From Bacteroidales bacterium (lineage in GTDB: Bacteria > Bacteroidota > Bacteroidia > Bacteroidales > FEN-979), in contig JAUXWT010000090.1 of NCBI GenBank assembly GCA_030681475.1, forward strand, positions 1 through 64,000: a DNA stretch of 64,000 nucleotides, written 5' to 3'. Positions 1-64,000 of the stretch are shown here, in pieces. A program made the position numbers and the translations under genes. Numbering within the stretch: the first letter of the stretch is position 1; every line of letters starts with the position of its first letter. The notes under the pieces were generated by a model that made no database searches, was not told where the DNA came from, and worked only from the letters and a program-made list of their open reading frames with translations.

Positions 1-482
1 TTACTTTACAAAATGGTTTACTGTACGCTTTTTTCGGCTCAGGCGCCGAATGGGGATGCGTGAAGAAACTGTCCGGTGACGAAGTCAAAAAACCTCAAAA
101 AAAAGACAGAGGCCATAGTCATCTATCTCCTTCAACCACAAAGTCGCAACCTAACTCCCTCCCCCGTGGGGGAGGGTCGGGGAGGGGGTGCCCCCGTGGG
201 GGAGGGTTGGGGAGGGGGTGGCTTCGTGGGAGAGAGCCGGGGAGGCGGCAGGTCCATGGACGAAGGCCGGAGAGGCGGTTGCTTCGTGGGAGAGAGCCGG
301 AGAAGATGTGTCCCTGCAAGGGAGGGAGTTAGGTTACATCGTTGTGGTTAAAGGAGATAGTTTACTATGGCCTCTGTCTTTTTTTTGAGGTTTTTTGACT
401 TCGTCACCGGACAGTTTCTTCACGCATCCCCATTCGGCGCCTGAGCCGAAAAAAGCGTACAGTAAACCATTTTGTAAAGTAA
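1..482. repeat. Large inverted repeat (foldback) with GC-rich core
   Basis: Bases 1-119 are repeated as an exact reverse complement at 364-482. The similarity continues inward with a few mismatches to about 172 on the left and 311 on the right. The core of about 140 bp consists of GC-rich repeats built around CCCTCCCCCGTGGGGGAGGG and GTTGGGGAGGGGGTG. The left arm begins at the first base of the window, so it may extend further. No credible gene lies inside; the open frames there only translate the repeat. It could be a foldback or MITE-like element, a cruciform-forming site or an assembly fold-over. Confidence 0.9.
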
Positions 483-511
483 TCCCCAACCCCTTCTTCA
501 GAACCCGAACC

Positions 512-560
512 AAACCCCCTCCCCCGTGGGGGAGGGTTGGGGAGGGGGTGCCCCCGTGGG
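512..560. repeat. GC-rich repeat copy upstream of DUF559 gene
   Basis: A further copy of the GC-rich motif seen in the core of the foldback (CCCTCCCCCGTGGGGGAGGG followed by TTGGGGAGGGGGTG). It lies between the right arm of the inverted repeat and the DUF559 gene. A degenerate copy rich in CTCC and GGGGCCGGGGTGG follows the gene at about 1205-1275, so the gene is bracketed by this repeat type. Confidence 0.8.
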
Positions 561-764
561 GCAAGGCCAGAATGGTGGCGCTCCCCTATGAGAAGAACCC
601 TGGATGGGATACCAGAAACCCCAAATCTTTTTCACAACCCCTATTACCTTTTACAGTCTAGTCCGATTAAGCACAGACATCCTGGCGTCCTTGCCCTGGG
701 GTTCACCCCGTCCCGGCCTGGCACTCAGGACAGTAAATTTTGGTCGTTGTTTAATGCATTGCTA

Positions 765-1208
765 ATGGCCTACCTTGGAAGATCTGTTGATCAGTCATTC
801 TTTTTCGGCGCAAGTCCAGAAATTAAGGCGCGTGCCAAAGCATTGCGTAAACGGATGACCTGGTGTGAAAAGGTTCTGTGGCAGGTGTTGCGGAAAAATC
901 AGCGGTATTATCTTTATTTCCGAAGGCAGCATCCGATCGCTCGGTTCATTGTTGATTTTTATTGCCACGAGCTAAGGTTGGTTGTTGAAATTGATGGCGG
1001 TTATCATAATTCCAGGGCACAACAGGAGAAAGACCTCAACCGTACCGCGGCGCTGGAGAGCTTCGGGATCGAAGTTATCCGGTTCACCAATGAAGAAATA
1101 ATGAAAAACCTCAGGAAAGTCTCAAACAATATAGATGAAGAAGTAAAAAACCGCCTGAACAGAAATGAACCCCATCCCTCTCCACCTCTCTCATCCACAA
1201 CGGCTTAG
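765..1208 (+). CDS. DUF559 family endonuclease-like protein
   Basis: A protein of about 148 residues whose body matches the DUF559 family, a small restriction-endonuclease-like fold related to Vsr very-short-patch-repair nucleases. Visible hallmarks are an N-terminal KALRKRMTWCEKVLWQVLR helix, a central R-rich strand (FRRQHPIARFIVDFYC), the acidic core VVEIDGGYH and the C-terminal VIRFTNEEIM strand. Its chromosomal role is not established for this family. The frame is open from 537, but the upstream part is translated GC-rich repeat, so I chose the ATG at 765; a later start is possible. The C-terminal tail (NEPHPSPP) is also repeat-derived. The GC-rich repeat on both sides suggests that gene and repeat travel together. 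Confidence 0.75.
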   Translation: MAYLGRSVDQSFFFGASPEIKARAKALRKRMTWCEKVLWQVLRKNQRYYLYFRRQHPIARFIVDFYCHELRLVVEIDGGYHNSRAQQEKDLNRTAALESFGIEVIRFTNEEIMKNLRKVSNNIDEEVKNRLNRNEPHPSPPLSSTTA

Positions 1209-1381
1209 CGCTTCTCCCTCCTCGTGGGGGGCCGGGGTGGGTGTGCCCCTGCGGTGCCGGACCGGGGTGAAGTAACTGATAATAAAAGGTTTCAGGATCC
1301 GGGAAGCCCAAAAACTGCTGAATGAAATGCAGCATAATAAATACTCAATCCACGGCATTGCCTGCATTGCCTGCATTATTC

Positions 1382-2758
1382 CTAAAGCAGTCCGATCACC
1401 AAAAACGGCAAAATCCCGATAAGTACGACCAAGAGCGCCATGAAGAAGATGCTCACTTTATAGGGGGTTTCCACCATAAGTTTTATGCCGTTCGATTCTT
1501 TCAGGTACATCGCCATGATGGGCTTGAAATAATAGGCCACGCTGATGGCTGATCCTGCAATGGCCACGATGACCAGCCACAGCAGACCTTGTTCCAGGGC
1601 GGTGGTGAAGAGGTAATATTTTGCCATAAAGCCGGCCAGCGGGGGAATACCCGCGAGGGATAGCATGGCGATAGTGAGGCAGAAGGCTATTGAAGGGTTG
1701 GTTTTTGCCAACCCGTTCAGGGAGCTGAAATAGTCGTTGCCGTGAGCTTCACGGATGAGGATCAGTATCGCGAAGGCCAGGATGGTGGCTATGGAATAGG
1801 AAAGGGTGTATAAAAGCAATGCATTGTCCGACATCGCGCTGAAGGCCACTACCGCAAGCAGCATGTAACCCGAATGGCTGATGCTCGAATAGGCAAGCAT
1901 GCGTTTGAGGTTGGGCTGATATAACCCGGTGAGGTTGCCCAGCAAGATGGTTAATGCTGCCATGACCCAGATCGTGGTGTCCCACACGCCATGAATGCCA
2001 TGGAACGTATGGGTAAAGAACCGGTACATGGCTATGATGGCAGCGGTTTTCACCACGGTAGCCATAAAGGCGGTAAGCAGGGTGGGTGTACCTTCGTACA
2101 CATCGGGAGCCCAGAAATGAAACGGCACGACGGCAATTTTAAAAGCAAGCCCGATGATGAGCAGGAACAACCCTGCCAGGAACATCGGCGGATATATTCC
2201 GGCACAGGAGGTCACAAATGCTGAAATCCTGCCCAGGTCGAACGAACCGCTAGATCCGTAGATCAACGCTATGCCGAAAAGCAGGAAACCTGAGAGAAAA
2301 GAGCCTAAAAGAAAATACTTCAGGGTCGCTTCATTGGAAGTGACCGCCTCCTTGTGGCTTCCGGCCAGCACATACAGCGCAATCGAAAGTGTTTCAATAC
2401 CGAGGAAAAGCATGATGAGGTTGCCGTACGAGGTCATCATCACGGCGCCCAGCAGTGCAAAGATCATCACCCCGTAGATGTCGTCGAGCGGACGCAGCAC
2501 ACCACGGTAATAGTGGGCGGCAAGAGAAAAGATCAGGAAAGCCGAGAAGATCAGCGCCATGCTGAAGGCAACTGATACGTTGTCAACGATGATCATCCCG
2601 TTGTAATAGCTGCTGAAGGTGTTCCAATCCCGGAGGGTCAGTACCATGGAGACGACCAATCCGAGAAGGATCACCGGCAGCAGCCACGATTGCTTTTTCA
2701 TGATCCCCAGGAAGAGGGTCAGAACGCCGAGGATGGTTAATGAAATGATTGTTGTCAT
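1382..2758 (-). CDS. nuoN: NADH-quinone oxidoreductase subunit N
   Basis: Antiporter-like membrane subunit of respiratory complex I, in the proton-pumping arm of the inner membrane. The 458-residue product is hydrophobic throughout, with about 14 predicted membrane helices. It carries the signature of the Nqo14/MrpD-type family, including the conserved Lys-bearing helix near IGLAFKIAVVPFHFWAPDVYEG (split here as IGLAFKIAVVPFHF and WAPDVYEGTP) and the LAYSSISHSGYMLL segment. Length is normal. It is the last gene of the fourteen-gene nuo operon, 204 bp after nuoM, with a repeat in the gap. No clear terminator is visible downstream. Confidence 0.97.
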   Translation of the reverse strand: MTTIISLTILGVLTLFLGIMKKQSWLLPVILLGLVVSMVLTLRDWNTFSSYYNGMIIVDNVSVAFSMALIFSAFLIFSLAAHYYRGVLRPLDDIYGVMIFALLGAVMMTSYGNLIMLFLGIETLSIALYVLAGSHKEAVTSNEATLKYFLLGSFLSGFLLFGIALIYGSSGSFDLGRISAFVTSCAGIYPPMFLAGLFLLIIGLAFKIAVVPFHFWAPDVYEGTPTLLTAFMATVVKTAAIIAMYRFFTHTFHGIHGVWDTTIWVMAALTILLGNLTGLYQPNLKRMLAYSSISHSGYMLLAVVAFSAMSDNALLLYTLSYSIATILAFAILILIREAHGNDYFSSLNGLAKTNPSIAFCLTIAMLSLAGIPPLAGFMAKYYLFTTALEQGLLWLVIVAIAGSAISVAYYFKPIMAMYLKESNGIKLMVETPYKVSIFFMALLVVLIGILPFLVIGLL

Positions 2759-2811
2759 TGGTTACAGAGCAATTACAGCGTATGGTGTTTACCTTATCAA
2801 TACATTAAATT

Positions 2812-2903
2812 TTCTCTGTGGCTCTCTGTGCATTTTCTCTGTGGTTCTCTGTGTAAAAAAATTACACGGAGGTTCACTGAGAAGACGCTGAGTTACACGG
2901 AGG
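2812..2903. repeat. CTCTGTG/CACGGAG palindromic repeat, nuoM-nuoN gap
   Basis: The 204-bp gap between nuoM and nuoN holds an imperfect palindrome made of CTCTGTGG/TTCTCTGTGTAA words on the left and TTACACGGAG/ACTGAGAAGACGCTGAG words on the right. It is the first of five copies of this word family in the window; the others lie at about 6858, 15519, 22283 and 33560. It lies inside the nuo transcript. Confidence 0.85.
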
Positions 2904-2962
2904 CATTTGAATATCATGAGGTTATAATTTTTAGTTGTGGTTTTGATTTTTAAGTTCTAATA

Positions 2963-4411
2963 TTACTTTGTGAAATGAATGATTTGTAAAACATCCGGCA
3001 ACGTCACATCCAGGAACATCCCCGGAAACAATCCGATCCAGAAGATCATGATGACAACCGGGATGAGGGCGGCCATTTCGATCCGGGTCAGATCAGATAT
3101 CTGTTCCGTTATTGCATTTGTTCTCCCAAGCATGGTGCGCTGGTACATCCAGAGCATATATACCGCGCTGAAAATGATGGTCAGTCCGGCGATGGCCGCG
3201 AAAACCACGGAATATTCGAAGAGTCCCAGCAGCAGAAGGAATTCGCCGATAAACCCGTTGGTGAGCGGAAGCGCGATGCTTCCCAGCAGGATGATCATGA
3301 AAACGATGGCCAGCCGGGGCGCTTTCAGGGCGATGCCTCCCAGGTCGCTGATATTCCGCGTATTTGTGCGCTTTTCGATGGCGTCGATCACCACAAACAA
3401 TCCAACGATGTTGATCCCGTGTGAAACCATCTGGATTACAGCCCCTTCAAGCGAATGCAGGGTGAGTGTGAAAACTCCGGCGGCGATCAGTCCCACATGG
3501 GCAATGGATGAGTAAGCCACCAGCCGTTTCATGTCATTTTGCCGGATGGCAATAACAGAGGCATATACGATACCGGTGATGGCTAAAATGATCGCGACAG
3601 GTGCATACTGCTTAACCGCTATATGGCAGACCGGGATCATCCACCGGATCATCCCGTAGATACCCATTTTCAGCATGATCCCGGCGAGGAGCATGCTTCC
3701 AGTGCCAGGCGCCGTGGTGTAGGTGTCAGGCTGCCAGGTGTGTAGCGGGAATACGGGGATCTTGATGGCGAAAGCCAGAAAGAAGGCCGCGAATATCCAT
3801 GTCTGCTCAACGGGTGTCAGCGTGGCCGCGTAAAGCCATTGGAAGTCGAACGAATGAGGCAAAGGGGTTAGGAAATAGAGATAGATCAGGGCTACGAGCA
3901 TGAACAGGCTGCCGACGAAGGTGTAGATGAAGAATTTAAAGGTGATCCGGATGCGATCTTTTCCGCCCCATACCGCGCAGATAAACCAGGCCGGGATCAG
4001 CGCCAGTTCCCAGAAGATATAGAAGATCAGTCCGTCGAATGAAGTGAATACGCCGATCAACGCCATTTCCATCAAAAAAATCAGGCTGTAAAAGGCAGAT
4101 GGCCGGGAATATGAATGATTGAATGAACTCAGGATAATGACCGGGACCAGGAAAGTGGTGAGCATCACCATCAGCAGGCTGATGCCGTCCATCCCGAACT
4201 TCAGGCTCACCCCCAGCGTTGAAAGCCAGTCGGCAGTGAACAGCAGGTTGCAATGACTGCAGGTTTTGTACTGGATGAATGCAGCTACGGCAACACCGAA
4301 CACTGCCAACGATCCTGCCAATGCAAATTGACGGATGACTCTCTCCTCTCTGATAGTAAGAAGTATCAGTGAAATCGCCAGAGGTAACAATATAAGTATA
4401 ACGGTCAGCAT
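2963..4411 (-). CDS. nuoM: NADH-quinone oxidoreductase subunit M
   Basis: Second antiporter-like subunit of the complex I membrane arm, 482 residues, normal length. It shows the family features: the conserved Glu in the early helix (FYIFWELALIP), the Lys-containing helix followed by PVFPLHTWQPDTYTTAP, and the quinone-side segment KRLVAYSSIAHVGLI. It starts three bases after the nuoL stop (nuoL ends at 4415), so translation is probably coupled. Function follows from the family: coupling quinone reduction to proton translocation. Confidence 0.97.
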   Translation of the reverse strand: MLTVILILLPLAISLILLTIREERVIRQFALAGSLAVFGVAVAAFIQYKTCSHCNLLFTADWLSTLGVSLKFGMDGISLLMVMLTTFLVPVIILSSFNHSYSRPSAFYSLIFLMEMALIGVFTSFDGLIFYIFWELALIPAWFICAVWGGKDRIRITFKFFIYTFVGSLFMLVALIYLYFLTPLPHSFDFQWLYAATLTPVEQTWIFAAFFLAFAIKIPVFPLHTWQPDTYTTAPGTGSMLLAGIMLKMGIYGMIRWMIPVCHIAVKQYAPVAIILAITGIVYASVIAIRQNDMKRLVAYSSIAHVGLIAAGVFTLTLHSLEGAVIQMVSHGINIVGLFVVIDAIEKRTNTRNISDLGGIALKAPRLAIVFMIILLGSIALPLTNGFIGEFLLLLGLFEYSVVFAAIAGLTIIFSAVYMLWMYQRTMLGRTNAITEQISDLTRIEMAALIPVVIMIFWIGLFPGMFLDVTLPDVLQIIHFTK

Positions 4412-4414
4412 CGG

Positions 4415-6322
4415 TCAGATCAGGATATTTAGGAAAAGGATGAGGATGATCCCCAGGATCATGATGAACATGTAGAATCCAACATTTCCGGTTTGGATAT
4501 AACGTAAAGTACTGCCGGTCCAAACAACCATGTTGCCCACCCCGTTCACCATGCGGTCGATGAAGCGGAGTTCAACGACATCATGAAAGAATCGTGAAAT
4601 CAGGAGAATCGGCTTCGATATGATTAAATCGTAGAGTTCGTCGATATAGTATTTTTTCCGGATCAGCTTCACCGGGAACGAATGTGAGGCATCATCCGGC
4701 AGCAAGCCCATCTCCTTTTTCACATAGCGGTGGTAAGCCAGCCAGATCATAATCAGACACCCCGCCAGTGTGACACCCATGAGCAGGTATTCCGTGGCAT
4801 GTGAAATTGTCGCCGGAAGTGCGGTTACAGCGGCTGCATCTGCAAAAACGGGGGACAAAAAACCGGAAAGCCAGTCTCCACCGCCAAAAAGTCCAGGGAT
4901 GTTGAGCAATCCTCCGAAAGCGGCGAGGAGCGCAAGCATGATCAGCGGGATGGCCATCACCGGTGGGGATTCATGTATATGGTGCAGTTTATCTTCCGTT
5001 CCCCTGAAATTCCTGAAAAAAGTAAGGTATAGCAGTCTGAACATGTAAAAGGCGGTCATCATGGCTCCCGCAACGGCAATGTTCCACATGACGGGTGAAT
5101 GGCCGAAAAGGTGCAGGAGGATCTCATCCTTGGAGAAAAATCCGGACAGGGGCGGAATCCCGGCAATGGCCAGGGTGGCGATGAGGAAAGTCCAGTATGT
5201 TTTGGGCAGCTTTTTCCGGAGCCCGCCCATGTTGCGGATATCCTGTTCCCCTCCCAGGGCATGGATCACACTTCCGGCGCCCAGGAAAAGGAGCGCTTTA
5301 AAGAATGCATGGGTGGCAAGGTGGAACATCGCGCCGGTAAATGCGCCCACGCTCAGTCCGACAAACATGTAGCCCAGCTGGCTGATGGTGGAATAGGCCA
5401 GTACTTTTTTGATATCATTCTGAAAGATCGCGATGGAGGCTGCAAACAAAGCGGTCGCAAGTCCGGTGATGCCGATAATGGTCATGGTGGCGGGAGCAAG
5501 TACGTAAAGGATGTTCGACCTGGCGATCATGTAAACTCCTGCTGTGACCATCGTTGCCGCATGGATGAGCGCCGAAACCGGCGTGGGACCGGCCATGGCA
5601 TCGGGCAGCCAGGTGTATAGCGGTATCTGTGCACTCTTGCCGACTGCGCCGATAAAAAGAAGCAGGGTTATGGCCATGATGGTGGGATCTCCCATCGTCA
5701 TTGACTTTGCCTGTGAAAAAACCTGGTTGAACGAAAGTGAATTGAATGTTGTAAAGATCAGGAACATCCCGAGAAGGAATCCAAGATCGCCAATCCGGTT
5801 CATGATAAAGGCCTTCTTTGCAGCGTTGTTATATTCATGGTTTTTGAACCAGAAACCGATCAGCAGATAAGAACACAGCCCCACCCCTTCCCAGCCGATG
5901 AACATGATGGGATAATTGGCTCCGAGCACGAGCAGCAGCATGGAAAAGACGAACAGGTTCATGTAGGCAAAAAAACGGTTGAAACCCGGGTCATCTTTCA
6001 TGTAGCCTACCGAATAGACATGAATGATGAAGCCAACACCCGTTACGACAAGCAGCATCAGCGCCGACAACGGATCAATGAGGAAGGCGAAGGGGATGTC
6101 GAGTGATCCGACGTGGATCCAGGGAGACAAATGGCGAAATGGCGAAATGGCGAAATGGTGAAAATTGAAGAAAACAAGCAAGGATAATATAAATGACAGG
6201 AAAATGGTGCCAGGACCGATGAAAGAGGTCCATTTTGAGGGAATAGTACGATAACCCAGTCCCAGGATTAAAAATCCGAGAAGCGGCAACAATGGAATTA
6301 AAAATAAAACCGTATTCACCAT
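4415..6322 (-). CDS. nuoL: NADH-quinone oxidoreductase subunit L
   Basis: The distal antiporter-like subunit of complex I, 635 residues with the typical C-terminal extension ending in a final membrane helix (residues about 615-635), which in other complexes follows the lateral helix HL. Family motifs include FIGWEGVGLCSYLLIGFW, KSAQIPLYTWLPDAMAGPTP and IKKVLAYSTISQLGYM. Two oddities stand out. Residues 54-65 (FHHFAISPFRHL) are encoded by tandem copies of an 8-bp repeat at 6129-6160. The start codon abuts an inverted array of the same octamer that fills the nuoK-nuoL gap. An octamer is not a multiple of three, so a change in copy number would shift the frame. Confidence 0.96.
   Translation of the reverse strand: MVNTVLFLIPLLPLLGFLILGLGYRTIPSKWTSFIGPGTIFLSFILSLLVFFNFHHFAISPFRHLSPWIHVGSLDIPFAFLIDPLSALMLLVVTGVGFIIHVYSVGYMKDDPGFNRFFAYMNLFVFSMLLLVLGANYPIMFIGWEGVGLCSYLLIGFWFKNHEYNNAAKKAFIMNRIGDLGFLLGMFLIFTTFNSLSFNQVFSQAKSMTMGDPTIMAITLLLFIGAVGKSAQIPLYTWLPDAMAGPTPVSALIHAATMVTAGVYMIARSNILYVLAPATMTIIGITGLATALFAASIAIFQNDIKKVLAYSTISQLGYMFVGLSVGAFTGAMFHLATHAFFKALLFLGAGSVIHALGGEQDIRNMGGLRKKLPKTYWTFLIATLAIAGIPPLSGFFSKDEILLHLFGHSPVMWNIAVAGAMMTAFYMFRLLYLTFFRNFRGTEDKLHHIHESPPVMAIPLIMLALLAAFGGLLNIPGLFGGGDWLSGFLSPVFADAAAVTALPATISHATEYLLMGVTLAGCLIMIWLAYHRYVKKEMGLLPDDASHSFPVKLIRKKYYIDELYDLIISKPILLISRFFHDVVELRFIDRMVNGVGNMVVWTGSTLRYIQTGNVGFYMFIMILGIILILFLNILI
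6129..6160. repeat. Octamer tandem repeat inside nuoL
   Basis: Four consecutive units of AAATGGCG on the plus strand (the last is AAATGGTG), inside the nuoL coding sequence at codons 54-65. The reverse complement of the same unit forms the array at 6321-6380, about 160 bp away, giving an inverted pair. Confidence 0.9.
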
Positions 6323-6380
6323 TTCGCTATTTCGCTATATCGCTATTTCGCCATTTCGCCATTTCGCCATTTCACTATTT
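6321..6380. repeat. Octamer tandem repeat filling nuoK-nuoL gap
   Basis: Seven units of an 8-bp repeat, ATTTCGCC or ATTTCGCT with one ATATCGCT and one ATTTCACT, fill nearly the whole 63-bp gap between nuoK and nuoL. The array touches the nuoL start codon (complement of 6320-6322). Read on the coding strand it supplies several out-of-frame or alternative ATG triplets just upstream of the nuoL start. Confidence 0.9.
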
Positions 6381-6385
6381 ATTCA

Positions 6386-6703
6386 CTACCACCTCAACTT
6401 ATTCAGCACGTTGATATCAATCGTATGCGTCGTCCGGTAAATAAGTACGACGATCGCCAGCCCGATCGCCACCTCGGCGGCGGCAACTACCATGATAAAG
6501 AAGACAAAGATCTGTCCGGCCGGATCGTTGGTGTAGGCCGAAAATGCCGCCAGCAAAAGGTTTATTGAATTGATCATCAGCTCGATCGACATCAGTATCA
6601 CCAATGCATTGCGTTTGATAAGCACCCCCACCACGCCGATGCTGAAGAGCAGCGAGCAGAAGACGAGGTAGTACTGGATCGGGATGGATTGGAGGGTGGT
6701 CAT
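6386..6703 (-). CDS. nuoK: NADH-quinone oxidoreductase subunit K
   Basis: Small three-helix subunit of the complex I membrane arm, 105 residues, matching the usual length of about 100. The conserved acidic residues in membrane helices are visible: SIELMINSINL around helix 2 and VAAAEVAIGLAIVV around helix 3. These Glu residues form part of the central proton path in characterised complexes. It lies between nuoJ and nuoL. A 400-bp repeat-rich gap separates it from nuoJ. Confidence 0.96.
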   Translation of the reverse strand: MTTLQSIPIQYYLVFCSLLFSIGVVGVLIKRNALVILMSIELMINSINLLLAAFSAYTNDPAGQIFVFFIMVVAAAEVAIGLAIVVLIYRTTHTIDINVLNKLRW

Positions 6704-7106
6704 CTATACAACAGTTATGAATATTGAATATTGAATAAAGTTTTTTGATTGATCATTATTTTACCATTAGGTATGTTAAAGCGCTCATGTCATATTATGA
6801 AACAAAATCCTTAATATTATAAGACTGGAAAAATCGAATGTCAAACGATCAGATTTTACTCTGTGAACCTCTGTGCCTACTCTGTGAACCTCTGTGTAAC
6901 AATAATTTATCACACAGAGAACCACGGAGAAGACACGGAGGGCCACAGAGATCATATAAAACAAATTTATTAATGTTTTCTTGGCTGGGTATCCCCAAAT
7001 CAAATCTTCTGGTATAGTTGCGATCAATCGGTTTATCATTTAATTTCAGCCGGTTTTTAACAACTTCAAACTTCAAAATTCGTTAATCAATATTCAATAT
7101 TCATTA
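6704..7106. repeat. Composite repeat block between nuoJ and nuoK
   Basis: This gap of about 400 bp has no gene. Near its ends lie inverted arms, TGAATATTGAATATTGAAT at about 6717-6735 and ATCAATATTCAATATTCAT at about 7085-7103. Between them sits a CTCTGTG-type element (core 6858-6951). Its extended form, about 6788-6977, is nearly identical to 22217-22400, including unique flanks such as AATGTCAAACGATCAGATTTT and ATATAAAACAAA. It therefore looks like one element inserted within another, all inside the nuo transcript. Confidence 0.85.
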
Positions 7107-7607
7107 TCATATCTGTTCTTTCTTCCCAAGTAATACCGCCCCAACCATTGCCGTCAGAAACAGCACCGACGAAAGCTCAAACGGTACAAAGTAGTCGTTG
7201 TATAATATTTTCCCGAGGTTTTTCACCAGCCCTATCTGTGTAGTCATGGGATCCTGGACCGATTGGATATCATATTTCCGTAAAATGCCGATAAGCGTGA
7301 GCATCAGCATTCCCCCGGCAATTACTGCCATGATCTTGACCCACATGGGCTTTTGTGATTGTTCGTCTTTGTTCAGGTTCAGCAGCATCACTGTAAACAG
7401 GAACAGCACCATGATGGCGCCGGCATAAACGATTACATGCACAACAGCAAGAAACTGGGCGTTCAGCAGCACATAATGGCCGGCAATGGCAAAAAAGGCG
7501 AGTGTCAGAAAAAGTACCGAATGGATGGGTTTTTTCGATGCAAGTACCATCACCGCTGAAAAGAGGGATAGGATGCTTAGGAAGTGGAATATGTACTCTG
7601 TGAACAT
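7107..7607 (-). CDS. nuoJ: NADH-quinone oxidoreductase subunit J
   Basis: Five-helix membrane subunit of complex I, 166 residues, normal length. The family core is visible in KKPIHSVLFLTLAFFAIAG and VIVYAGAIMVLFLFTVMLLN; the latter contains the helix that in other complexes switches between alpha and pi conformation during turnover. Gene order I-J-K is standard. The gap to nuoI (112 bp) holds a palindromic repeat. Confidence 0.96.
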   Translation of the reverse strand: MFTEYIFHFLSILSLFSAVMVLASKKPIHSVLFLTLAFFAIAGHYVLLNAQFLAVVHVIVYAGAIMVLFLFTVMLLNLNKDEQSQKPMWVKIMAVIAGGMLMLTLIGILRKYDIQSVQDPMTTQIGLVKNLGKILYNDYFVPFELSSVLFLTAMVGAVLLGKKEQI

Positions 7608-7618
7608 GTTATTGTTAA

Positions 7619-7715
7619 ATCAAATGGCAAATGGCAAAGTCAAATTGCAAATCTATGGGATTATCCGGCCAGTCGTCAATTTTTGACATTTGACTTTGCC
7701 ATTTGAATTTTGAAC
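7619..7715. repeat. nuo intergenic palindrome (GCAAAGTCAAA family), copy 1
   Basis: Imperfect inverted repeat between nuoI and nuoJ. The left arm is built from words such as CAAATGGCAAAGTCAAATT and the right arm from GACATTTGACTTTGCCATTTG, with an unrelated centre of about 35 bp. The same architecture recurs at about 9316, 12349 and 14876, always in a nuo gap. Confidence 0.85.
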
Positions 7716-7719
7716 TTTC

Positions 7720-8295
7720 TTATTTGTTATGTTTGTATTTTTTATTTTTCTTGAATTCAAGTACTTCCTTCGTTTGCCGCTTTGACACGTCGATCCGTTT
7801 CGCAGGGTCGGCAGGTTCAACGAGATCTTCTTTGCCATAAATGAATTTGTCGCGCTGATACTCTGACTTTACAAGTTCTTTGGTTAAAAAGATCGCCTCC
7901 TTCGGACAGGCTTCCTCGCAATCGCCGCAAAAAATGCAACGCAGCATGTCTATTTCATATACAGCCGCATATTTTTCTTCCCGGTAAAGGTGTTCTTCTC
8001 CCGGTTTCCGTTCTGCCGACACCATGGTGATCGCCTCGGCCGGACATGCTACAGCACATAGGCCGCAGGAGGTACACCGCTCACGTCCTTCATCATCACG
8101 TTTCAACACATGCTTTCCGCGGTAAACATCTGAAAATTCGCGTATTACCTCGGGGTATTGTACGGTTGTCTTCCTCCGGAAAAGGTGGCCAAAGGTAATG
8201 CGCATTCCGTTCAGGATCGCGGGGAAATAGATCCGCTCCCAAAAGGACATCTGCTTGTTTGATACTACTTTGGATCTGTTGGTAAGACGTTTCAT
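7720..8295 (-). CDS. nuoI: NADH-quinone oxidoreductase subunit I
   Basis: Peripheral ferredoxin-like subunit carrying clusters N6a and N6b of complex I. Two CxxCxxCxxxCP motifs are visible, CTSCGLCAVACP and CIFCGDCEEACP, separated by about 45 residues. The frame stays open upstream, but I chose the ATG at 8295 (MKRLTNRSKVV), which overlaps the nuoH stop as ATGA and gives the usual length (191 residues). An N-terminal amphipathic segment around WERIYFPAILNGMRITFGHLFRR matches the membrane-attachment helix of the family. Confidence 0.96.
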   Translation of the reverse strand: MKRLTNRSKVVSNKQMSFWERIYFPAILNGMRITFGHLFRRKTTVQYPEVIREFSDVYRGKHVLKRDDEGRERCTSCGLCAVACPAEAITMVSAERKPGEEHLYREEKYAAVYEIDMLRCIFCGDCEEACPKEAIFLTKELVKSEYQRDKFIYGKEDLVEPADPAKRIDVSKRQTKEVLEFKKNKKYKHNK

Positions 8296-9314
8296 AGATT
8301 TAACAGAATTACTACTCCGGTGATCACTACGTTTAAAATAGCGATCGGGATCAACGATTTCCATCCGAGTTTCATCAGCTGGTCGTAACGGAAGCGCGGC
8401 AATGTCCAACGGACCCACATGAAAATGAAGCCGAAAAAGGTAATCTTGGTAAAGAGGACCATAAAGCTGACCAAGGCAAAAACATTGGGTGAAAGCCCGA
8501 GTTTATCCAATCCGGGGAAATGGTACCCTCCAAGAAAAAGTGTCGCCATCACGGCGCCGGAAATGAACATATTGATATATTCCGCAAAGAGATAAAAGCC
8601 GAGTTTCATGCTGCTGTATTCCGTATGGTAGCCGCCTACCAGTTCGGTCTCACATTCGGGCAGGTCGAACGGGGCGCGGTTTGTTTCGGCGAAAGCGCAT
8701 ATCAGGAAGATCAGGAATCCCAGGGGCTGATAAAAAATATTCCAGTTAAACCCCTGTTGCTGCGCCACGATCTCGCTCATGCTGAGCGATCCGGTCATCA
8801 TCACGATGGTGACGATCGACAAACTCATGGCCAGTTCGTAGCTGATCATCTGCGACGATGCCCGTACCGCGCCAAGCAGTGCGTATTTGTTGTTGGAGGC
8901 CCATCCGCCGATCATGATGCCATACACGCCGATGGAAAGGACGGCAAAGATATAAAGGATCCCGATGTTGACATCTGCCACCTGCAGGGGATAAACGGCT
9001 CCGTTGATGACCAGGTCGGGACCCCATGGGATGGCGGCACTAATCAGCAGCGCGATAAACATGGTGAGCGAAGGACCCAGGATATAAAGGAATTTATCGG
9101 CCGAAGCGGGCATGAACTCCTCCTTGAAGAACAATTTTATCCCGTCGGCAAGCGGTTGAAGCAATCCCCATGGCCCGGTACGGTTCGGACCGTGGCGATC
9201 CTGGAACCAACCGGCCATTTTCCGCTCGATCAGGGTGGAATACATGGCCACGATCAGGCTTAGCAACAGGATGATGGTCGCGAGAAGGGTCTTGTATATG
9301 ATTTGTGTTGTCAT
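8292..9314 (-). CDS. nuoH: NADH-quinone oxidoreductase subunit H
   Basis: Eight-helix membrane subunit forming the quinone-binding entry of complex I, 340 residues. The family signatures RKMAGWFQDRHGPNRTGPWG (first cytoplasmic loop) and AETNRAPFDLPECETELVGG (quinone-site loop) are both present and intact. It overlaps nuoI by four bases. The gap to nuoG contains a palindromic repeat. Confidence 0.97.
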   Translation of the reverse strand: MTTQIIYKTLLATIILLLSLIVAMYSTLIERKMAGWFQDRHGPNRTGPWGLLQPLADGIKLFFKEEFMPASADKFLYILGPSLTMFIALLISAAIPWGPDLVINGAVYPLQVADVNIGILYIFAVLSIGVYGIMIGGWASNNKYALLGAVRASSQMISYELAMSLSIVTIVMMTGSLSMSEIVAQQQGFNWNIFYQPLGFLIFLICAFAETNRAPFDLPECETELVGGYHTEYSSMKLGFYLFAEYINMFISGAVMATLFLGGYHFPGLDKLGLSPNVFALVSFMVLFTKITFFGFIFMWVRWTLPRFRYDQLMKLGWKSLIPIAILNVVITGVVILLNL

Positions 9315-9315
9315 C

Positions 9316-9422
9316 TGTTTTTCAATTCAAAATGCAAAGTCAAATTTCAAATGTCAAAAATATGGAAGCAGCTAACTTAGCACAGAAATTTGAAATTTGA
9401 CTTTGCACTTTGCACATTGCAT
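9316..9422. repeat. nuo intergenic palindrome, copy 2
   Basis: Inverted repeat between nuoG and nuoH. The left arm carries AATGCAAAGTCAAATTTCAAA and the right arm AATTTGACTTTGCACTTTGC. The centre of about 40 bp differs from the other copies. Same family as 7619-7715. Confidence 0.85.
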
Positions 9423-9428
9423 TATATT

Positions 9429-10397
9429 TTATTCCGGTGGTTCCATCAATCCCTCTATAGGTTTTATGACCGATTGTTTCTTCATTTCCTCATAATGATT
9501 CGCCGAAATGACCGACTGACGCTTGATTCGCCGTGGTCCTTCGATCTCCCAATCGTTAAGCGTTTTCTTTTCATACCGGCATTCGTTGCAGATAAACTCT
9601 TCCACTTCACCAAACCGGTCTTTGCGCCCGGTAACGCGGTAAATTTCATTGCCGAACATCCACGCGGTAACTTTTCCCGTGCATGTTGAACACGAACGAT
9701 GGGCATTCATCGGTTTGAGGAACCATACGCGGCTTTTAAAACGGAATGTTTTATCGGTCAGCGCTCCAACGGGACAAACATCGATCATGTTCCCTGAAAA
9801 GTCGTTCGTAACGGAATTGCTGATAAATGTACTGATTTCCGAAACATCTCCCCGGTAAAGTATGCCGTGCAGCCGTTTATCCGTGAGTTGATCGGCTACA
9901 TAAACACAGCGATAACATAGGATACACCGGTTCATGTGGAGCTGTATGTTTTCACCGATATCTTTCACCGGGAATTCACGTCGTTCTTCCTCGGTGGCGG
10001 TTTCTTCCATTCCGTAACCGAAACTCAGATCCTGGAGGTCACATTCGCCTGCCTGATCGCAAACCGGGCAATCGAGCGGATGGTTGAGAAGCAGGAATTC
10101 AACAACCCCCTTACGGGCCTCAACCACTTCAGGCGAAGTAAGATTCTGCACCACCATGCCATCCTGCACAGGCGTGCTGCATGAAGCGACCAGCTTTGCC
10201 ATGGGCCGCGGATCCTTTACCGACGATTGGGCTACCTTGACCAGACAGGTCCGGCATTTTCCTCCTGAGCCTTTCAGGTTTGTGTAATAACACATGGCAG
10301 GGGGAACGACCTTTCCGCCGATCTTACGGGCAGCCTGAAGAATGGTGGTACCATCTTCAACCTCAACCGGGATATTATCTATCGTGACTTTTATCAT
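9429..10397 (-). CDS. nuoG: NADH-quinone oxidoreductase subunit G, short form
   Basis: Iron-sulfur subunit of the NADH-oxidising module, 322 residues. In order it shows an N-terminal 2Fe-2S ferredoxin domain with Cys residues in CYYTNLKGSGGKCRTC (cluster N1b), the His/Cys3 motif HPLDCPVCDQAGEC (N5), a CILCYRC motif and a following C/C pair for N4/N6-type ligands, and the start of a molybdopterin-oxidoreductase 4Fe4S segment (CSTCTG ... CNECRYE). The large C-terminal molybdopterin-like domain of the roughly 900-residue E. coli protein is absent. The protein ends cleanly and the operon is otherwise intact, so I read this as a natural short form rather than a truncation. Confidence 0.93.
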   Translation of the reverse strand: MIKVTIDNIPVEVEDGTTILQAARKIGGKVVPPAMCYYTNLKGSGGKCRTCLVKVAQSSVKDPRPMAKLVASCSTPVQDGMVVQNLTSPEVVEARKGVVEFLLLNHPLDCPVCDQAGECDLQDLSFGYGMEETATEEERREFPVKDIGENIQLHMNRCILCYRCVYVADQLTDKRLHGILYRGDVSEISTFISNSVTNDFSGNMIDVCPVGALTDKTFRFKSRVWFLKPMNAHRSCSTCTGKVTAWMFGNEIYRVTGRKDRFGEVEEFICNECRYEKKTLNDWEIEGPRRIKRQSVISANHYEEMKKQSVIKPIEGLMEPPE

Positions 10398-10401
10398 TTA
10401 T

Positions 10402-11778
10402 TTACCAATACTTTATACCTGTTCCCGAATCCGGAATCAACAATTCCGTATCGGATTGAATAGCTCCGTGATCTATATTCTTTACCACCTCAGGGAATTT
10501 CACATGATATACGAATTCCCTGCGGAAATGGCGGATGGCGCTTGCTACCGGCCAGGCTGCTGCATCGCCGAGCGGGCAGATCGTGTTGCCTTCAATGTTT
10601 TTGGCCACACGCACCAGAAGATCAATATCCGACATTTTACCCTCTCCGTGCTCGATCCGGTGCAAGACCTTCTCCATCCACCCGGTCCCTTCACGGCAGG
10701 GCGAACACTGCCCGCACGATTCGTGACGGTAAAAACGGGTGAGGTTCAATGTGTTGCGCACGATGCAGGCATCCTCATCCAGGACGATAAATCCGCCTGA
10801 ACCCAGCATGGTGCCGCTTTCAAAATCTCCTTCGGCGAGTGATTCAAATGTCATCAACCGCTGCTCACCCTGGGCGGTATTCAATATCAGATCAGCCGGA
10901 AGTATGGGTACCGAAGATCCGCCCGGGATCACGGCTTTTAACAATTTGTCATTGGCAATGCCTCCGCAATACCTGGGAGCGTAAATAAAGTCCTCCACCG
11001 GCAGTCCCATTTCAATTTCATAAACACCCGGGTTGTTAATATGTCCACAGGCCGAGATAAGCTTGGTGCCGGTACTTCTTCCACGTCCGATCTTCGCATA
11101 GGCCTCCCCTCCCATGTTGATGATGGGACCGACTGCCGCAAGGGTCTCCACATTATTCACCACCGTTGGGCAGCCGTAAAGCCCCTTGAATGCCGGGAAA
11201 GGCGGTTTTATGCGGGGATTGCCCCGTTTGCCTTCCAGTGATTCGAGCAAGGCGGTCTCCTCCCCGCAGATATAGGCGCCGGCGCCGGGATGGACGTATA
11301 TTTTCAGAGAGAACCCTGTTCCCAAAATCCGCTCTCCCAAAAAACCATGTTGATATGCCTCTTTGATGGCTTTTTCAAGTACACCGACAAGGTATTTAAA
11401 TTCCCCGCGGATGTAGATGTAACATGTTTCAACGCCAAGGGCATAGCTGGAAATGATCAGCCCTTCGAGGAGCAGATGCGGCAAATGGTGCATCAGGTAA
11501 CGGTCTTTGAAGGTTCCCGGTTCGCTTTCATCGGCGTTGCATACAAGATACCTTGGTTTATCTGATTTACGGTCGAGGAAACTCCATTTGAGTCCGGTCG
11601 GGAATCCGGCGCCTCCCCTTCCCCGCAGCCCCGACTTGTGCACTTCGAGACTCACTTCAGTTGCTGTCATCTCCCGCAGCGCTTTTTCCACGGCAATATA
11701 CCCGCCGTGGGCACGGTAAGTATCAAAACCCCGGATTCCCGGAATGTCAACGTTGGCTAACAGAACTTTTCCACCCAT
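10402..11778 (-). CDS. nuoF: NADH-quinone oxidoreductase subunit F
   Basis: Flavoprotein subunit of 458 residues that binds NADH, FMN and the N3 4Fe4S cluster. Visible motifs are GLRGRGGAGFPTGLKW (NADH/FMN loop), GAGAYICGEETALLESLEG (FMN site) and ESCGQCSPCREG with a later ICPLGD Cys (N3 ligands). It overlaps the end of nuoE by 22 bp, so translation of the two is likely coupled. It lies four bases before nuoG. Confidence 0.97.
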   Translation of the reverse strand: MGGKVLLANVDIPGIRGFDTYRAHGGYIAVEKALREMTATEVSLEVHKSGLRGRGGAGFPTGLKWSFLDRKSDKPRYLVCNADESEPGTFKDRYLMHHLPHLLLEGLIISSYALGVETCYIYIRGEFKYLVGVLEKAIKEAYQHGFLGERILGTGFSLKIYVHPGAGAYICGEETALLESLEGKRGNPRIKPPFPAFKGLYGCPTVVNNVETLAAVGPIINMGGEAYAKIGRGRSTGTKLISACGHINNPGVYEIEMGLPVEDFIYAPRYCGGIANDKLLKAVIPGGSSVPILPADLILNTAQGEQRLMTFESLAEGDFESGTMLGSGGFIVLDEDACIVRNTLNLTRFYRHESCGQCSPCREGTGWMEKVLHRIEHGEGKMSDIDLLVRVAKNIEGNTICPLGDAAAWPVASAIRHFRREFVYHVKFPEVVKNIDHGAIQSDTELLIPDSGTGIKYW

Positions 11779-12341
11779 GTCGAATCATCCGATTTATCGT
11801 GTTTTGCATATTCCCTGAGATCTTCAAGGAGTTTATCTACTTTTCCCGGTGTCAATTTCTCATGGAAATCAGTGTTGACCTGCAACACCGGAGCGGTGCC
11901 ACACGAGCCAAGGCACTCCACCGTCTTCAGGGTAAAAATTCCGTCAGAAGTGGTTTCACCGGGCATAATCTCCAGCATCTCCTGCAGATGCGCTAATATT
12001 TGCTCGCCTCCCGAGAGGGCACAAGGGCCTGTCTGGCAGACTTCTATCACATATTTTCCCATTTTATCGAGGTAAAACATTGAATAAAATGTGGCTACTT
12101 CATACACCTCTATGGGCTGGAGGCCAAGCAGCGATGCCACATAATCCATTACATCAACCGACAGATAACCACCCAACTCCTCCTGGGCAATATGCAACAC
12201 AGGCAACAGCGCCGATTTCTGTCGGCCTTCAGGATAACGCTTCATCAGGTCTTGCACCTTCTTCAGCGTCTCAGGCTTGAAGGAGACCTGTTTGCCCTCT
12301 TTGACGAATTGCGGATGGTTTATTATGTTGTTGTGCTCCAT
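11757..12341 (-). CDS. nuoE: NADH-quinone oxidoreductase subunit E
   Basis: Thioredoxin-like 2Fe-2S (N1a) subunit of the NADH module. The four ligands are visible as CQTGPC and CLGSCG in the second half. The N-terminal helical domain includes KYPEGR-like and LGLQPIEVYEVATFYSMF segments typical of the family. Length is 194 residues, slightly longer than usual because of a C-terminal tail that runs into the nuoF overlap. Confidence 0.96.
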   Translation of the reverse strand: MEHNNIINHPQFVKEGKQVSFKPETLKKVQDLMKRYPEGRQKSALLPVLHIAQEELGGYLSVDVMDYVASLLGLQPIEVYEVATFYSMFYLDKMGKYVIEVCQTGPCALSGGEQILAHLQEMLEIMPGETTSDGIFTLKTVECLGSCGTAPVLQVNTDFHEKLTPGKVDKLLEDLREYAKHDKSDDSTWVEKFC

Positions 12342-12348
12342 GATGTTG

Positions 12349-12448
12349 AAATTTCAAAATGCAAATGGCAAAGTCAAAAGGCAAAACTTTGTACCTGGCC
12401 AGCTATTTCCCTAATTTTGATATTTGTCTTTGCAATTTGACATTTGAT
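12349..12448. repeat. nuo intergenic palindrome, copy 3
   Basis: Inverted repeat between nuoD and nuoE. The left arm is AAATGCAAATGGCAAAGTCAA and the right arm ATTTGTCTTTGCAATTTGAC, around a distinct centre. Same family as 7619-7715, 9316-9422 and 14876-14990. Confidence 0.85.
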
Positions 12449-12452
12449 TTTT

Positions 12453-13628
12453 TTATGCATCGAGTTCACCTGCTATAACGTTCATACTGCTCATCGTCAA
12501 AATGGCATCAGACAACACCCCTCCGCGTATCATCTCCGGGTAGGCCTGGTAATAAATAAATCCCGGCCTTCGAAAATGTAGCCGGAACGGTGTCCTTCCG
12601 CCATCGCTGACCAGGTAAAACCCCAGTTCGCCATTGCCACCCTCCACCGAATGGTAAACCTCCCCAACCGGAACCTCTATTTCGCCCATGACAATTTTAA
12701 AATGCCAGATCAATGCTTCCATTTTTGAATAAACCGCCTCTTTCGGCGGCAGGTAAAACTGGGGAACATCTACGTGAAAATTACCTTCCGGCAGGTTGTC
12801 GAGTGCGTTCCGAACCAGTTTAAGGCTTTCCCAAACCTCCTGCTGCCGCACGCAGAACCGGTCGTAGGTGTCGCCATGAGTCCCTACGGGAATGGCAAAT
12901 TCAAAATCATCATAACTGCTGTATGGCGTCATCACCCGTACATCATAATCGATACCCGCAGCACGCAGGTTTGGCCCGGTAAAACCATAGTTCAGCGCGC
13001 GTTCCCCGGTAATGGGACCAACCCCGATGGTACGGTCCATGAAAATGCGGTTGCGCATCAACAATTTTTCAAACTCATGCAGGACCTTGGGAAGGTGATC
13101 AAGAAATTCCCTGATTTTTTTCACGGCCTTGAGCGACAAGTCACGTTCAAATCCGCCAATACGGCCCATGTTTGTTGTGAGCCTGGCGCCGGAAACCTCT
13201 TCATAGATCTCGTAAACTCTTTCGCGCTCCTGGAAAACATAGATAAAGACCGTCAGTGCGCCACTGTCCACGCCAACCACACTGTTACAGATCAGGTGGT
13301 CGGTGATGCGTGCCAGCTCCATCAGGATAATGCGCATGTAATCAACGCGTTTTGTGGTTTTAACACCAAGCAGTTTCTCCACGGTCATGTGCCAGCCGAG
13401 GTTGTTGATGGGTGATGAGCAGTAGTTCAGCCTGTCGGTGAGCGGGGTGATCTGGTAGTAGGGCCGGCGTTCGGCAATTTTTTCAAATGCACGGTGGATG
13501 TAACCGATGGTTTGTTCGGCATCAATGATCTTTTCGCCATCCATCTTCAGCACATTCTGGAAAATTCCATGCGTTGCCGGATGGGTGGGGCCAAGGTTAA
13601 GGGTGGTATATTGCTTTTCGTCTGTCAT
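12453..13628 (-). CDS. nuoD: NADH-quinone oxidoreductase subunit D
   Basis: The 49-kDa-type subunit of about 391 residues that lines the quinone-reduction site together with NuoB. The family pattern [10 protein letters not shown] near the N-terminus is intact and holds the quinone-site His. The [10 protein letters not shown] and [15 protein letters not shown] segments are also present. An upstream GTG at 13655 would add nine residues, but the ATG at 13628 gives the standard N-terminus ([17 protein letters not shown]). NuoC and NuoD are separate genes here, unlike the E. coli fusion. Confidence 0.96.
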
Positions 13629-13637
13629 TTTATACGA

Positions 13638-13665
13638 GGCTGATATCAGCCGCACTGCGGTGCGG
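13638..13665. repeat. Two stacked palindromes in nuoC-nuoD gap
   Basis: GGCTGATATCAGCC (perfect palindrome) is followed immediately by CCGCACTGCGGTGCGG (6-bp stem). Together they fill most of the 42-bp gap between nuoD and nuoC. The second resembles the diverged last unit of the hairpin array on the other side of nuoC. Confidence 0.8.
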
Positions 13666-13670
13666 ATGTA

Positions 13671-14165
13671 TTATCTTCCAAAATATCTGTCATCTTTATC
13701 TAATCTTGTAGGGTCTTCCAGCGGGTATTCCTTGCGCATCGGAAAAAAATCCATATATTCTACATTTAAAATTCGGGTCAGGTTAGGATGTCCTTCAAAA
13801 AGGATCCCGTAAAAATCATAGGTTTCCCTTTCCATCCAGTTGGCTGCCGAAAACAGATCGGTAACGGTTGGTACGGTGAGGTTACTCAATGTAACAAACG
13901 TCTTGATGCGGATGCGTACATTTTCAGTCAGATTATGCAGGTGATAAACTACGCCAAGCGGTAAACCGCGATCGGGATAGTGAATGCCGCAGAGATCGGT
14001 AAGAAAGGTAAAGTTCATGTTTTCATTTTCCTTCAGAAAGCGGATCACCTCATGGATGACAGGTGCGGTTACAATGACGGTAAGGATATCTCCATCGGTA
14101 TCCTTTTCAAGGATATCGTGGGAGAAGCGTTTCTGGAGTTGGTCGGTTATATAGCTATTTTCCAT
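13671..14165 (-). CDS. nuoC: NADH-quinone oxidoreductase subunit C
   Basis: The 30-kDa-type subunit, 164 residues, structural partner of NuoD in the connecting module of complex I. The family signature is visible near the C-terminus: [20 protein letters not shown] followed by [14 protein letters not shown]. Length is normal for the unfused form. Palindromic modules flank it on both sides. Confidence 0.95.
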
Positions 14166-14171
14166 CTATCT

Positions 14172-14317
14172 GGGGCTCACTATTGTGAGCCCTTACGGGT
14201 TGGGGCTCACTATTGTGAGCCCTTACGGGGGGGGGCTCACTATTGTGAGCCCTTACGGGTTGGGGCTCACTATTGTGAGCCCTTACGGGTCGAGACGCAC
14301 GCGGTGCGTCTTTACGG
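14172..14317. repeat. 30-bp tandem hairpin array, nuoB-nuoC gap
   Basis: Four tandem units with an exact 30-bp period start at 14172, 14202, 14232 and 14262. Each contains the 8-bp stem GGGCTCAC, loop TATT, GTGAGCCC, and a tail CTTACGGGTT (variant CTTACGGGGG at the end of unit 2). A fifth diverged unit with stem GACGCAC/GTGCGTC and tail TTTACGG follows to 14317, directly against the nuoB stop codon. In RNA it would fold as a row of five hairpins between nuoB and nuoC. Confidence 0.95.
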
Positions 14318-14869
14318 TCAGATGCCATAGGAGGCCAGCAGGTCGCGGTACTCTGGGGAGTATCGTCGCCTGATCGATTCCTTCGCCACCAGATCCTGTA
14401 CTTTCATAAAGCCCCCGATGATCTGCTCAGGGCGGGGCGGGCAACCGGGCACGTACACATCTACAGGCACCACACAATCTATGCCCTGCAGCACACTGTA
14501 TGTATCAAAGATCCCACCGCTTGAAGCACAGGCCCCTACAGCAAGCACCCAACGGGGTTCTGCCATTTGGATGTACACCTGTTGAATAACGGGGGCCATT
14601 TTTTTTGCAATTGTTCCCATCACCATCAGCAGATCGGCCTGCCGCGGACTGAAACTCAGCCGTTCGGCTCCAAACCGCCCAAGATCATAGTGCGCGCCCA
14701 TGGTAGCCATGAACTCTATGCCGCAACATGAGGTGGCAAAAGGTAATGGCCAGATGGAGTTCTTCCGGGCCAGGCCCACCACCTTGTCGAGTGAGGTGGC
14801 AAAGATCCCCGGAGCGGAATACCCATCGGGCGGGTCTGCTTTGTTATATGTCGGGATATTTGTATCCAT
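14318..14869 (-). CDS. nuoB: NADH-quinone oxidoreductase subunit B
   Basis: Subunit carrying the terminal 4Fe4S cluster N2, which donates to quinone, 183 residues. Visible are the adjacent cysteines of CCGIEFMAT, VGACASSGG and PGCPPRPEQ, which together supply the N2 ligands. Length and motif spacing are normal. A palindromic repeat of the nuo family lies between it and nuoA. Confidence 0.97.
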   Translation of the reverse strand: MDTNIPTYNKADPPDGYSAPGIFATSLDKVVGLARKNSIWPLPFATSCCGIEFMATMGAHYDLGRFGAERLSFSPRQADLLMVMGTIAKKMAPVIQQVYIQMAEPRWVLAVGACASSGGIFDTYSVLQGIDCVVPVDVYVPGCPPRPEQIIGGFMKVQDLVAKESIRRRYSPEYRDLLASYGI

Positions 14870-14875
14870 TTAAAA

Positions 14876-14990
14876 GAATTCAAATTGTAAAAAGCAAAGT
14901 CAAATGTCAATATTTAGTGTATGGCTGCTTGACCCCATAGTTTTGCAATTTGACTTTGCAATTTGACTTTGCCATTTGCATTTTGCAATT
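14876..14990. repeat. nuo intergenic palindrome, copy 4
   Basis: Inverted repeat between nuoA and nuoB. The left arm carries AAAAGCAAAGTCAAATGTC. The right arm is duplicated (AATTTGACTTTGCAATTTGAC, then TTTGCCATTTGC); I give it in pieces. The centre contains TATGGCTGCTTGACCCCATAG, itself partly palindromic. Longest of the four copies. Confidence 0.85.
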
Positions 14991-14992
14991 TC

Positions 14993-15376
14993 TTATTCCT
15001 CCCAGTTAAGTGCCCCTTTTTTAATAATGTACCAAAATCCAAACAGTAAAAATCCGAGGAACAACAACATTTTCCAAAATCCCTCCCAGCCAAACTCCTT
15101 GAAATTTATCGCCCAAGGGTAGAAGAAAATGATCTCCACATCGAATAGCACAAATAGGATTGCGATCAAAAAGTATTTAACAGAAAAGGGAAACCGTGCA
15201 TTTCCTTTCACCTCAATACCGCATTCAAAATTCTGATCCTTGCGCAGGGTGTGAAACTTCTTGCGTTTTCCTCCGATAAAATGGGTTGCAACCATCGTAA
15301 CCGAAACAAAACCAAATGCCACGAACGATTGTATCAACACAGGCAGATAGTCTGAAGGAAAAAAATTGTTGTCCAT
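14993..15376 (-). CDS. nuoA: NADH-quinone oxidoreductase subunit A
   Basis: Three-helix subunit of 127 residues that begins the operon. The conserved cytoplasmic loop and second helix are visible: QNFECGIEV followed by FPFSVKYFLIAILFVLFDVEIIFFYPWA, whose acidic DVE residues are typical. It is the first gene of nuoA-N on the minus strand; a TACCTTTG promoter element lies 20 bp upstream of the start. Confidence 0.96.
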   Translation of the reverse strand: MDNNFFPSDYLPVLIQSFVAFGFVSVTMVATHFIGGKRKKFHTLRKDQNFECGIEVKGNARFPFSVKYFLIAILFVLFDVEIIFFYPWAINFKEFGWEGFWKMLLFLGFLLFGFWYIIKKGALNWEE

Positions 15377-15395
15377 TATTTAGAATTATTCTTGA

Positions 15396-15403
15396 CAAAG
15401 GTA
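15396..15403 (-). promoter_or_regulatory. nuo operon promoter -7 element
   Basis: On the minus strand this reads TACCTTTG, an exact match to the Bacteroidota -7 consensus TAnnTTTG. It predicts a transcript start about 10-15 bases before the nuoA ATG. No clear -33 TTTG is visible, but a perfect palindrome GTTAAAATTTTAAC lies just upstream (15423-15436) and could be an operator. Confidence 0.6.
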
Positions 15404-15518
15404 TAGATTTTTTTTAACCCGTTAAAATTTTAACAAGGAAAATCCGTAGGATTTGGAATATGAGGTTGCACAGACGCCAATTTTCTAAGTAATCCGGTTA
15501 TGTTCCATAACAAAATAT

Positions 15519-15602
15519 TTTTCTCTGTGGTTCTCTGTGTAACTCTGTGTAACAATCAATTACACTGAGGACTACGGAGGAGACACAGCGTGACACAGCG
15601 TG
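15519..15602. repeat. CTCTGTG palindromic repeat with conserved ends, nuoA to arylsulfotransferase gap
   Basis: The gap of about 420 bp (15377-15794) between nuoA and the next gene contains no coding region. Its middle is a CTCTGTG/CACTGAGG palindrome. The outer flanks, GTTCCATAACAAAATATTT (left) and CCCTTGATAACATAAC (right), match the flanks of the copy at 33546-33672 in reverse orientation. The element therefore spans about 15500-15622. Confidence 0.85.
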
Positions 15603-15794
15603 GGTTGTTCCCTTGATAACATAACATGATGAGATGAACTCTTTACCGGTAAAATCATATTCTTTACCGATTTTTGAATACCGGGTTGTTTTTCTAATAT
15701 AATTTTACTGATTGATCACAATCTTACCAATAAATTTACAATCAATTATTACTCAGTGTATTACAATAGATCATCGGCATGATAATCAAATTCA

Positions 15795-16627
15795 TTGATC
15801 ATGAAAAAAACAGATCTACCAGGTAATCGGATGAACAGGATGGTTTTTATAACCTCCATCTTATTCCTCTTTGTTATTGCTTTGAATTCTGCAACCTCGC
15901 AGACATACGACGGATATACACTTTACGCTCAGCAAGGCGGGACAAAGGCCTACCTCACTGATATGTCGGGTAATACGTATCACTCATGGACTTTCAGTTC
16001 GAGCGCCACCACCTGTTACTCATCTTACCTGTTACCTGGAGGGGTATTGCTGAGAAGTGTGAACAAGTCTGGGAATTCCTTCTCCGGCGGTCCCATTTCA
16101 GGCCAGGTGCAAAAGGTGGACTGGAGCGGGAACATTTTATGGAACTATGTTTATTCGACTACGAATTATTGCAGTCATCATGACATTCATCCGATGCCGA
16201 ATGGCAATGTACTTCTGATCGCCTATGAGCGAAAAACCGCGGCGGAGGTGACACAGGCGGGTGGCGCCTCAAGTATCGAAATGTGGCCCGATAAAATCGT
16301 TGAAATCCAGCCGTCAGGAACATCCGGCGGAACCGTAGTGTGGGAATGGCGTGTGTGGGACCATCTTATTCAAAATTACAATCCGGCAAAAAGACCATAG
16401 TACAACTACCGCGCAGGCTGCCTCACATACCGGCGGCAATTCAGGGAAAGGCGGGGATTTTCTTTACCGGTGGGGAAATCCTGCAGCTTACCAGACAGCG
16501 GGAACAACCAATTTCAATGTTGTTCATGATGCGCATTGGATTGATTCGGGTAACTCTTCCGGGACTCTATTCAATTCGAATAATCAGCGGAGATCAATCA
16601 GGAACTATGAAGATCATCAGGGAGTGA
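15795..16627 (+). pseudogene. Decayed arylsulfotransferase-like T9SS protein
   Basis: A broken paralogue of the next gene. Residues 1-200 align closely with its N-terminus (signal peptide, then MSGNTYHSWTF, GQVQKVDWSGNI and VWEWRVWDHL). After NPAK about 155 bp are missing and the frame shifts. Homology resumes in another frame with STTTAQAASHTGG and RWGNPAAYQ up to HDAHWI. A second, larger deletion then removes the propeller end and the Ig-like domains. It ends in a third frame with a T9SS-type C-terminus (GLYSIRIISGDQSGTMKIIRE; stop at 16627). Total length is 833 bp against 1,917 bp in the intact copy. I infer recent duplication and decay by deletion. Confidence 0.85.
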
Positions 16628-16807
16628 CGCCTTGTTCGTGTATAATTGACAACAATATCTTAATTCATAAAAAAAAATACATTTTTTTGCAAATTTCATA
16701 ACAGTAAAAAGAAGATCATGAAGTAATATTGCAGCCTGATAACCGGCAGAACTAAAAACCGGATATAATATTCCAATAATTCACAAACATAAATACATTT
16801 TTAACGT

Positions 16808-18724
16808 ATGAAACGGACTTTCATTAACCTCTTTATCCTCATCGCCGCAATTTCGGCCGCGGTCCTTGAGGCACAGCCTTACGGTGATTACACTTTTTAC
16901 GCACCTAAAACCAGCAACAAGGCTTATCTGGTTGATATGAGCGGAAACACCTATCATTCCTGGACCTTTCCCTCCAGCGCCCCCACGGGATACTCTTCAT
17001 ATTTGTTACCTGGCGGAATAGTCCTGAGAAGTGTGGCCAAAAGTGGGAACTATTTTACAGGAGGCCCCATCTGCGGCCAGGTCCAGAAAGTGGACTGGAA
17101 CGGAAATATCATTTGGGATTATGTTTATTCCACTACAACGTATTGCACTCACCACGACATTTGTGCCATGCCAAACGGAAATGTATTATTAATTGCGTAT
17201 GAGTCAAAAACACCGGCTGAGGTGACCCAGGCCGGGTGTTCACAAAGCATTACCATGTGGCCTGATAAAATAGTTGAGATCCAGCCTGTTGGCGCCACCG
17301 GAGGCATTGTGGTATGGGAGTGGCGTGTGTGGGATCATCTGTGCCAAAACTACAACCCGGCAAAAAGTAATTACGTTACTTCCATTGTTCAGCATCCCGA
17401 ATTGCTTAACATCAATTACAAAACGCAGAAAGACTGGATGCATGTGAACGGTCTGGACTACAATGCAACGCTGGACCAGATCACCTTTTCCTCCCATAAC
17501 ATGAATGAAATTTATGTAATCGATCACAGCACGACCACTGCCGAGGCAGCCGGGCATACAGGTGGAAACTCTGGAAAAGGCGGAGATTTTCTTTACAGGT
17601 GGGGCAATCCGGCCGCATACCAGGCTTCGGGCGCTACCATACTCAATGTGGTTCACAACGCCCATTGGATACCGCAGGATTGTCCGAGGGCCAACTACCT
17701 CTCGGCATTCAACAACAAAGGAGGCGCCGGTAATAAAACGTGTATTGACCTCATCAATCCGCCATACGACGGATACAATTATTCCTTAACTCCGGGAACG
17801 GCCTATACTCCGCCAACCTATAACTGGAGGCACACATATAGCGGCACACCGTCTCAGAACGAGGGCCATGCACAGCAATTGCCAAACGGGAACACCCTGA
17901 TCACCATGTCCATGTCAGGCTATATGTATGAAATTGATTCAAATCAAACTGTTGTATGGTCCAAACAGATCAGCGGAATTGTTACCAATGCCCGGCGCTA
18001 CACCGCCTGTTATGTCAATGGCGCTCCGACCGTTACCGCCACCGCCACCCCGACGGAGATATGTCCCGGTGGCACATCGCTGTTGAATGCCATACCAGGC
18101 GGAACTGCAAATTACATTTACGCCTGGACTTCAATCCCGGCCGGATTTACATCTGCCATACCAAATCCGCTCGTCACTCCTTCCGTTTCGACGATGTACA
18201 TTGCCACCATCTCTGCTGATGGTTGCCAGGCTTCCGATTCAGTGTTTGTGACCGTCAATGCTTTACCGGCCACCCCGGTCATCACCATCACCGGGGATTC
18301 GCTGATGTCGAGTTCACCCACCGGCAATCAATGGTACCTGAACGGGAGTCTCATCACCGGGGCTACCGGCCAGTACTTTGAGATCACGCTGCCCGGTTCT
18401 TACCAGGTACAGGTCACCGGCGCTACAGGCTGTGTGTCACAGATGTCGGCGCCGTTTGTTTTCGTCGGAATTGACGAAACCATCGACAGCAGTACAATCC
18501 GGGTATACCCGAATCCCACAACCGGTATCATCAGGATAAGCGCCACCGGATTGGAGAACAGATCGTTCGAAGTCAGGGTCTGCAGCTCACTTGGAAAGGT
18601 CGTACAGTCATCGAAAGATAACCATACTCTTGACCTTTCGGGGTGGTCTGGCGGGATCTATTATCTAACCATACTCACCGACAAATCTGTATCTGTCACA
18701 AAAAAAATAATTCTTATTAAATAA
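16808..18724 (+). CDS. Arylsulfotransferase (ASST)-like secreted protein with T9SS sorting domain
   Basis: A 638-residue exported protein. The signal peptide covers residues 1-22 (cleavage near LEAQP). Residues 23-400 form a beta-propeller-type region resembling the aryl-sulfate sulfotransferase family, with His-bearing motifs THHDICAMPNGN, VHNAHWIP and EGHAQQLPNGN. It continues with Ig/PKD-like segments (about 405-560) and a C-terminal T9SS type A sorting domain starting VYPNPTTGIIRIS and ending SVTKKIILIK. ASST enzymes move sulfate between phenols in other bacteria; whether this divergent member is active is unknown. The T9SS tail predicts export to the cell surface or medium. It is followed 15 bp later by another T9SS gene. 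Confidence 0.75.
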   Translation: MKRTFINLFILIAAISAAVLEAQPYGDYTFYAPKTSNKAYLVDMSGNTYHSWTFPSSAPTGYSSYLLPGGIVLRSVAKSGNYFTGGPICGQVQKVDWNGNIIWDYVYSTTTYCTHHDICAMPNGNVLLIAYESKTPAEVTQAGCSQSITMWPDKIVEIQPVGATGGIVVWEWRVWDHLCQNYNPAKSNYVTSIVQHPELLNINYKTQKDWMHVNGLDYNATLDQITFSSHNMNEIYVIDHSTTTAEAAGHTGGNSGKGGDFLYRWGNPAAYQASGATILNVVHNAHWIPQDCPRANYLSAFNNKGGAGNKTCIDLINPPYDGYNYSLTPGTAYTPPTYNWRHTYSGTPSQNEGHAQQLPNGNTLITMSMSGYMYEIDSNQTVVWSKQISGIVTNARRYTACYVNGAPTVTATATPTEICPGGTSLLNAIPGGTANYIYAWTSIPAGFTSAIPNPLVTPSVSTMYIATISADGCQASDSVFVTVNALPATPVITITGDSLMSSSPTGNQWYLNGSLITGATGQYFEITLPGSYQVQVTGATGCVSQMSAPFVFVGIDETIDSSTIRVYPNPTTGIIRISATGLENRSFEVRVCSSLGKVVQSSKDNHTLDLSGWSGGIYYLTILTDKSVSVTKKIILIK

Positions 18725-18739
18725 ATTAAAACGACAACT

Positions 18740-19951
18740 ATGAAACCTATTATCAGTTACCTGTTCCTTTTGCTGATCGTGTTGTCCGGATCCAATGTCC
18801 GGGCACAGCAGTTCACGAATTACACCTCAGCCAACGGTCTTCCTTCAGATAATGTGAACGGAGTAGCCGTTGATGCATCCAACCACAAATGGTTTGCCAC
18901 CCAGGCCGGAGTCGCCAGGTTCGACAACACCACCTGGACCACTTATACTACTGCCAATGGATTGATTGACAATTACATTAACTGCATTGCCGTGGATGTT
19001 AACAACAATGTCTGGGCCGGCACGGATTACGGCGCAAGCAAATTTGACGGAACCACGTGGACCTCCTATAATGCTGCCAACGGCCTGGCCAATAACACGG
19101 TGAATTATATGGCCGGTGATCCTGACGGAAGCGTTTGGATCGGAACAGGGAATGGACTCTCGCGTTTTAATGGTACAACATGGACGAACTATTCAACAGC
19201 CAACGGGTTACCAAGCAACCTGATCAGCTACATTGCGGTCGATCAGACCGGGAACAAATGGTTTGGCACTTTTCTTGGCGGATTGTCGAAATTCAACGGT
19301 ACTTCATTTACTAACTTTACCGTGGCCGACAGTCTTCCCGACAACAACATCATTTCGATCGGCATAGGCGCCAACAATACCAAATGGATTGGCACCTACT
19401 TCGGAGTAGCGGTTTTTGACAACCTCGATCAGTGGATCGGAACCTACAGGGTTGCCGACGGGCTCCTCAACGACTTTGTACAGGACATTGCCATGGATTC
19501 GAAAGGCACGATGTGGTTCGGACTTTATGATATCTACCTTCAGGAGGGCGGGATCACCAGTAAGAACGCGAATGTTTGGAAGTCTTTTACTGTTGCCAGC
19601 GGATTGGTCAACAACGTGGTTAAAAGAATAGCGGTGGATAAGTCAGACATTGTTTGGATCACAACCGGTGGCGGCGTCTCAAAGCTGTTTGATCCAACCT
19701 CGGGGTTCGGCAATCTGTCCGGAATGACCCTTTCGGCATTTCCCAACCCGGCAACGACAGAGATCCATCTTGACGGATTGACCACCTTCGGTAACCTTTG
19801 GATCATGACCTTGACCGGAAAAACTGTTGTTTCGCAAGCACTGTCAAAAGGATCCAACACCATCAGCCTGAATGGCCTTTCATCCGGAAATTATATCATG
19901 AAGTACACGACAGGCATGATAAGCTACACCGGAAAACTGGTTATCCGGTGA
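18740..19951 (+). CDS. Regulator-propeller repeat protein with T9SS sorting domain
   Basis: A secreted protein of 403 residues with a signal peptide (about 1-22, cleavage near VRAQQ). About seven regulator-propeller repeats of about 43 residues follow, each with a TANGL segment and a VWIGT or KWFGT strand, like the sensor blades of hybrid two-component systems but without any kinase part. The C-terminus is a T9SS sorting domain (FPNPATTEIHLDG ... YTGKLVIR). It is probably an extracellular propeller of unknown ligand. Its stop overlaps the GTG start of the CotH gene, so the two are likely co-translated. Confidence 0.8.
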   Translation: MKPIISYLFLLLIVLSGSNVRAQQFTNYTSANGLPSDNVNGVAVDASNHKWFATQAGVARFDNTTWTTYTTANGLIDNYINCIAVDVNNNVWAGTDYGASKFDGTTWTSYNAANGLANNTVNYMAGDPDGSVWIGTGNGLSRFNGTTWTNYSTANGLPSNLISYIAVDQTGNKWFGTFLGGLSKFNGTSFTNFTVADSLPDNNIISIGIGANNTKWIGTYFGVAVFDNLDQWIGTYRVADGLLNDFVQDIAMDSKGTMWFGLYDIYLQEGGITSKNANVWKSFTVASGLVNNVVKRIAVDKSDIVWITTGGGVSKLFDPTSGFGNLSGMTLSAFPNPATTEIHLDGLTTFGNLWIMTLTGKTVVSQALSKGSNTISLNGLSSGNYIMKYTTGMISYTGKLVIR

Positions 19952-22206
19952 GGCTGACATTCATATTTATTCTCTTCCTGACCATCCTGTTCCCGGTGAT
20001 GGCTCAGGAAGATTTTTATGCTCCCGGGAAAATTCATGAGATTCATATCCGGTTTAAGGAACATAACTGGCGACATTTACTCGACAGCCTGTTTACCACC
20101 TACGGAGACAATGGAAGACTTATTGGCGATGTGACCATTGACGCGCATCTATGCCCCAATGCAGCGATCCGCTACAAAGGTTTCAGTTCATATAATGCCA
20201 ACGAGATCAAGAATCCCTTCAATATTGATCTCGACTACATCCGCAAGAATCAGAACCACCAGGGTTATGTCAAGATCAAGTTGAGCAACGTGATCCATGA
20301 TCCTTCATTCGTCAGGGAGGTACTGTCGTATGAGATCGCCCGGCAGTACATTCCTTCATCCGGCGCAAACTTTGCCAACCTCTACGTGAATGATACCCTG
20401 ATCGGGCTTTACACCAATGTGGAGGCGGTGGATGAAAACTTCACGGACAAGCGCTATGGGTCGCATACGAACAGTTTTTTCAAGGGTGAACCGGTGAAAT
20501 TACAGTATCCTTTCGGGCAGAATGCCAACCTTGCGCTGACGCATGGAGCCGATTCAAGCGGCTACATGCCCTACTACAATATGCAATCGGATGCCGGGTG
20601 GAACGACCTGTTCAACTTTATCATTCGTCTTGACCAGGGCGCTGACAGCGCCGAAAGCATCCTCAACATTGACCGTGCCCTCTGGATGCATGCATTCAAT
20701 GAAGTGACGCTTAATCTCGACAGTTATATCGGTTATTCACAAAATTACTATCTCTACCGTGATGACCATGGAAGGTTCAACCCCATTCTTTGGGATATGA
20801 ACATGTCATTCGGCAGTTTCAGGGAGTCAGACGGATCAACAAACTTCCAGGGGGCTACCATTCCCAAGATCAAAAGGCTGGATCCGCTTGCGCTGATGAC
20901 CTTTGCTGTTTCCCCCCGGCCCTTAATGACAAAGCTTTTCAGCAACGACACACTTCGCAAGATATACTTCGCCCACATGCGGACGATCGTCAACGAGAAT
21001 TTCCGGAACGGTTGGTATTTCACGCGGGCAACGGAACTTCAATCCCAGATTGATGCTGCCGTGTTAAACGACACGAACCGTTTCTATTCTTATGCTGATT
21101 TTCATTCGAATCTCACCGTTACCGTAGGCGGAACCGGCTCCATGAAGGAGTATCCGGGACTCAAAGACCTCATGGAAGCCCGCATGGCCTACCTTGATAC
21201 GCTTAACGGGTTCTACGGCCAGCCGGTCATTACCGGCCTCACTCATGTACCGGCAGTACCTGTAAAGAACCAGCCATGCTGGATAACGGCACGCATCCAG
21301 GGAGCCACCATGGCCTACCTGGGCTATCGGTTTTCTACCGACGGGATCTTTTCCCGCATATCCATGGCCGATGACGGTCTCCACCATGACAGTCTGGCCG
21401 GCGATGGTATTTATGGCGCCATGCTGACGGTTAAGGGCCATACCATTCAGTATTATATTTATGCAGGAAACGACAAAGCCGCCGTTTTATCGCCGGAACG
21501 TGCCGAGTATGAATTTTATACGATTCAGCCTGCGATTCTCCCCGGCGATGTTGTCCTGAATGAATTCCATGCGGGAACCACACAGGAGAACTGGCTCGAA
21601 TTACTCAACACGACCACCGAACCCATCAACATGGCTGGCATGCATCTTTCTGATGATCCTGCCAATCCGGTAAAATGGGTATTGCCAGATACGATGATCA
21701 TGGCAAAAAAATATATGGTGTTCTATCCGGACGGCGAGCCCTCCGGAAGAAAGGCGGCATCTTCCATCGCAATTTCCAATGCCGGGGGCAGGCTCCTGTT
21801 CTTCAATGCAACCGGCATCCTTCTTGATTCGGTCACTTATGGCATTCAGGTTACAGGAAAGAGTACCGGCCGGTACCCGAATGGTTACGGCGTCATGACC
21901 TATATGTTGCCATCTATGGGCCGTTATAACAGATTCGGGACAACTCCTGGATCGGGCTTTCTGCTCTATCCCAACCCGGCAAGAGGACAAACCAACATCG
22001 AGTTCACGCAAAATTCAAGTCCGGCTATGGTGACTGTTTATAATTCCATGGGGCAACAGGCGCTGGAAAATACATCTCTTTATGGCACAGGCCTGATCGG
22101 GCCGGTATTGCATCCGGTTGATATTTCAACCCTTAAAAGCGGATTGTATATGGTCAGGGTCAGTTGCAACGGAGAGACTACCATTAAAAAACTAATGATT
22201 TATTGA
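19948..22206 (+). CDS. CotH kinase-like protein with lamin-tail and T9SS sorting domain
   Basis: A secreted protein of about 752 residues. I chose the GTG at 19948 (GTGA overlap with the preceding stop) because it begins directly with a signal peptide (RLTFIFILFLTILFPVMAQ). The frame is open further upstream but runs inside the previous gene. Residues 25-420 resemble the CotH family, atypical protein kinases first known from Bacillus spore coats: RYKGFSS, NPFNIDLDYI, GLYTNVEAVDE and PILWDMNMSFG. A lamin-tail-like domain follows (VLNEFHAGTTQENWLELLN), then a T9SS type A tail (LLYPNPARGQTNIEF ... KKLMIY). CotH next to VTC and DUF4956 genes is a recurring arrangement as I recall it; the substrate here is unknown. 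Confidence 0.85.
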   Translation: MRLTFIFILFLTILFPVMAQEDFYAPGKIHEIHIRFKEHNWRHLLDSLFTTYGDNGRLIGDVTIDAHLCPNAAIRYKGFSSYNANEIKNPFNIDLDYIRKNQNHQGYVKIKLSNVIHDPSFVREVLSYEIARQYIPSSGANFANLYVNDTLIGLYTNVEAVDENFTDKRYGSHTNSFFKGEPVKLQYPFGQNANLALTHGADSSGYMPYYNMQSDAGWNDLFNFIIRLDQGADSAESILNIDRALWMHAFNEVTLNLDSYIGYSQNYYLYRDDHGRFNPILWDMNMSFGSFRESDGSTNFQGATIPKIKRLDPLALMTFAVSPRPLMTKLFSNDTLRKIYFAHMRTIVNENFRNGWYFTRATELQSQIDAAVLNDTNRFYSYADFHSNLTVTVGGTGSMKEYPGLKDLMEARMAYLDTLNGFYGQPVITGLTHVPAVPVKNQPCWITARIQGATMAYLGYRFSTDGIFSRISMADDGLHHDSLAGDGIYGAMLTVKGHTIQYYIYAGNDKAAVLSPERAEYEFYTIQPAILPGDVVLNEFHAGTTQENWLELLNTTTEPINMAGMHLSDDPANPVKWVLPDTMIMAKKYMVFYPDGEPSGRKAASSIAISNAGGRLLFFNATGILLDSVTYGIQVTGKSTGRYPNGYGVMTYMLPSMGRYNRFGTTPGSGFLLYPNPARGQTNIEFTQNSSPAMVTVYNSMGQQALENTSLYGTGLIGPVLHPVDISTLKSGLYMVRVSCNGETTIKKLMIY

Positions 22207-22216
22207 AGCGGTAACA

Positions 22217-22400
22217 ATATTATGAAAGAAAATCCTCAATTTTATGAGACTGTATAAATGGAATGTCAAACGATCAGATTTTACTCTGTGAACCTCTGTG
22301 ACTACTCTGTGAACCTCTGTGTAACAATAATTTATCACACAGAGAACCACGGAGAAGACACGGAGGGCCACAGAGATCATATAAAACAAACTTATTAATG
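22217..22400. repeat. CTCTGTG element, near-identical copy of 6788-6977
   Basis: Fills the gap between the CotH gene and the lipoprotein gene. The core (22283-22377) and the unique flanks match the copy inside the nuo operon at about 6788-6977 almost base for base (AATGTCAAACGATCAGATTTT, CATATAAAACAAA, TTATTAATG). The element ends at the first ATG of the next frame, which argues that the real start there is downstream. Confidence 0.9.
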
Positions 22401-22439
22401 AAAAATCGCAATTGTAACACCAACGATAATTTGAAACTT

Positions 22440-22856
22440 ATGTCAGTTATTGAAAAAATCCGGATATATCGTCTTATAATATTCCTGCTCGTCATCCCCC
22501 TGATGATGATCTCCTGCGAAAAAGAGCCTGGCCCCGGTGGCAAATCGACCATCTATGGGAAAGTTCTTGTAAAAGATTACAACGCGACTTTCACCGTCCT
22601 TCAGGAGACCTATTACGGACCGGAGATATGGGTTTACCTTATTTATGGCGACGACAGGGATTATGGCGACCGTATTCAGACCGGTTTTGACGGAACGTGG
22701 GAGTTCAAATATCTCCGGCCGGGAACATATAAGGTGTATGCCTTTTCAAAGGACTCCACACTGCAAACCGTTGCTCCTGTGCCAGTCATCAGGGAGGTGG
22801 TCGTTCCAGACAAAAAACAAGATATTGAAGTGCCTGATCTGATAATCTTTAATTAA
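22440..22856 (+). CDS. Small lipoprotein of unknown function
   Basis: A protein of about 138 residues from the ATG at 22440. An upstream ATG at 22398 is formed by the repeat and is less likely. The N-terminus is a lipoprotein signal: basic KIR, hydrophobic IIFLLVIPLMM, then ISC with the lipobox Cys. The mature part reads as a single beta-sandwich with GTWEFKYLRPGTYKVYAF, the pattern of a carboxypeptidase-regulatory-like (CarboxypepD_reg/SdrD B-like) domain. It sits in the CotH-VTC locus, seven bases before the next gene, and is probably anchored in the outer membrane. Confidence 0.7.
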   Translation: MSVIEKIRIYRLIIFLLVIPLMMISCEKEPGPGGKSTIYGKVLVKDYNATFTVLQETYYGPEIWVYLIYGDDRDYGDRIQTGFDGTWEFKYLRPGTYKVYAFSKDSTLQTVAPVPVIREVVVPDKKQDIEVPDLIIFN

Positions 22857-22862
22857 ACATAT

Positions 22863-23429
22863 ATGAACCGTACAATTATCATCATCCTTTGCCTGCTGAT
22901 CGGAGTGACAGCGCCCTGCCAAAATAAAAAGGAGAGGCAGAAGAATAAAATCAAATCCATCACGGAATGGGAAACAACAACCATTGATGGCAAAACCAAC
23001 AACCATAAAACCACGTTTGAGGAATTTGATAAATCCGGCCGGAGTATTTTCAGGGAGGAATATGCTTCTGACGGAACCGTAAAATTCAAAGCAACGGTAG
23101 TGTACGACAGTTACGGAAACAAGACCGAAGAGACTGAGTTTGACCTGGCAAAGAATAAAAATTTCCGGTTGAAATCAAAATACAACGCCATGAAGGACAA
23201 AACCGAGGAGGTGGAATATGATGGCAAGGGGGATGTCAGGAAAAAGACATCCTTTACCTATTATGCCAACGGGAATAAAATGTCCGAAATTGAAACGGAC
23301 GGTGCGGGTAACTTTCTTAAAAAAGCAACCTACACCTATAACTCCCGGAACCTGAAAACAGAAAGAATGACCACCTCCAAATCCAGCCAGAAGGAGAAGT
23401 CGAAAAAATGGGAATATGTTTACTATTGA
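22863..23429 (+). CDS. Secreted protein with RHS/YD-like repeats
   Basis: A protein of 188 residues with an N-terminal export signal (IIIILCLLIGVTAPC; the Cys could be a lipid anchor). The rest is Lys/Glu-rich with repeating YDSYGNKTEE-, YDGKGDVRKK- and YNSRNLKTER-type strands, resembling the beta-hairpin repeats of RHS/YD or YwqK-like proteins. No catalytic motif is visible. It overlaps the VTC gene by 14 bp, which ties it to the same transcript. Function unknown; a structural or docking role in the envelope is a guess. Confidence 0.6.
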   Translation: MNRTIIIILCLLIGVTAPCQNKKERQKNKIKSITEWETTTIDGKTNNHKTTFEEFDKSGRSIFREEYASDGTVKFKATVVYDSYGNKTEETEFDLAKNKNFRLKSKYNAMKDKTEEVEYDGKGDVRKKTSFTYYANGNKMSEIETDGAGNFLKKATYTYNSRNLKTERMTTSKSSQKEKSKKWEYVYY

Positions 23430-24171
23430 TGAAATGATTACCCCTTTTGAATCCATTTCCCTCGATAAAATGGATGAGGTAAAACTGCTCGACCGGATAG
23501 ATTCCAAATTTATCTTCAAATCTGCGAAATTACCCGGCATCCTCGCGCAACTTTCTGCGGCTTATTTCATCCTGGAGGTCGGTGAGGTCAGGCTGCAGCG
23601 CTATGAAACGCTCTATTTCGACACCCCCGGCCATCAACTTTACCTTAAACATCATAACAAACGAAGGAACCGGTTTAAAATACGTTGCCGGAAATATGTC
23701 GATTCCGGTCTCTGTTATTTCGAGATCAAGTTCAAAAACAACAAAGGCCGGACTATCAAGGAGCGTAACAGGCAAAAGGGCTCCCAGGAGGAGATTACCG
23801 GCAAGCAGGAAAGGTTGCTGACTACAGCAACGAAAATGACTCCCGACATGCTGGTGCCGTCACTTTGGGTCAACTTTTCCCGAATCACACTTGTCAACCA
23901 TGGCCTTTCGGAAAGGGTGACCATCGACACCGGACTCAACTTCAGAAACGGCGCTGCCGGATGTTCATTTCCCGGTGTGGTCATTGCAGAGGTCAAGCGC
24001 AGCAGATCAGGGTCTTCCGGTATTTCTGAAATTTTACATAAGGAGCACATCCATGAAATCAAATTCAGCAAATACTGCATGGGGACCTTAAGCCTCAACA
24101 ACGGCATCAAATACAATAATTTCAAACAAAAACTCCTTTACCTTAATAAATTGAACCATGATAACAGCTAA
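23416..24171 (+). CDS. VTC-domain polyphosphate polymerase-like protein
   Basis: A protein of 251 residues whose whole length matches the VTC domain, the tunnel-shaped catalytic domain of the yeast polyphosphate polymerase Vtc4. The charged tunnel pattern is visible in order: LLDRIDSKFIF, YETLYFDTP, RRNRFKIRCRKY, CYFEIKFKNN with TIKERN, RVTIDTGLNF and VIAEVKRSRSG, supplying the expected Arg/Lys pairs and acidic metal ligands. It has no membrane segment and no signal, so it is likely cytoplasmic, possibly docking to the DUF4956 protein encoded next. It overlaps both neighbours. An in-frame ATG at 23434 is an alternative start. Confidence 0.85.
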   Translation: MFTIDEMITPFESISLDKMDEVKLLDRIDSKFIFKSAKLPGILAQLSAAYFILEVGEVRLQRYETLYFDTPGHQLYLKHHNKRRNRFKIRCRKYVDSGLCYFEIKFKNNKGRTIKERNRQKGSQEEITGKQERLLTTATKMTPDMLVPSLWVNFSRITLVNHGLSERVTIDTGLNFRNGAAGCSFPGVVIAEVKRSRSGSSGISEILHKEHIHEIKFSKYCMGTLSLNNGIKYNNFKQKLLYLNKLNHDNS

Positions 24172-24898
24172 GCAAATCACGATGTTTTTCCTTCTTTTGC
24201 TCCTCGCCATGCCGGTTATGGTCTGTATTCCGCAACAGATCGATCCTGAATGGGCACAGTTTGACGAAACCAGCACAAAAGATGCTGACGAAACCGGTTC
24301 AAAAGACAAAAAAGAGAAAAAAAAGGCGGCAAAGATCCTGGAGATGAATGAGAAATTCCTGATCAGCCTGGGGATCAACCTGCTCAATGTGGCGTTGATC
24401 ATTATGTTTATTTATTACCCGAACTACAGGAAACTCGATTACATTTTTGCCTTCATCATGTTCAACCTGGTGATCTTCCTGCTGACCTTCGTGCTTAAAT
24501 ATGTCAAATTATCGGTGGGGGCGGCATTCGGACTTTTTGCCGTTTTTTCCATGCTGCGGTACCGTACCCAGGGTATTTCGATGAAGGATCTCACCTACCT
24601 TTTCATATTTATTGCCATGGGGGTTATCAGCTCCATTCAGCTTGAGTACTATGAACTCGCGGTTATCCATGGGATCATCCTCCTTGGTACCTTCGTCCTT
24701 GACGGGAACGTGATCTTCAAGGGCGAACGCATAAAAAGGATTGAATATGAAAATATCGAGATGATCAAACCGGCCAACCAGGCTGCCCTGATCGCGGATT
24801 TGCGAAGCAGGACCGGCCTTAACATTCACCGTGTCGTTGTCGGGAAGATCGATTTCCTGAAAGATTCAGCGGTGGTCAAGGTCTATTATTATGAATAA
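24158..24898 (+). CDS. DUF4956 membrane protein
   Basis: A protein of 246 residues. The N-terminal hydrophobic segment (residues 8-25) may be a signal or first helix. It is followed by an acidic/Lys-rich linker (about 35-62), then four closely spaced membrane helices (about 68-175) with the family-typical GAAFGLFAVFSMLRYRTQ motif, and a cytoplasmic-looking alpha/beta tail ending in VVKVYYYE. DUF4956 has no established function, but as I recall these proteins are commonly encoded beside VTC polymerases. Coding overlaps with VTC (14 bp) and with the next gene (8 bp) imply coupled translation. Confidence 0.85.
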   Translation: MITAKQITMFFLLLLLAMPVMVCIPQQIDPEWAQFDETSTKDADETGSKDKKEKKKAAKILEMNEKFLISLGINLLNVALIIMFIYYPNYRKLDYIFAFIMFNLVIFLLTFVLKYVKLSVGAAFGLFAVFSMLRYRTQGISMKDLTYLFIFIAMGVISSIQLEYYELAVIHGIILLGTFVLDGNVIFKGERIKRIEYENIEMIKPANQAALIADLRSRTGLNIHRVVVGKIDFLKDSAVVKVYYYE

Positions 24899-25565
24899 AC
24901 GAACGGGGTATCTGCTGTTGTTTATCCTGATCGTAACAGGCAATGTTCTCCATTCGCAGGTGAACGATGCGCAAATGTGGCTCAGCGTGAACCTGGAAAA
25001 GAAACTGACCACTGCCCTTTCGCTGGAATTTACAGAGGAGGTGCGAATGAACGAGAATATGACCGAAGCGGGCACGATATTCAGCGATCTTGGCATCAGT
25101 TACCGGTTTCTGAAGAAGTTCAAGGTGGGCGCCTCCTATCGCTTCACGCTCAGGAGAAGGCTGGATGACACCTACAAACGGATAAACAGTTGGTACGCTG
25201 AAGGGAGTTACAGGGAGAAGTTCAAGCCGGTCAGCCTTGTCCTGCGGTTGCGTTACCAGTTAAAGTATGCCGAGGCATTTACCTCTGAGAAGGCAGGTAC
25301 TCCGAACAACCATCTCCGGTCAAAGCTGACTGTAAAATATGACTTGAAGAAGAAATTTGTACCCTGTGTTTTCGCGGAGACTTTTTTCTCCACCGGGGCG
25401 CCGGTAGCTGCTTCGTTCGACCAGCTCAGACTTTGTGCAGGGATTGAATATTCCTTCAACAGAATGCATATGATTGATGTGAATTACCTCTTTATCCGTG
25501 AATACAACAACGTAAACCCCGAAACAGATTACGTGATTGGTATCGGGTATTATTTTACCTTTTAA
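24891..25565 (+). CDS. DUF2490-like outer-membrane beta-barrel protein
   Basis: A protein of 224 residues with a signal peptide (residues 1-22, cleavage near LHSQV). The remainder is alternating amphipathic strands: WLSVNLEKKLTTALSLEFTEE, YRFTLRR, LRLRYQLKYAE and a terminal GIGYYFTF whose final Phe suits BAM-dependent outer-membrane insertion. The pattern and length fit the DUF2490 family. It is the last gene of the CotH-VTC-DUF4956 locus and is coupled to DUF4956 by an 8-bp overlap. It may be the outer-membrane component of that locus, by inference. Confidence 0.75.
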   Translation: MNKRTGYLLLFILIVTGNVLHSQVNDAQMWLSVNLEKKLTTALSLEFTEEVRMNENMTEAGTIFSDLGISYRFLKKFKVGASYRFTLRRRLDDTYKRINSWYAEGSYREKFKPVSLVLRLRYQLKYAEAFTSEKAGTPNNHLRSKLTVKYDLKKKFVPCVFAETFFSTGAPVAASFDQLRLCAGIEYSFNRMHMIDVNYLFIREYNNVNPETDYVIGIGYYFTF

Positions 25566-25741
25566 TAACCGACATGCCACTGACATTTTTGGTTCATCAC
25601 AAAAATGCGTACCTTTAATTCTTGCGGAGGGTGTCTCCGCGGTGAATAAGGGGCTTTTGATACACCCTCCATTCAATCAAAGGTGGAAAGGGAATTATTG
25701 GATCATGACAACTAGGCCGCCTTCGGAAAATGTGGGCTGCG

Positions 25742-25810
25742 AAAAACTCTGCGGAACTCTGCAGAAAAACTCTGCGGAACTCTGCGGAAAAACTCTGCGG
25801 AACTCTGCGA
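25742..25810. repeat. 23-bp tandem repeat, three units
   Basis: Three consecutive 23-bp units, each composed of AAAAACTCTGCGG plus AACTCTGCGG (final bases vary), start at 25742, 25765 and 25788. There are no spacers, so this is not CRISPR. It sits just left of the restriction-modification island. Confidence 0.9.
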
Positions 25811-26050
25811 AAAATTTTATACCGAGCTTCTCAGTACATGACAAAATTTTGACACAATTTTCAAGATCGTTTATTGACAAGGGATTCAGCAGTGCATGGG
25901 TCAGAAAAATCAACCCAAACTTAAATAAGCTAAAGGCTTTTCGACCATGTTTTTTGATTTTGACAGGATGTCCGTTATTGTTTTTTGCTGCATAAAGACA
26001 AAAAAGAAAATATTTTGAAATCTTTTTGATTCAATAAATGAAATTGTACT

Positions 26051-26058
26051 ACCTTTGA
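26051..26058 (+). promoter_or_regulatory. Promoter -7 element of the restriction-modification operon
   Basis: TACCTTTG matches TAnnTTTG. A TTTG at 26025-26028 lies 22 bp upstream, a little longer than the usual spacing. The XRE start codon is 21 bp downstream. The encoded XRE protein may bind here, by analogy with controller proteins; no operator symmetry is obvious. Confidence 0.55.
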
Positions 26059-26079
26059 CAATATTGGTCAACACACAAA

Positions 26080-26382
26080 ATGTCAACAGTAGGATTGCAA
26101 TTACGGGAATTAAGGGAAAAGGCTGGTTTTTCGTTACGGAAAGCTGCCGTTGCCATTGACGTTGACGTGGCTATATTAAGCAAAATGGAACGTGGCGAAC
26201 GGAAATTCTCAAAAGCGTTGGTTTTAAAATTAGCGGAACTTTACGAAGCAAATTCCGATAAACTGGTGATTGATTATTTAAGTGAAAAAGTACTTTACGA
26301 ATTGGAAGACGAAGAATTTGGACTTGAAGCATTAAAAGCTGCTGAAAAACAGTTGGAGTACAAGAAACAAAACACCCAATGA
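26080..26382 (+). CDS. XRE-family helix-turn-helix regulator
   Basis: A protein of 100 residues. Residues 5-60 form a classic helix-turn-helix of the Cro/XRE type (LRELREKAGFSLRKAAVAI, then DVAILSKMERGER), and the C-terminus is acidic and helical. It is the first gene of the island and overlaps the next start as ATGA. It most likely controls timing of the restriction-modification genes, as controller proteins do elsewhere. The codon and base bias is AT-rich like the rest of the island. Confidence 0.85.
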   Translation: MSTVGLQLRELREKAGFSLRKAAVAIDVDVAILSKMERGERKFSKALVLKLAELYEANSDKLVIDYLSEKVLYELEDEEFGLEALKAAEKQLEYKKQNTQ

Positions 26383-26891
26383 ATAATTTGATAAAACCGG
26401 AATATGAAACATTGATCTTTCAATTCAGAGGCTTCAAAGTGATGATAGATTCTGATTTGGCAGTTTTATACGGGGTTCCGACAAAAGCCTTGAAGCAACA
26501 GGTTAAACGCAATTGTGAACGGTTTCCTGAAGATTTCATGTTTGAACTCACTCAAATTGAGAAAGATGAACTGGTCACAAATTGTGACCGGTTAGCTATA
26601 TTGAAACATTCTTCGGTAAACCCTCTGGCATTTACAGAGCAAGGTGTTTCTATGCTTTCATCCGTGCTGCGTTCCGAAAAAGCGATTAAGATCAATATCG
26701 AAATTATGCGAGCATTTGCACGATACAGGGCATTGTTAAGGGAAAACGAGGAGTTGAAAAAAGAAATTCTGAAACTCGATGCCAAACTCAATCACGCCTT
26801 CAAATTCTTACTCGACAAACTTGATGCCTTGCACCAAAAAGCAATCGAACCCCGTAAACCAATTGGTTTTAAAATTGATAAAAACAAATAA
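26379..26891 (+). CDS. ORF6N domain protein
   Basis: A protein of 170 residues. The first about 95 residues match the ORF6N DNA-binding domain found in phage antirepressor-like proteins (VMIDSDLAVLYGVPTKALKQQ, then RFPEDFMFELT and TEQGVSMLSSVLRSEKAI). The rest is a predicted coiled coil (ENEELKKEILKLDAKL). ORF6N proteins are usually phage- or mobile-element-derived. Its place between the regulator and the methyltransferase of a type III system suggests it was carried with the island. Biochemical role unknown. Confidence 0.85.
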   Translation: MNNLIKPEYETLIFQFRGFKVMIDSDLAVLYGVPTKALKQQVKRNCERFPEDFMFELTQIEKDELVTNCDRLAILKHSSVNPLAFTEQGVSMLSSVLRSEKAIKINIEIMRAFARYRALLRENEELKKEILKLDAKLNHAFKFLLDKLDALHQKAIEPRKPIGFKIDKNK

Positions 26892-26894
26892 GCC

Positions 26895-28577
26895 ATGCCA
26901 ACCCTCCAATTCAAAGGAAAAAACATTATATGGAACCACCATTTGGCTGTTCCGTTCCATACATTGGACGAGGTGCCCGAACTGCACTACAAACCCGAAA
27001 AAGCCAATGGGAATATGATTATTGAGGGCGACAATCTTATTGCCCTTAAAGCACTTTTACCTCAATTTGCAGGAAAGGTTAAGTGCATATATATTGATCC
27101 ACCATACAATACAGGCAAAGAGGAATGGGTTTATAGTGACAAAGTTAATAGTCCATTAATTTCAGAATGGTTAGGGAAAGTTGTAGGAGCAGACGATCTT
27201 AATAAACATGAAAAATGGAGTTGCATGTTTGTCCCACGTATTAAGATTTTAAGAGAATTACTTCAAGATGATGGAATTATAATAATATCATGTGATGATA
27301 ATGAACATCATCATCTAAAGACAATAATGGATGAGATTTATGGTAGTATAAATTTTATTGGCTCCATAATCTGGAAAAATGCAACTGACAACAATCCCAC
27401 AAATATCGCAATAGAGCATGAGTATTTACTAGTATTTGCACGTGATAAAACCAAGTTAGTAAGTGAATGGAAATCTACTATTTCTGATGCAAAGGAAGAA
27501 TTGATAAAAATTGGCAAGGAGCTTACAAATAAATATAAAGAACAAAATGATCTTCAGACTAAATATTCAGAATGGTTTAGAGAAAATAAAAGATTCCTTG
27601 GTAAATTGGATCGTTACAAATATATTGACTTGAATGGTGTTTATACTGGAAGCCAAAGTGTTCACAACCCTGGAAAAGAAGGTTACAGGTACGATATCAT
27701 TCATCCTATCACAATGAAGCCCTGCAAAGAGCCTTTAATGGGATATAGATTTCCAGAAATTACTATGACCGAATTAATAACTGATGGTAAAATTCTATTT
27801 GGTGAGGATGAAGATAAAATTATCGAATTAAAAGTTTATGCCAGTGAGTATGAGGATAAGCTTTCAAGCTATATCGAACTTGATGGTCGTTTAGGTGCAT
27901 ATGATCTTAGAAATCTATTTGATTCTGTTCCTTTTAAAAATCCCAAACCAGTACTATTACTTACTCATATCTTGCCATTTGTCATCCATAAAAATGATAT
28001 AATCCTTGATTCTTTTGCTGGCTCTGGCACTACAATGCACGCCATAATGAAACTCAATAAGGAAGATAGTGGCAAACGTCAATGTATTATGATTCAGATG
28101 CCTGAAAACTCAGAGGCCGAACCTGAAAAAAACATTTGTAAAGACATAACAAGAGAAAGAGTTAAAAGAGCCATTGATAAATACGGTTATGATTCAGGTT
28201 TTAAATATTATCGCCTTGGGATTCCGCTTGATGCAGAAACTCTGCTCGAAGGGCAATTGCCAACCTACAAGCAATTCGCAAAATATGTTTACTACCTGTG
28301 CACAGGCGAAAACCTGGAAGCCGAGGATAAAATTGACGAAGCCGATTTTTACGTGGGTGAACATGGCAAGCAAGCCATTTATCTGGTTTACAAACAGAAC
28401 TATGATACGCTTACTCGTCTTGCATTAAACTTAACACTTGCCGAGAAAATAAAAGAACAACAACCGGGTAAAAAACGGATTGTTTATGCTCCATCATGCT
28501 TTTTAGATGAAGATTATTTAACCGACAACCAGATTGAATACGTGGGAATTCCGTATAATTTATTTCAAAGGAGGTAA
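26895..28577 (+). CDS. mod: Type III restriction-modification methyltransferase (Mod)
   Basis: A protein of 560 residues. The adenine-N6 methyltransferase catalytic motif DPPYNTG lies at residues 68-74 and the S-adenosylmethionine motif DSFAGSGTT at 372-380. This order (motif IV before motif I) is that of the beta class, which includes Mod subunits. The stretch between them (about 165-340) is the likely target-recognition region and is especially AT-rich. Mod gives specificity to the complex and can methylate alone. It starts four bases after the ORF6N gene; the partner Res is two genes downstream. Confidence 0.93.
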   Translation: MPTLQFKGKNIIWNHHLAVPFHTLDEVPELHYKPEKANGNMIIEGDNLIALKALLPQFAGKVKCIYIDPPYNTGKEEWVYSDKVNSPLISEWLGKVVGADDLNKHEKWSCMFVPRIKILRELLQDDGIIIISCDDNEHHHLKTIMDEIYGSINFIGSIIWKNATDNNPTNIAIEHEYLLVFARDKTKLVSEWKSTISDAKEELIKIGKELTNKYKEQNDLQTKYSEWFRENKRFLGKLDRYKYIDLNGVYTGSQSVHNPGKEGYRYDIIHPITMKPCKEPLMGYRFPEITMTELITDGKILFGEDEDKIIELKVYASEYEDKLSSYIELDGRLGAYDLRNLFDSVPFKNPKPVLLLTHILPFVIHKNDIILDSFAGSGTTMHAIMKLNKEDSGKRQCIMIQMPENSEAEPEKNICKDITRERVKRAIDKYGYDSGFKYYRLGIPLDAETLLEGQLPTYKQFAKYVYYLCTGENLEAEDKIDEADFYVGEHGKQAIYLVYKQNYDTLTRLALNLTLAEKIKEQQPGKKRIVYAPSCFLDEDYLTDNQIEYVGIPYNLFQRR

Positions 28578-29426
28578 ATGATGAAAAGAGAATTAGTTAA
28601 ATCATTGACCGATACTTTTCAGGATCATTCTAATACGACTGATAACGGGATTGAATTTTGGTTTGCCCGTGACATTCAGCATTTATTGGGTTACAGCGAA
28701 TGGCGGAATTTCACCAATGTAATTACAAAAGCAAAAACTTCTTGCGAAGTTAGTGGTAACAATATATCCGACCATTTTGTTGACATCAACAAGATGGTCA
28801 ATATCGGGTCGGGCGCTCAAAAACCGGTAGAAGACATTATGCTTACCCGGTATGCCTGTTATCTGATTGCTCAGAATGGCGACCCAAAGAAAGAACCTGT
28901 TGCCTTTGCCCAAAACTACTTTGCGGTTCAAACACGAAAATACGAAATAATCGAACAACGTATAAACGACTGGGAGCGATTACAGGCTCGGGAGAAACTA
29001 AGTCTGTCGGAAAAGGAATTGTCATCAATTATATACGAGCAAACCGGAAGCGACAAGAATTTTGCTATAATCAGAAGTAAAGGCGATGCCGCTTTATTTG
29101 GGGGCAAAACCACCCAACAAATGAAAGACAGATTGGGTGTGCCGAAAGAACGTGCATTAGCAGATTTTCTTCCGACAATTACCATTAAAGCCAAGGACTT
29201 CGCAACTGAAATTACCATTTTTAATGCAAAGGATAAAGTATTGACAACAGAAGGCGAAATATCTGCCGAACATATAAAAAACAACAGAGGCGTTAGAAAG
29301 CTTTTACTTGAGCGCGGTATTAAGCCGGAAGAATTGCCGGCAGAAGAAGACATTAAGAAGTTGGAACGCAGGGTGAAAAGTGAAGAAAAACAAATTGGAA
29401 AGAAACCTGACAAACTCTCTGAATAA
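28578..29426 (+). CDS. dinD: DinD-like DNA-damage-inducible protein
   Basis: A protein of 282 residues matching DinD over its length. The N-terminal BRO-like segment contains IEFWFARDIQHLLGYSEWRNF and the central region KPVEDIMLTRYACYLIAQNGDP, with a charged C-terminal helix. In E. coli DinD is SOS-induced and affects RecA activity. Here it lies between mod and res, with 0-6 bp spacing, so it is probably expressed with them. A role in tempering self-damage by the nuclease is a hypothesis only. Confidence 0.88.
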   Translation: MMKRELVKSLTDTFQDHSNTTDNGIEFWFARDIQHLLGYSEWRNFTNVITKAKTSCEVSGNNISDHFVDINKMVNIGSGAQKPVEDIMLTRYACYLIAQNGDPKKEPVAFAQNYFAVQTRKYEIIEQRINDWERLQAREKLSLSEKELSSIIYEQTGSDKNFAIIRSKGDAALFGGKTTQQMKDRLGVPKERALADFLPTITIKAKDFATEITIFNAKDKVLTTEGEISAEHIKNNRGVRKLLLERGIKPEELPAEEDIKKLERRVKSEEKQIGKKPDKLSE

Positions 29427-29432
29427 ATTATT

Positions 29433-32051
29433 ATGTACTTAAAAAAATATCAGATAAAGGTTGTTAATGCACTCAAGCAGTTTTTGCAAACTGCCCGTGA
29501 CACTAAAACGTCATTTGACATAGCGAAACAGGCTTTGCCTGAAAATATGCGTCATACGCTCAATTGGGTACAAACAACTTTTCAGACCAGCAGTCTTGAT
29601 TACAAAGACCGTTGCACAAATGGGCTTGGAAGCAGCTACCCCCGAATGATTATAAAAGTCCCCACAGGTGGCGGAAAGACCTTGCTTGCAGTGGAAGCAA
29701 TTCGGGAGTATCAGAATCTTTTTGCTCAAAAACGCACAGGACTTGTAGTTTGGATTGTTCCAAGCGAAACCATTTACAGTCAGACAGTCCAAAAAATCAG
29801 AGATAAAGGAAATCCGTTACGCCAATTATTAGATCAATGCAGTGGGAACCGCACCATTATTTTGGAAAAGGGGCAACGTTTAACAACGAATGATATTGAA
29901 GAGAATCTGGTTGTTTTATTTATAATGATTCAATCCATAAGCCGCACCAATGGGAAAGAAGCATTAAAAGTTTTTCAGGACAGTGGCGGTTATGACAGCT
30001 TTTTCCCTGCCGATAATCGGTATGATTTACACGAACAGTTATTAAAGCAAGTTCCAAACCTTGATTTTATATCTCCGCTTGGCACTGAGCAACCCCTTAT
30101 TATGACAAGCCTCGGAAATGCAATACGGGTTGCCAGGCCTTTCATAATTATAGACGAAATACATAAAGTGTTTTCGGACAATGCACGAAAAACCATTGAC
30201 AGCCTGAATCCTGAATTTGTTCTTGGCCTCACCGCAACGCCTAAGCCAGAAATGAATGTTTTGGTTACCATTACAGGGCTTGAACTGAAAGATGAGGAGA
30301 TGGTAAAACTTGACATGCACATACTCCCACCCATAAGCAAACAGGAAAACGACTGGAAAGCAATGGTTAAGGAAATTAAAGAGCATCGTGAAAAGTTAGA
30401 GGGAAAAGCAAAACAGTATCAAAAAGACAATGGGGTTTATATCCGCCCGGCAGCGTTATTGCAAGTTGAAGCTACAGGAAAAGACCAGAGAGGAAAAGGC
30501 AGGGTTCACAGTCTTGATGTTAAAGAATATTTGGTAAGCCTTGAAGTAAGCCCAGATGAAATTGCAATAAAAACAAGTTCTCAAAATGATATTGAAGATG
30601 TAAATTTATTCTCGCAGGATTGCCCGGTACGTTTTATCATAACCAAAGAAGCGTTACGTGAAGGTTGGGATTTTTCGTTTGCTTATATTTTGGGAATTAT
30701 TCCAAATGTTAATTCAAACACAGGAGTAACACAGTTAGTTGGTCGAATTTTAAGACAACCTTTTGCAAGAAAATCGGGAGTTAAAGAATTAGATGAAAGC
30801 TATGTCTATTACACAAAAGGCGATACACGCGAAATATTAGACAGGGTTTCAACCGGCTTTAAAAACGAAGGGCTTGAAGACTTAGTAACAAAACTAAAAT
30901 TCCGTGATAACGAAGCGATAAATGCGACTAAAACTGTAAAGATTAAGAAAGAATTCAGCGAGAAATTTCAAAATTCATTTTACCTGCCTGTTTGGTTAAT
31001 GACTGATAATAAAGGCTTTAAACGAAGATTTAATTATGAAAGTGATATAAAACCCAAAGTTGATTTCTCAAAACTTGAATTATCCGAAGAATATATTACA
31101 AAACTCGAAAATTCTTTAAGTACTGAAACAAAAGAAAGAAAGGCATTTGCAATTACACTTGATGATTCAAGTAAAGCATCATTTATTGAAGAAAAGACCC
31201 AAAGCAATGGCAAAGCGGAAATTAATATTGATTATTTAACGCGTAGGCTGAATGAATTAATAGAAAATCCATTTTTAGCAAGAATTATTGGAACAAGGTA
31301 TTTACAACAAGTTGAAACAAGAGTTGGAAAAGAAAAACTAAAAGAACATTATAGCTTCATTGTTTCACAACTTTGCAAAAAATTTCAGGAGGAAAAAACA
31401 AAACAGGAAGAAGAAATATTTTTACAGGAACTCAAAGCCAAAAATCTTGTACTTGCTGTTTCAGACGAAGAGACCATCGGCTTTAAAGTGCCTAAAGAAG
31501 ACATTATTACTGTTAGTCCTATTCCAAGTACATACAAGTATTATCTTTTCGATGATGTTGAAGTAACTGCAATGAATACGCTTGAAAGAAAAGTTGGCGA
31601 CTTACTTGACAAACAGGAAAAAATTCTTTGGTGGTTCAGAAATAAAGTGAACAGAAAATGGTATTCAATTCAAGGTTGGCAACAACATAAAATACGACCT
31701 GACTTTATTGCTGCAAAAAGAACAGAAGATAATCATTTGGAAATGGTTTACATCATAGAAAGTAAAGGGGAACATTTGCTCGGTAACTTAGATACTACCT
31801 ACAAGAAAAAAGTATTGGATATAATGACAGGGCAAAAACAGCTCAAGAATATTAAAGCATATCAGACACAGATTCCATTTGAAGAATATGTGATAAATGA
31901 CAAAGTTGAATGCTCCCTGATTGAACAAGGGAAAGAAGAAGAAAAATTAAAAGAACTCTTGAAATGTTCTGCTGACATTTATGGTTTCCAATCAGATTTT
32001 CGCCGGAAGGGAAAAGTCCGCATCTTTCGGCATCGGGATCCTGAACACTAG
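29433..32051 (+). CDS. res: Type III restriction endonuclease (Res) with altered C-terminus
   Basis: A protein of 872 residues. The superfamily 2 helicase motor has Walker A PTGGGKT (77-83), a DEIH box (241-244), TATP (267-270) and a later VGRILRQPFARK motif VI. A PD-ExK-type nuclease core lies near 755-780 (RPDFIAAKR, then YIIESKG). With Mod it would form an ATP-dependent restriction complex. The last about 17 residues (RRKGKVRIFRHRDPEH) and the stop codon come from the out-of-frame sequence of a histidine-kinase remnant, so the native C-terminus has been replaced. All recognised motifs remain intact, so activity is plausible. Confidence 0.92.
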   Translation: MYLKKYQIKVVNALKQFLQTARDTKTSFDIAKQALPENMRHTLNWVQTTFQTSSLDYKDRCTNGLGSSYPRMIIKVPTGGGKTLLAVEAIREYQNLFAQKRTGLVVWIVPSETIYSQTVQKIRDKGNPLRQLLDQCSGNRTIILEKGQRLTTNDIEENLVVLFIMIQSISRTNGKEALKVFQDSGGYDSFFPADNRYDLHEQLLKQVPNLDFISPLGTEQPLIMTSLGNAIRVARPFIIIDEIHKVFSDNARKTIDSLNPEFVLGLTATPKPEMNVLVTITGLELKDEEMVKLDMHILPPISKQENDWKAMVKEIKEHREKLEGKAKQYQKDNGVYIRPAALLQVEATGKDQRGKGRVHSLDVKEYLVSLEVSPDEIAIKTSSQNDIEDVNLFSQDCPVRFIITKEALREGWDFSFAYILGIIPNVNSNTGVTQLVGRILRQPFARKSGVKELDESYVYYTKGDTREILDRVSTGFKNEGLEDLVTKLKFRDNEAINATKTVKIKKEFSEKFQNSFYLPVWLMTDNKGFKRRFNYESDIKPKVDFSKLELSEEYITKLENSLSTETKERKAFAITLDDSSKASFIEEKTQSNGKAEINIDYLTRRLNELIENPFLARIIGTRYLQQVETRVGKEKLKEHYSFIVSQLCKKFQEEKTKQEEEIFLQELKAKNLVLAVSDEETIGFKVPKEDIITVSPIPSTYKYYLFDDVEVTAMNTLERKVGDLLDKQEKILWWFRNKVNRKWYSIQGWQQHKIRPDFIAAKRTEDNHLEMVYIIESKGEHLLGNLDTTYKKKVLDIMTGQKQLKNIKAYQTQIPFEEYVINDKVECSLIEQGKEEEKLKELLKCSADIYGFQSDFRRKGKVRIFRHRDPEH

Positions 32052-32394
32052 ACAAAGACTGAGTATTATATATCCGGGAAGGCACAAACTTGAGATTTCC
32101 GATAACGTGAAGGACTTTTGCGTCAGCCTTGAAATTTTATATATCGAGGGTTTGGATGATTATATTTATATCCGCTTCAGCGTTGACAAGAAGCAGGTCA
32201 TGACGCTGATGAGTTTGAAAAGCGTCATGGAAAAACTGCCTGAAAGCAGGTTTATGAGGGTTCACCGGAGTTTCATCATTTCCATGAAAAACGTCAGCAG
32301 CATACGCAATAAATATATCTTTCTCGGGAAGGTAAAAATCCCGGTCGGAGATACCTGCGCTGAGGCGGTTAATTCATGGCTCCCGGGGAAGTAG
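31995..32394 (+). pseudogene. Fused remnant of LytS-type kinase and LytTR response regulator
   Basis: In the frame ending at 32394, the sequence first reads as the last residues of a LytS-type histidine kinase (ASFGIGILNTRQRLSIIYPG plus RHKLEISD, the G2 box and C-terminal end). It then reads as the LytTR DNA-binding domain of its regulator (ILYIEGLDDYIYIRF, MTLMSLKSVMEKLPESRFM, VHRSFIISMKNV). The kinase body, the start of the regulator and its receiver domain are missing. The left edge abuts res and supplies its stop codon. I read this as a two-component pair destroyed at the island's right junction, with a further internal deletion. Confidence 0.85.
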
Positions 32395-32460
32395 GAAAAT
32401 TACCGGGTTTTCCCCATTATTTATTAATATTGCACCTCAACAGGAGATGTTTTCAGTAAG

Positions 32461-33075
32461 ATGAAAAAAAATTTATTTATCGCCTTTGAAGGTATTGACG
32501 GGAGCGGGAAGAGTACACAGGTAAAGCTGTTATCGGAACATTTACAGGAAGCAGGCCATAAAATTTATACGACGGTTGAGCCAACCGACAGTTATATCGG
32601 TTCCATCATCAGGAACATCTTCAATCACAAAATTGAAGCTGACCACCGGACCATTGCCGGCCTCTTTGTTGCAGACAGGCTGGATCATTTACTGAACAAG
32701 TCGGATGGCATCCTCAAAAAGCTGGAGGAGGGTTTCACAGTAATTACCGACAGGTACTATTTTTCTTCCTATGCTTACCACGGCGCTCATATGTCGATGG
32801 ACTGGGTCATTGAGGCAAACTCCCTGAGCGCCGGCCTCCTTCGCCCTGACCTGAATATTTACCTCGACATTTCTCCCGAAACAGGCATGGAGCGGATCAC
32901 CAGCGGCCGCGGTTCGCTGGAACTTTTTGAAACGGCTGAAAACCTTCGCAAAGTGAAGGATAAGTATTTCGAGGCATTTGAAAAGCTGAAATCCGTCGAA
33001 AACATCTTTATCACCAACGGCAACCGCCCCCCGGAATTAATCGCTGGGGACATCTGGAAAGAAATTTCCAAATGA
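32461..33075 (+). CDS. tmk: Thymidylate kinase
   Basis: A protein of 204 residues, usual length, phosphorylating dTMP to dTDP in DNA precursor synthesis. The P-loop FEGIDGSGKST lies at residues 9-19, the DRY motif at VITDRYYFSSYAYHG, and an Arg-containing lid at ITSGRGSLELFE. Base composition returns to the genomic norm here, so this gene marks chromosomal sequence to the right of the restriction island. It stands alone, with no obvious operon partner. Confidence 0.95.
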   Translation: MKKNLFIAFEGIDGSGKSTQVKLLSEHLQEAGHKIYTTVEPTDSYIGSIIRNIFNHKIEADHRTIAGLFVADRLDHLLNKSDGILKKLEEGFTVITDRYYFSSYAYHGAHMSMDWVIEANSLSAGLLRPDLNIYLDISPETGMERITSGRGSLELFETAENLRKVKDKYFEAFEKLKSVENIFITNGNRPPELIAGDIWKEISK

Positions 33076-33730
33076 AGGTGTGCTTCGGAAAATCCCACAT
33101 TTCATGACTATTGATGTCGGTTTTGAAAACAGGTGTCCGATCAAATATTTGTGCATGTATTTTAAAGAAAATGACCTTTACCATCCTTCACTGATGCTAT
33201 TATCTGTGATTGTTGCACATTAGCGTTGTGTTTTGTTACACGAAGAAAATAAAGATGTTATGGAATTTGATCTTGTATCAAAAAAAATTATTGGCTTTTA
33301 TAACCTTCGTGGAGCTTCTTGAAATCTTCGTGGAGCTTCGTGAAATCTCCTGTTTTCCGCACTTTTTAAAATTGCACGCTGAAACACCTTATTTTATTGA
33401 GATGGGTTTTGTGAATGGGTGTCCCATGAGTAACTTTGAGTATGTTCTATTGGCAAAAAACACCTTGCTAATGTATTACCTTTTCATCTTTTACCAATTA
33501 AGCAATAAATACAGGAACGAAATATATATTTATTTTTACTAAGTTATCAAGTGGCCTAACCTCTCTGTGGCTCTCTGTGTCTCCTCCGTGAACTCTGTGT
33601 AACAAATAATTACACTGAGAGCCACAGAGAAGACACTGAGAACCACAGAGAAAAATATTGTGTTATGGAACTTAACCAGATTACTGAGAAAATTACAGGG
33701 TGTCCCATCGCTGAAAACAGGAAAAACACC
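33076..33730. other. Non-coding gap with dispersed repeat
   Basis: A region of about 650 bp between convergent tmk and the MacB-like gene. An open frame at 33210-33542 has no recognisable features and I do not call it. Direct repeats of CTTCGTGGAGCTTC lie around 33307-33345. The right third is the CTCTGTG-type element at 33546-33672. Confidence 0.65.
33546..33672. repeat. CTCTGTG palindromic element, reverse copy of 15500-15622
   Basis: The core is CTCTGTGG/CTCTGTGTCTCC on the left and ACTGAGAGCCACAGAG/ACCACAGAG on the right. Its left flank (TTATCAAGTGGCCTAACC) and right flank (AAAATATTGTGTTATGGAAC) are reverse complements of the right and left flanks of the copy near nuoA. This is a definable element of about 125 bp present in both orientations. 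Confidence 0.85.
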
Positions 33731-34951
33731 CTACTCATACCTCAATGCATCGATCGGGTTCAGCCTTGCGGCTTTCCTCGCCGGGTACCACCCGAAAAAT
33801 ATCCCGATGGCTGAGGCAAACACGAACGACATGAGGATGGACTGGACCGTAATATTAACCGGCCAGGAGAGAATGTTGGCGATAAGCTGTGAAACAATCA
33901 CGCCGAGCGATATCCCGATAAAACCACCCAGCAGGCTGATCATCAGCGCCTCGATTAGGAACTGAAGCAGCACATCGCGGCCACGGGCGCCCACGCTCAT
34001 CCGGATCCCGATCTCGCGGGTACGTTCGGTCACTGAGACCAGCATGATATTCATGATGCCAATACCTCCTACCAGTAAAGAAATACTGGCAATGGTAGCC
34101 AGCAGGACGGTCAGGATGCCGGAGGTGGCTGTTGCTGCTTCGGCAATGTCGGTCTGGGTACGAATAGTGAAATCGGGCTCCTCCGATGGTCCCAGATTGT
34201 GTTTGGCTTTCAGCACATCAGTGATCTCCTGCGAAGCTGCCGGGATCAGGGCTTCTGACCTTGCCGACACCAGCATGCTCTGTATGTGTGTGATGGCCAT
34301 CATCCGTTTCTGAACCGTGCTGAATGGTGCGATCACCACATCATCCTGGTCCTGGCCAAATGCATTCTGCCCTTTTTTTTCGATGGTTCCGATGATCTTG
34401 AAGGGTATCTTGTTGATCCGGATATAATTTCCGACAGGATCGGCGTAGTCGCCAAAAAGATTTGTAATTACAGTCTGCCCGATGATGCATACCTTGGTAG
34501 AGCTGCGGTCGTCAGTCATGGTGAAGAGATTCCCGCTCATGATCTTCAGGTTCCTGATCTCAAAGTAATCGGGATAAACACCGTAAACGGAGGTCCGCCA
34601 GTTCATGTTGCCGTTGACAAGTTGTCCGCTGCTGCGCACCTGAGGGGTGATATATTCGACAGACGGACAGCGTTCGGTGATGGCGTTTACATCTTCCAGC
34701 GTCATTTTTTGCGAAGAGCCTGCTTCCATGCGAACACCCCCGGAGCTGCTGGCCTGCGGGTAAATTATAAGGATGTTGGTCCCAAGCGTTGAGATCTGTG
34801 CCTGGATGCTCTGCTTCGATCCCTGGCCGATGGCCAGCATGGCAATTACGGAAGCCACGCCAATGATGATGCCCAGCATGGTGAGGAATGTCCGCATCTT
34901 GTTTTTTTTCAGCGAACGTATTGCTGCGATCAACAGGTTTTTTATCTTCAT
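33731..34951 (-). CDS. MacB-like ABC transporter permease
   Basis: A protein of 406 residues with the MacB/FtsX topology: one N-terminal membrane helix (residues 20-45), a large periplasmic domain (about 46-280) and three C-terminal helices (about 285-395). The family motifs KMRTFLTMLGIIIGVASVIAM and VTERTREIGIRMSVGA are clear. There is no ATP-binding domain; that is supplied by the next gene, which overlaps the start by four bases. It works with the HlyD-type adaptor and probably the TolC-type channel upstream as a tripartite exporter of unknown substrate. Confidence 0.92.
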   Translation of the reverse strand: MKIKNLLIAAIRSLKKNKMRTFLTMLGIIIGVASVIAMLAIGQGSKQSIQAQISTLGTNILIIYPQASSSGGVRMEAGSSQKMTLEDVNAITERCPSVEYITPQVRSSGQLVNGNMNWRTSVYGVYPDYFEIRNLKIMSGNLFTMTDDRSSTKVCIIGQTVITNLFGDYADPVGNYIRINKIPFKIIGTIEKKGQNAFGQDQDDVVIAPFSTVQKRMMAITHIQSMLVSARSEALIPAASQEITDVLKAKHNLGPSEEPDFTIRTQTDIAEAATATSGILTVLLATIASISLLVGGIGIMNIMLVSVTERTREIGIRMSVGARGRDVLLQFLIEALMISLLGGFIGISLGVIVSQLIANILSWPVNITVQSILMSFVFASAIGIFFGWYPARKAARLNPIDALRYE

Positions 34952-35703
34952 GCGTCGTCCTCCTCGACCATTACAGGCATGGCGGCCAGCTCTTCCATGG
35001 CATTCCTCGGTTTATTGACTTCAATGGCTCTGATAATCCTGCCATCGCGGAAAGTAATATGCCTTTTGGTAAAGGCCGCGACATCGGCATCGTGGGTGAC
35101 GATGACAATGGTGATTCCTTTCTGATTCAGTTTCTGGAAAATTCCCATCACCTCGAGACTTGTCCTGGTATCGAGGTTTCCGGTTGGTTCGTCGGCAAGG
35201 ATTACGACAGGATCATTGACGAGCGATCGTGCAATGGCAACCCGCTGCTGCTCGCCACCAGAAAGCTGGTTCGGGAAATGGTGGGCACGGTCGGCCAATC
35301 CTACGGCATCAAGCGCATTCAGAGAACGGTCGCGCATCTCCTTTGAGGATATCTTCCTGTTATACATCAGCGGCAGTTCAACGTTCTCCAGCGCTGTAGT
35401 CCTCGACAACAGATTAAACGACTGGAAAACAAAACCGATCTTATTGTTTCTGAGGTTGGCAAGCTGATCTTTGGAGAGGCTGCTTACATCCACCTCGTCG
35501 AGCAAATATTGCCCGCGGGTAGGCACATCGAGGCAGCCGATCATGTTCATGAAGGTAGATTTTCCGGAACCGCTTTTTCCCATGATGGCCAGAAAATCAC
35601 CGTTCATGATGTCGGCGCTGATCCCCCGCAGGGCATGCACCTCTACCTCTCCCATCTGATAGATCTTAACCAGGTCGATAACCGATATGATCGCTTTGCT
35701 CAT
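34948..35703 (-). CDS. MacB/LolD-type ABC transporter ATP-binding protein
   Basis: A protein of 251 residues from the ATG at 35703 ([18 protein letters not shown]). The frame is open further upstream into the adaptor gene, but that start would be atypical. Walker A is GKSGSGKST, the signature is [13 protein letters not shown], Walker B is [12 protein letters not shown], and the H-loop is TIVIVTHD. It powers the permease encoded downstream (4-bp overlap). It starts one base after the adaptor stop codon. Confidence 0.94.
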
Positions 35704-35704
35704 C

Positions 35705-37036
35705 TTATCTTCCTCCCCTGCCACCTCTTTGCATTTGCGGTGCAAAAGGATTTTGTTGCTGTTGCTGACCTGCAGGGGCGCCTTGCGATGAGGTCATGCT
35801 CAGCACCACCTCCTCCCCCTCCTCAATTTTTCCGCGGATTTCGGTATTCAATCCATCCGTCACTCCGGTGCGCACCCTGTGTGGTTTCAGTGAATCGCCT
35901 ACCTTCACCCATACCATGCCAAAACTTCCCCGACGCGGGCGATCGCCACCTGCACCTGAACCCGGCATTCCGCCCGGCATTCCTCCGCTCATCCTTCCCC
36001 CGCCCGACATTCCTTCCTGTCCGCCCTGGGATGCACCCTGACGGCCTCCTTCCTTACTCCACGTTTCCCTCTTTTTCTTAACAGAGTCAGGAAGGTTTTT
36101 CTCCAACTTATCAATATAATCCTGTGATGGCGAAAATCGCAGTGCGGTTGCCGGAACTTTCAGCACATCCTTCTCCTCCTGTACCAACACCGTGATGTTG
36201 GCGGTCATCCCGGGCAACAGCTTCAGGTCAGGATTCGGAACATCAATGATCACGGTGTAATTAACCACATTCTGGGTTACGACCGGCAGGAGGCGGACCT
36301 GGCGGACGGTTCCGTCAAAGATCATGTCAGGATGCGCATCAACGGTAAATTTAACGGATTGATCAACGACGATTTTCCCGATATCGCTCTCATCAATATT
36401 CGCCTCAACCTGCATCTTTGTGAGGTCGTTGGCAATGGTGAACATGGTGGGTGTGCTGAAACTGGCTGCCACGGTTTGCCCTACATCAACGGCGCGGGAT
36501 ACCACCACCCCGGAGATGGGCGCAATAATGGTGGCATACTTCAAGTTGATCAGGGAACGGTTCAGCGCCGATTTGGCTGAAATTGCATTGGCAACTGCGG
36601 TTTCATAAGTTGTAAGCGACAAGTCATAATCGGCCTGGGCCAGTACCTTTTGCTCGAACAGCACCGATGTGCGGTCAAAGTCGCGTTTTGACTGGTTTAC
36701 CTGGATCTCCGATTTTTTCAGCGAGGCCCTTGCATCCTCCACCGCCTGTGCCAGCAGAGTAGTGTCGAGAACCGCGATCACTTGTCCTTCCTTCACCACG
36801 GAGTTGAAATCCACATAGATCTTTTTAATGATCCCCGACACCTGTGTACCAACCTGTACGGTCGTTACCGCCTGCAGCGTCCCGCTTGCCCTCACGGTAA
36901 CCCTGATGTCCCCTTTTTCAACCCTGGCTGTCCGGTATTCCGGTGCCGAGGTCTTGTTCCTGCCAAAGAACATCCAAACGGCGACAACACCGGCAACAAC
37001 CACCAGCGCAATTATAATCCAATAGGTCTTTTTCAT
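35705..37036 (-). CDS. HlyD/MacA-type periplasmic efflux adaptor
   Basis: A protein of about 443 residues from the ATG at 37036. The N-terminal anchor is at residues 5-25. The lipoyl/barrel-sandwich halves are visible at GTLQAVTTVQVGTQVSG and ATIIAPISGVVVSRAVDVGQTV, flanking a coiled-coil hairpin (about 85-165). The beta-barrel and membrane-proximal domains follow. Unusual for the family is a Gly/Met/Gln-rich insert late in the protein (GGQEGMSGGGRMSGGMPGG) and a low-complexity tail (GQQQQQNPFAPQMQRGGRGGR in part). It is the first gene of the adaptor-ATPase-permease operon. Confidence 0.92.
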   Translation of the reverse strand: MKKTYWIIIALVVVAGVVAVWMFFGRNKTSAPEYRTARVEKGDIRVTVRASGTLQAVTTVQVGTQVSGIIKKIYVDFNSVVKEGQVIAVLDTTLLAQAVEDARASLKKSEIQVNQSKRDFDRTSVLFEQKVLAQADYDLSLTTYETAVANAISAKSALNRSLINLKYATIIAPISGVVVSRAVDVGQTVAASFSTPTMFTIANDLTKMQVEANIDESDIGKIVVDQSVKFTVDAHPDMIFDGTVRQVRLLPVVTQNVVNYTVIIDVPNPDLKLLPGMTANITVLVQEEKDVLKVPATALRFSPSQDYIDKLEKNLPDSVKKKRETWSKEGGRQGASQGGQEGMSGGGRMSGGMPGGMPGSGAGGDRPRRGSFGMVWVKVGDSLKPHRVRTGVTDGLNTEIRGKIEEGEEVVLSMTSSQGAPAGQQQQQNPFAPQMQRGGRGGR

Positions 37037-37051
37037 GTTATTTATTTTTAC

Positions 37052-37225
37052 CCACCCCAAGAGGGTGTCTCAAAAGTTCTTTAACCGCAAAGTTCGCTAA
37101 GTTTCTCGCAGAGTTCGCAAAGTGTAAGCTGCTTAATATCTGATCTTTGTGTCCTTCGCGTTAAAACTTTGTGTCCTTTGCGGTTATAATTTTTCATCTT
37201 TTAAGACAACCTCCAGGGGGTGGGT
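37052..37225. repeat. Inverted-repeat-bounded element between adaptor and tolC-like genes
   Basis: The outer ends form an inverted pair: CCACCCCAAGAGGGTGTCTC on the left, and TTTTAAGACAACCTCCAGGG with GGTGGG on the right. Inside is a second pair, TTAACCGCAAAGTTCGC and CTTTGCGGTTATAA. Related single ends occur at 48557-48599 and around 58155-58180. It fills the 190-bp gap and separates the adaptor operon from the TolC-like gene. Confidence 0.75.
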
Positions 37226-37228
37226 TTA

Positions 37229-38572
37229 TTAAAACGTTATGGGTTTACCTTGATAAAAATCCAGGATTTTTCGTTTGAAAATATAATCGAATTTTGACTG
37301 TATGAGGTTTGACTGCGATTGGGTATAATTGTTCTTTTGGATCATAAACTCGGTAGCGCTCATTACCCCTACGGCGAATTTGGTTTCGGCATTTCTGAAT
37401 ACCGACTCAACGGCAGCAAACTGCTGTTTGCTCGCTTCGTATTTCTTTACCGAGGCACGGGCATCCGAATAGGTTTGCTCAACGCTTTTCCGTAAAACAT
37501 TTTTAACATTCTGTTCATTTAACTGACTGGTAATGAGGTTTATTTTAGCCCGGTCAATGTTGCTCCTGATTTGTCTGTTGCTATAGATCGGTATCGATAT
37601 GCCCATAGAAAACGATTGTCCGATGTTATCCCATACCTGTTGAACAAACGGATACCCTTCAGGGTTTACAAAGTTGCCTTTTTTACGGCTGGAAGCATAG
37701 TTGGAATTCAGGTTGGCGCCCAGGCTGATCCGCGGCCATTGCGCCCCTTGCGAAATTTTTAACGCCATCATCGAGGCGGTTGTCCTCAGGGAGGCGCTGG
37801 TAATCTGCGGCTGTACAGTCAGCGATTTCAGATATATCTCTGTATTGGTTTGAAGCAAATCCGCGGCCGGCTCATCCATCACAGGAACCTCCACCTTAAA
37901 ATCATCAGATATGGGAATATCCATAAGTTGCATCAGGGTTACCTTGGCCAGGTCAACCTGGTTTGTTGCCGTAATGACGGAAAGATTGTCGGTGGCCAAC
38001 TGGGATTTTATCTGCAGCAGGTCACTCTCCGGTGACTTTCCGGCACTCACCAGTTTTTCGGTCCGCCCCACTTGTACGGCAGTGGCATCTTCCTGGTTTT
38101 TGGCGGCGGCAAGGATTTCATTGGCAAAAAGAACCTGCAGATAGCCCGTGGTGATGTTCAGGATCACATCATTTTTTGCCTTTTCGATATCGTACAGCCC
38201 TGCCTGCATGTACAGCGTGTTTTGCCTGATGGTGTTGGCATTCTGCAACCCATTGAAGAGATTGTAACTGCTGTTGAGCCCGAAGTTCGTTGAGTGATAC
38301 CCCTCAGTTACGAATGAGTTCGTGGTCGGATCTACATTTTTTCCGAAGTTAAGGGCTTCGTTGGCATTGGCGCTGATATTTGGGATGCGGTTTGCCTTGA
38401 CCTGCTCGAGGTTGATCTTGTTGAGTTCGTAACTCATGCGGCTCTGATTGACCGATATGTTCCGCTGAAGCGCCGTATCCAGGCATTGCCTGAATGTCCA
38501 TGGCTTTGATTGTGCCCCGGCAAGGCCCGGAACAAGCAACACGATGATAATTAGTAAACTTGTTGGTTTCAT
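37229..38572 (-). CDS. TolC-family outer-membrane efflux protein
   Basis: A protein of 447 residues from the ATG at 38572, followed by a signal peptide (KPTSLLIIIVLLVPGLAGAQ). Two internally similar halves each carry long helices and short beta segments, e.g. NLEQVKANRIPNISANANEAL and WPRISLGANLNSNYASSRK. It would provide the outer-membrane channel for the adaptor/ABC/permease set immediately downstream on the same strand. A TAAATTTG promoter element lies at 38643-38650. Confidence 0.93.
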   Translation of the reverse strand: MKPTSLLIIIVLLVPGLAGAQSKPWTFRQCLDTALQRNISVNQSRMSYELNKINLEQVKANRIPNISANANEALNFGKNVDPTTNSFVTEGYHSTNFGLNSSYNLFNGLQNANTIRQNTLYMQAGLYDIEKAKNDVILNITTGYLQVLFANEILAAAKNQEDATAVQVGRTEKLVSAGKSPESDLLQIKSQLATDNLSVITATNQVDLAKVTLMQLMDIPISDDFKVEVPVMDEPAADLLQTNTEIYLKSLTVQPQITSASLRTTASMMALKISQGAQWPRISLGANLNSNYASSRKKGNFVNPEGYPFVQQVWDNIGQSFSMGISIPIYSNRQIRSNIDRAKINLITSQLNEQNVKNVLRKSVEQTYSDARASVKKYEASKQQFAAVESVFRNAETKFAVGVMSATEFMIQKNNYTQSQSNLIQSKFDYIFKRKILDFYQGKPITF

Positions 38573-38642
38573 TCCCTGTTCATTATATTTAGCGAAGTTA
38601 TTCAATTCCCTATAGTCTTTATAACAATCCTGACATTTAACA

Positions 38643-38650
38643 CAAATTTA
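38643..38650 (-). promoter_or_regulatory. Promoter -7 element of tolC-like gene
   Basis: On the minus strand this reads TAAATTTG, matching TAnnTTTG, with the start codon about 70 bp downstream. The divergent rpoN promoter element is at 38704, so the two genes share a short bidirectional control region. Confidence 0.5.
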
Positions 38651-38703
38651 ACTGTTTCGGAATTTTTCACCGGCAGGCTAAACGACTTTGAAGGATTAAT
38701 TGT

Positions 38704-38711
38704 TATATTTG
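38704..38711 (+). promoter_or_regulatory. rpoN -7-like element close to the start codon
   Basis: TATATTTG matches TAnnTTTG but ends only six bases before the chosen rpoN ATG (38718), so the transcript would be leaderless or nearly so. It may instead be a chance match, with the true promoter further upstream. Confidence 0.35.
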
Positions 38712-38717
38712 TCCTCT

Positions 38718-40205
38718 ATGTTGAACCAGAAACTTCAGCAACGGCTATTACAAAAACTATCACCTCAGCAGGTGCTGGTCATGCGTTTGTTGCAGGAACC
38801 TATTCTCTCGCTCGACCAGCGGATCAAACAGGAGATTGAAGAAAACCCTGCGCTGGAAGAAGCCAGTGCGGAGGAGGAAGAAATTGAAACCATTGACGAT
38901 GATACCACCCTCGAATCGATCGACGGGGAAGAAGATGAGTTCGTGGAAACAGAACTTGCGGCTTCGGCTGACGATGAATTCACCTTTGAGGATTATGTCG
39001 ATGAGGATGAGATTCCCGAGTACCGTTTGAATGCCAACAACAAAAGCCCGGATGATGTTACCCGTGAAATTCCTATTGTTTCGGGGATCAGTTTCCAGGA
39101 TTTCCTGCTCAGCCAGATGGGATTGCATCGTTTCACCGACAAACAATACATCATTGCGGCCACCATCATCGGAAACCTCGATGAGTCTGGATACCTGTGC
39201 CGGGAAATTCCCGCGCTGGCCGATGATCTTGCCTTCAACCAGGCCATAGAAGCCACACACGATGAGGTACTCGAGGTTTTGAAAGTCATCCAGTCGTTCG
39301 ACCCACCCGGGATAGCCGCACGAAGCCTCCAGGAATGTCTGCTGATCCAGATTGAACACAAGCAGGACCGGACTTACGCAACCGATCTGGCCGATGTGAT
39401 CCTCCGGTTCTACTTCGATGAATTCAGCAAGAAACACTACGATAAGATCCTGCAAAAGGGAAACATCTCCGAAGAAGAGCTCAGGGAGGCTATTGCAGAA
39501 ATTCAAAAACTGAATCCAAAACCAGGCAATACCATATCCGAGGTGACTCGCGACAGCCAATATGTTGTTCCCGACTTCATGATCACCACCAATGACGGCA
39601 TCCTGGAACTATCGCTAAATACACGGTATACAAGGGAATTGTCGCTGAACCGTGATTATATTGGCATGTTGCATGAATACGGCGGCGGCAAACGCAAGCA
39701 GTCTGAAAAGGATGCGCTGACCTTCATTAAACAAAAACTTGATTCAGCCCGGGGATTCATTGACGCCATCAAGCAACGCCAGGAAACCCTTTACACCACG
39801 ATGAAGGCCATCATGGATTACCAACAGGAATACTTCCTGACAGGCGATGACACAAAATTGAGACCCATGATCCTGAAAGACATTGCCACCATTGTCTCTC
39901 TCGACATCTCAACAATTTCACGCGTTGCAAACAGCAAATATGTGCAAACTCCTTTCGGAACACTGATGCTGAAAAGTTTCTTCAGCGAATCGATGCTGAA
40001 CACCGAAGGGGAGGAAATCTCAACCAGAGAAATAAAAAAGATCCTGTCAGATACCATCGAAGCGGAACCCAAAATAAAACCGCTTACCGACGATGAACTT
40101 GTATCGCTCTTGAAAGAAAAGGGTTACAATATTGCACGCCGTACCATTGCGAAGTACCGCAAGCAATTGAATATTCCCGTTGCCCGGCTCAGAAAAGAAC
40201 TTTAA
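38718..40205 (+). CDS. rpoN: RNA polymerase sigma-54 factor
   Basis: A protein of 495 residues. The N-terminal activator-interaction region is Gln/Leu-rich (LNQKLQQRLLQKLSPQQ), followed by an acidic linker (about 50-100), a core-binding domain and the DNA-binding domain. That domain ends with the RpoN box, ARRTIAKYRKQLNIP, near residue 480. It directs transcription from -24/-12 promoters with AAA+ activators, none of which is encoded in this window. I chose the ATG at 38718 over a TTG at 38700. A membrane-protein gene follows after 11 bp. Confidence 0.96.
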   Translation: MLNQKLQQRLLQKLSPQQVLVMRLLQEPILSLDQRIKQEIEENPALEEASAEEEEIETIDDDTTLESIDGEEDEFVETELAASADDEFTFEDYVDEDEIPEYRLNANNKSPDDVTREIPIVSGISFQDFLLSQMGLHRFTDKQYIIAATIIGNLDESGYLCREIPALADDLAFNQAIEATHDEVLEVLKVIQSFDPPGIAARSLQECLLIQIEHKQDRTYATDLADVILRFYFDEFSKKHYDKILQKGNISEEELREAIAEIQKLNPKPGNTISEVTRDSQYVVPDFMITTNDGILELSLNTRYTRELSLNRDYIGMLHEYGGGKRKQSEKDALTFIKQKLDSARGFIDAIKQRQETLYTTMKAIMDYQQEYFLTGDDTKLRPMILKDIATIVSLDISTISRVANSKYVQTPFGTLMLKSFFSESMLNTEGEEISTREIKKILSDTIEAEPKIKPLTDDELVSLLKEKGYNIARRTIAKYRKQLNIPVARLRKEL

Positions 40206-40216
40206 TTATCAGTTAC

Positions 40217-40831
40217 ATGATCGAGTCAAGACTTGCAAGGGCAATTTCCTATGTTTTTCATCCACTGCTGATACCTTCCTGTATCCTGGCGTTGATGATG
40301 ACCCTTGACAATTTTCAGTACCGGTCACTTCCCTTCACATACAACCTGGCTTTGTTTGGCGTGGTATTTCTAACAACCGTGCTTTTCCCGCTGTTTCTCA
40401 TCTGGATACTGTACCACCTCAGAATGATATCCTCTGTTTTCATGGTCAATAAGGAAGAGCGGTTTTACCCGATCTTTGCCATCTCGGTGTTTTATTATCT
40501 AACCTATTTTATCCTGAAAGGGGTCCATCCGGCAACCATTTTCAGCTACTATATGTTGGGTGCCACCCTGCTGGCCATTCTTTCGATGATGATGAACTTT
40601 TACCGGAAAATAAGCCTTCACATGATCGGTATCGGTAGTTTTACGGGACTGTTCCTCGGACTTTCCCTGAATTTCGGGCTCAATCTTCATGTTGAAATTT
40701 TCTCGGGGATACTGGCGTCGGGCATCATTGGCTTTGCCCGGTTAAAATTAAACTCCCATCATCAAACTGAAATATATTCAGGTTTTGTGATGGGAGTTGT
40801 TGTGATGGCCACGCTGATTACCCTGCTCTGA
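40217..40831 (+). CDS. Integral membrane protein of unknown function
   Basis: A protein of 204 residues with about six predicted membrane helices and short loops. The order and the phrases SYVFHPLLIPSCILALMM, MVNKEERFYPIFAIS and ASGIIGFARLKLNSH resemble small membrane proteins distantly similar to the PAP2 fold, but I see no phosphatase signature. It follows rpoN by 11 bp on the same strand and is probably co-transcribed. Its function cannot be assigned. Confidence 0.75.
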   Translation: MIESRLARAISYVFHPLLIPSCILALMMTLDNFQYRSLPFTYNLALFGVVFLTTVLFPLFLIWILYHLRMISSVFMVNKEERFYPIFAISVFYYLTYFILKGVHPATIFSYYMLGATLLAILSMMMNFYRKISLHMIGIGSFTGLFLGLSLNFGLNLHVEIFSGILASGIIGFARLKLNSHHQTEIYSGFVMGVVVMATLITLL

Positions 40832-41530
40832 TCAGAAGGGCATTAGCACAAATCCAACAGAAACCGGGTACAAATCAACGCCGGTAACATTTTGGAACGT
40901 ACTTGAAAGCGAATAACAGGCATTTACATTAAACCATTTGTATCCAACCCGCAATGTTGGCCCATATGCGAATTTCTCAATGTTCTTGATCCCCTTGTAG
41001 GAGACTTTTAATGTATTGTTGGATTTATAAAGGTAGTCATCTCCCACATATTTGGAATGTGCATAAAGCATGTAACCAACCTTGAAACCGATGCCCATGG
41101 CAAATTTGCTCTTTGTTTTCAACCTGAATTCGAGGGGTAACTCAAGATAGGGCAACACAAGTTTGCTTCGTTTGTAATTTACTTTGGCCTCATCTATTTT
41201 TACAAACTGAAAGGAAATGCTGTCCCCCTGAAACCTGTAATTCCAATAGAGGTTATGTACACTGATGCCTAATCCCATAGCAAAACTGAAGTTGCTTTTC
41301 CCAAAAGGCATGTTATAGGTGCCGAATACCTGCACCCCCTGGTTGATGGCGCGGGTTTTCATTCCTGCTGGTTTATTCATCCAGATATCGTTAAATAATC
41401 CCACACCGATGCTTACCCGCTTTTTTGCTGAAGCATTAACAACCTGCGAATGGCTGCTGTTTGGGAAAAGGATCATTAAACATAAAATTGCGGTGAACAA
41501 ACTTATCAGGGTTTTCTTGAAGCTTTTCAT
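40832..41530 (-). CDS. Outer-membrane beta-barrel protein of unknown function
   Basis: A protein of 232 residues with a signal peptide (residues about 8-28, cleavage near SHSQ). The mature part is alternating strands typical of an eight-stranded or larger barrel (RVSIGVGLFNDIW, FSFAMGLGISVHNLYW, FKVGYMLYAHSKY) and ends with the aromatic-terminated GFVLMPF suited to barrel assembly. It resembles the PorT-type or generic OMP b-barrel families of Bacteroidota. It ends tail-to-tail with the preceding membrane-protein gene. Confidence 0.75.
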   Translation of the reverse strand: MKSFKKTLISLFTAILCLMILFPNSSHSQVVNASAKKRVSIGVGLFNDIWMNKPAGMKTRAINQGVQVFGTYNMPFGKSNFSFAMGLGISVHNLYWNYRFQGDSISFQFVKIDEAKVNYKRSKLVLPYLELPLEFRLKTKSKFAMGIGFKVGYMLYAHSKYVGDDYLYKSNNTLKVSYKGIKNIEKFAYGPTLRVGYKWFNVNACYSLSSTFQNVTGVDLYPVSVGFVLMPF

Positions 41531-41551
41531 AGGATATGTATTTGCGGGTTA

Positions 41552-41559
41552 CAAAAGTA
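41552..41559 (-). promoter_or_regulatory. Promoter -7 element of the beta-barrel gene
   Basis: On the minus strand this reads TACTTTTG (TAnnTTTG), 21 bp upstream of the start codon at 41530. Confidence 0.5.
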
Positions 41560-41604
41560 ACTAATAAATAAGCTATATAACGTTTAAAAGTCCTGAAAAT
41601 TGAT

Positions 41605-42513
41605 TCAGCCCCATAAGTTTTCAGGATAAACACCGCTCCGTACCAGTTCACGAATGCTTTTAACCACTGTTTCGCGGTCTTCCTTATAGGTCATCCCAAA
41701 CCACTTTTCGTGGCAGTGAAGGATCTTCACCGTGATCTGCCGCGATTTAATCAGTTCATTGATAACCCCGGGGATATAATACTCAGCTTTCAGGTCCGCT
41801 GCATTATTTTCAATGAAAGTTTTAAAGCCTTGATCCAGAAAACTGAACAATGACGGGGTAAAACCCCAGAAATTCATGGATACAAGGCTGTTGCCGGGGA
41901 TTAGCACAGGTTGTCCTTTGTCATTTTTATAGGCGATCCCCGTTTCCATCCGCTCAATATGGGTGCGTTCGACCACATCGACCAGGAAGGAGTCAGGGTC
42001 AGCCTGACAAACTCCGCGTGAAACGGCGCCGAATTCCGACAAAGTGTTGGAAACCTGGTATGCCACCATGCAATAATCTTTTGCCCGGTCAGGGGCCCGG
42101 TTCCTGTAATACGCGGCCAGGGTTTCGAAGGCGCCACGGCCATAAAAATCATCGGCATTGATCACGGCAAATGGTCCGTTTATCCTGCCACCGGCCATCA
42201 TCACCGCATGACCGGTACCCCAGGGTTTGCTCCGGTTGTCGGGGATCGTGATGCCTTCGGGTACCATCCAGGTTTCCTGAAACACATAATCTATGCTGAT
42301 CTTTTCTTTAAGCCGCTCCACAAAAGTCTCCTTGAAATCAGCCTCGATGGCCTCCTTGATTATAAAGATCACCTTGCCAAAACCCGCCTGGATAGCATCA
42401 TAAATCGAATAGTCAATAATGGTCTCCCCCGAAGGGCCAACCTGGTCAAGTTGTTTGAGGCCACCGTAACGGCTGCCCATACCGGCAGCAAGGATTAAAA
42501 GGGTTGGTTTCAT
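41605..42513 (-). CDS. Sugar-phosphate nucleotidyltransferase-like protein
   Basis: A protein of 302 residues from the ATG at 42513 (MKPTLLILAAGMGSRYGG). The first segment carries the nucleotide-binding signature of NTP transferases, LAAGMGSRYGGLKQLDQVGP, and a metal-site Asp is likely in VINADDFYG. The C-terminal third lacks an obvious left-handed beta-helix. In related genomes such proteins are encoded near sugar transporters and kinases. Here it overlaps the end of an MFS sugar transporter gene by four bases, so it probably activates a sugar taken up by it. The exact sugar is unknown. Confidence 0.85.
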   Translation of the reverse strand: MKPTLLILAAGMGSRYGGLKQLDQVGPSGETIIDYSIYDAIQAGFGKVIFIIKEAIEADFKETFVERLKEKISIDYVFQETWMVPEGITIPDNRSKPWGTGHAVMMAGGRINGPFAVINADDFYGRGAFETLAAYYRNRAPDRAKDYCMVAYQVSNTLSEFGAVSRGVCQADPDSFLVDVVERTHIERMETGIAYKNDKGQPVLIPGNSLVSMNFWGFTPSLFSFLDQGFKTFIENNAADLKAEYYIPGVINELIKSRQITVKILHCHEKWFGMTYKEDRETVVKSIRELVRSGVYPENLWG

Positions 42514-43883
42514 AGGAGGGGTTGGGGTGGGGTCCATTTCCATTTACGAATTTTATGACCTGACAATGCATAGTAAAAAATGAACATATAGCAAGGGATC
42601 AGGATCCAATATGCCTGGTGGTGGTTGAAACGGTCGACCAACCAGCCATAAAACAGCGGCAGAAGGGCGCCCCCTGCAATCCCCATGATCAGCAGCGACG
42701 AACCGATCTTGGTAAACCGGCCCAGCCCGTCAATCGCAAGCGGCCAGATAGCAGGCCACATGATGGCATTGGCAAGCCCCAATAAGGCAATGAAGAAAAC
42801 TGACAATTCGAAGGGGAGCACCACTGAAATACCTGTCAGGCCGATTGACATGGTCGTTTGGTAATGGACTCCTGCAGTGAAAATAGCCAACACGCCAAAA
42901 CTAATGCCCAGTAAGGCTGAGATCATCAACGCCTTGTCCTGTTTCAGGTATTTTGGTATGGTGACGATCCCGATGATATAACCCAACACCATGGCCGCCA
43001 AAGTATAGGAAGCAAAATATTTGGAAAGTTCAAATGAAAACCCCTGAGCCTTCCCGTAGTTGATGATGGTATCAACCGCCACCACCTCCACACCTACATA
43101 AACGAAAATGGCGACTACCCCCAAAACGAGCTGTGGAAACTGAAAGATGCTGGTCCTGTTAACGTTGGCCGATGACGTTTTTTCGTCCTCCTGATCTGTA
43201 TCGATGTCGGGAAGCGCCGAAAACCGAAGCAAAACCGCCAGGATGACCAATACAACCGCCATGATAATATAAGGAAGGATGATCCTCCCGGCCAGTTCAT
43301 TGAGCGCTGTTACCCTGTGCAGTTCATCCATGGCGCTGAGCAGGGTTCTGTCAAACCGATCCATCCCCTTTAAAACAATGAAACCCAATACCAACGGACT
43401 GATAACCCCGGCGATTTTATTGCAAATCCCCATAATACTGATGCGTTTGGCTGCGCTTTCGAGCGGACCCAGGATCGTAACATAGGGATTCGCGGCAGTT
43501 TGAAGTACCGCCAGTCCTGTCCCCTGCACAAAAAGGCCCGTAAGGAAGAGGCCGAACATACGCGAATAGGCCGCAGGGATAAAGATCAGCGCACCAATAG
43601 CCATCAGGATCAATCCCAGGGACATCCCTTTTTTAAATCCGGTTTTTTTCAACACGATTGATGACGGGATGGCCATCACAAAGTAGGAGATGTAAAATGC
43701 AAAGGCGACGAAATAGGATTCAAAATTTGTTTTTTCACAGGCAGTCTGTAGAAAGGGGATGAGCACGGAATTAAGCCATGTCACAAACCCGAAAATGAAG
43801 AAAAAAACTCCGATGATCGTGATCGAAAGGATGTAATTTCCCTTTGTCCGGTCGGTGAGCGGTATTCCTGCCTGATGTGCCAT
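42510..43883 (-). CDS. FucP/GluP-type MFS sugar transporter
   Basis: A protein of 457 residues with twelve membrane helices. The features of the fucose/glucose-galactose proton symporter family are visible: FIFGFVTWLNSVLIPFLQ in helix 1, FFISYF-like AFYISYFVMAIPSS in helix 2, and VLQTAANPYVTILGP, a strongly conserved loop. A central cytoplasmic loop (about 215-245) is acidic. The substrate could be fucose, glucose, galactose or another hexose. It is coupled to the nucleotidyltransferase by overlap and has its own promoter element upstream. Confidence 0.92.
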   Translation of the reverse strand: MAHQAGIPLTDRTKGNYILSITIIGVFFFIFGFVTWLNSVLIPFLQTACEKTNFESYFVAFAFYISYFVMAIPSSIVLKKTGFKKGMSLGLILMAIGALIFIPAAYSRMFGLFLTGLFVQGTGLAVLQTAANPYVTILGPLESAAKRISIMGICNKIAGVISPLVLGFIVLKGMDRFDRTLLSAMDELHRVTALNELAGRIILPYIIMAVVLVILAVLLRFSALPDIDTDQEDEKTSSANVNRTSIFQFPQLVLGVVAIFVYVGVEVVAVDTIINYGKAQGFSFELSKYFASYTLAAMVLGYIIGIVTIPKYLKQDKALMISALLGISFGVLAIFTAGVHYQTTMSIGLTGISVVLPFELSVFFIALLGLANAIMWPAIWPLAIDGLGRFTKIGSSLLIMGIAGGALLPLFYGWLVDRFNHHQAYWILIPCYMFIFYYALSGHKIRKWKWTPPQPLL

Positions 43884-43923
43884 GAGAAGAATTTGGTGAC
43901 GACTGTGGTCAGATTCGGTCAGG

Positions 43924-43931
43924 CAAAATTA
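43924..43931 (-). promoter_or_regulatory. Promoter -7 element of MFS transporter gene
   Basis: On the minus strand this reads TAATTTTG (TAnnTTTG), about 40 bp upstream of the transporter start. It lies just after the hairpin that follows phoU, consistent with a new transcription unit. Confidence 0.5.
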
Positions 43932-43950
43932 GATATTTATCTTAAACCAA

Positions 43951-43979
43951 ACCTTCCAGGTTTCTAAAACCTGGAAGGT
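43951..43979 (-). terminator. Hairpin after phoU (ACCTTCCAGG family)
   Basis: ACCTTCCAGGTTT and AAACCTGGAAGGT form a 13-bp stem around a short loop, immediately downstream of phoU. On the minus strand it is followed by a moderately T-rich stretch (TTTGGTTTAAG), so it may terminate the pst-phoU transcript. A copy inside the operon at 45547-45579 shows that it belongs to a repeat family. Confidence 0.55.
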
Positions 43980-43980
43980 T

Positions 43981-44646
43981 TTATGAAATGAAGGGGTTTT
44001 TATGCTTGACGATCCTGCCTTCGACAATAAAAATGACCGATTCGGCAATGTTGGTCGAATATCCGGCGATGCGGTCAACCTGGGAAAGAATGATCAACAG
44101 GTTGGTCGCCACAACGATCACCTCTGTTTTATGCATCATCTCATCCAGTATCCGGGCTGAAACGGCCTCTACCTTTTCTTCAATGGCATTAGCTGAGAGG
44201 AAAATGTCTTTCACAAACACTGTGTTGCGTGTATGCAGGATGTTTATGACATCTTTGACGATCAGATCGGCCATACTGGCCAGCTCATCCACGTGCAGTT
44301 CGGTCAGTATTTCCTTGTAATCACTGACTCCTTCTATTTTTTCGGATATATTTACTGCCAGGTCGCCCAACCGTTCAAGGTCGTTGTTCATCTTGAGCGC
44401 CGACATGATCAGCCGCAGATCTGTGGCCACCGGCTGGTTAAGGGCAAAGATCCGCTGGCATAACTTGTCTATCTTCACATCCAGTTTATCCACTTTGTTG
44501 TCCTGCTCAATAACCTGCCTTGCCAGTTCAAGGTTGCCGGTCAGCAAAGCATCCAGGGCGTTATGGATCTGTTCATACACCAGGCTTCCCATTTTAAGGA
44601 TCCGATTATTTAGTTTCTCAAGTTCTTGTTCAAAATGCCGTTCCAT
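43981..44646 (-). CDS. phoU: Phosphate-uptake regulator PhoU
   Basis: A protein of 221 residues, usual length, made of two three-helix bundles. The acidic metal-site pattern is visible in each repeat, e.g. DNKVDKLDVKIDKLC and MNNDLERLGDLAVNISEKI in the first. PhoU links Pst transporter state to the phosphate-sensing kinase and limits uptake when phosphate is plentiful. It is the last gene of pstS-C-A-B-phoU. Confidence 0.95.
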   Translation of the reverse strand: MERHFEQELEKLNNRILKMGSLVYEQIHNALDALLTGNLELARQVIEQDNKVDKLDVKIDKLCQRIFALNQPVATDLRLIMSALKMNNDLERLGDLAVNISEKIEGVSDYKEILTELHVDELASMADLIVKDVINILHTRNTVFVKDIFLSANAIEEKVEAVSARILDEMMHKTEVIVVATNLLIILSQVDRIAGYSTNIAESVIFIVEGRIVKHKNPFIS

Positions 44647-44707
44647 ATGATTATTTTATTTTAATGGCAGTAGAATAAACATTAAATTAATTAATTTCTC
44701 TGAATTG

Positions 44708-44760
44708 CCCCTGGCTTCAGCCAGGGGATTGGATTACGCCTCACAACCGGGCTTTAGCCC
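44708..44760. repeat. Two short hairpins between pstB and phoU
   Basis: CCCCTGGCTTCAGCCAGGGG (8-bp stem, 4-nt loop) at 44708-44727, then GGGCTTTAGCCC at 44749-44760. They fill the centre of the 122-bp gap between pstB and phoU and could tune expression of phoU relative to pstB. Confidence 0.75.
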
Positions 44761-44768
44761 AATAGAAT

Positions 44769-45527
44769 TTACCCGAACCGCCCGGTGATGTATTCTTCCG
44801 TATGTTTCTTATCAGGCGTAGTAAATATTTTCCTGGTCTTGCCAAATTCGATCAGCTCGCCCAGGTAAAAAAAGGCTGTAAGATCGCTGACACGGGCGGC
44901 CTGTTGCATGTTATGTGTTACAATGACAATGGTATAATCCTTTTTCAACTCAAATATCAATTCTTCGATCTTCGCTGTCGAGATCGGGTCCAGCGCGCTG
45001 GCCGGTTCATCCATCAGGATGATCTCAGGTTCCACCGCGAGGGTGCGGGCAATGCACATGCGCTGCTGCTGGCCCCCCGACAACCCCATGGCCGAATCGT
45101 GCAGCCGGTCTTTCACCTCTTCCCATATAAAGGCCTTTTGCAGCGACGATTCCACGATCCCTTCAAGGTCTGATTTTTTGTTAATTCCATTGATCCTGGG
45201 GCCATAAGCCACATTTTCGAAAATAGACTTGGCAAATGGGTTTGATTTCTGGAAAACCATTCCCACTTTTTTTCTGAGGTTCACCACATCGATCTGCTTG
45301 TCGTAGATGTTGACCGAGTCCACCAATACCTCCCCTGTGATCCTCACACTGTCGATGAGGTCATTCATGCGGTTCAGGGTCCGGAGAAAGGTGGATTTCC
45401 CGCACCCCGACGGCCCGATGAAGGCAGTAACCTCCTTTTCGGGAATATCAAGGGAAATGGAATTCAACGCCATGTTGGCGCCGTAATACAGGGTTAAATC
45501 CCTTGTTTTGATTTTTATATCTTTCAT
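44769..45527 (-). CDS. pstB: Phosphate ABC transporter ATP-binding protein
   Basis: ATPase of the high-affinity phosphate transporter, 252 residues. Walker A is GPSGCGKST, the signature is [13 protein letters not shown], Walker B is [13 protein letters not shown], and the family-typical FQKSNPF Q-loop is present. It works with PstC/PstA at the inner membrane. A palindromic repeat lies between it and pstA. Confidence 0.97.
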
Positions 45528-45546
45528 TCTTCAGCGTTCTTCATGT

Positions 45547-45579
45547 AAACCTTCCAGGTTTTAAAAACCTGGAAGGTTT
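45547..45579. repeat. ACCTTCCAGG palindrome between pstA and pstB
   Basis: AACCTTCCAGGTTTT and AAAACCTGGAAGGTT form a near-perfect palindrome of about 32 bp. It is the second copy of the hairpin after phoU. It sits within the operon, so it is unlikely to be a full terminator, but it may attenuate or protect the mRNA. Confidence 0.8.
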
Positions 45580-45584
45580 TAATT

Positions 45585-46484
45585 TCATCTTGCTTTCCGG
45601 CGTAGTCTCGAGCGGATAATAACGGCTGCCAAATTTAAGGTAAATGTGAGCAGCAACAATACCATGGTCGTGGCAAACTGAATGGATAGGGATTCATCTA
45701 CATTGGCCGACTGGGTAGCCATGATGTATATATGATATCCAAGGTTCATAAACTGGTCGCTCAGCGATGTGGGAAGCGTTGCCAGGTAATAGGCTGCCCC
45801 TGTAAACAGGATCGGGGCCACCTCTCCTGCGCCGCGGCTCACCGCCAGTATCGTGCCGGTCATGATCCCCGACCGGGAGCCGGGGATGACGATCCGTTTT
45901 ATCGTTTCCCACTTTGTAGCGCCAAGGGCGAGACTCGCTTCACGCAATTCGCGGGGTACTGCGCGGATGGCCTCCTCAACAGATACGATCACCACGGGTA
46001 GTGTCAGCAAAGCCATGGTAAAGCTTGCCCACAGGATATTGGGCTGCCCCCACTTCAACTGGCCTCCGAGAAAAACATCATCCATGCCGGTCCCCACGAA
46101 CTTGATGAAAAATCCTAACCCGAACAATCCGAAAATAATGGAGGGCACTGTCGCCAGGGTTCTTACGGCAAATCGTATGGATTGAGCAATTATTGAATTC
46201 TCACGGGCATATTCTGTCAGATAAACAGCAGTGATAGCTCCGAAAGGGACCGCGGCAATCGACATGATCAGCACCAGTAAGACCGTTCCGTAAATAGCCG
46301 GGAAGATACCCCCTTTCATCATTCCGTCTTCAGGAAAAGCAGTGAGAAATTCCCATGAAAATGTTCCCTTTCCACCATTGATGATCACCACCAGGAGGAT
46401 TATGATCACCGCAATGATCAGGATGGCGGAAAATGCGGTTAAGCCGATGAATAACCCTCCGGTGATAGCGTTTTGTCTTCTCAT
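45585..46484 (-). CDS. pstA: Phosphate ABC transporter permease PstA
   Basis: A protein of 299 residues with six membrane helices. The EAA-type coupling loop is visible as REASLALGATKWETIKRIVIPG, and the periplasmic segment GVSFGMDDVF-like FVGTGMDDVFLGG fits the family. Its start overlaps the end of pstC by four bases (ATGA). It pairs with PstC to form the membrane channel of the phosphate importer. Confidence 0.96.
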   Translation of the reverse strand: MRRQNAITGGLFIGLTAFSAILIIAVIIILLVVIINGGKGTFSWEFLTAFPEDGMMKGGIFPAIYGTVLLVLIMSIAAVPFGAITAVYLTEYARENSIIAQSIRFAVRTLATVPSIIFGLFGLGFFIKFVGTGMDDVFLGGQLKWGQPNILWASFTMALLTLPVVIVSVEEAIRAVPRELREASLALGATKWETIKRIVIPGSRSGIMTGTILAVSRGAGEVAPILFTGAAYYLATLPTSLSDQFMNLGYHIYIMATQSANVDESLSIQFATTMVLLLLTFTLNLAAVIIRSRLRRKAR

Positions 46485-47650
46485 GACTGTTTCCCCTGAA
46501 AACGTTTGACCAATTTCCCCTTCACGTAGAATTCAGCCAGGGCATTGAGGCTGAAGGTAAAGATAAAGAGCAGCGAACCTATCAGGAAAAGCACATTATA
46601 ATGTGTATCGCCAAAAACGACCTCCGCCATCTCAGCGCCGATGGTGGCAGCCAGGGTCCTTACCGATTCAAAGGGATTGACCGAAGTCAGCGCTGCATTT
46701 CCTGTGGCCATCAGGGCGATCATGGTCTCTCCGAAAACACGTCCGATGCCAAGCAGGATCGCGGCAAAAATTCCCGGTGTGGCTGCCGGGAGGGTCACGA
46801 ATAAGGCAGTCTGCCAGCGCGAAGCGCCCAGCGCCAGACTGGCTTCTGTATAAGTTCGGGGCACCGCTGTAAGCGCATCCTCAGTGATGGTGAATATGAT
46901 CGGTATAGCGGCAAGGGCCATGGCAACCCCACCAACGAACGCGTTAAGCCGGCCATCGTATCCGAAAATATCCTGAAAAAAACTTGCCATCACCATCAGG
47001 GCAAAAAAACCGATGACCACAGATGGAAATCCGGCCAGCAATTCAATGGCCGGTTTGATAATTTCCCGCAACCAGTAAGGCGCAAAAGCGGCTGAAAAAA
47101 GGGCGGCCAGGATGGCGATAGGGGCCGCGAACAACATGGCGATCAGTGTAATCTTTAAGGTGCCGACAAAAAGCGGGATCAAGCCATATCTTGGATTGTC
47201 GGAAACAGGCAGCCATTTCTTACCCAAAAGACTTTTTACGGTAGCTTTTTCCGATCCGTGATCACGGTTATCTTCCACCATGACCTGGTGATCCATCATC
47301 AGCGAATCTGCCTCGATCACCCCGTATTGCTCCTGCCCGGATGCATTGACCGGCCCGGATGGTTCGAGACCATATTGCTCCTGGCCCAAAGCGTTGGTCG
47401 CCACATTCGTGTCACCACCGTATTGTTCCTGCTGTTGAACATTTTCAATCTTTGCAGCATCTTTCTTCGTGGAAGCAAAAATGGGAAGGGACTCCTTGAA
47501 AACAAAGAAAAAGATCAGTACGATGATCGTGATCGATAAAAACGCCACCCCTGTGATGATCTTCTCAGCAAGAAATTCCGATAACCTGAATCTCTTTTTC
47601 AATGACTCCCTGCTGAATACGAAGCCAGTTTTTTCTATTGGTTCTTTCAT
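46481..47650 (-). CDS. pstC: Phosphate ABC transporter permease PstC with repeat-containing insert
   Basis: Inner-membrane channel subunit. It has 389 residues against roughly 300-320 for typical PstC. The first helix (about 30-52) and the usual core from GLIPLFVGTLKIT (about residue 156) with the coupling loop TEASLALGASRWQTALFVTLP are normal. Between them, in the first periplasmic loop, lie about 70 extra residues. These include three units of a 16-residue repeat beginning QEQYG at 74, 90 and 106, followed by an acidic stretch (ADSLMMD, VEDNRD). The insert is in frame and the rest of the gene is intact. Confidence 0.94.
   Translation of the reverse strand: MKEPIEKTGFVFSRESLKKRFRLSEFLAEKIITGVAFLSITIIVLIFFFVFKESLPIFASTKKDAAKIENVQQQEQYGGDTNVATNALGQEQYGLEPSGPVNASGQEQYGVIEADSLMMDHQVMVEDNRDHGSEKATVKSLLGKKWLPVSDNPRYGLIPLFVGTLKITLIAMLFAAPIAILAALFSAAFAPYWLREIIKPAIELLAGFPSVVIGFFALMVMASFFQDIFGYDGRLNAFVGGVAMALAAIPIIFTITEDALTAVPRTYTEASLALGASRWQTALFVTLPAATPGIFAAILLGIGRVFGETMIALMATGNAALTSVNPFESVRTLAATIGAEMAEVVFGDTHYNVLFLIGSLLFIFTFSLNALAEFYVKGKLVKRFQGKQS
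47315..47437. repeat. 48-bp coding repeat inside pstC
   Basis: Three copies of a 48-bp unit, marked on the plus strand by TATTGCTCCTG or TATTGTTCCTG, encode the QEQYG repeats (residues about 72-112) of PstC. The unit is a multiple of three, so copy-number change would keep the frame. Confidence 0.85.
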
Positions 47651-47662
47651 TTACAATCAAAC

Positions 47663-48502
47663 CTATCGTACCGGGAAATATCCAACCTCTGCCACCAGTT
47701 TCTGTCCTTCAGCGCTGAGGATCCAGTCAATATACGCCTTCATCTCTCCTGTTGGCCTGTTTCTCAGATACATATATAAATAACGGGCGATCGGGTATTG
47801 CCCGCTTTTCACGGTCTCTGTATCGGCAATATATGCCGGACTCTTGTCATCTTTTTTCACTGCACAATGTTTCACGCCGGCAGCATAGGCGGCCCCGCCG
47901 TAGCCAATCCCAAATTTATCTTTCGAAATGGCATTCACAACAGCGGCTGTGCCTGGTAATGTCTGGCACCTGGCGGCATAATCAGCTTTGACAACATGGT
48001 CCTTAAAAAAGACATAGGTTCCGGAACTGTTCTCCCGACCGTACAATTTGATATCCTGATCGGGTCCGCCGACTTCTTTCCAGTTGCTCGTTTTTCCCGA
48101 GAAGATGTTACTCAATTGTTTTAGTGATAATTCCTTAACCGGGTTTGATTCATGTAAAAAAATGGTAATGCCATCCTTGGCGCAGCGAATCTCCACCCCA
48201 AGAGAAGCATAACGGTCTTTCAGTTTATCCATTTCCGATTGTTTCATCGAACGGCTTGCATTGCAGATATCGGTGGCGCCATTGATAAGGGCGGCGATGC
48301 CGGTACCGGAACCTCCTCCGGTTACCTGGATGACTGCTCCCGGGTGTGATTTCATATAAACTTCAGCCCATTTCTGAGCAAGGATCACCATGGTATCTGA
48401 ACCCTTTACCGTTATTTTTTCAGGAGCGGGCATAAAGGCGAAACTCAGCAAGGCAATCATTATGATTGCTGCCATTCCAATTTTTGTTTTCAACTTTTTC
48501 AT
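47663..48502 (-). CDS. pstS: Phosphate-binding protein PstS
   Basis: Periplasmic phosphate receptor of 279 residues with a signal peptide (residues about 1-24, ending AFMPAPEK). The phosphate-site motifs KGSDTMVILAQKW and GGGSGTGIAALINGATDICNASR are present, with GRENSSGTYVFF later. It is the first gene of the pst set, 12 bp before pstC. No TAnnTTTG element is visible in its own upstream region, so it may be transcribed from the porin promoter. Confidence 0.96.
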   Translation of the reverse strand: MKKLKTKIGMAAIIMIALLSFAFMPAPEKITVKGSDTMVILAQKWAEVYMKSHPGAVIQVTGGGSGTGIAALINGATDICNASRSMKQSEMDKLKDRYASLGVEIRCAKDGITIFLHESNPVKELSLKQLSNIFSGKTSNWKEVGGPDQDIKLYGRENSSGTYVFFKDHVVKADYAARCQTLPGTAAVVNAISKDKFGIGYGGAAYAAGVKHCAVKKDDKSPAYIADTETVKSGQYPIARYLYMYLRNRPTGEMKAYIDWILSAEGQKLVAEVGYFPVR

Positions 48503-48556
48503 ACTTTTTATTTTTTAAAATTACTTTTTTTTTTACTTCTTTGGTCTATCTTTTAG

Positions 48557-48599
48557 GAGGGTGTCTCAAAAGTCCTTTAACCTTTTGAGCCACCCTCTT
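48557..48599. repeat. Long hairpin between porin and pstS
   Basis: GAGGGTGTCTCAAAAG and CTTTTGAGCCACCCTC form a 16-bp stem with one mismatch around an 11-nt loop. No T-run follows on the minus strand, so I read it as an attenuating or mRNA-stabilising hairpin rather than a simple terminator. It shares its arm sequence with the element at 37052-37225. Confidence 0.75.
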
Positions 48600-48609
48600 G
48601 GGGTGGAGT

Positions 48610-50058
48610 TCAGAACTTCGCCTGCAACCGCAGGGTCAGTATGTTTTGTTTGATCAGATTCATCGGGATCTCATAAGCAAGCATGATTTTAATGTTATCA
48701 TCAAAATAATAGCTATAGGCCAACGTAATGGTCTGGTACTTGATATCACCGGCGCCACTTTTCAAACTGTTGCTGACGATTGTTTTTGTCGGTGTGTTCG
48801 TTGCAATAACAGGATCGGTACCAACATAGGTGAAATTATTGGTTGTAACGGTCTTTACACCGGCATCCCATTTGGCAATACCGATCTGGTCTGATGCAAC
48901 CTTGGTGTTGGGATCGTAATAGTCATAGCGAACCGCTACCTGATGGCGCTTCCCGATATTTTTGATCAGGTAAATATAATAACCGCTGAAACTTTTTTCA
49001 ATGGCCGGCCGGCTGTTTGTGGTGTTTGTAGTAAGCGTGGTCAGGGTGAGTGTGTCATTTTTCAGCGCAGAGGTCATTGGACTTACAACGCTTGCTTTGG
49101 CCGAATAGCCTGGTGTTCCATTTACCCCGAAGATATATTCGCCTTTAAGGGCAAGACCACCTAGAAAGTCAAAATACAACTGACCCTCAAACCCTACCCA
49201 GTTTTTCCTGATCAGTTTACCGGTATTATCAACTGCTTTATTATAGGTATAGTCTGCGTTGAGCACATCCATGGTATTGGCCTTGATCTTGCCATAATAG
49301 CCATGTGCGCCGATGCCCAGTGCGCCGATCTGTCCGAGTTTGAAAGTATAGGTTACGCGCCCCATGAAATCTTTATGATTGTCAAAGTCATTGTTTTCGG
49401 GGTTGATATTGTTGCCGGAAGCATCGGGAATGGTAAGGCCGTCGTTGCCGTTAAACAAAGCCAGTTGGATTTTCAAGGGCACTGATGGAGGCGCTATCTC
49501 CAGTTTGGCGCCAATGGCGCGTTCGTCGGGATAAATGGCACGGATCACGCGCGAACGCTCAGGAACTTCCCGGCTGCTGGAGGAATATTCAACTTCATAG
49601 GCGGGTCTGTTGAATCTCCCCGCCCATAATGAGAAGGTCTTCAACCATCGGTCGTTCAATTGAACATAGGCGTCTTTCAGTACAAATTTGCCAAAGGTGA
49701 AATCGGGTTGTAATACGAATGCGACCCCATCGGTGGGGGCATACTGAAATTTGACCCTCACCCTGCGCAGCATGAATATGTTATCGGAAGAAACACTGGA
49801 TGCTTCATAATGCAGGAACTGAGCCTGGATATATCCGGACAATTTGATCTTGGTTAGTTTAGCCAGGTCTGCCTCCGCATTCGAAATCCGCTCTTCAACA
49901 CCACTGATCTTATCTCTCAGGGTGCCAACGTTTTCTTTAAGGGTATCCTGTTCTTTTTTAAGGTCACTGACCTGGACCTGCGCCAGAATTCCAGTTGAAA
50001 GAACCAGCATCGGGATTATCAATACGAGGATCAAAAGAATTTTCGTGACTTTTTTCAT
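48610..50058 (-). CDS. Phosphate-selective porin (OprP/OprO-like)
   Basis: A protein of 482 residues with a signal peptide (about 1-26), then a coiled-coil segment (about 30-70, LKKEQDTLKENVGTLRDKISG in part). A long run of amphipathic strands typical of the OprP/OprO porin family follows, ending in LTLRLQAKF with a terminal Phe. The coiled coil may tether or trimerise the porin. It is the first gene of the pst cluster and its upstream region carries a Pho-box-like array, consistent with induction when phosphate is scarce. Confidence 0.85.
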   Translation of the reverse strand: MKKVTKILLILVLIIPMLVLSTGILAQVQVSDLKKEQDTLKENVGTLRDKISGVEERISNAEADLAKLTKIKLSGYIQAQFLHYEASSVSSDNIFMLRRVRVKFQYAPTDGVAFVLQPDFTFGKFVLKDAYVQLNDRWLKTFSLWAGRFNRPAYEVEYSSSSREVPERSRVIRAIYPDERAIGAKLEIAPPSVPLKIQLALFNGNDGLTIPDASGNNINPENNDFDNHKDFMGRVTYTFKLGQIGALGIGAHGYYGKIKANTMDVLNADYTYNKAVDNTGKLIRKNWVGFEGQLYFDFLGGLALKGEYIFGVNGTPGYSAKASVVSPMTSALKNDTLTLTTLTTNTTNSRPAIEKSFSGYYIYLIKNIGKRHQVAVRYDYYDPNTKVASDQIGIAKWDAGVKTVTTNNFTYVGTDPVIATNTPTKTIVSNSLKSGAGDIKYQTITLAYSYYFDDNIKIMLAYEIPMNLIKQNILTLRLQAKF

Positions 50059-50080
50059 TTAATTGGGTTTTAATTTGTGG

Positions 50081-50088
50081 CAAAGGTA
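50081..50088 (-). promoter_or_regulatory. Promoter -7 element of the phosphate porin/pst cluster
   Basis: On the minus strand this reads TACCTTTG (TAnnTTTG), 22 bp upstream of the porin start codon. The Pho-box-like array ends 20 bp further upstream, the position expected for an activator that substitutes for a -33 element. Confidence 0.65.
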
Positions 50089-50108
50089 TCTCACCCTTTT
50101 ACAGGCCA

Positions 50109-50152
50109 TGTTAACAAATGATTACCATAAGGTTAAATAATTGTTAACAAAT
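50109..50152 (-). promoter_or_regulatory. Pho-box-like array of four 11-bp direct repeats
   Basis: Read on the minus strand, this holds four consecutive 11-mers: TTTGTTAACAA, TTATTTAACCT, TATGGTAATCA and TTTGTTAACAT. The first and last are nearly identical and the TAA/TTAAC core recurs with an exact 11-bp period. PhoB/PhoP-family regulators bind 11-bp-spaced direct repeats, and TTAACA matches the Bacillus PhoP half-site as I know it. The gene downstream is a phosphate porin followed by pst, which supports the reading. Confidence 0.6.
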
Positions 50153-50193
50153 AAAATAAATCAGAACCTGAGTATGGTGTTGAAAAACCTGAA

Positions 50194-52566
50194 CTACTTA
50201 ACCGAAGTCAGGAATATAATGGTAAACGAGGCTCCCGGATTATTGGTAACAATTAAGTTCGCCTCAATCTGGCTGCAAAGGATCTGCACCACCTGCAACC
50301 CCATTGTCTTGAACTGGTCAAGTTTAACACCATCAGGCATGCCAATGCCATCATCCTGCAACTTCAAAGTATTGATTCCAGTTTGAGGATCAATGCTGAA
50401 ACTGATCCCTATTTTTCCTGCCCGCCCTTCCGGGAATGCATGCTTGTATGTATTACTTAAAATCTCATTGATGATCAATCCAAGGGGAATAGATGTTTCA
50501 ATATTCAACACGACTTCATCTGCTTCAACGGTCAGTTCAACATCACGGCGATTGTAGGTACCTGCGATGACCGAGGCGAGCGACCGGAGGTATCCCGGAA
50601 ATGATATCTTCTCAAAATCTGTTGACCGGTATAACATTTCGTGCACAAGCGACATGGTGCGTATGCGCAACTGCAAATTTGTCAATGATTGCAACACCTC
50701 CTGGTTTTTTGTCTGAGACATCTGCATGTTGATCAGGCTGACAAGTATGGCGAAATTATTCTTCACCCGGTGATGAATTTCCTTCAGCAGATTTTCTTTT
50801 TGTTTAGTTCCTTCCATGATTTCCAACTCTTTAGTTTTACGTTCCTGAATGTCGCGTGTAACTCCGACCACCCCCTTGAAATCACCATTGATCGGATCGA
50901 ACAATGGATTCAAAATCGATTCAACCCAAAAAATAGTACCATCCTTTTTTAATGCCTGATAAGCAAATTGTTGCGAAGACCGTGATTCCAGCATTTCGCT
51001 GAACTTTGACTCGGAATATGCATGATAATCGGGGTGTGTAAGGTCATAAGATGATTTTGTGATAATTTCTTCGGGTTCATACCCATATACCGTTACTGAA
51101 GCCGGTGAGGCATAGACCCTGTTCCTGTTGGAATCCATGTGGGTGATAAAATCCATTGAATTATCAGTGATAAATTTATACTGGCGTTCGCGTTCGCGGG
51201 TTTGCACATTAGCAGCTTCACGTTCCCTGATTTCATCCGATAACTGGTCATTGAGTTCCTCTCTCTGTTGCCTTACCCGGCTTATATATAACCATAAATA
51301 TATGAAAGCAAACATGGAAAGGCCTGCAATGACCATCAAGACCTGTAGAACAATATATTGATAATCGTCGTAATTCGCCTTCAGGGATAGAATTTCGTAC
51401 CTCCTGGCAATCGTCTTCCCTGACCTCTCCACCCGCTGAAGCTTTTGGTTTGCTTCAAGAATCGCAATATTGTTCCGGTTCCGCTCACGGCTGATATCAT
51501 CATGAATGGCGTAATACCGCGCATAATAATCCATGGCTTTCTTGTAATTTCCATGGCGGAGGTAGAAGTGATATACATGACGATATCCGCTTTCGATCAT
51601 GTTTTTACGGCCGAACCGTTGTGCAATGTTTAAACCTGAATCCAGGTACAGTTTCCCGGATTCTGAATTTCCAAGGTTATAATAATCTCCGGCTATATTA
51701 ATCAATGAACTGCCAATAGATATATATGCATGGCCTCGCTGTCGAAATTCGAGCGCTTTCAGATTGTACTTCAGAGAAGTGCGGTAATCACCTTTCTTGT
51801 CATAAATGTGGCCGATGCGCGTAAACAGGACGCCCATAAACTCGTTGTCGGATGTATCTGCTTCCTGAAGTAACTGGTTAAAAAAAATCAAACCCTCGTC
51901 TATTCTGTTCGTATCCAGGGACAAACTTCCGATATAGTTCCGTAGCCTCAACTCCCCTTTCCTCTCCCTTGCCGTTTGAAATAATCCCAGCGCCTTGTTG
52001 AAATAATATATCGTCGTCTCACGATCACTCATCGATTGATAGGTCAGCGCCATGTGCTCATACAATTTCCCCTTAAGTGATATGTCGGATGTTTTATTGA
52101 GAAGCTTTGCGCCCTGTTGAAGATAGTTCAGCGACGTTTCATGGTTTTTGAGGTTGCGGTGAATCCTTCCAATATTTATTAATGCATTCGCTTCGCCTGC
52201 TGTATCCCCGGATACCTGGAAATTTTTCGTGGCAGCAAGATATTGTTCATGTGCCTGGATGAATTTATTTTTCCCTTCATAATAATCTCCCATCATCATC
52301 CTGACAATTGCCTTCAGGCTGTCGTTTTTTTCGAGTATCGCACCCTTGAATGCCGATACAAGGTAACTGAATGATTTTTGAGGCAGTTTGTCTTTGATCA
52401 GTTCTGCTATTTCAAGATACACTCCGATTTTTTGAACCTGGGTTTCGTGGGGTTTCACACGAAACAAACTGTCACGAACACACCTGTCTAAAGGGGTATT
52501 CTGTGCGAACAACTGAAAAGAAACAAGACCAAAAAAAATCGTGGCGGCGAGAAAACACTTCAGCAT
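50194..52566 (-). CDS. TPR-PAS sensor histidine kinase (HisKA_2 type)
   Basis: A protein of 790 residues. It has a signal peptide (about 1-21), a periplasmic region of about six to seven TPR repeats (30-390), a membrane helix (about 405-428), a coiled coil (430-460), a PAS domain (about 465-575, FITDNSMDFITHMDSN with a PAC end VGVTRDIQERK), and a HisKA_2 phosphoacceptor with EIHHRVKNN (His near residue 598). A HATPase_c domain follows with NEILSNTYKHAF and DDGIGMPDG. It is not a PhoR-type kinase despite its position next to the Pho cluster, and no response regulator is adjacent. The signal it senses is unknown. Confidence 0.92.
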   Translation of the reverse strand: MLKCFLAATIFFGLVSFQLFAQNTPLDRCVRDSLFRVKPHETQVQKIGVYLEIAELIKDKLPQKSFSYLVSAFKGAILEKNDSLKAIVRMMMGDYYEGKNKFIQAHEQYLAATKNFQVSGDTAGEANALINIGRIHRNLKNHETSLNYLQQGAKLLNKTSDISLKGKLYEHMALTYQSMSDRETTIYYFNKALGLFQTARERKGELRLRNYIGSLSLDTNRIDEGLIFFNQLLQEADTSDNEFMGVLFTRIGHIYDKKGDYRTSLKYNLKALEFRQRGHAYISIGSSLINIAGDYYNLGNSESGKLYLDSGLNIAQRFGRKNMIESGYRHVYHFYLRHGNYKKAMDYYARYYAIHDDISRERNRNNIAILEANQKLQRVERSGKTIARRYEILSLKANYDDYQYIVLQVLMVIAGLSMFAFIYLWLYISRVRQQREELNDQLSDEIREREAANVQTRERERQYKFITDNSMDFITHMDSNRNRVYASPASVTVYGYEPEEIITKSSYDLTHPDYHAYSESKFSEMLESRSSQQFAYQALKKDGTIFWVESILNPLFDPINGDFKGVVGVTRDIQERKTKELEIMEGTKQKENLLKEIHHRVKNNFAILVSLINMQMSQTKNQEVLQSLTNLQLRIRTMSLVHEMLYRSTDFEKISFPGYLRSLASVIAGTYNRRDVELTVEADEVVLNIETSIPLGLIINEILSNTYKHAFPEGRAGKIGISFSIDPQTGINTLKLQDDGIGMPDGVKLDQFKTMGLQVVQILCSQIEANLIVTNNPGASFTIIFLTSVK

Positions 52567-52588
52567 ATAAAGGTGTCATCTTTGCGAT

Positions 52589-52596
52589 CAAAGATA
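52589..52596 (-). promoter_or_regulatory. Promoter -7 element of the sensor kinase gene
   Basis: On the minus strand this reads TATCTTTG, exact TAnnTTTG, 22 bp upstream of the start codon. Confidence 0.55.
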
Positions 52597-52630
52597 TAAC
52601 AAATATTGTACATTTTTACCATTAAAACAT

Positions 52631-54886
52631 TCAATCAATTCGTTTGGTCCGTAACCTTAAACTATTGCTTACCACCGATACCGAACTAAAGGCCATAACG
52701 GCGCCTGCTATCATGGGGTTCAGCATAAAGCCGCTGAATGGATAGAGGATCCCGGCCGCTACCGGGATGGTGATGATATTGTAAAAAAATGCCCAGAAAA
52801 GATTCTGCCGGATGGTTTTAACCGTTTCATGAGACAGTTTCAGCGCAGTTACCAATTTTTCCAGATCCCCTTTGATCAGGGTGATCTGGGCGCTTTCAAT
52901 GGCAATATCAGTTCCGGTTCCCATGGCGACTCCGATGTCGGCCATGGCCAGAGCCGGCGAATCATTTATGCCATCCCCCACCATGGCAACCACGAATCCC
53001 TGTTCTTTCAACCGCCCAACGTAAGTTGATTTTTCTCCGGGGGTGGCTTCGGCTTTGAAAAATTCGATGCCTGCTGCAGCGGCAATGTGTGCTGTAATGG
53101 AAACACTGTCGCCCGAAAGAAGATGAACCTGCAGTCCCATCTCCTGCAACCTGGCAATCGCTTTAGCAGATCCGGGTTTAATCGTGTCGGCCAGTGCGAT
53201 CATGACAACGACCCTGCTGTTGCATGACACATATACGACCGACCTGGCCAGTTTTTTCAGTTTCATCTCTTCATTCCTGAATCCTTCGGGCACGGTGCAT
53301 CCGCAATCGGTGATATACGTTCTGCTCCCGATGTGATAAAGGTCCCCTGCAAAAAATGCCAAAACGCCTTTTCCTGTTATGCTTTCAAAACCGGTAACAT
53401 TTTCTGCCCCGGAATTTTGCAGTGATGACCCGCTATCTGTGTTGGTTTTGAAAAAATTCACCAAAGCCTGGGCGAAGGGATGTTCCGACCTCGATTCAAT
53501 GGCAACAACTGCCCCACGGATATCACGACCTGCCTGTAAAGACGAGTTGTCAGTTTCGGTGTCCCATATCACCTCCGTCACCTGGGGTCGTCCGATGGTT
53601 ACCGTGCCCGTTTTATCCAGAACGATGGCTGTTGTTTTGCAAAAAACTTCAAGACTTTGGGCATCTTTCACGAGGATACCGTGTTGTGCGGCTTTACCTA
53701 AACCGACCATCAGGGCGGTGGGTGTGGCGAGGCCAAGGGCGCATGGACAGGCGATGACCAGTACTGTTACGGCGGCAATAAATGCAAAAGGAGCGCCGGT
53801 ATCGGGCTGCCATATTGTCCAAATGATGAAGGTGAGCAGGGCAATGGTTATGACGACGGGCACAAATATAGCGGCAATTTTATCGGCAACCTTCTGTATG
53901 GGGGCCGTGCTTCCCTGTGCCTGCTGTACCAGAGCGATGATCTGGGACAATAAGGTATCACTTCCAACCTTTTCAGCCACTACCTTAAGGCTTCCGGTTT
54001 GGTTGATCGTTGCGCCGATCACCTCCTCGCCAGGCCATTTATTGACCGGGATCGACTCGCCGGTGATCATGCTTTCATCAATAGCGCTGAACCCTTCAAC
54101 AACGCGCCCGTCAGCAGGAATCTTCTCCCCCGGCCTGATCACCAGAATATCGCCTTGGACTATCTTTGAAATCAGCATCTCCTTCTCAACCCCATTGCGG
54201 ATGACCCATGCGGTTTTCACACCCAATCCCATCAGTTTCTTGATCGCTTCGGAGGTTTTTCTTTTCGCCTTTTCTTCAAAATATCTGCCCAGCAGGATGA
54301 ACGTTACAATTACCGCCGCAGCTTCAAAATAAACATGAGGTTCAAACCCGCGGCGTATAAGAAACTCTGGAAAAATGGTGTTGAATGTGCTGAAAATAAA
54401 AGCGCTGCCGGTACCAAGCGCCACCAGTGTGTCCATGTTGGCCGAAAAGTGCAGCATGCGTTTCCAGGCAATGATGAAAAATTCACGCCCAAACCAGCCG
54501 AGCACAGGGAAGGTCAACACCATCATGATCAGGTTTCCATTGGGTATGTGATGAAAAATCATGGCAATCAGCACAACCGGAAAGGAGAACGCTGCCGCCA
54601 GCATGGTGTTGAACTTCAATCTCTTTAACCGGATGGCTGCCAGGTCATGCTCCTCTTCCATGGATAGGTCACGGGTGATGAGCTTAAATCCAAGGTCGTC
54701 AACGGTCTTTTCAATCCGATCAAGTGAGATCACTAACGGATCATATTCCACCACCACCTGCTCGGAGGCAAGGTTAACACTGGCCGAATTCACCCCCTTC
54801 TGCGCCGAAAGCATGGTTTCAATGCTCCCAGCACATGAGGCGCACGACATGCCGTCAACGCGATATATGCTTTTTACTCTACCCAT
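52631..54886 (-). CDS. copA: Copper-translocating P1B-type ATPase
   Basis: A protein of 751 residues. It has one N-terminal heavy-metal-binding domain with GMSCASC (residues 12-18), eight membrane helices, the metal-transport motif CPC (near 380), phosphorylation motif DKTGT (near 425), SEHPFAQ in the nucleotide domain, and [10 protein letters not shown] in the hinge. The final helices carry the [22 protein letters not shown] pattern seen in copper exporters. It probably pumps Cu(I) out of the cytoplasm; silver is also possible. No copper chaperone or regulator is encoded nearby. Confidence 0.95.
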
Positions 54887-54910
54887 GTGTCATTGTCAAT
54901 TATCACGCTA

Positions 54911-54918
54911 CAAATTTA
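54911..54918 (-). promoter_or_regulatory. Promoter -7 element of copA
   Basis: On the minus strand this reads TAAATTTG (TAnnTTTG), 24 bp upstream of the copA start. A partly symmetric stretch (CACTATAATGTGG) lies upstream and could be a regulator site. Confidence 0.5.
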
Positions 54919-55099
54919 ACTAATTCCACATTATAGTGGGGTGAGTAAAGTCAGGCCATTCCAGCATTTCAAGAAACGAAGTAGCCCCTACACAAAAAAA
55001 TATTCAATTTTATTTATAATAAGTCTAAATTAAATAAAATTTAGTTGTAAATTGCACCCATATTTATATTTAACAATGTGTTCATTTAAAAACCTTTAT

Positions 55100-55834
55100 A
55101 TGAAAAATTTTATGATTTTGTTTGTGATCGCGGGAGTATTCGCTATGAATACCTATGCACAATCCGGATCAGGCAGCACTCCTCTGGCGGTAGAAACACT
55201 GCTGATGATACCTAAAAAAGGAATGGAAGAGAAGTTTGAAGCAGCCGTTTTGGCTCACAACAAGAAATTCCATCCCGAGGGTCCTTATGTAGCCGGATTG
55301 AGAAAGATAGAGTATGGCGAGCGTTCCGGATGGTATGTTTGGGTGTTTGGACCTACCACCTATGGTTCACTGGATACGAGGCCGACAAAAGAAAATGGCC
55401 ATGCACTGGATTGGACCACCAACATTGATCCTCTTGTAGAGCAATATGGCGCAGCAGGTTATTGGAACTACAATACGGACCTTTCCTACGGACTGGATAT
55501 TTTTAAAAAATCGAAACACTTAGAAACCTGGGGAATCGATCTGAAACCCAAACAATATTACCGGTTCAAGGCGCTGGTTGAAAAGTTGAGAAAGGTTTAT
55601 GAATCGGAAGGTAAAACTGCTTTTCTGGTTCTCGAGAACAACCTGCATGGAAAGGATATCCCTGACGTGGCGCTGGTATGGAGTTTCGACACTTATGCAG
55701 CCTGGCAAAAAGACCCGGGCCCCAAGGCAGCCTATGAAAAAATGTATGGTGATGGTTCCTGGCAAACACTGCTTGATGAATGGATGGATATGATCAATGA
55801 TTATTCTTCTGAAATCCGGTCCATTATTCGATAA
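55100..55834 (+). CDS. Secreted protein of unknown function
   Basis: A protein of about 244 residues from the ATG at 55100 (MKNFMILFVIAGVFAMNTYAQ), which begins directly with a signal peptide cleaved near YAQSG. The mature protein appears to hold two similar alpha/beta halves, one around VETLLMIPKKGMEEKFEAAV and one around YYRFKALVEKLRKVYESE. Each is followed by an aromatic strand (GWYVWVFGP; DVALVWSFDT), reminiscent of duplicated dimeric alpha-beta barrel (ferredoxin-like) domains. I do not recognise the family. It stands alone between copA and a DUF4143 gene. Confidence 0.7.
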   Translation: MKNFMILFVIAGVFAMNTYAQSGSGSTPLAVETLLMIPKKGMEEKFEAAVLAHNKKFHPEGPYVAGLRKIEYGERSGWYVWVFGPTTYGSLDTRPTKENGHALDWTTNIDPLVEQYGAAGYWNYNTDLSYGLDIFKKSKHLETWGIDLKPKQYYRFKALVEKLRKVYESEGKTAFLVLENNLHGKDIPDVALVWSFDTYAAWQKDPGPKAAYEKMYGDGSWQTLLDEWMDMINDYSSEIRSIIR

Positions 55835-55844
55835 AAATGAACCT

Positions 55845-55905
55845 CCCCGCCGCAGAGCAGCGGGGTATCATCGGGAATTATTTTCATTCGCCGCAAGCGG
55901 CGGGG
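55845..55905. terminator. GC-rich hairpin after the secreted-protein gene
   Basis: CCCCGCCGC at 55845-55853 pairs with GCGGCGGGG at 55897-55905. The intervening sequence holds smaller GC hairpins (GCAGAGCAGCGGGG, CGCCGCAAGCGGCG). No strong T-run follows, so this is either a terminator for the gene ending at 55834 or a dispersed GC repeat. Confidence 0.55.
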
Positions 55906-56000
55906 AACTAACCCCGAAAGAGATTAGAAAAATTAATATGATAAAGGATATTAGTTTTCCAATATCCTGATATCAGAACCATTTGCTATTCTCCTTTTTT

Positions 56001-56041
56001 AACAGGATAAATTGAAAGTTAAACTTTCAATTTGTCCTGTT
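56001..56041. promoter_or_regulatory. Long palindrome upstream of DUF4143 ATPase
   Basis: AACAGGATAAATTGAAAGTT is followed by its near-exact reverse complement (AACTTTCAATTTGTCCTGTT, one mismatch). The palindrome ends six bases before the TATCTTTG element of the downstream gene, where an operator controlling that promoter would be expected. Confidence 0.75.
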
Positions 56042-56047
56042 TCTGTT

Positions 56048-56055
56048 TATCTTTG
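56048..56055 (+). promoter_or_regulatory. Promoter -7 element of DUF4143 ATPase gene
   Basis: TATCTTTG, exact TAnnTTTG, 12 bp before the ATG at 56068. The upstream palindrome covers the -33 zone. Confidence 0.6.
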
Positions 56056-56067
56056 CAAAAAAAGATC

Positions 56068-57231
56068 ATGCAATATATTCAGCGGATTGAATCAGCAAGG
56101 ATAAAAAAATATCTTGAGAATTTCCCGGCCGTTGCTATCCTTGGCCCCCGTCAATGTGGCAAATCAACATTGGCAAAATATCTTTTAAGAGATTATCCGG
56201 AAGCGCTTTTTTTGGATTTGGAAAATCCGGAGGACCGGATAAAACTGACAGATCCCGGTCTCTTTTTTAATCTTCACAAAGGGAAACTAATCTGTCTTGA
56301 TGAAATTCAACGGGTTCCTGAACTTTTTCAGGTGTTACGTTCTGTGATCGATGCGAATAACAGAAACGGTCAGTTCCTGATACTTGGTTCCGCTTCCAGG
56401 GAATTGATCAGCCAGAGTTCAGAATCTCTGGCAGGAAGGTTGATTTACCAGGAACTCACCCCATTCCAGTATATCGAAATAGAAAGTGATTCACTTTTCG
56501 GATTTCAGCTTCGGGGCGGTTTCCCGCGAAGTTTTCTTGCGGTTGATGATGAAATGAGTTTTCAGTGGAGGAGAAGTTTCATAAGCACATTCCTTGAACG
56601 TGATCTCGCTCTTCTTGGGTTCGGATATCCGCCGGAAACCATGCGGAATCTTTGGATGATGTGTGCCCATCAACAGGGACAACTAAGTAATTTATCGAGA
56701 CTTGGTCAATCTCTGGGTGTCAGTCATACCTCTGTAAGGAGTTACATTGATTTGTTAACAGAGACATATATGTTAAGGATCCTTCAGCCATTCAAGACAA
56801 ATACCGGCAAAAGGGTTGTAAAAACCCCCAAGGTTTATCTCAGGGATACTGGGACACTACATGCATTGCTGAATATCCGGAGTTTAGAAGATCTTTTAGG
56901 TCATCCGGTTTTCGGAGCCTCATGGGAAACAATTGTAATTGAACAACTATTGGTTAGGTGGGAAGGAGATTTTGGATTTTACAGGACACCGGCAGGCGCT
57001 GAAATTGACCTTGTACTGGAGAAAAACGGGAAATTGATTGCCATTGAATGTAAGGCTTCGACGGTTCCCACTGTCGGACGCGAATTTTATTCCGCACTGG
57101 AGGATCTACAGATCGACGCTGCCATCATCGTTGCACCGGTTGGGGTCAAATACCCGCTGAAAAAAGGCGTTTGGGTGATGCCATTGACTGATGCCATCCA
57201 TGAATTATTCCCACCGGCTGAACAAGATTGA
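56068..57231 (+). CDS. AAA ATPase with DUF4143 domain
   Basis: A protein of about 387 residues from the ATG at 56068. An N-terminal AAA domain has Walker A LGPRQCGKST and Walker B LICLDEIQRV, with a sensor motif FLILGSASRELI. A DUF4143 domain follows (about residues 190-370), with a winged-helix-like segment (LSRLGQSLGVSHTSVRSYIDLL) and the nuclease-like FYRTPAGAEIDLVLEKNGKLIAIECK near the C-terminus. These proteins are abundant in Bacteroidota and often mobile; their function is unsettled. A long palindrome overlaps its promoter. Confidence 0.9.
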   Translation: MQYIQRIESARIKKYLENFPAVAILGPRQCGKSTLAKYLLRDYPEALFLDLENPEDRIKLTDPGLFFNLHKGKLICLDEIQRVPELFQVLRSVIDANNRNGQFLILGSASRELISQSSESLAGRLIYQELTPFQYIEIESDSLFGFQLRGGFPRSFLAVDDEMSFQWRRSFISTFLERDLALLGFGYPPETMRNLWMMCAHQQGQLSNLSRLGQSLGVSHTSVRSYIDLLTETYMLRILQPFKTNTGKRVVKTPKVYLRDTGTLHALLNIRSLEDLLGHPVFGASWETIVIEQLLVRWEGDFGFYRTPAGAEIDLVLEKNGKLIAIECKASTVPTVGREFYSALEDLQIDAAIIVAPVGVKYPLKKGVWVMPLTDAIHELFPPAEQD

Positions 57232-57352
57232 AATTAAAAAAGGATAATCCGGGGCTGCCGTTAAAAAATTATATGGGGAGAACGCGAATGGCGAGGGCAG
57301 TTTATCCATAGTCATGTGTCCCGTGTCACGATGTTGACGGTTCACTATTTAT

Positions 57353-57985
57353 TCAGGTTAATATATCTTTTCGCTGATAAATCAATCCTGAAACAAGGAT
57401 GAGTAGGGCTGTCATCCCAAGAAACACTGCGACTCTCGTGAATTCAATACCATACCCGGGAGAAAGCACCGCTATGTTGACCCATTTGAAAGGACTGATG
57501 TATCCGAATATTCCGTCAACACCCGGCAACCTTGAGATGGTATACAGGAAATAGAGGATCAGGGTAAGACCCACACAGGAAAAGGTGACCGGCTTTGCAC
57601 GTTTCATCATTACTGAAATAAAGAGTCCCAGAGTGCCGAAAAATCGCGACTGGATCAGCGGATCGAGTCCCGACGTAGGCTCGTCGAAGATCAGCAGTTC
57701 AGGCCGGTGGATCATGGCCTGAGTGATCGACACCTTCTTTTTATTGCCCATGGAAAGTTCAGGGATCTTCCGGCCGGGATCAAGGTTAAAAATATCAAGC
57801 AGGTTTTTAATTCTCTTCTCGTCTTTTTCCGCGCCATAAAATGCCGCCCCGAATTTCAGAAAATCCATCACGGTCATGCGGTCGTAAAGGTTTGCGTCGG
57901 AAGGAACATACCCGGTCCGGCTGCGGATCTTCTTCGAATCTTTTACCACATCAAGCCTGAAAATTAATTGGCGACAGGATGACAA
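57353..57985 (-). pseudogene. ABC-2 transporter remnant (ATPase fused to permease tail)
   Basis: An open frame of 210 codons made of two pieces. Residues about 20-120 match the middle of an ABC ATPase (TGYVPSDANLYDRMTV, LSMGNKKKVSITQAMIHRP, LLIFDEPTSGLDPL), but Walker A and the N-terminus are missing. Residues about 120-210 match the last helices of an ABC-2 permease (FLYTISRLPGVDGIFGY, ALLILVSGLIYQRKDIL). The ATPase C-terminus and most of the permease have been lost, which joined the two genes in frame. A working ATPase is impossible without Walker A. Confidence 0.82.
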
Positions 57986-58056
57986 AAGAGAGGTCGTCCT
58001 CCCGCACAGTTGGATTTTTCACTGAATTATCATCCTCCGGTCGGGGAAAAAACAGG

Positions 58057-58064
58057 TATCTTTG
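58057..58064 (+). promoter_or_regulatory. Possible promoter -7 element upstream of sialidase-like gene
   Basis: TATCTTTG, exact TAnnTTTG, about 135 bp before the start codon at 58199. No -33 match is evident. A repeat end related to 37195-37225 (CATCTTTTGAGACAACCTC) lies between it and the gene. Confidence 0.4.
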
Positions 58065-58198
58065 CCAAAGTGAGCTGTCTCTATTTCAGCGGACTTTGGA
58101 TTTATAATGCATGCGTTCCAAGGAATTTCTTTGGTTCAGTCATCTTCGGTTATATTTTTTCATCTTTTGAGACAACCTCAGTTTAAATCTTCCGGTCA

Positions 58199-59839
58199 AT
58201 GAAAACTTTATATTTACTTACAATCCTGTTGCTTGTCATTTCTGATCTATCCGCCCAGAACAGTCTGAACGACAATTCCCCCCTGAAGATCGGGAAGAAC
58301 TACCGGATTTATCCCAGTAACGTTGCCCAGACTGAAGTTTTACTTGTCAGAAGTCCGCTGGATCAGAATACGATGTTCGTCGCATGCAACACCCTCAATT
58401 TTATCCCCTTCTTTATCAGCGAGGGTATATATACAACCACCAACGGAGGCGTAACATGGCAAGGAAATGATACCTGTACCGGCGACCCGATCGCTTTTCA
58501 TGGCGGTGATCCGGGGATCTCGATCGATAAAAACGGCACTTTTATCATTACCCGATTGGGGAGATCCCCATTTGTAGGATTATATTCCCACTACTCACAC
58601 GATCAGGGCCAGACCTGGTCGGCACAAAAAGTTATTTCGACCGATGACCTTGAGCGGGCAGCCCTGACTACGGATGCCAATCCGGCAACTTCATTTTTTG
58701 GCAGGACGTACGCCGCATGGGTAAAATTTGCGACTCCATTTCCACTGATGTTTGCCTATACCGACAACGGGGCTCAGACATGGACGGCGCCAAAACAGGT
58801 CAACAATCCCCCGGCCAGGTGTGCCGGAGGGGATCTCGCTATTGGTCCGAACGGCGAGGTTTACCTTTGCTGGGCCGGCGTAACAGATGTGTCGCCATTC
58901 AAGGAGGTCCAGGTAGGTTTTGCTTCTTCGTCAAACGGGGGAGGAACGTGGAATGTTATCGAAAACGCCTTCAGTGTCAACGGGATCACCGGGATTTTAT
59001 CCAATAAAAATAACATCAGGGTAAACGGTCTTCCCAGCATCGCCGTGGATACGACAAAGGGTCCCCGCCGGGGATGGATCTATATCGTTACCACGCAGAA
59101 AGCCCAGGCGCCTGCCGGCGCCGATCCCGATATCATCCTCTTTCGCTCAGCCGATGGCGGGTCAACCTGGTCGGCCGGGATCAGGGTAAACCAGGATGCT
59201 CTTAACAATGGGAAAGACCAATACTTCCCGAATATACACATTGATAAATCCGGCGCTGTCGACATCATTTTTTATGATAACCGGACAACGACTACCGATT
59301 CAACCGGCGTATTCCTGGCCAGGTCGCTTGATGGTGGCGATAGCTGGACAGAGTATGAGATCAGTGACCATCATTTCAGACCTTACCCGATCGGAGGACT
59401 GGGGCAGGGTTACCAGGGCGACATCATTGACCTCACCTCCACCGATTCAAAGATATGGGCAGTATGGATGGATAACTCATCCGGCGATTATCAGATATGG
59501 ACAGTCCCGATTGATTTTTCGAGCATAGGTGGGGTTGACGAAACCGGGCAGCAACCCAATTCGTCCGCGTTATATCAAAATTACCCCAACCCTTTTCGCT
59601 CGGCGACCAAGATCGGATACCGGGTCACCTCATCGGGTTTTGTCTCTTTAAAGGTGTTTGATATTTTCGGCATTCAGGTTGCTGAACCTGTGAAAGAGGT
59701 CAAATCCCCGGGATATTATGAAGTGACTGTCAAATCCGATGATCTGCAGGGCCACAATTCCCTTAACAGTGGCATCTTTTTTTACAGGTTCACAGTGAAT
59801 GACCGGGTGGAGACCGGGAGGATGGTCAGCCTGAAGTAG
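58199..59839 (+). CDS. Sialidase/BNR-repeat-like secreted protein with T9SS sorting domain
   Basis: A protein of 546 residues with a signal peptide (about 1-19, cleavage near LSAQN). The body (about 40-440) is a predicted six-bladed propeller with Asp-box motifs: TTNGGVTW, SHDQGQTW, TDNGAQTW, SNGGGTW, SADGGSTW and SLDGGDSW. The C-terminus is a T9SS type A domain with YQNYPNPFRSATKIGYRV and the final VETGRMVSLK. The Asp-boxes alone do not prove sialidase activity, and I do not see a clear Arg triad. It could be a glycosidase or a binding propeller at the cell surface. Confidence 0.82.
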   Translation: MKTLYLLTILLLVISDLSAQNSLNDNSPLKIGKNYRIYPSNVAQTEVLLVRSPLDQNTMFVACNTLNFIPFFISEGIYTTTNGGVTWQGNDTCTGDPIAFHGGDPGISIDKNGTFIITRLGRSPFVGLYSHYSHDQGQTWSAQKVISTDDLERAALTTDANPATSFFGRTYAAWVKFATPFPLMFAYTDNGAQTWTAPKQVNNPPARCAGGDLAIGPNGEVYLCWAGVTDVSPFKEVQVGFASSSNGGGTWNVIENAFSVNGITGILSNKNNIRVNGLPSIAVDTTKGPRRGWIYIVTTQKAQAPAGADPDIILFRSADGGSTWSAGIRVNQDALNNGKDQYFPNIHIDKSGAVDIIFYDNRTTTTDSTGVFLARSLDGGDSWTEYEISDHHFRPYPIGGLGQGYQGDIIDLTSTDSKIWAVWMDNSSGDYQIWTVPIDFSSIGGVDETGQQPNSSALYQNYPNPFRSATKIGYRVTSSGFVSLKVFDIFGIQVAEPVKEVKSPGYYEVTVKSDDLQGHNSLNSGIFFYRFTVNDRVETGRMVSLK

Positions 59840-59974
59840 TCCGGGTTGACTCGGGACATAATTGTTGACACTTTTCATAGCGGAAAAAGATTTTTTTCAA
59901 CATGATACTGTATATCAAAGAAATTCCTAAATTTCGGGCGCAAATCAAAACATTAACCTTAATCCCATTTTACC

Positions 59975-60265
59975 ATGACCAAAGCCGAGATCATTGAGCA
60001 GATCATCGCCCGGACGGGCATTGAAAAACCCACTGTCACCGTGACCGTAGAAGCAATTATGGATGTCATTAAAAAATCGATGATCCAGGGTGAAAACATT
60101 TATCTCCGGGGATTTGGAACTTTCCTGCTGAAAAAACGGGCAGAGAAGACCGGAAGGAACATTACCAAAAATACGGCGATAAAAATCCCAGCGCATATGA
60201 TCCCGGCGTTTAAGCCGGCAAAAGAGTTCTCCGGTGAAATAAAAGCAAAGGTTAAAGTAAAATAA
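59975..60265 (+). CDS. HU/IHF-family DNA-binding protein
   Basis: A protein of 96 residues with the bacterial histone-like fold: N-terminal helices (TKAEIIEQIIARTGIEK), a beta-arm base at NIYLRGFGTFLLKKRAEKTG, RNITKNTAIKIPAHMIPAFKPAKEF in two pieces, and a Lys-rich tail. The Pro in the arm (IPAHMIPAFKP) is the DNA-kinking residue of the family. It binds and bends DNA. It stands alone between the sialidase-like gene and the AHSA1 pseudogene. Confidence 0.94.
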   Translation: MTKAEIIEQIIARTGIEKPTVTVTVEAIMDVIKKSMIQGENIYLRGFGTFLLKKRAEKTGRNITKNTAIKIPAHMIPAFKPAKEFSGEIKAKVKVK

Positions 60266-60354
60266 TCCCAATCTTTTAATTAATCGATTGTTAGCGGATT
60301 GTATGTCCTGTCCTTTGGCCGGCTCTAAAAGTTGTGTCAATGTGACCAGGATAC

Positions 60355-60566
60355 TTAATCTTTCTCGCAGTATCCTTTGAAATTATCCAGGATTGCCTGC
60401 CATCCGCCTTGTTGCAGTTCAACCGGGTTGATGGCGTATGCCAATCGTCACTGGCATTATTCCATTGCGTAATGTGATCGGGAGATGTCCAGCGTTTCCA
60501 GACTTTATCTATGGGGGCCCTGATGATTGACTGTACGGTAATAAATGTTTGTTTCTTCAACTCCAT
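60355..60566 (-). pseudogene. AHSA1/SRPBCC-family gene with internal deletion
   Basis: From the ATG at 60566 the frame reads as a normal AHSA1 N-terminus (MELKKQTFITVQSIIRAPID, then WTSPDHITQWNNASDDWHTP). After that the central beta-sheet is missing. In a different frame the C-terminal helix appears intact (VELQQGGWQAILDNFKGYCE, stop at 60355-60357). About half of the usual 135-150 codons are lost. It lies 10 bp after the VOC gene, a common pairing for these two families. Confidence 0.85.
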
Positions 60567-60576
60567 AAAGTGCGTA

Positions 60577-61020
60577 TTATTCTGATTTTTCAACACAGTT
60601 GAACATCCACTGAACCCCGAATTTATCGGTACAACTTCCAAAATATGCTCCCCAAAACATATCCTGCAATTCCATGGTTATTATTCCGCCTGCAGATAAG
60701 GCATCAAATAATTTTTTAGTCTCGGCCCGCGTGTCAGGCTCGATATTTATATGAACGTTATTGCCGTGATCAACTTTAAACCCCATTGATTCTGGAGCAT
60801 CAGTGCCCATTAAGATATGTCCCCCGGTTATTGGCAGTTCAATGTGCATGACGAGGTTTTTATCCTCCTCCGGGATATCAGGCATCCCTTCTTTGCCGGG
60901 TATATCTTTAAAACGTGCAATCCCTCCACCGCCGAAATCTCCGCCAAAAAAGGATCTGTAAAAATTAAACGCCTCCTCCGTATTACGGAGAAAATTGAGA
61001 TAAGTACTTACTCGTGCCAT
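60577..61020 (-). CDS. VOC-family (PhnB/glyoxalase-like) protein
   Basis: A protein of 147 residues of the PhnB-like branch of the vicinal-oxygen-chelate fold. Visible are VSTYLNFLRNTEEAFNFYRS at the N-terminus, the strand VMHIELPITGGHILMGTD, and the C-terminal LQDMFWGAYFGSCTDKFGVQ with WMFNC. Members without known substrate often sit next to AHSA1-type genes, as here. The enzymatic activity cannot be predicted. Confidence 0.9.
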   Translation of the reverse strand: MARVSTYLNFLRNTEEAFNFYRSFFGGDFGGGGIARFKDIPGKEGMPDIPEEDKNLVMHIELPITGGHILMGTDAPESMGFKVDHGNNVHINIEPDTRAETKKLFDALSAGGIITMELQDMFWGAYFGSCTDKFGVQWMFNCVEKSE

Positions 61021-61178
61021 AATTATTTAATTTGAAATTTGTTATTACTTATTTTTATTTAAACTAAAATAAAGGAATATTATTATAAACAAGCATATAC
61101 AATTAGTGTCCTCATTTTTACCAATTAAGATTATTACAGGACCCGCAGAAAATTCCTATTTTTACCGCAAAAAACGCT

Positions 61179-61745
61179 ATGCTTCCGATACCAAATCTGA
61201 TCGTTATCTATACTTTTATTGTCATGGGGGTTGGTTTTGCGATCGCTATTTACAGGGTTATTAAGCAGGAGGGCAGTTTATGGGGAGATCCCTCTATCAA
61301 CCCATTCCTTTTTTATTCCGGGAAGGTCACGATGTTTATCTGCTGGGGACTTACGCTGCTGAAAGCAATCTTTCCGGATTTTGGAGGGGTGGTTGTTCCC
61401 TTGTGGATTTCGTGGCCTGGCGCCTGCTTGTTATGTATCGGCACTGTCGTGTTGTTGCTTTCGTTTTACGGACTGGGGCCTTCGCTCAGGTACGGACTTC
61501 CCGAAAAGGAGACACGCCTGAAAACATCCGGATTATACCGTTTCAGCCGCCATCCCTTGTATATGGGAGTATTTCTGGTAACCTTTTCCTGCATGATCTT
61601 CTTTCCGAACATCCTGAATATTTCTGTGGGGTTGTATTGCATCGCCATGCAATACCTGATGATCGCGGGTGAGGAAAAATTTTTAGCTGAAAGGTTTGGG
61701 ACTGAGTGGGAGGTTTACAAAAACAAGGTGAGGCGTTTTCTGTAA
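61179..61745 (+). CDS. Isoprenylcysteine carboxyl methyltransferase-like membrane protein
   Basis: A protein of 188 residues with about five membrane helices. The C-terminal half carries the ICMT/PEMT-family pattern LKTSGLYRFSRHPLYMG, where the His-Pro pair contributes to S-adenosylmethionine binding, and EEKFLAERFGTEWEVYKNKV at the end. Bacterial homologues methylate unknown lipids or small molecules; no isoprenylated protein is expected here. It is a lone gene. Confidence 0.85.
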   Translation: MLPIPNLIVIYTFIVMGVGFAIAIYRVIKQEGSLWGDPSINPFLFYSGKVTMFICWGLTLLKAIFPDFGGVVVPLWISWPGACLLCIGTVVLLLSFYGLGPSLRYGLPEKETRLKTSGLYRFSRHPLYMGVFLVTFSCMIFFPNILNISVGLYCIAMQYLMIAGEEKFLAERFGTEWEVYKNKVRRFL

Positions 61746-61770
61746 TATCAAAGGTCGGTAAAAAAATATG

Positions 61771-62547
61771 TCACTTCCATGCTGAGAACATCGCCTTCAA
61801 TGCCTCATTATCTTTTTGGTTATAAATAAAACCTTCCTTTTTGAAAGCTTCAAACCCCGTTACACCTTGTTTTAATAGGGGTTTCAATGTTCTGGCTTTA
61901 TCAAGCTGTTTTTTTGCATTCACCGGATCATTATTGTAAAAGTACACAAGGGCCAGGCCGAGAATAGCATCAATTTTTTCGGGACGAATGGAGATGACTT
62001 TGTTGAAGTTGTCTGATGCCGATGAATAATCTTTCACAGCCAAGTAGCAGTATCCCAGGTTACCCAAAACGGTTAAATTCTCAGGATAAAGCTGTAACAC
62101 CTGGTTATAAAAAATGATCGCGTTGGGGTAGTCCTCCTTATTAAGATACAACTCATTGACCATATTAATATAGCTCGGGTTTACAGGATCTATCTCATAG
62201 GCTTTAAAAATATCTGCGACAGCATCAGGATCATCAGGAGAAATGGATTGCTTCGCCAATCCACGGCTAAAATATGCACTTGCATCACCCGGATCGATTT
62301 CGATACACTTTGAATAATCGTCAATTGCGCCCTGTATATCATTGCATTCAAGTTTGGCTCCGGCACGGCAGAAGTATGCGGCTGCAAGGTCGTCTTCTTG
62401 GTCAATGCATTTAGTGAAATATATTATCTTTTCTTTCGGGTCAGAGGCATCAAGCCCTTTTTCAAACCAATCCGCATGTTGGGCGTCAAGCATCAAAGGA
62501 ATCAGAATAATACCAAATAGAAGAAAAACTCTTGAATTCATGGCCAT
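61771..62547 (-). CDS. Secreted TPR-repeat protein
   Basis: A protein of 258 residues with a signal peptide (MNSRVFLLFGIILIPLMLDAQ; a second ATG at 62541 gives this cleaner start). About five TPR repeats fill residues 30-225, e.g. AAAYFCRAGAKLECNDIQGA, DASAYFSRGLAKQ and TVLGNLGYCYLAVKDYSSA. No other domain is present. It is probably a periplasmic or surface scaffold. It is divergent from the small gene downstream at 62634. Confidence 0.85.
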   Translation of the reverse strand: MAMNSRVFLLFGIILIPLMLDAQHADWFEKGLDASDPKEKIIYFTKCIDQEDDLAAAYFCRAGAKLECNDIQGAIDDYSKCIEIDPGDASAYFSRGLAKQSISPDDPDAVADIFKAYEIDPVNPSYINMVNELYLNKEDYPNAIIFYNQVLQLYPENLTVLGNLGYCYLAVKDYSSASDNFNKVISIRPEKIDAILGLALVYFYNNDPVNAKKQLDKARTLKPLLKQGVTGFEAFKKEGFIYNQKDNEALKAMFSAWK

Positions 62548-62633
62548 TATGTTTCAGGAATGCAATTTAGATAAAAATTATTCGTATCTTGTACAAATTC
62601 ACAGATTTTAACTTTTTAGTAAACAAACGGATA

Positions 62634-62864
62634 ATGAAAAAAGACACTTTGGAACACCGGATGATGCAGGAGAGCAATCGATTAAAGGTTCCCGATTCAA
62701 AATTACTCTCGGGTTCGCTTGCTGGTAAATATCCGGTTATTCTTGATGGAGGTAAGACGACAATATTTATTTCGGATCCAAGCAAAGAGGCAGAAACAAG
62801 AAAAAATTACGAAAACCGTCAGAGTAACAGGTTTATGGTCTTTTCCAAGAAACAAAAAGTATAA
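62634..62864 (+). CDS. Small conserved-looking protein of unknown function
   Basis: A protein of 76 residues from the ATG at 62634 (MKKDTLEHRMMQESNRLKV). It is charged, with one short beta-rich segment (GKYPVILDGGKTTIFISDP) and a basic tail (NRFMVFSKKQKV). It has no signal or membrane segment. A TATCTTG sequence near 62585 resembles a -7 element. I do not recognise it. Coding status rests on an intact frame, a plausible start and its own intergenic space. Confidence 0.5.
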   Translation: MKKDTLEHRMMQESNRLKVPDSKLLSGSLAGKYPVILDGGKTTIFISDPSKEAETRKNYENRQSNRFMVFSKKQKV

Positions 62865-62970
62865 TTTTTTTTGGGCTTCATGCAGGGAAAATCTGGCAGA
62901 AATCCTTAGATGGTTCGCCGGGTAAACACCCTGAAAAGAGTCTGATAAACGCGATTTGGTTTTATTATCT

Positions 62971-62978
62971 TATCTTTG
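62971..62978 (+). promoter_or_regulatory. Promoter -7 element with long leader before cold-shock gene
   Basis: TATCTTTG, exact TAnnTTTG, 105 bp upstream of the start codon at 63084. This predicts an untranslated leader of about 95 nt, in keeping with thermosensing leaders of cold-shock mRNAs elsewhere. I see no other gene in that space. Confidence 0.5.
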
Positions 62979-63083
62979 CATAAAATACGGTGATATAAAT
63001 ACTTTTCCTGTAATTCCCCGATCGGAATATCCGGTCTTTGCAGGTTTTGTGCTGACAAGTTTTTAATTTAAAACCAAATATAT

Positions 63084-63530
63084 ATGGCGGGTTCACAACA
63101 GACCTTTAACAAAAAAGATAAAGAAAAAAAGCGATTAAAGAAGCGGCTGGACAAGCAACAAAAATTCGCGGAACGGAAGTCAAACTCACCAGGTGGCGGA
63201 TTGGATAACATGATTGCCTATGTTGATCAAAACGGGAACATTACAGATACCCCACCCGATCCGGCAGACAGAAAGAAGATCGATGCAGGAAGCATTGAGA
63301 TTGGCGTTCCCAAAAGGGAAGTTGTGGAAGTATCACCCATACGAAACGGAAGGGTCGAGTATTTCAACCATTCAAAAGGATTTGGTTTTATCAAAGAAAA
63401 CGATACACAGGAGAAATTTTTTGTACACGTCCACGCTTTGACCGAAGAGATCAGCGAGGGAGATAAAGTCACGTTCGAGATCGAACGCGGGTTTAAAGGG
63501 ATGAGCGCCGTGCGGGTAAATAAAGCTTGA
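63084..63530 (+). CDS. Cold-shock-domain protein with basic N-terminal extension
   Basis: A protein of 148 residues. Residues 1-75 are a low-complexity extension rich in Lys at first (KKDKEKKRLKKRLDKQQKF) and then Gly/Asp. Residues 88-148 form a cold-shock domain, with the RNP1-type strand GRVEYFNHSKGFGFIKEND and RNP2-type KFFVHVHAL, ending SAVRVNKA. It should bind single-stranded RNA or DNA. The extension makes it about twice the size of CspA. A long leader precedes it. Confidence 0.9.
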   Translation: MAGSQQTFNKKDKEKKRLKKRLDKQQKFAERKSNSPGGGLDNMIAYVDQNGNITDTPPDPADRKKIDAGSIEIGVPKREVVEVSPIRNGRVEYFNHSKGFGFIKENDTQEKFFVHVHALTEEISEGDKVTFEIERGFKGMSAVRVNKA

Positions 63531-63579
63531 GCGACCCACAATAATCAATTGAATCACAACGATTTGTGAATTTTGATTG

Positions 63580-63651
63580 TAGCCCCACCAGGAATCGAAC
63601 CTGGATTTAAAGTTTAGGAAACTTCCGTTCTATCCATTGAACTACAGGGCC
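63580..63651 (-). tRNA. tRNA-Arg (anticodon CCT)
   Basis: Cloverleaf on the minus strand, 72 nt without encoded CCA. The acceptor GGCCCTG pairs with TGGGGCT (several G-U pairs). The D arm is GTTC/GAAC, and the anticodon stem GAAGT/ACTTT holds the loop TTCCTAA, giving anticodon CCT. The T arm is CCAGG-TTCGATT-CCTGG. It reads AGG codons as arginine. Confidence 0.92.
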
Positions 63652-63743
63652 CGGAAATGATTTACGATTGAATGAATTACGAATTAAGGGTTATGAAAGG
63701 TGATTCGTAAACTCCAACATTTCTATCTGCAAAATTAATACTT

Positions 63744-64000
63744 TTATTTAATATCAGCGCCATTCACCGCCCCATCATCAGGGGTGACGAAGAACAGGGC
63801 GCCGTCGGGATTTTCGGCCATCAGGATCATCCCCTGCGATTCGATTCCCTTGAGTTGGCGGGGGGCGAGGTTTACCAGGATGCAAACCCTTTTGCCAATG
63901 ATCTCTTCAGGTTTGAAAAACCCGGCAATCCCCGAAACCACGGTTCGCGTATCGAGACCGGTATCTATCTTCAGTTTAAGCAGCTTATCAGTCCTGGCCA
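63744..64000 (-). CDS. metG: Methionyl-tRNA synthetase C-terminal tRNA-binding domain (partial)
   Basis: The 3' end of a gene that continues past the window edge. The visible 85 or so codons form the OB-fold EMAP/Trbp111-type tRNA-binding domain that ends many bacterial MetG proteins: LLKLKIDTGLDTRTVVSGIA, PEEIIGKRVCILVNLAPRQL, IESQGMILMAE, and ending DDGAVNGADIK. A stand-alone tRNA-binding protein (CsaA-like) cannot be excluded, but the phrase order fits MetG. The tRNA-Arg gene lies 93 bp downstream on the same strand. Confidence 0.85.
   Translation of the reverse strand, partial: ARTDKLLKLKIDTGLDTRTVVSGIAGFFKPEEIIGKRVCILVNLAPRQLKGIESQGMILMAENPDGALFFVTPDDGAVNGADIK

Follow-up and report, generated by a model that had tools for sequence, protein, structure and literature searches.

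A run of six genes on the plus strand (19948-25565) of the window, a 64,000-nucleotide stretch of Bacteroidales DNA, encodes a CotH kinase, a small lipoprotein, a secreted YD-repeat-like protein, a VTC polyphosphate-polymerase-like enzyme, a DUF4956 membrane protein and a DUF2490 outer-membrane barrel; the set recurs across many distant bacteria, so that the proteins probably work as a single machine for making a phosphate polymer and dealing with it at the surface. We favour, at slightly less than even confidence, a reading in which the locus makes polyphosphate (polyP) and exports it, and has in addition a kinase arm at the surface. To date, the CotH-VTC-DUF4956 triad has been described only in an accessory role, in clusters for Pel exopolysaccharide; its presence at scale in Bacteroidota, here with no Pel marker, with an exchangeable outer part and with tight CotH co-occurrence, marks it as a system in its own right. 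The six genes and two upstream surface-protein genes lie as follows:

16808-18724, plus strand: arylsulfotransferase (ASST)-like protein with a type IX secretion system (T9SS) sorting tail (Pfam PF05935, 2.3e-19; PF18962, 8.7e-14)
18740-19951, plus strand: Reg_prop beta-propeller protein with a T9SS tail (PF07494, 1e-20; PF18962, 1e-8)
19948-22206, plus strand: CotH kinase with a signal peptide, a lamin-tail domain and a T9SS tail (PF08757, 4.5e-41)
22398-22856, plus strand: small, conserved, beta-sandwich-like lipoprotein (lipobox; conserved start motif)
22863-23429, plus strand: secreted YD-repeat-like protein (signal peptide, YD-like repeats)
23416-24171, plus strand: VTC (TTM-fold) polyphosphate-polymerase-like enzyme (PF09359, 7.9e-28)
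24158-24898, plus strand: DUF4956 membrane protein (PF16316, 3.4e-48)
24891-25565, plus strand: DUF2490 outer-membrane beta-barrel (PF10677, 1e-23)

The original prediction had named the six genes as a candidate envelope phosphotransfer system. All six are present, with the CotH, VTC, DUF4956 and DUF2490 assignments confirmed by Pfam and the lipoprotein call borne out by its lipobox, while the YD-repeat assignment stands as regards the signal peptide and YD-like repeats but not as regards a family, none of which scored above cut-off. The predicted overlaps were recovered as well, at 14 nt between the YD and VTC genes, 14 nt between VTC and DUF4956 and 8 nt between DUF4956 and DUF2490. The CotH gene is separated from the lipoprotein gene by 191 nt, and its GTG start at 19948 overlaps the stop of the preceding Reg_prop gene by 4 nt, so the transcript likely begins further back, at 18740 or 16808. 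The 4.24-Mb genome has a single copy each of VTC, CotH, DUF4956 and DUF2490, all of them at this locus, and the exact order CotH-lipoprotein-YD-VTC-DUF4956-DUF2490 is found in 19 other loci, which together argue that the cluster is not a product of chance.

We then considered 148 Bacteroidota genomes, 29 with VTC and 119 without. DUF4956 adjoins 32 of the 33 VTC matches, the exception being a partial match, so that the neighbourhood extends far beyond close relatives, as the original prediction had proposed to check. CotH is encoded in all 29 VTC-bearing genomes compared with 31 of the 119 others (p 2e-14; by genus 4e-8), and a comparison within families gave the same picture (14/14 with VTC versus 8/23 without). 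The proposal that CotH, VTC and DUF4956 form a functional set is thus supported by adjacency and genome co-occurrence, but CotH does not stand beside every VTC pair.

The DUF4956 protein is modelled with four to five transmembrane helices and a cytoplasmic ferredoxin/ACT-like domain (pLDDT 86.5), and its homologues conserve an R134-x-R136-T motif. Its sequence gave no significant match to solved structures; a fold search returned weak ACT-domain matches only, and the membrane part matched no solved structure. DUF4956 has been published as an MgtC relative in S. intermedius. Two DUF4956 relatives match the MgtC family PF02308 at 8-9e-4, below cut-off, the protein of the locus does not match it, and the comparison of DUF4956 and MgtC profiles was not significant; we keep this weak relationship as a lead and do not claim it.

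DUF2490 (PF10677, 84.4 bits), which we take to be a putative porin family (TC 1.B.81), is modelled as a small beta-barrel (pLDDT 94) in which DSSP assigns 11 strands. Up to 46% of the lumen-facing strand positions are lysine or arginine, and the lumen-side arginines are near-invariant (R52 100%, R180 98%, R143 94%). The model gave balanced fold matches to NanC and KdgM (TM 0.43-0.57), with no sequence similarity to either detected. Across 39 sampled DUF4956 loci, a HlyD-type adaptor was found in 24 and DUF2490 in eight, never both together, which is the pattern expected if the two do one job; this exchange in turn argues that the locus itself moves something across the envelope. Some DUF4956 loci lack VTC; the outer protein of the VTC-less DUF4956-HlyD loci looked TolC-like by eye, but had no database match and was dropped as a candidate. 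The VTC-less loci, the modest TM-scores, the lack of a structural match for the DUF4956 membrane part and the weak MgtC link all count against polyP export, as does the fact that DUF2490 is common in Bacteroidota outside loci of this kind.

The lipoprotein, for which Pfam gave no confident family, occupies the same position in many loci and carries a conserved start motif (SCkKe.G.GG.stI.GkV); of its 59 homologues, as extracted, 38 have a lipobox. The YD-like protein has 45 homologues at loci of this kind, and the Reg_prop gene holds its position in relatives. The ASST-like gene is a recurrent upstream partner in CotH-bearing versions (18/40 CotH-linked versus 0/36 unlinked loci), and its product matched solved AssT nowhere outside the T9SS tail.

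That CotH recurs beside VTC and DUF4956 in other bacteria is correct and published (PMC7112168; PMC12345266; PMC2879425); papers of 2020 and 2025 describe the triad as accessory to Pel clusters in Gram-positive bacteria. It lies within the Pel clusters of streptococci, clostridia and bifidobacteria (Firmicutes, Actinobacteria), including SIR_1594 to SIR_1592 of S. intermedius (PMC12345266) and NELoc-2 of C. perfringens (PMC2879425). In S. intermedius, deletion of the DUF4956 or the CotH gene alters Pel level and aggregation, while no aggregation change was reported upon deletion of the VTC gene, which counts against polyP export (PMC12345266). These data, together with the ACT-like, likely regulatory domain of DUF4956 and the recurrent ASST-like gene, suggest an alternative that we consider possible but not probable: the locus would help to mature and regulate an adhesive matrix outside the cell, as has been suggested for Gram-positive Pel. 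VTC and DUF4956 would sense phosphate or energy state and thereby control a secreted polymer or surface protein, which CotH, with the ASST-like protein, would phosphorylate or sulfate, and polyP would not be exported. Against this, PelF (PF11997) is absent from the genome, so the locus does not sit beside pelDEADAFG; none of the locus genes checked against Pfam families is a polysaccharide synthase; and the HlyD/DUF2490 exchange argues that something crosses the envelope via the locus itself.

The VTC protein favours polyP. It matches PF09359 at 98 bits (cut-off 23) and yeast Vtc4 by profile at 5.9e-18, and its residues R90, R92, K105, R156, E192 and K219 align in the profile alignment with Vtc4 R264, R266, K281, R361, E426 and K458, of which R264, R266 and E426 are residues mutated for inactivation (PMC9911596; counterparts here R90, R92 and E192). 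The basic-tunnel and acidic metal-site residues are invariant in 20 diverse homologues, whose alignment holds 19 invariant columns, and, judging from the alignment, every tunnel residue on which the original prediction made its case depend is present. The protein (251 aa) consists of the VTC domain alone, is predicted to be cytoplasmic with no TM domain, and in Pfam searches lacks an SPX domain and a Vtc1-type three-TM domain. Its putative product is polyP, synthesized from ATP. A PPK1 gene is encoded elsewhere in the genome, so VTC is unneeded for plain polyP storage.

The TTM fold spans cyclases, triphosphatases and polymerases, and the VTC of the locus belongs to a short subfamily with 18-25% identity to the longer Bacteroidota type. 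The enzyme might thus yield a nucleotide or a short triphosphate in place of polyP, with DUF4956 as membrane sensor partner in a signalling unit; the specific match to the VTC family and Vtc4, with every tunnel residue retained, makes this unlikely, and a soluble signal would need neither an outer-membrane barrel nor a HlyD adaptor.

CotH matches PF08757 at 141.9 bits, and D258 and D283 align with the catalytic D228 and D251 of B. subtilis CotH. Both aspartates are kept (54/59 and 56/59 aligned rows, the remainder mostly gaps). A WDxN motif, considered as a sign of a broken kinase, was rejected as such: D251 aligns with its first aspartate, which is kept, and VTC-linked CotH proteins most often have asparagine at the other position. 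Kinase activity and target are predicted. We searched for homologues with a domain-only profile, since one built from full-length proteins also picked up T9SS tails and surface proteins other than CotH. VTC-linked CotH proteins form a dedicated clade in the CotH tree, in which well-supported branches force at least six separate changes between linked and unlinked labels; CotH has been recruited beside the VTC-DUF4956 pair several times. Bacteroides ihuae has VTC, DUF4956 and DUF2490 without CotH, which is therefore not obligatory. That CotH is a mere habitual neighbour serving other T9SS surface proteins, with VTC, DUF4956 and DUF2490 as the unit, would fit this genome and the presence of CotH within 6.5 kb in only eight of the 39 sampled DUF4956 loci, but is rather unlikely given its presence in all 29 VTC-bearing genomes of the sample, its repeated independent linkage and linked clade, and linkage also in Chloroflexota, Firmicutes and Actinobacteria. 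Cultured carriers include Runella zeae and Larkinella, and among Gram-positive species the Corynebacterium glutamicum genome has all three families of the triad.

In the export module that we favour, VTC would build the phosphate chain from ATP on the cytoplasmic side of the inner membrane, bound or docked by DUF4956, which would pass the chain through the membrane, with the ACT-like domain as likely regulatory element and the RxRT motif placed at the cytoplasmic mouth. The chain would cross the outer envelope through the DUF2490 barrel with its arginine lining, a part that a HlyD-type adaptor would play in other Bacteroidota, and the T9SS-exported CotH would act outside on surface proteins or the exported polymer. 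The earlier reading, in which DUF4956 links VTC-made polyP to the membrane and CotH modifies or displays a surface partner, is partly supported; it overlooked the surface-protein genes upstream, the exchange between DUF2490 and HlyD, the existing literature and the fact that CotH does not adjoin every VTC pair. That the CotH kinase at the surface further has the exported polyP as its phosphate donor, or as its matrix polymer, is an improbable extension; it would permit nucleotide-free phosphorylation in the extracellular space, which is poor in ATP. The co-encoded ASST-like protein offers a possible parallel, arylsulfotransferases transferring sulfate without a nucleotide donor.

Among known systems, the Gram-positive Pel cassette holds the same three families together; here CotH and VTC are separated by the lipoprotein and YD genes, and the locus differs in serving a Gram-negative envelope, in having a DUF2490 barrel, a lipoprotein and a YD protein, and in the T9SS sorting of its CotH and surface proteins. 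The three-gene synteny was said to be absent outside Pel loci (PMC12345266), whereas we find it there. B. subtilis CotH (5jd9/5jda) shares the CotH domain and the D228/D251 equivalents, but the CotH of the locus is T9SS-secreted, carries a lamin-tail domain and serves no spore. KdgM and NanC, porins for acidic oligosaccharides, resemble DUF2490 in barrel size and basic lumen, a likeness of shape alone (TM about 0.5). In the same phylum, B. thetaiotaomicron BT3498-BT3499 is the same DUF4956-DUF2490 pair, listed in an iron-response expression table only, with no function given (PMC10434189). Finally, the eukaryotic VTC complex (Vtc4 with Vtc1/2/3), whose reported mechanism in yeast couples synthesis to translocation (PMC9911596), has in common the catalytic TTM domain, the tunnel residues and a membrane-protein partner, but not the bacterial arrangement, which has neither SPX nor a fused Vtc1-type TM domain and pairs VTC with a DUF4956 protein of no detectable sequence relation to solved proteins. 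If VTC-DUF4956 is a polyP synthase-translocase, it would be a bacterial counterpart of eukaryotic VTC aimed at the surface, not storage, and the donor and targets of secreted CotH kinases would become directly testable.

All six genes that the original prediction had placed between 19948 and 25565 were recovered on the + strand at their coordinates, four of them (CotH, VTC, DUF4956 and DUF2490) named by Pfam with scores far beyond the cut-off. The predicted overlaps, between the YD-like gene and VTC and among VTC, DUF4956 and DUF2490, were also seen and span 8-14 nt. The six-gene extent held for the genes themselves, but the unit probably begins further upstream, as a Reg_prop gene whose stop overlaps the start of CotH lies ahead of it, preceded in turn by an arylsulfotransferase-like (ASST-like) gene.

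Genes of the locus and upstream of it
16808-18724, arylsulfotransferase-like protein of type IX secretion (T9SS), preceding the Reg_prop gene
18740-19951, Reg_prop protein with T9SS tail, upstream of CotH
19948-22206, +, CotH, GTG start (Pfam)
22398-22856, +, lipoprotein
22863-23429, +, YD-like protein
23416-24171, +, VTC (Pfam)
24158-24898, +, DUF4956 (Pfam)
24891-25565, +, DUF2490 (Pfam)

In CotH, Pfam further recognized a lamin-tail domain together with a T9SS sorting tail. The 4.24-Mb genome has a single copy each of VTC, CotH, DUF4956 and DUF2490, and this locus holds all four. A second, shorter ASST-like open frame (15795-16701, 201 aa, PF05935 at 1.2e-8) is apparently a disrupted copy of the gene at 16808; its similarity seems to run on into other frames. 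Directly downstream of the locus, 26080-32051 encodes an HTH regulator, an ORF6N protein, an N6/N4 DNA methylase, a BRO-N protein and a ResIII helicase, that is a type III restriction-modification-like cluster with the BRO gene between its two subunits.

A profile built from 20 VTC homologues matched yeast Vtc4 at 5.9e-18 and aligned R90, R92, K105, R156, E192 and K219, all invariant among the 20, with Vtc4 R264, R266, K281, R361, E426 and K458, respectively, where we take the numbering of K281, R361 and K458 to be that of Vtc4. The tunnel residues, on which the prediction had been staked beforehand, are therefore all kept in the sequence alignment. Vtc4 is inactivated by the change R264A/R266A/E426N (PMC9911596). 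In B. subtilis CotH, D228 and D251 are needed (PMC7821199); their counterparts in the window, D258 and D283, assigned via the sequence of the B. cereus structure and its 23-residue spacing, are invariant in a 15-protein alignment. With tunnel residues and aspartates retained, both enzymes look catalytically competent, judging from sequence.

Recurrence beyond close relatives, the other point on which the prediction could fall, was found. Among 148 genomes spread over Bacteroidota, VTC is present in 29, DUF4956 in 45 and CotH in 60, and DUF4956 adjoins 32 of 33 VTC matches, the exception being a partial match. In 103 further loci, 23 from the window's genus, family and order plus 80 from named genome contigs picked by DUF4956 similarity, DUF4956 is flanked by VTC in 99; the full order CotH, lipoprotein, YD, VTC, DUF4956, DUF2490 occurs in 19, including MAGs labelled Bacteroidetes and Flavobacteriales. 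VTC, DUF4956 and CotH are also present in Chloroflexota loci. Within the window's own genus the locus is patchy (6/18 other genomes).

Several loci depart from this layout. In L070-L073 (about 8000-11000), DUF4956 stands without VTC and is followed by an HlyD-type adaptor and a 412-aa protein, TolC-like by eye but without a family match; this looks like a VTC-free version of the exporter proposed below. In L066 (7838-10868), from a genome without VTC or CotH, DUF4956 adjoins a 341-aa secreted protein and a calcineurin-like phosphoesterase. L053 and L051 are reordered, with other proteins between VTC and DUF4956, and genome G019 holds three VTC loci. L131, a Bacteroidota-type DUF4956, DUF2490 and CotH locus on a contig labelled Bifidobacterium breve MAG, is probably a mislabelled bin.

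Adjacency is only part of the association between CotH and VTC, which also co-occur by genome. In the 148-genome sample, CotH is present in 29/29 genomes with VTC versus 31/119 others (p 2e-14); counted by genus, which allows for kinship at that level only, p is 4e-8. In the window's family, where VTC is patchy, the figures are 14/14 with VTC versus 8/23 without (p 5e-5). When 90 CotH domains were placed on a tree, the window's copy fell in a supported clade of 23, 21 of them VTC-linked, and the two unlinked members come from genomes (G109, G023) whose VTC locus lies elsewhere. Linkage is clustered on this tree (14 changes versus 29 when shuffled). No fewer than six linkage changes are forced by well-supported branches, so separate CotH lineages have joined VTC and DUF4956 repeatedly. 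An ASST-like gene accompanies 18/40 CotH-linked versus 0/36 unlinked loci, a figure inflated by related loci; in L045, an HlyD-type VTC locus, it lies within, just after CotH.

DUF4956 is modeled (pLDDT 86.5) with four or five membrane helices and a C-terminal ferredoxin/ACT-like domain, in agreement with the description of an S. intermedius relative (PMC12345266). Across 73 sequences, R134 is invariant and R136 and T137 nearly so; by charge, this motif would sit at the cytoplasmic face. DUF2490 is confidently predicted as a small barrel (pLDDT 94). Of its fold matches, those similar in size are NanC and KdgM, which conduct acidic oligosaccharides, at a TM of only 0.43-0.57. Several strands of the model bear a K/R-rich, inward-facing side, and R52, R143 and R180 are nearly invariant; such a basic lumen would suit a polyanion without proving one. 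Of 39 other DUF4956 loci, 24 have an HlyD-type adaptor and eight a DUF2490 barrel; none has both.

Polymerase, membrane protein and exchangeable envelope part are best read as coupling synthesis to export, with VTC bound to the membrane protein and a swappable, basic-lumen component crossing the envelope. Yeast VTC, in which membrane translocation is coupled to cytoplasmic polyphosphate synthesis (PMC9911596), would be the model for the window's VTC and membrane protein. CotH would act outside the cell and need a phosphate donor; that exported polyphosphate serves as this donor is speculation, and rather improbable.

Coupled export has as its main rival a role in regulating and modifying a secreted matrix, the reading favored by the data on Pel exopolysaccharide clusters. 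Whitfield et al. (2020, PMC7112168) described CotH, polyphosphate polymerase and DUF4956 as Pel accessories of streptococci, clostridia and bifidobacteria, and a 2025 study deleted the three genes in S. intermedius (PMC12345266). Without DUF4956, Pel rose and aggregation fell; without CotH, Pel fell. For VTC no change was reported, which weighs against a simple polyphosphate-centered view there. Plain polyphosphate storage is an unlikely task for VTC, since PPK1 is encoded elsewhere in the genome.

The recurrence of CotH beside VTC and DUF4956 in other bacteria, mentioned in the original prediction, is correct and already published (PMC7112168, PMC12345266); a 2010 C. perfringens locus also holds the set. 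Our literature search found no paper that covers the module as it occurs in Bacteroidota or the exchange of DUF2490 for HlyD. Synteny of the three genes was said not to be found outside Pel loci (PMC12345266), a statement contradicted by the window's genome, the one checked for the Pel marker PelF, which lacks it, and by how common the arrangement is in Bacteroidota. The module is real, widely conserved and partly known already, and its Bacteroidota form is a variant of that unexplained module.
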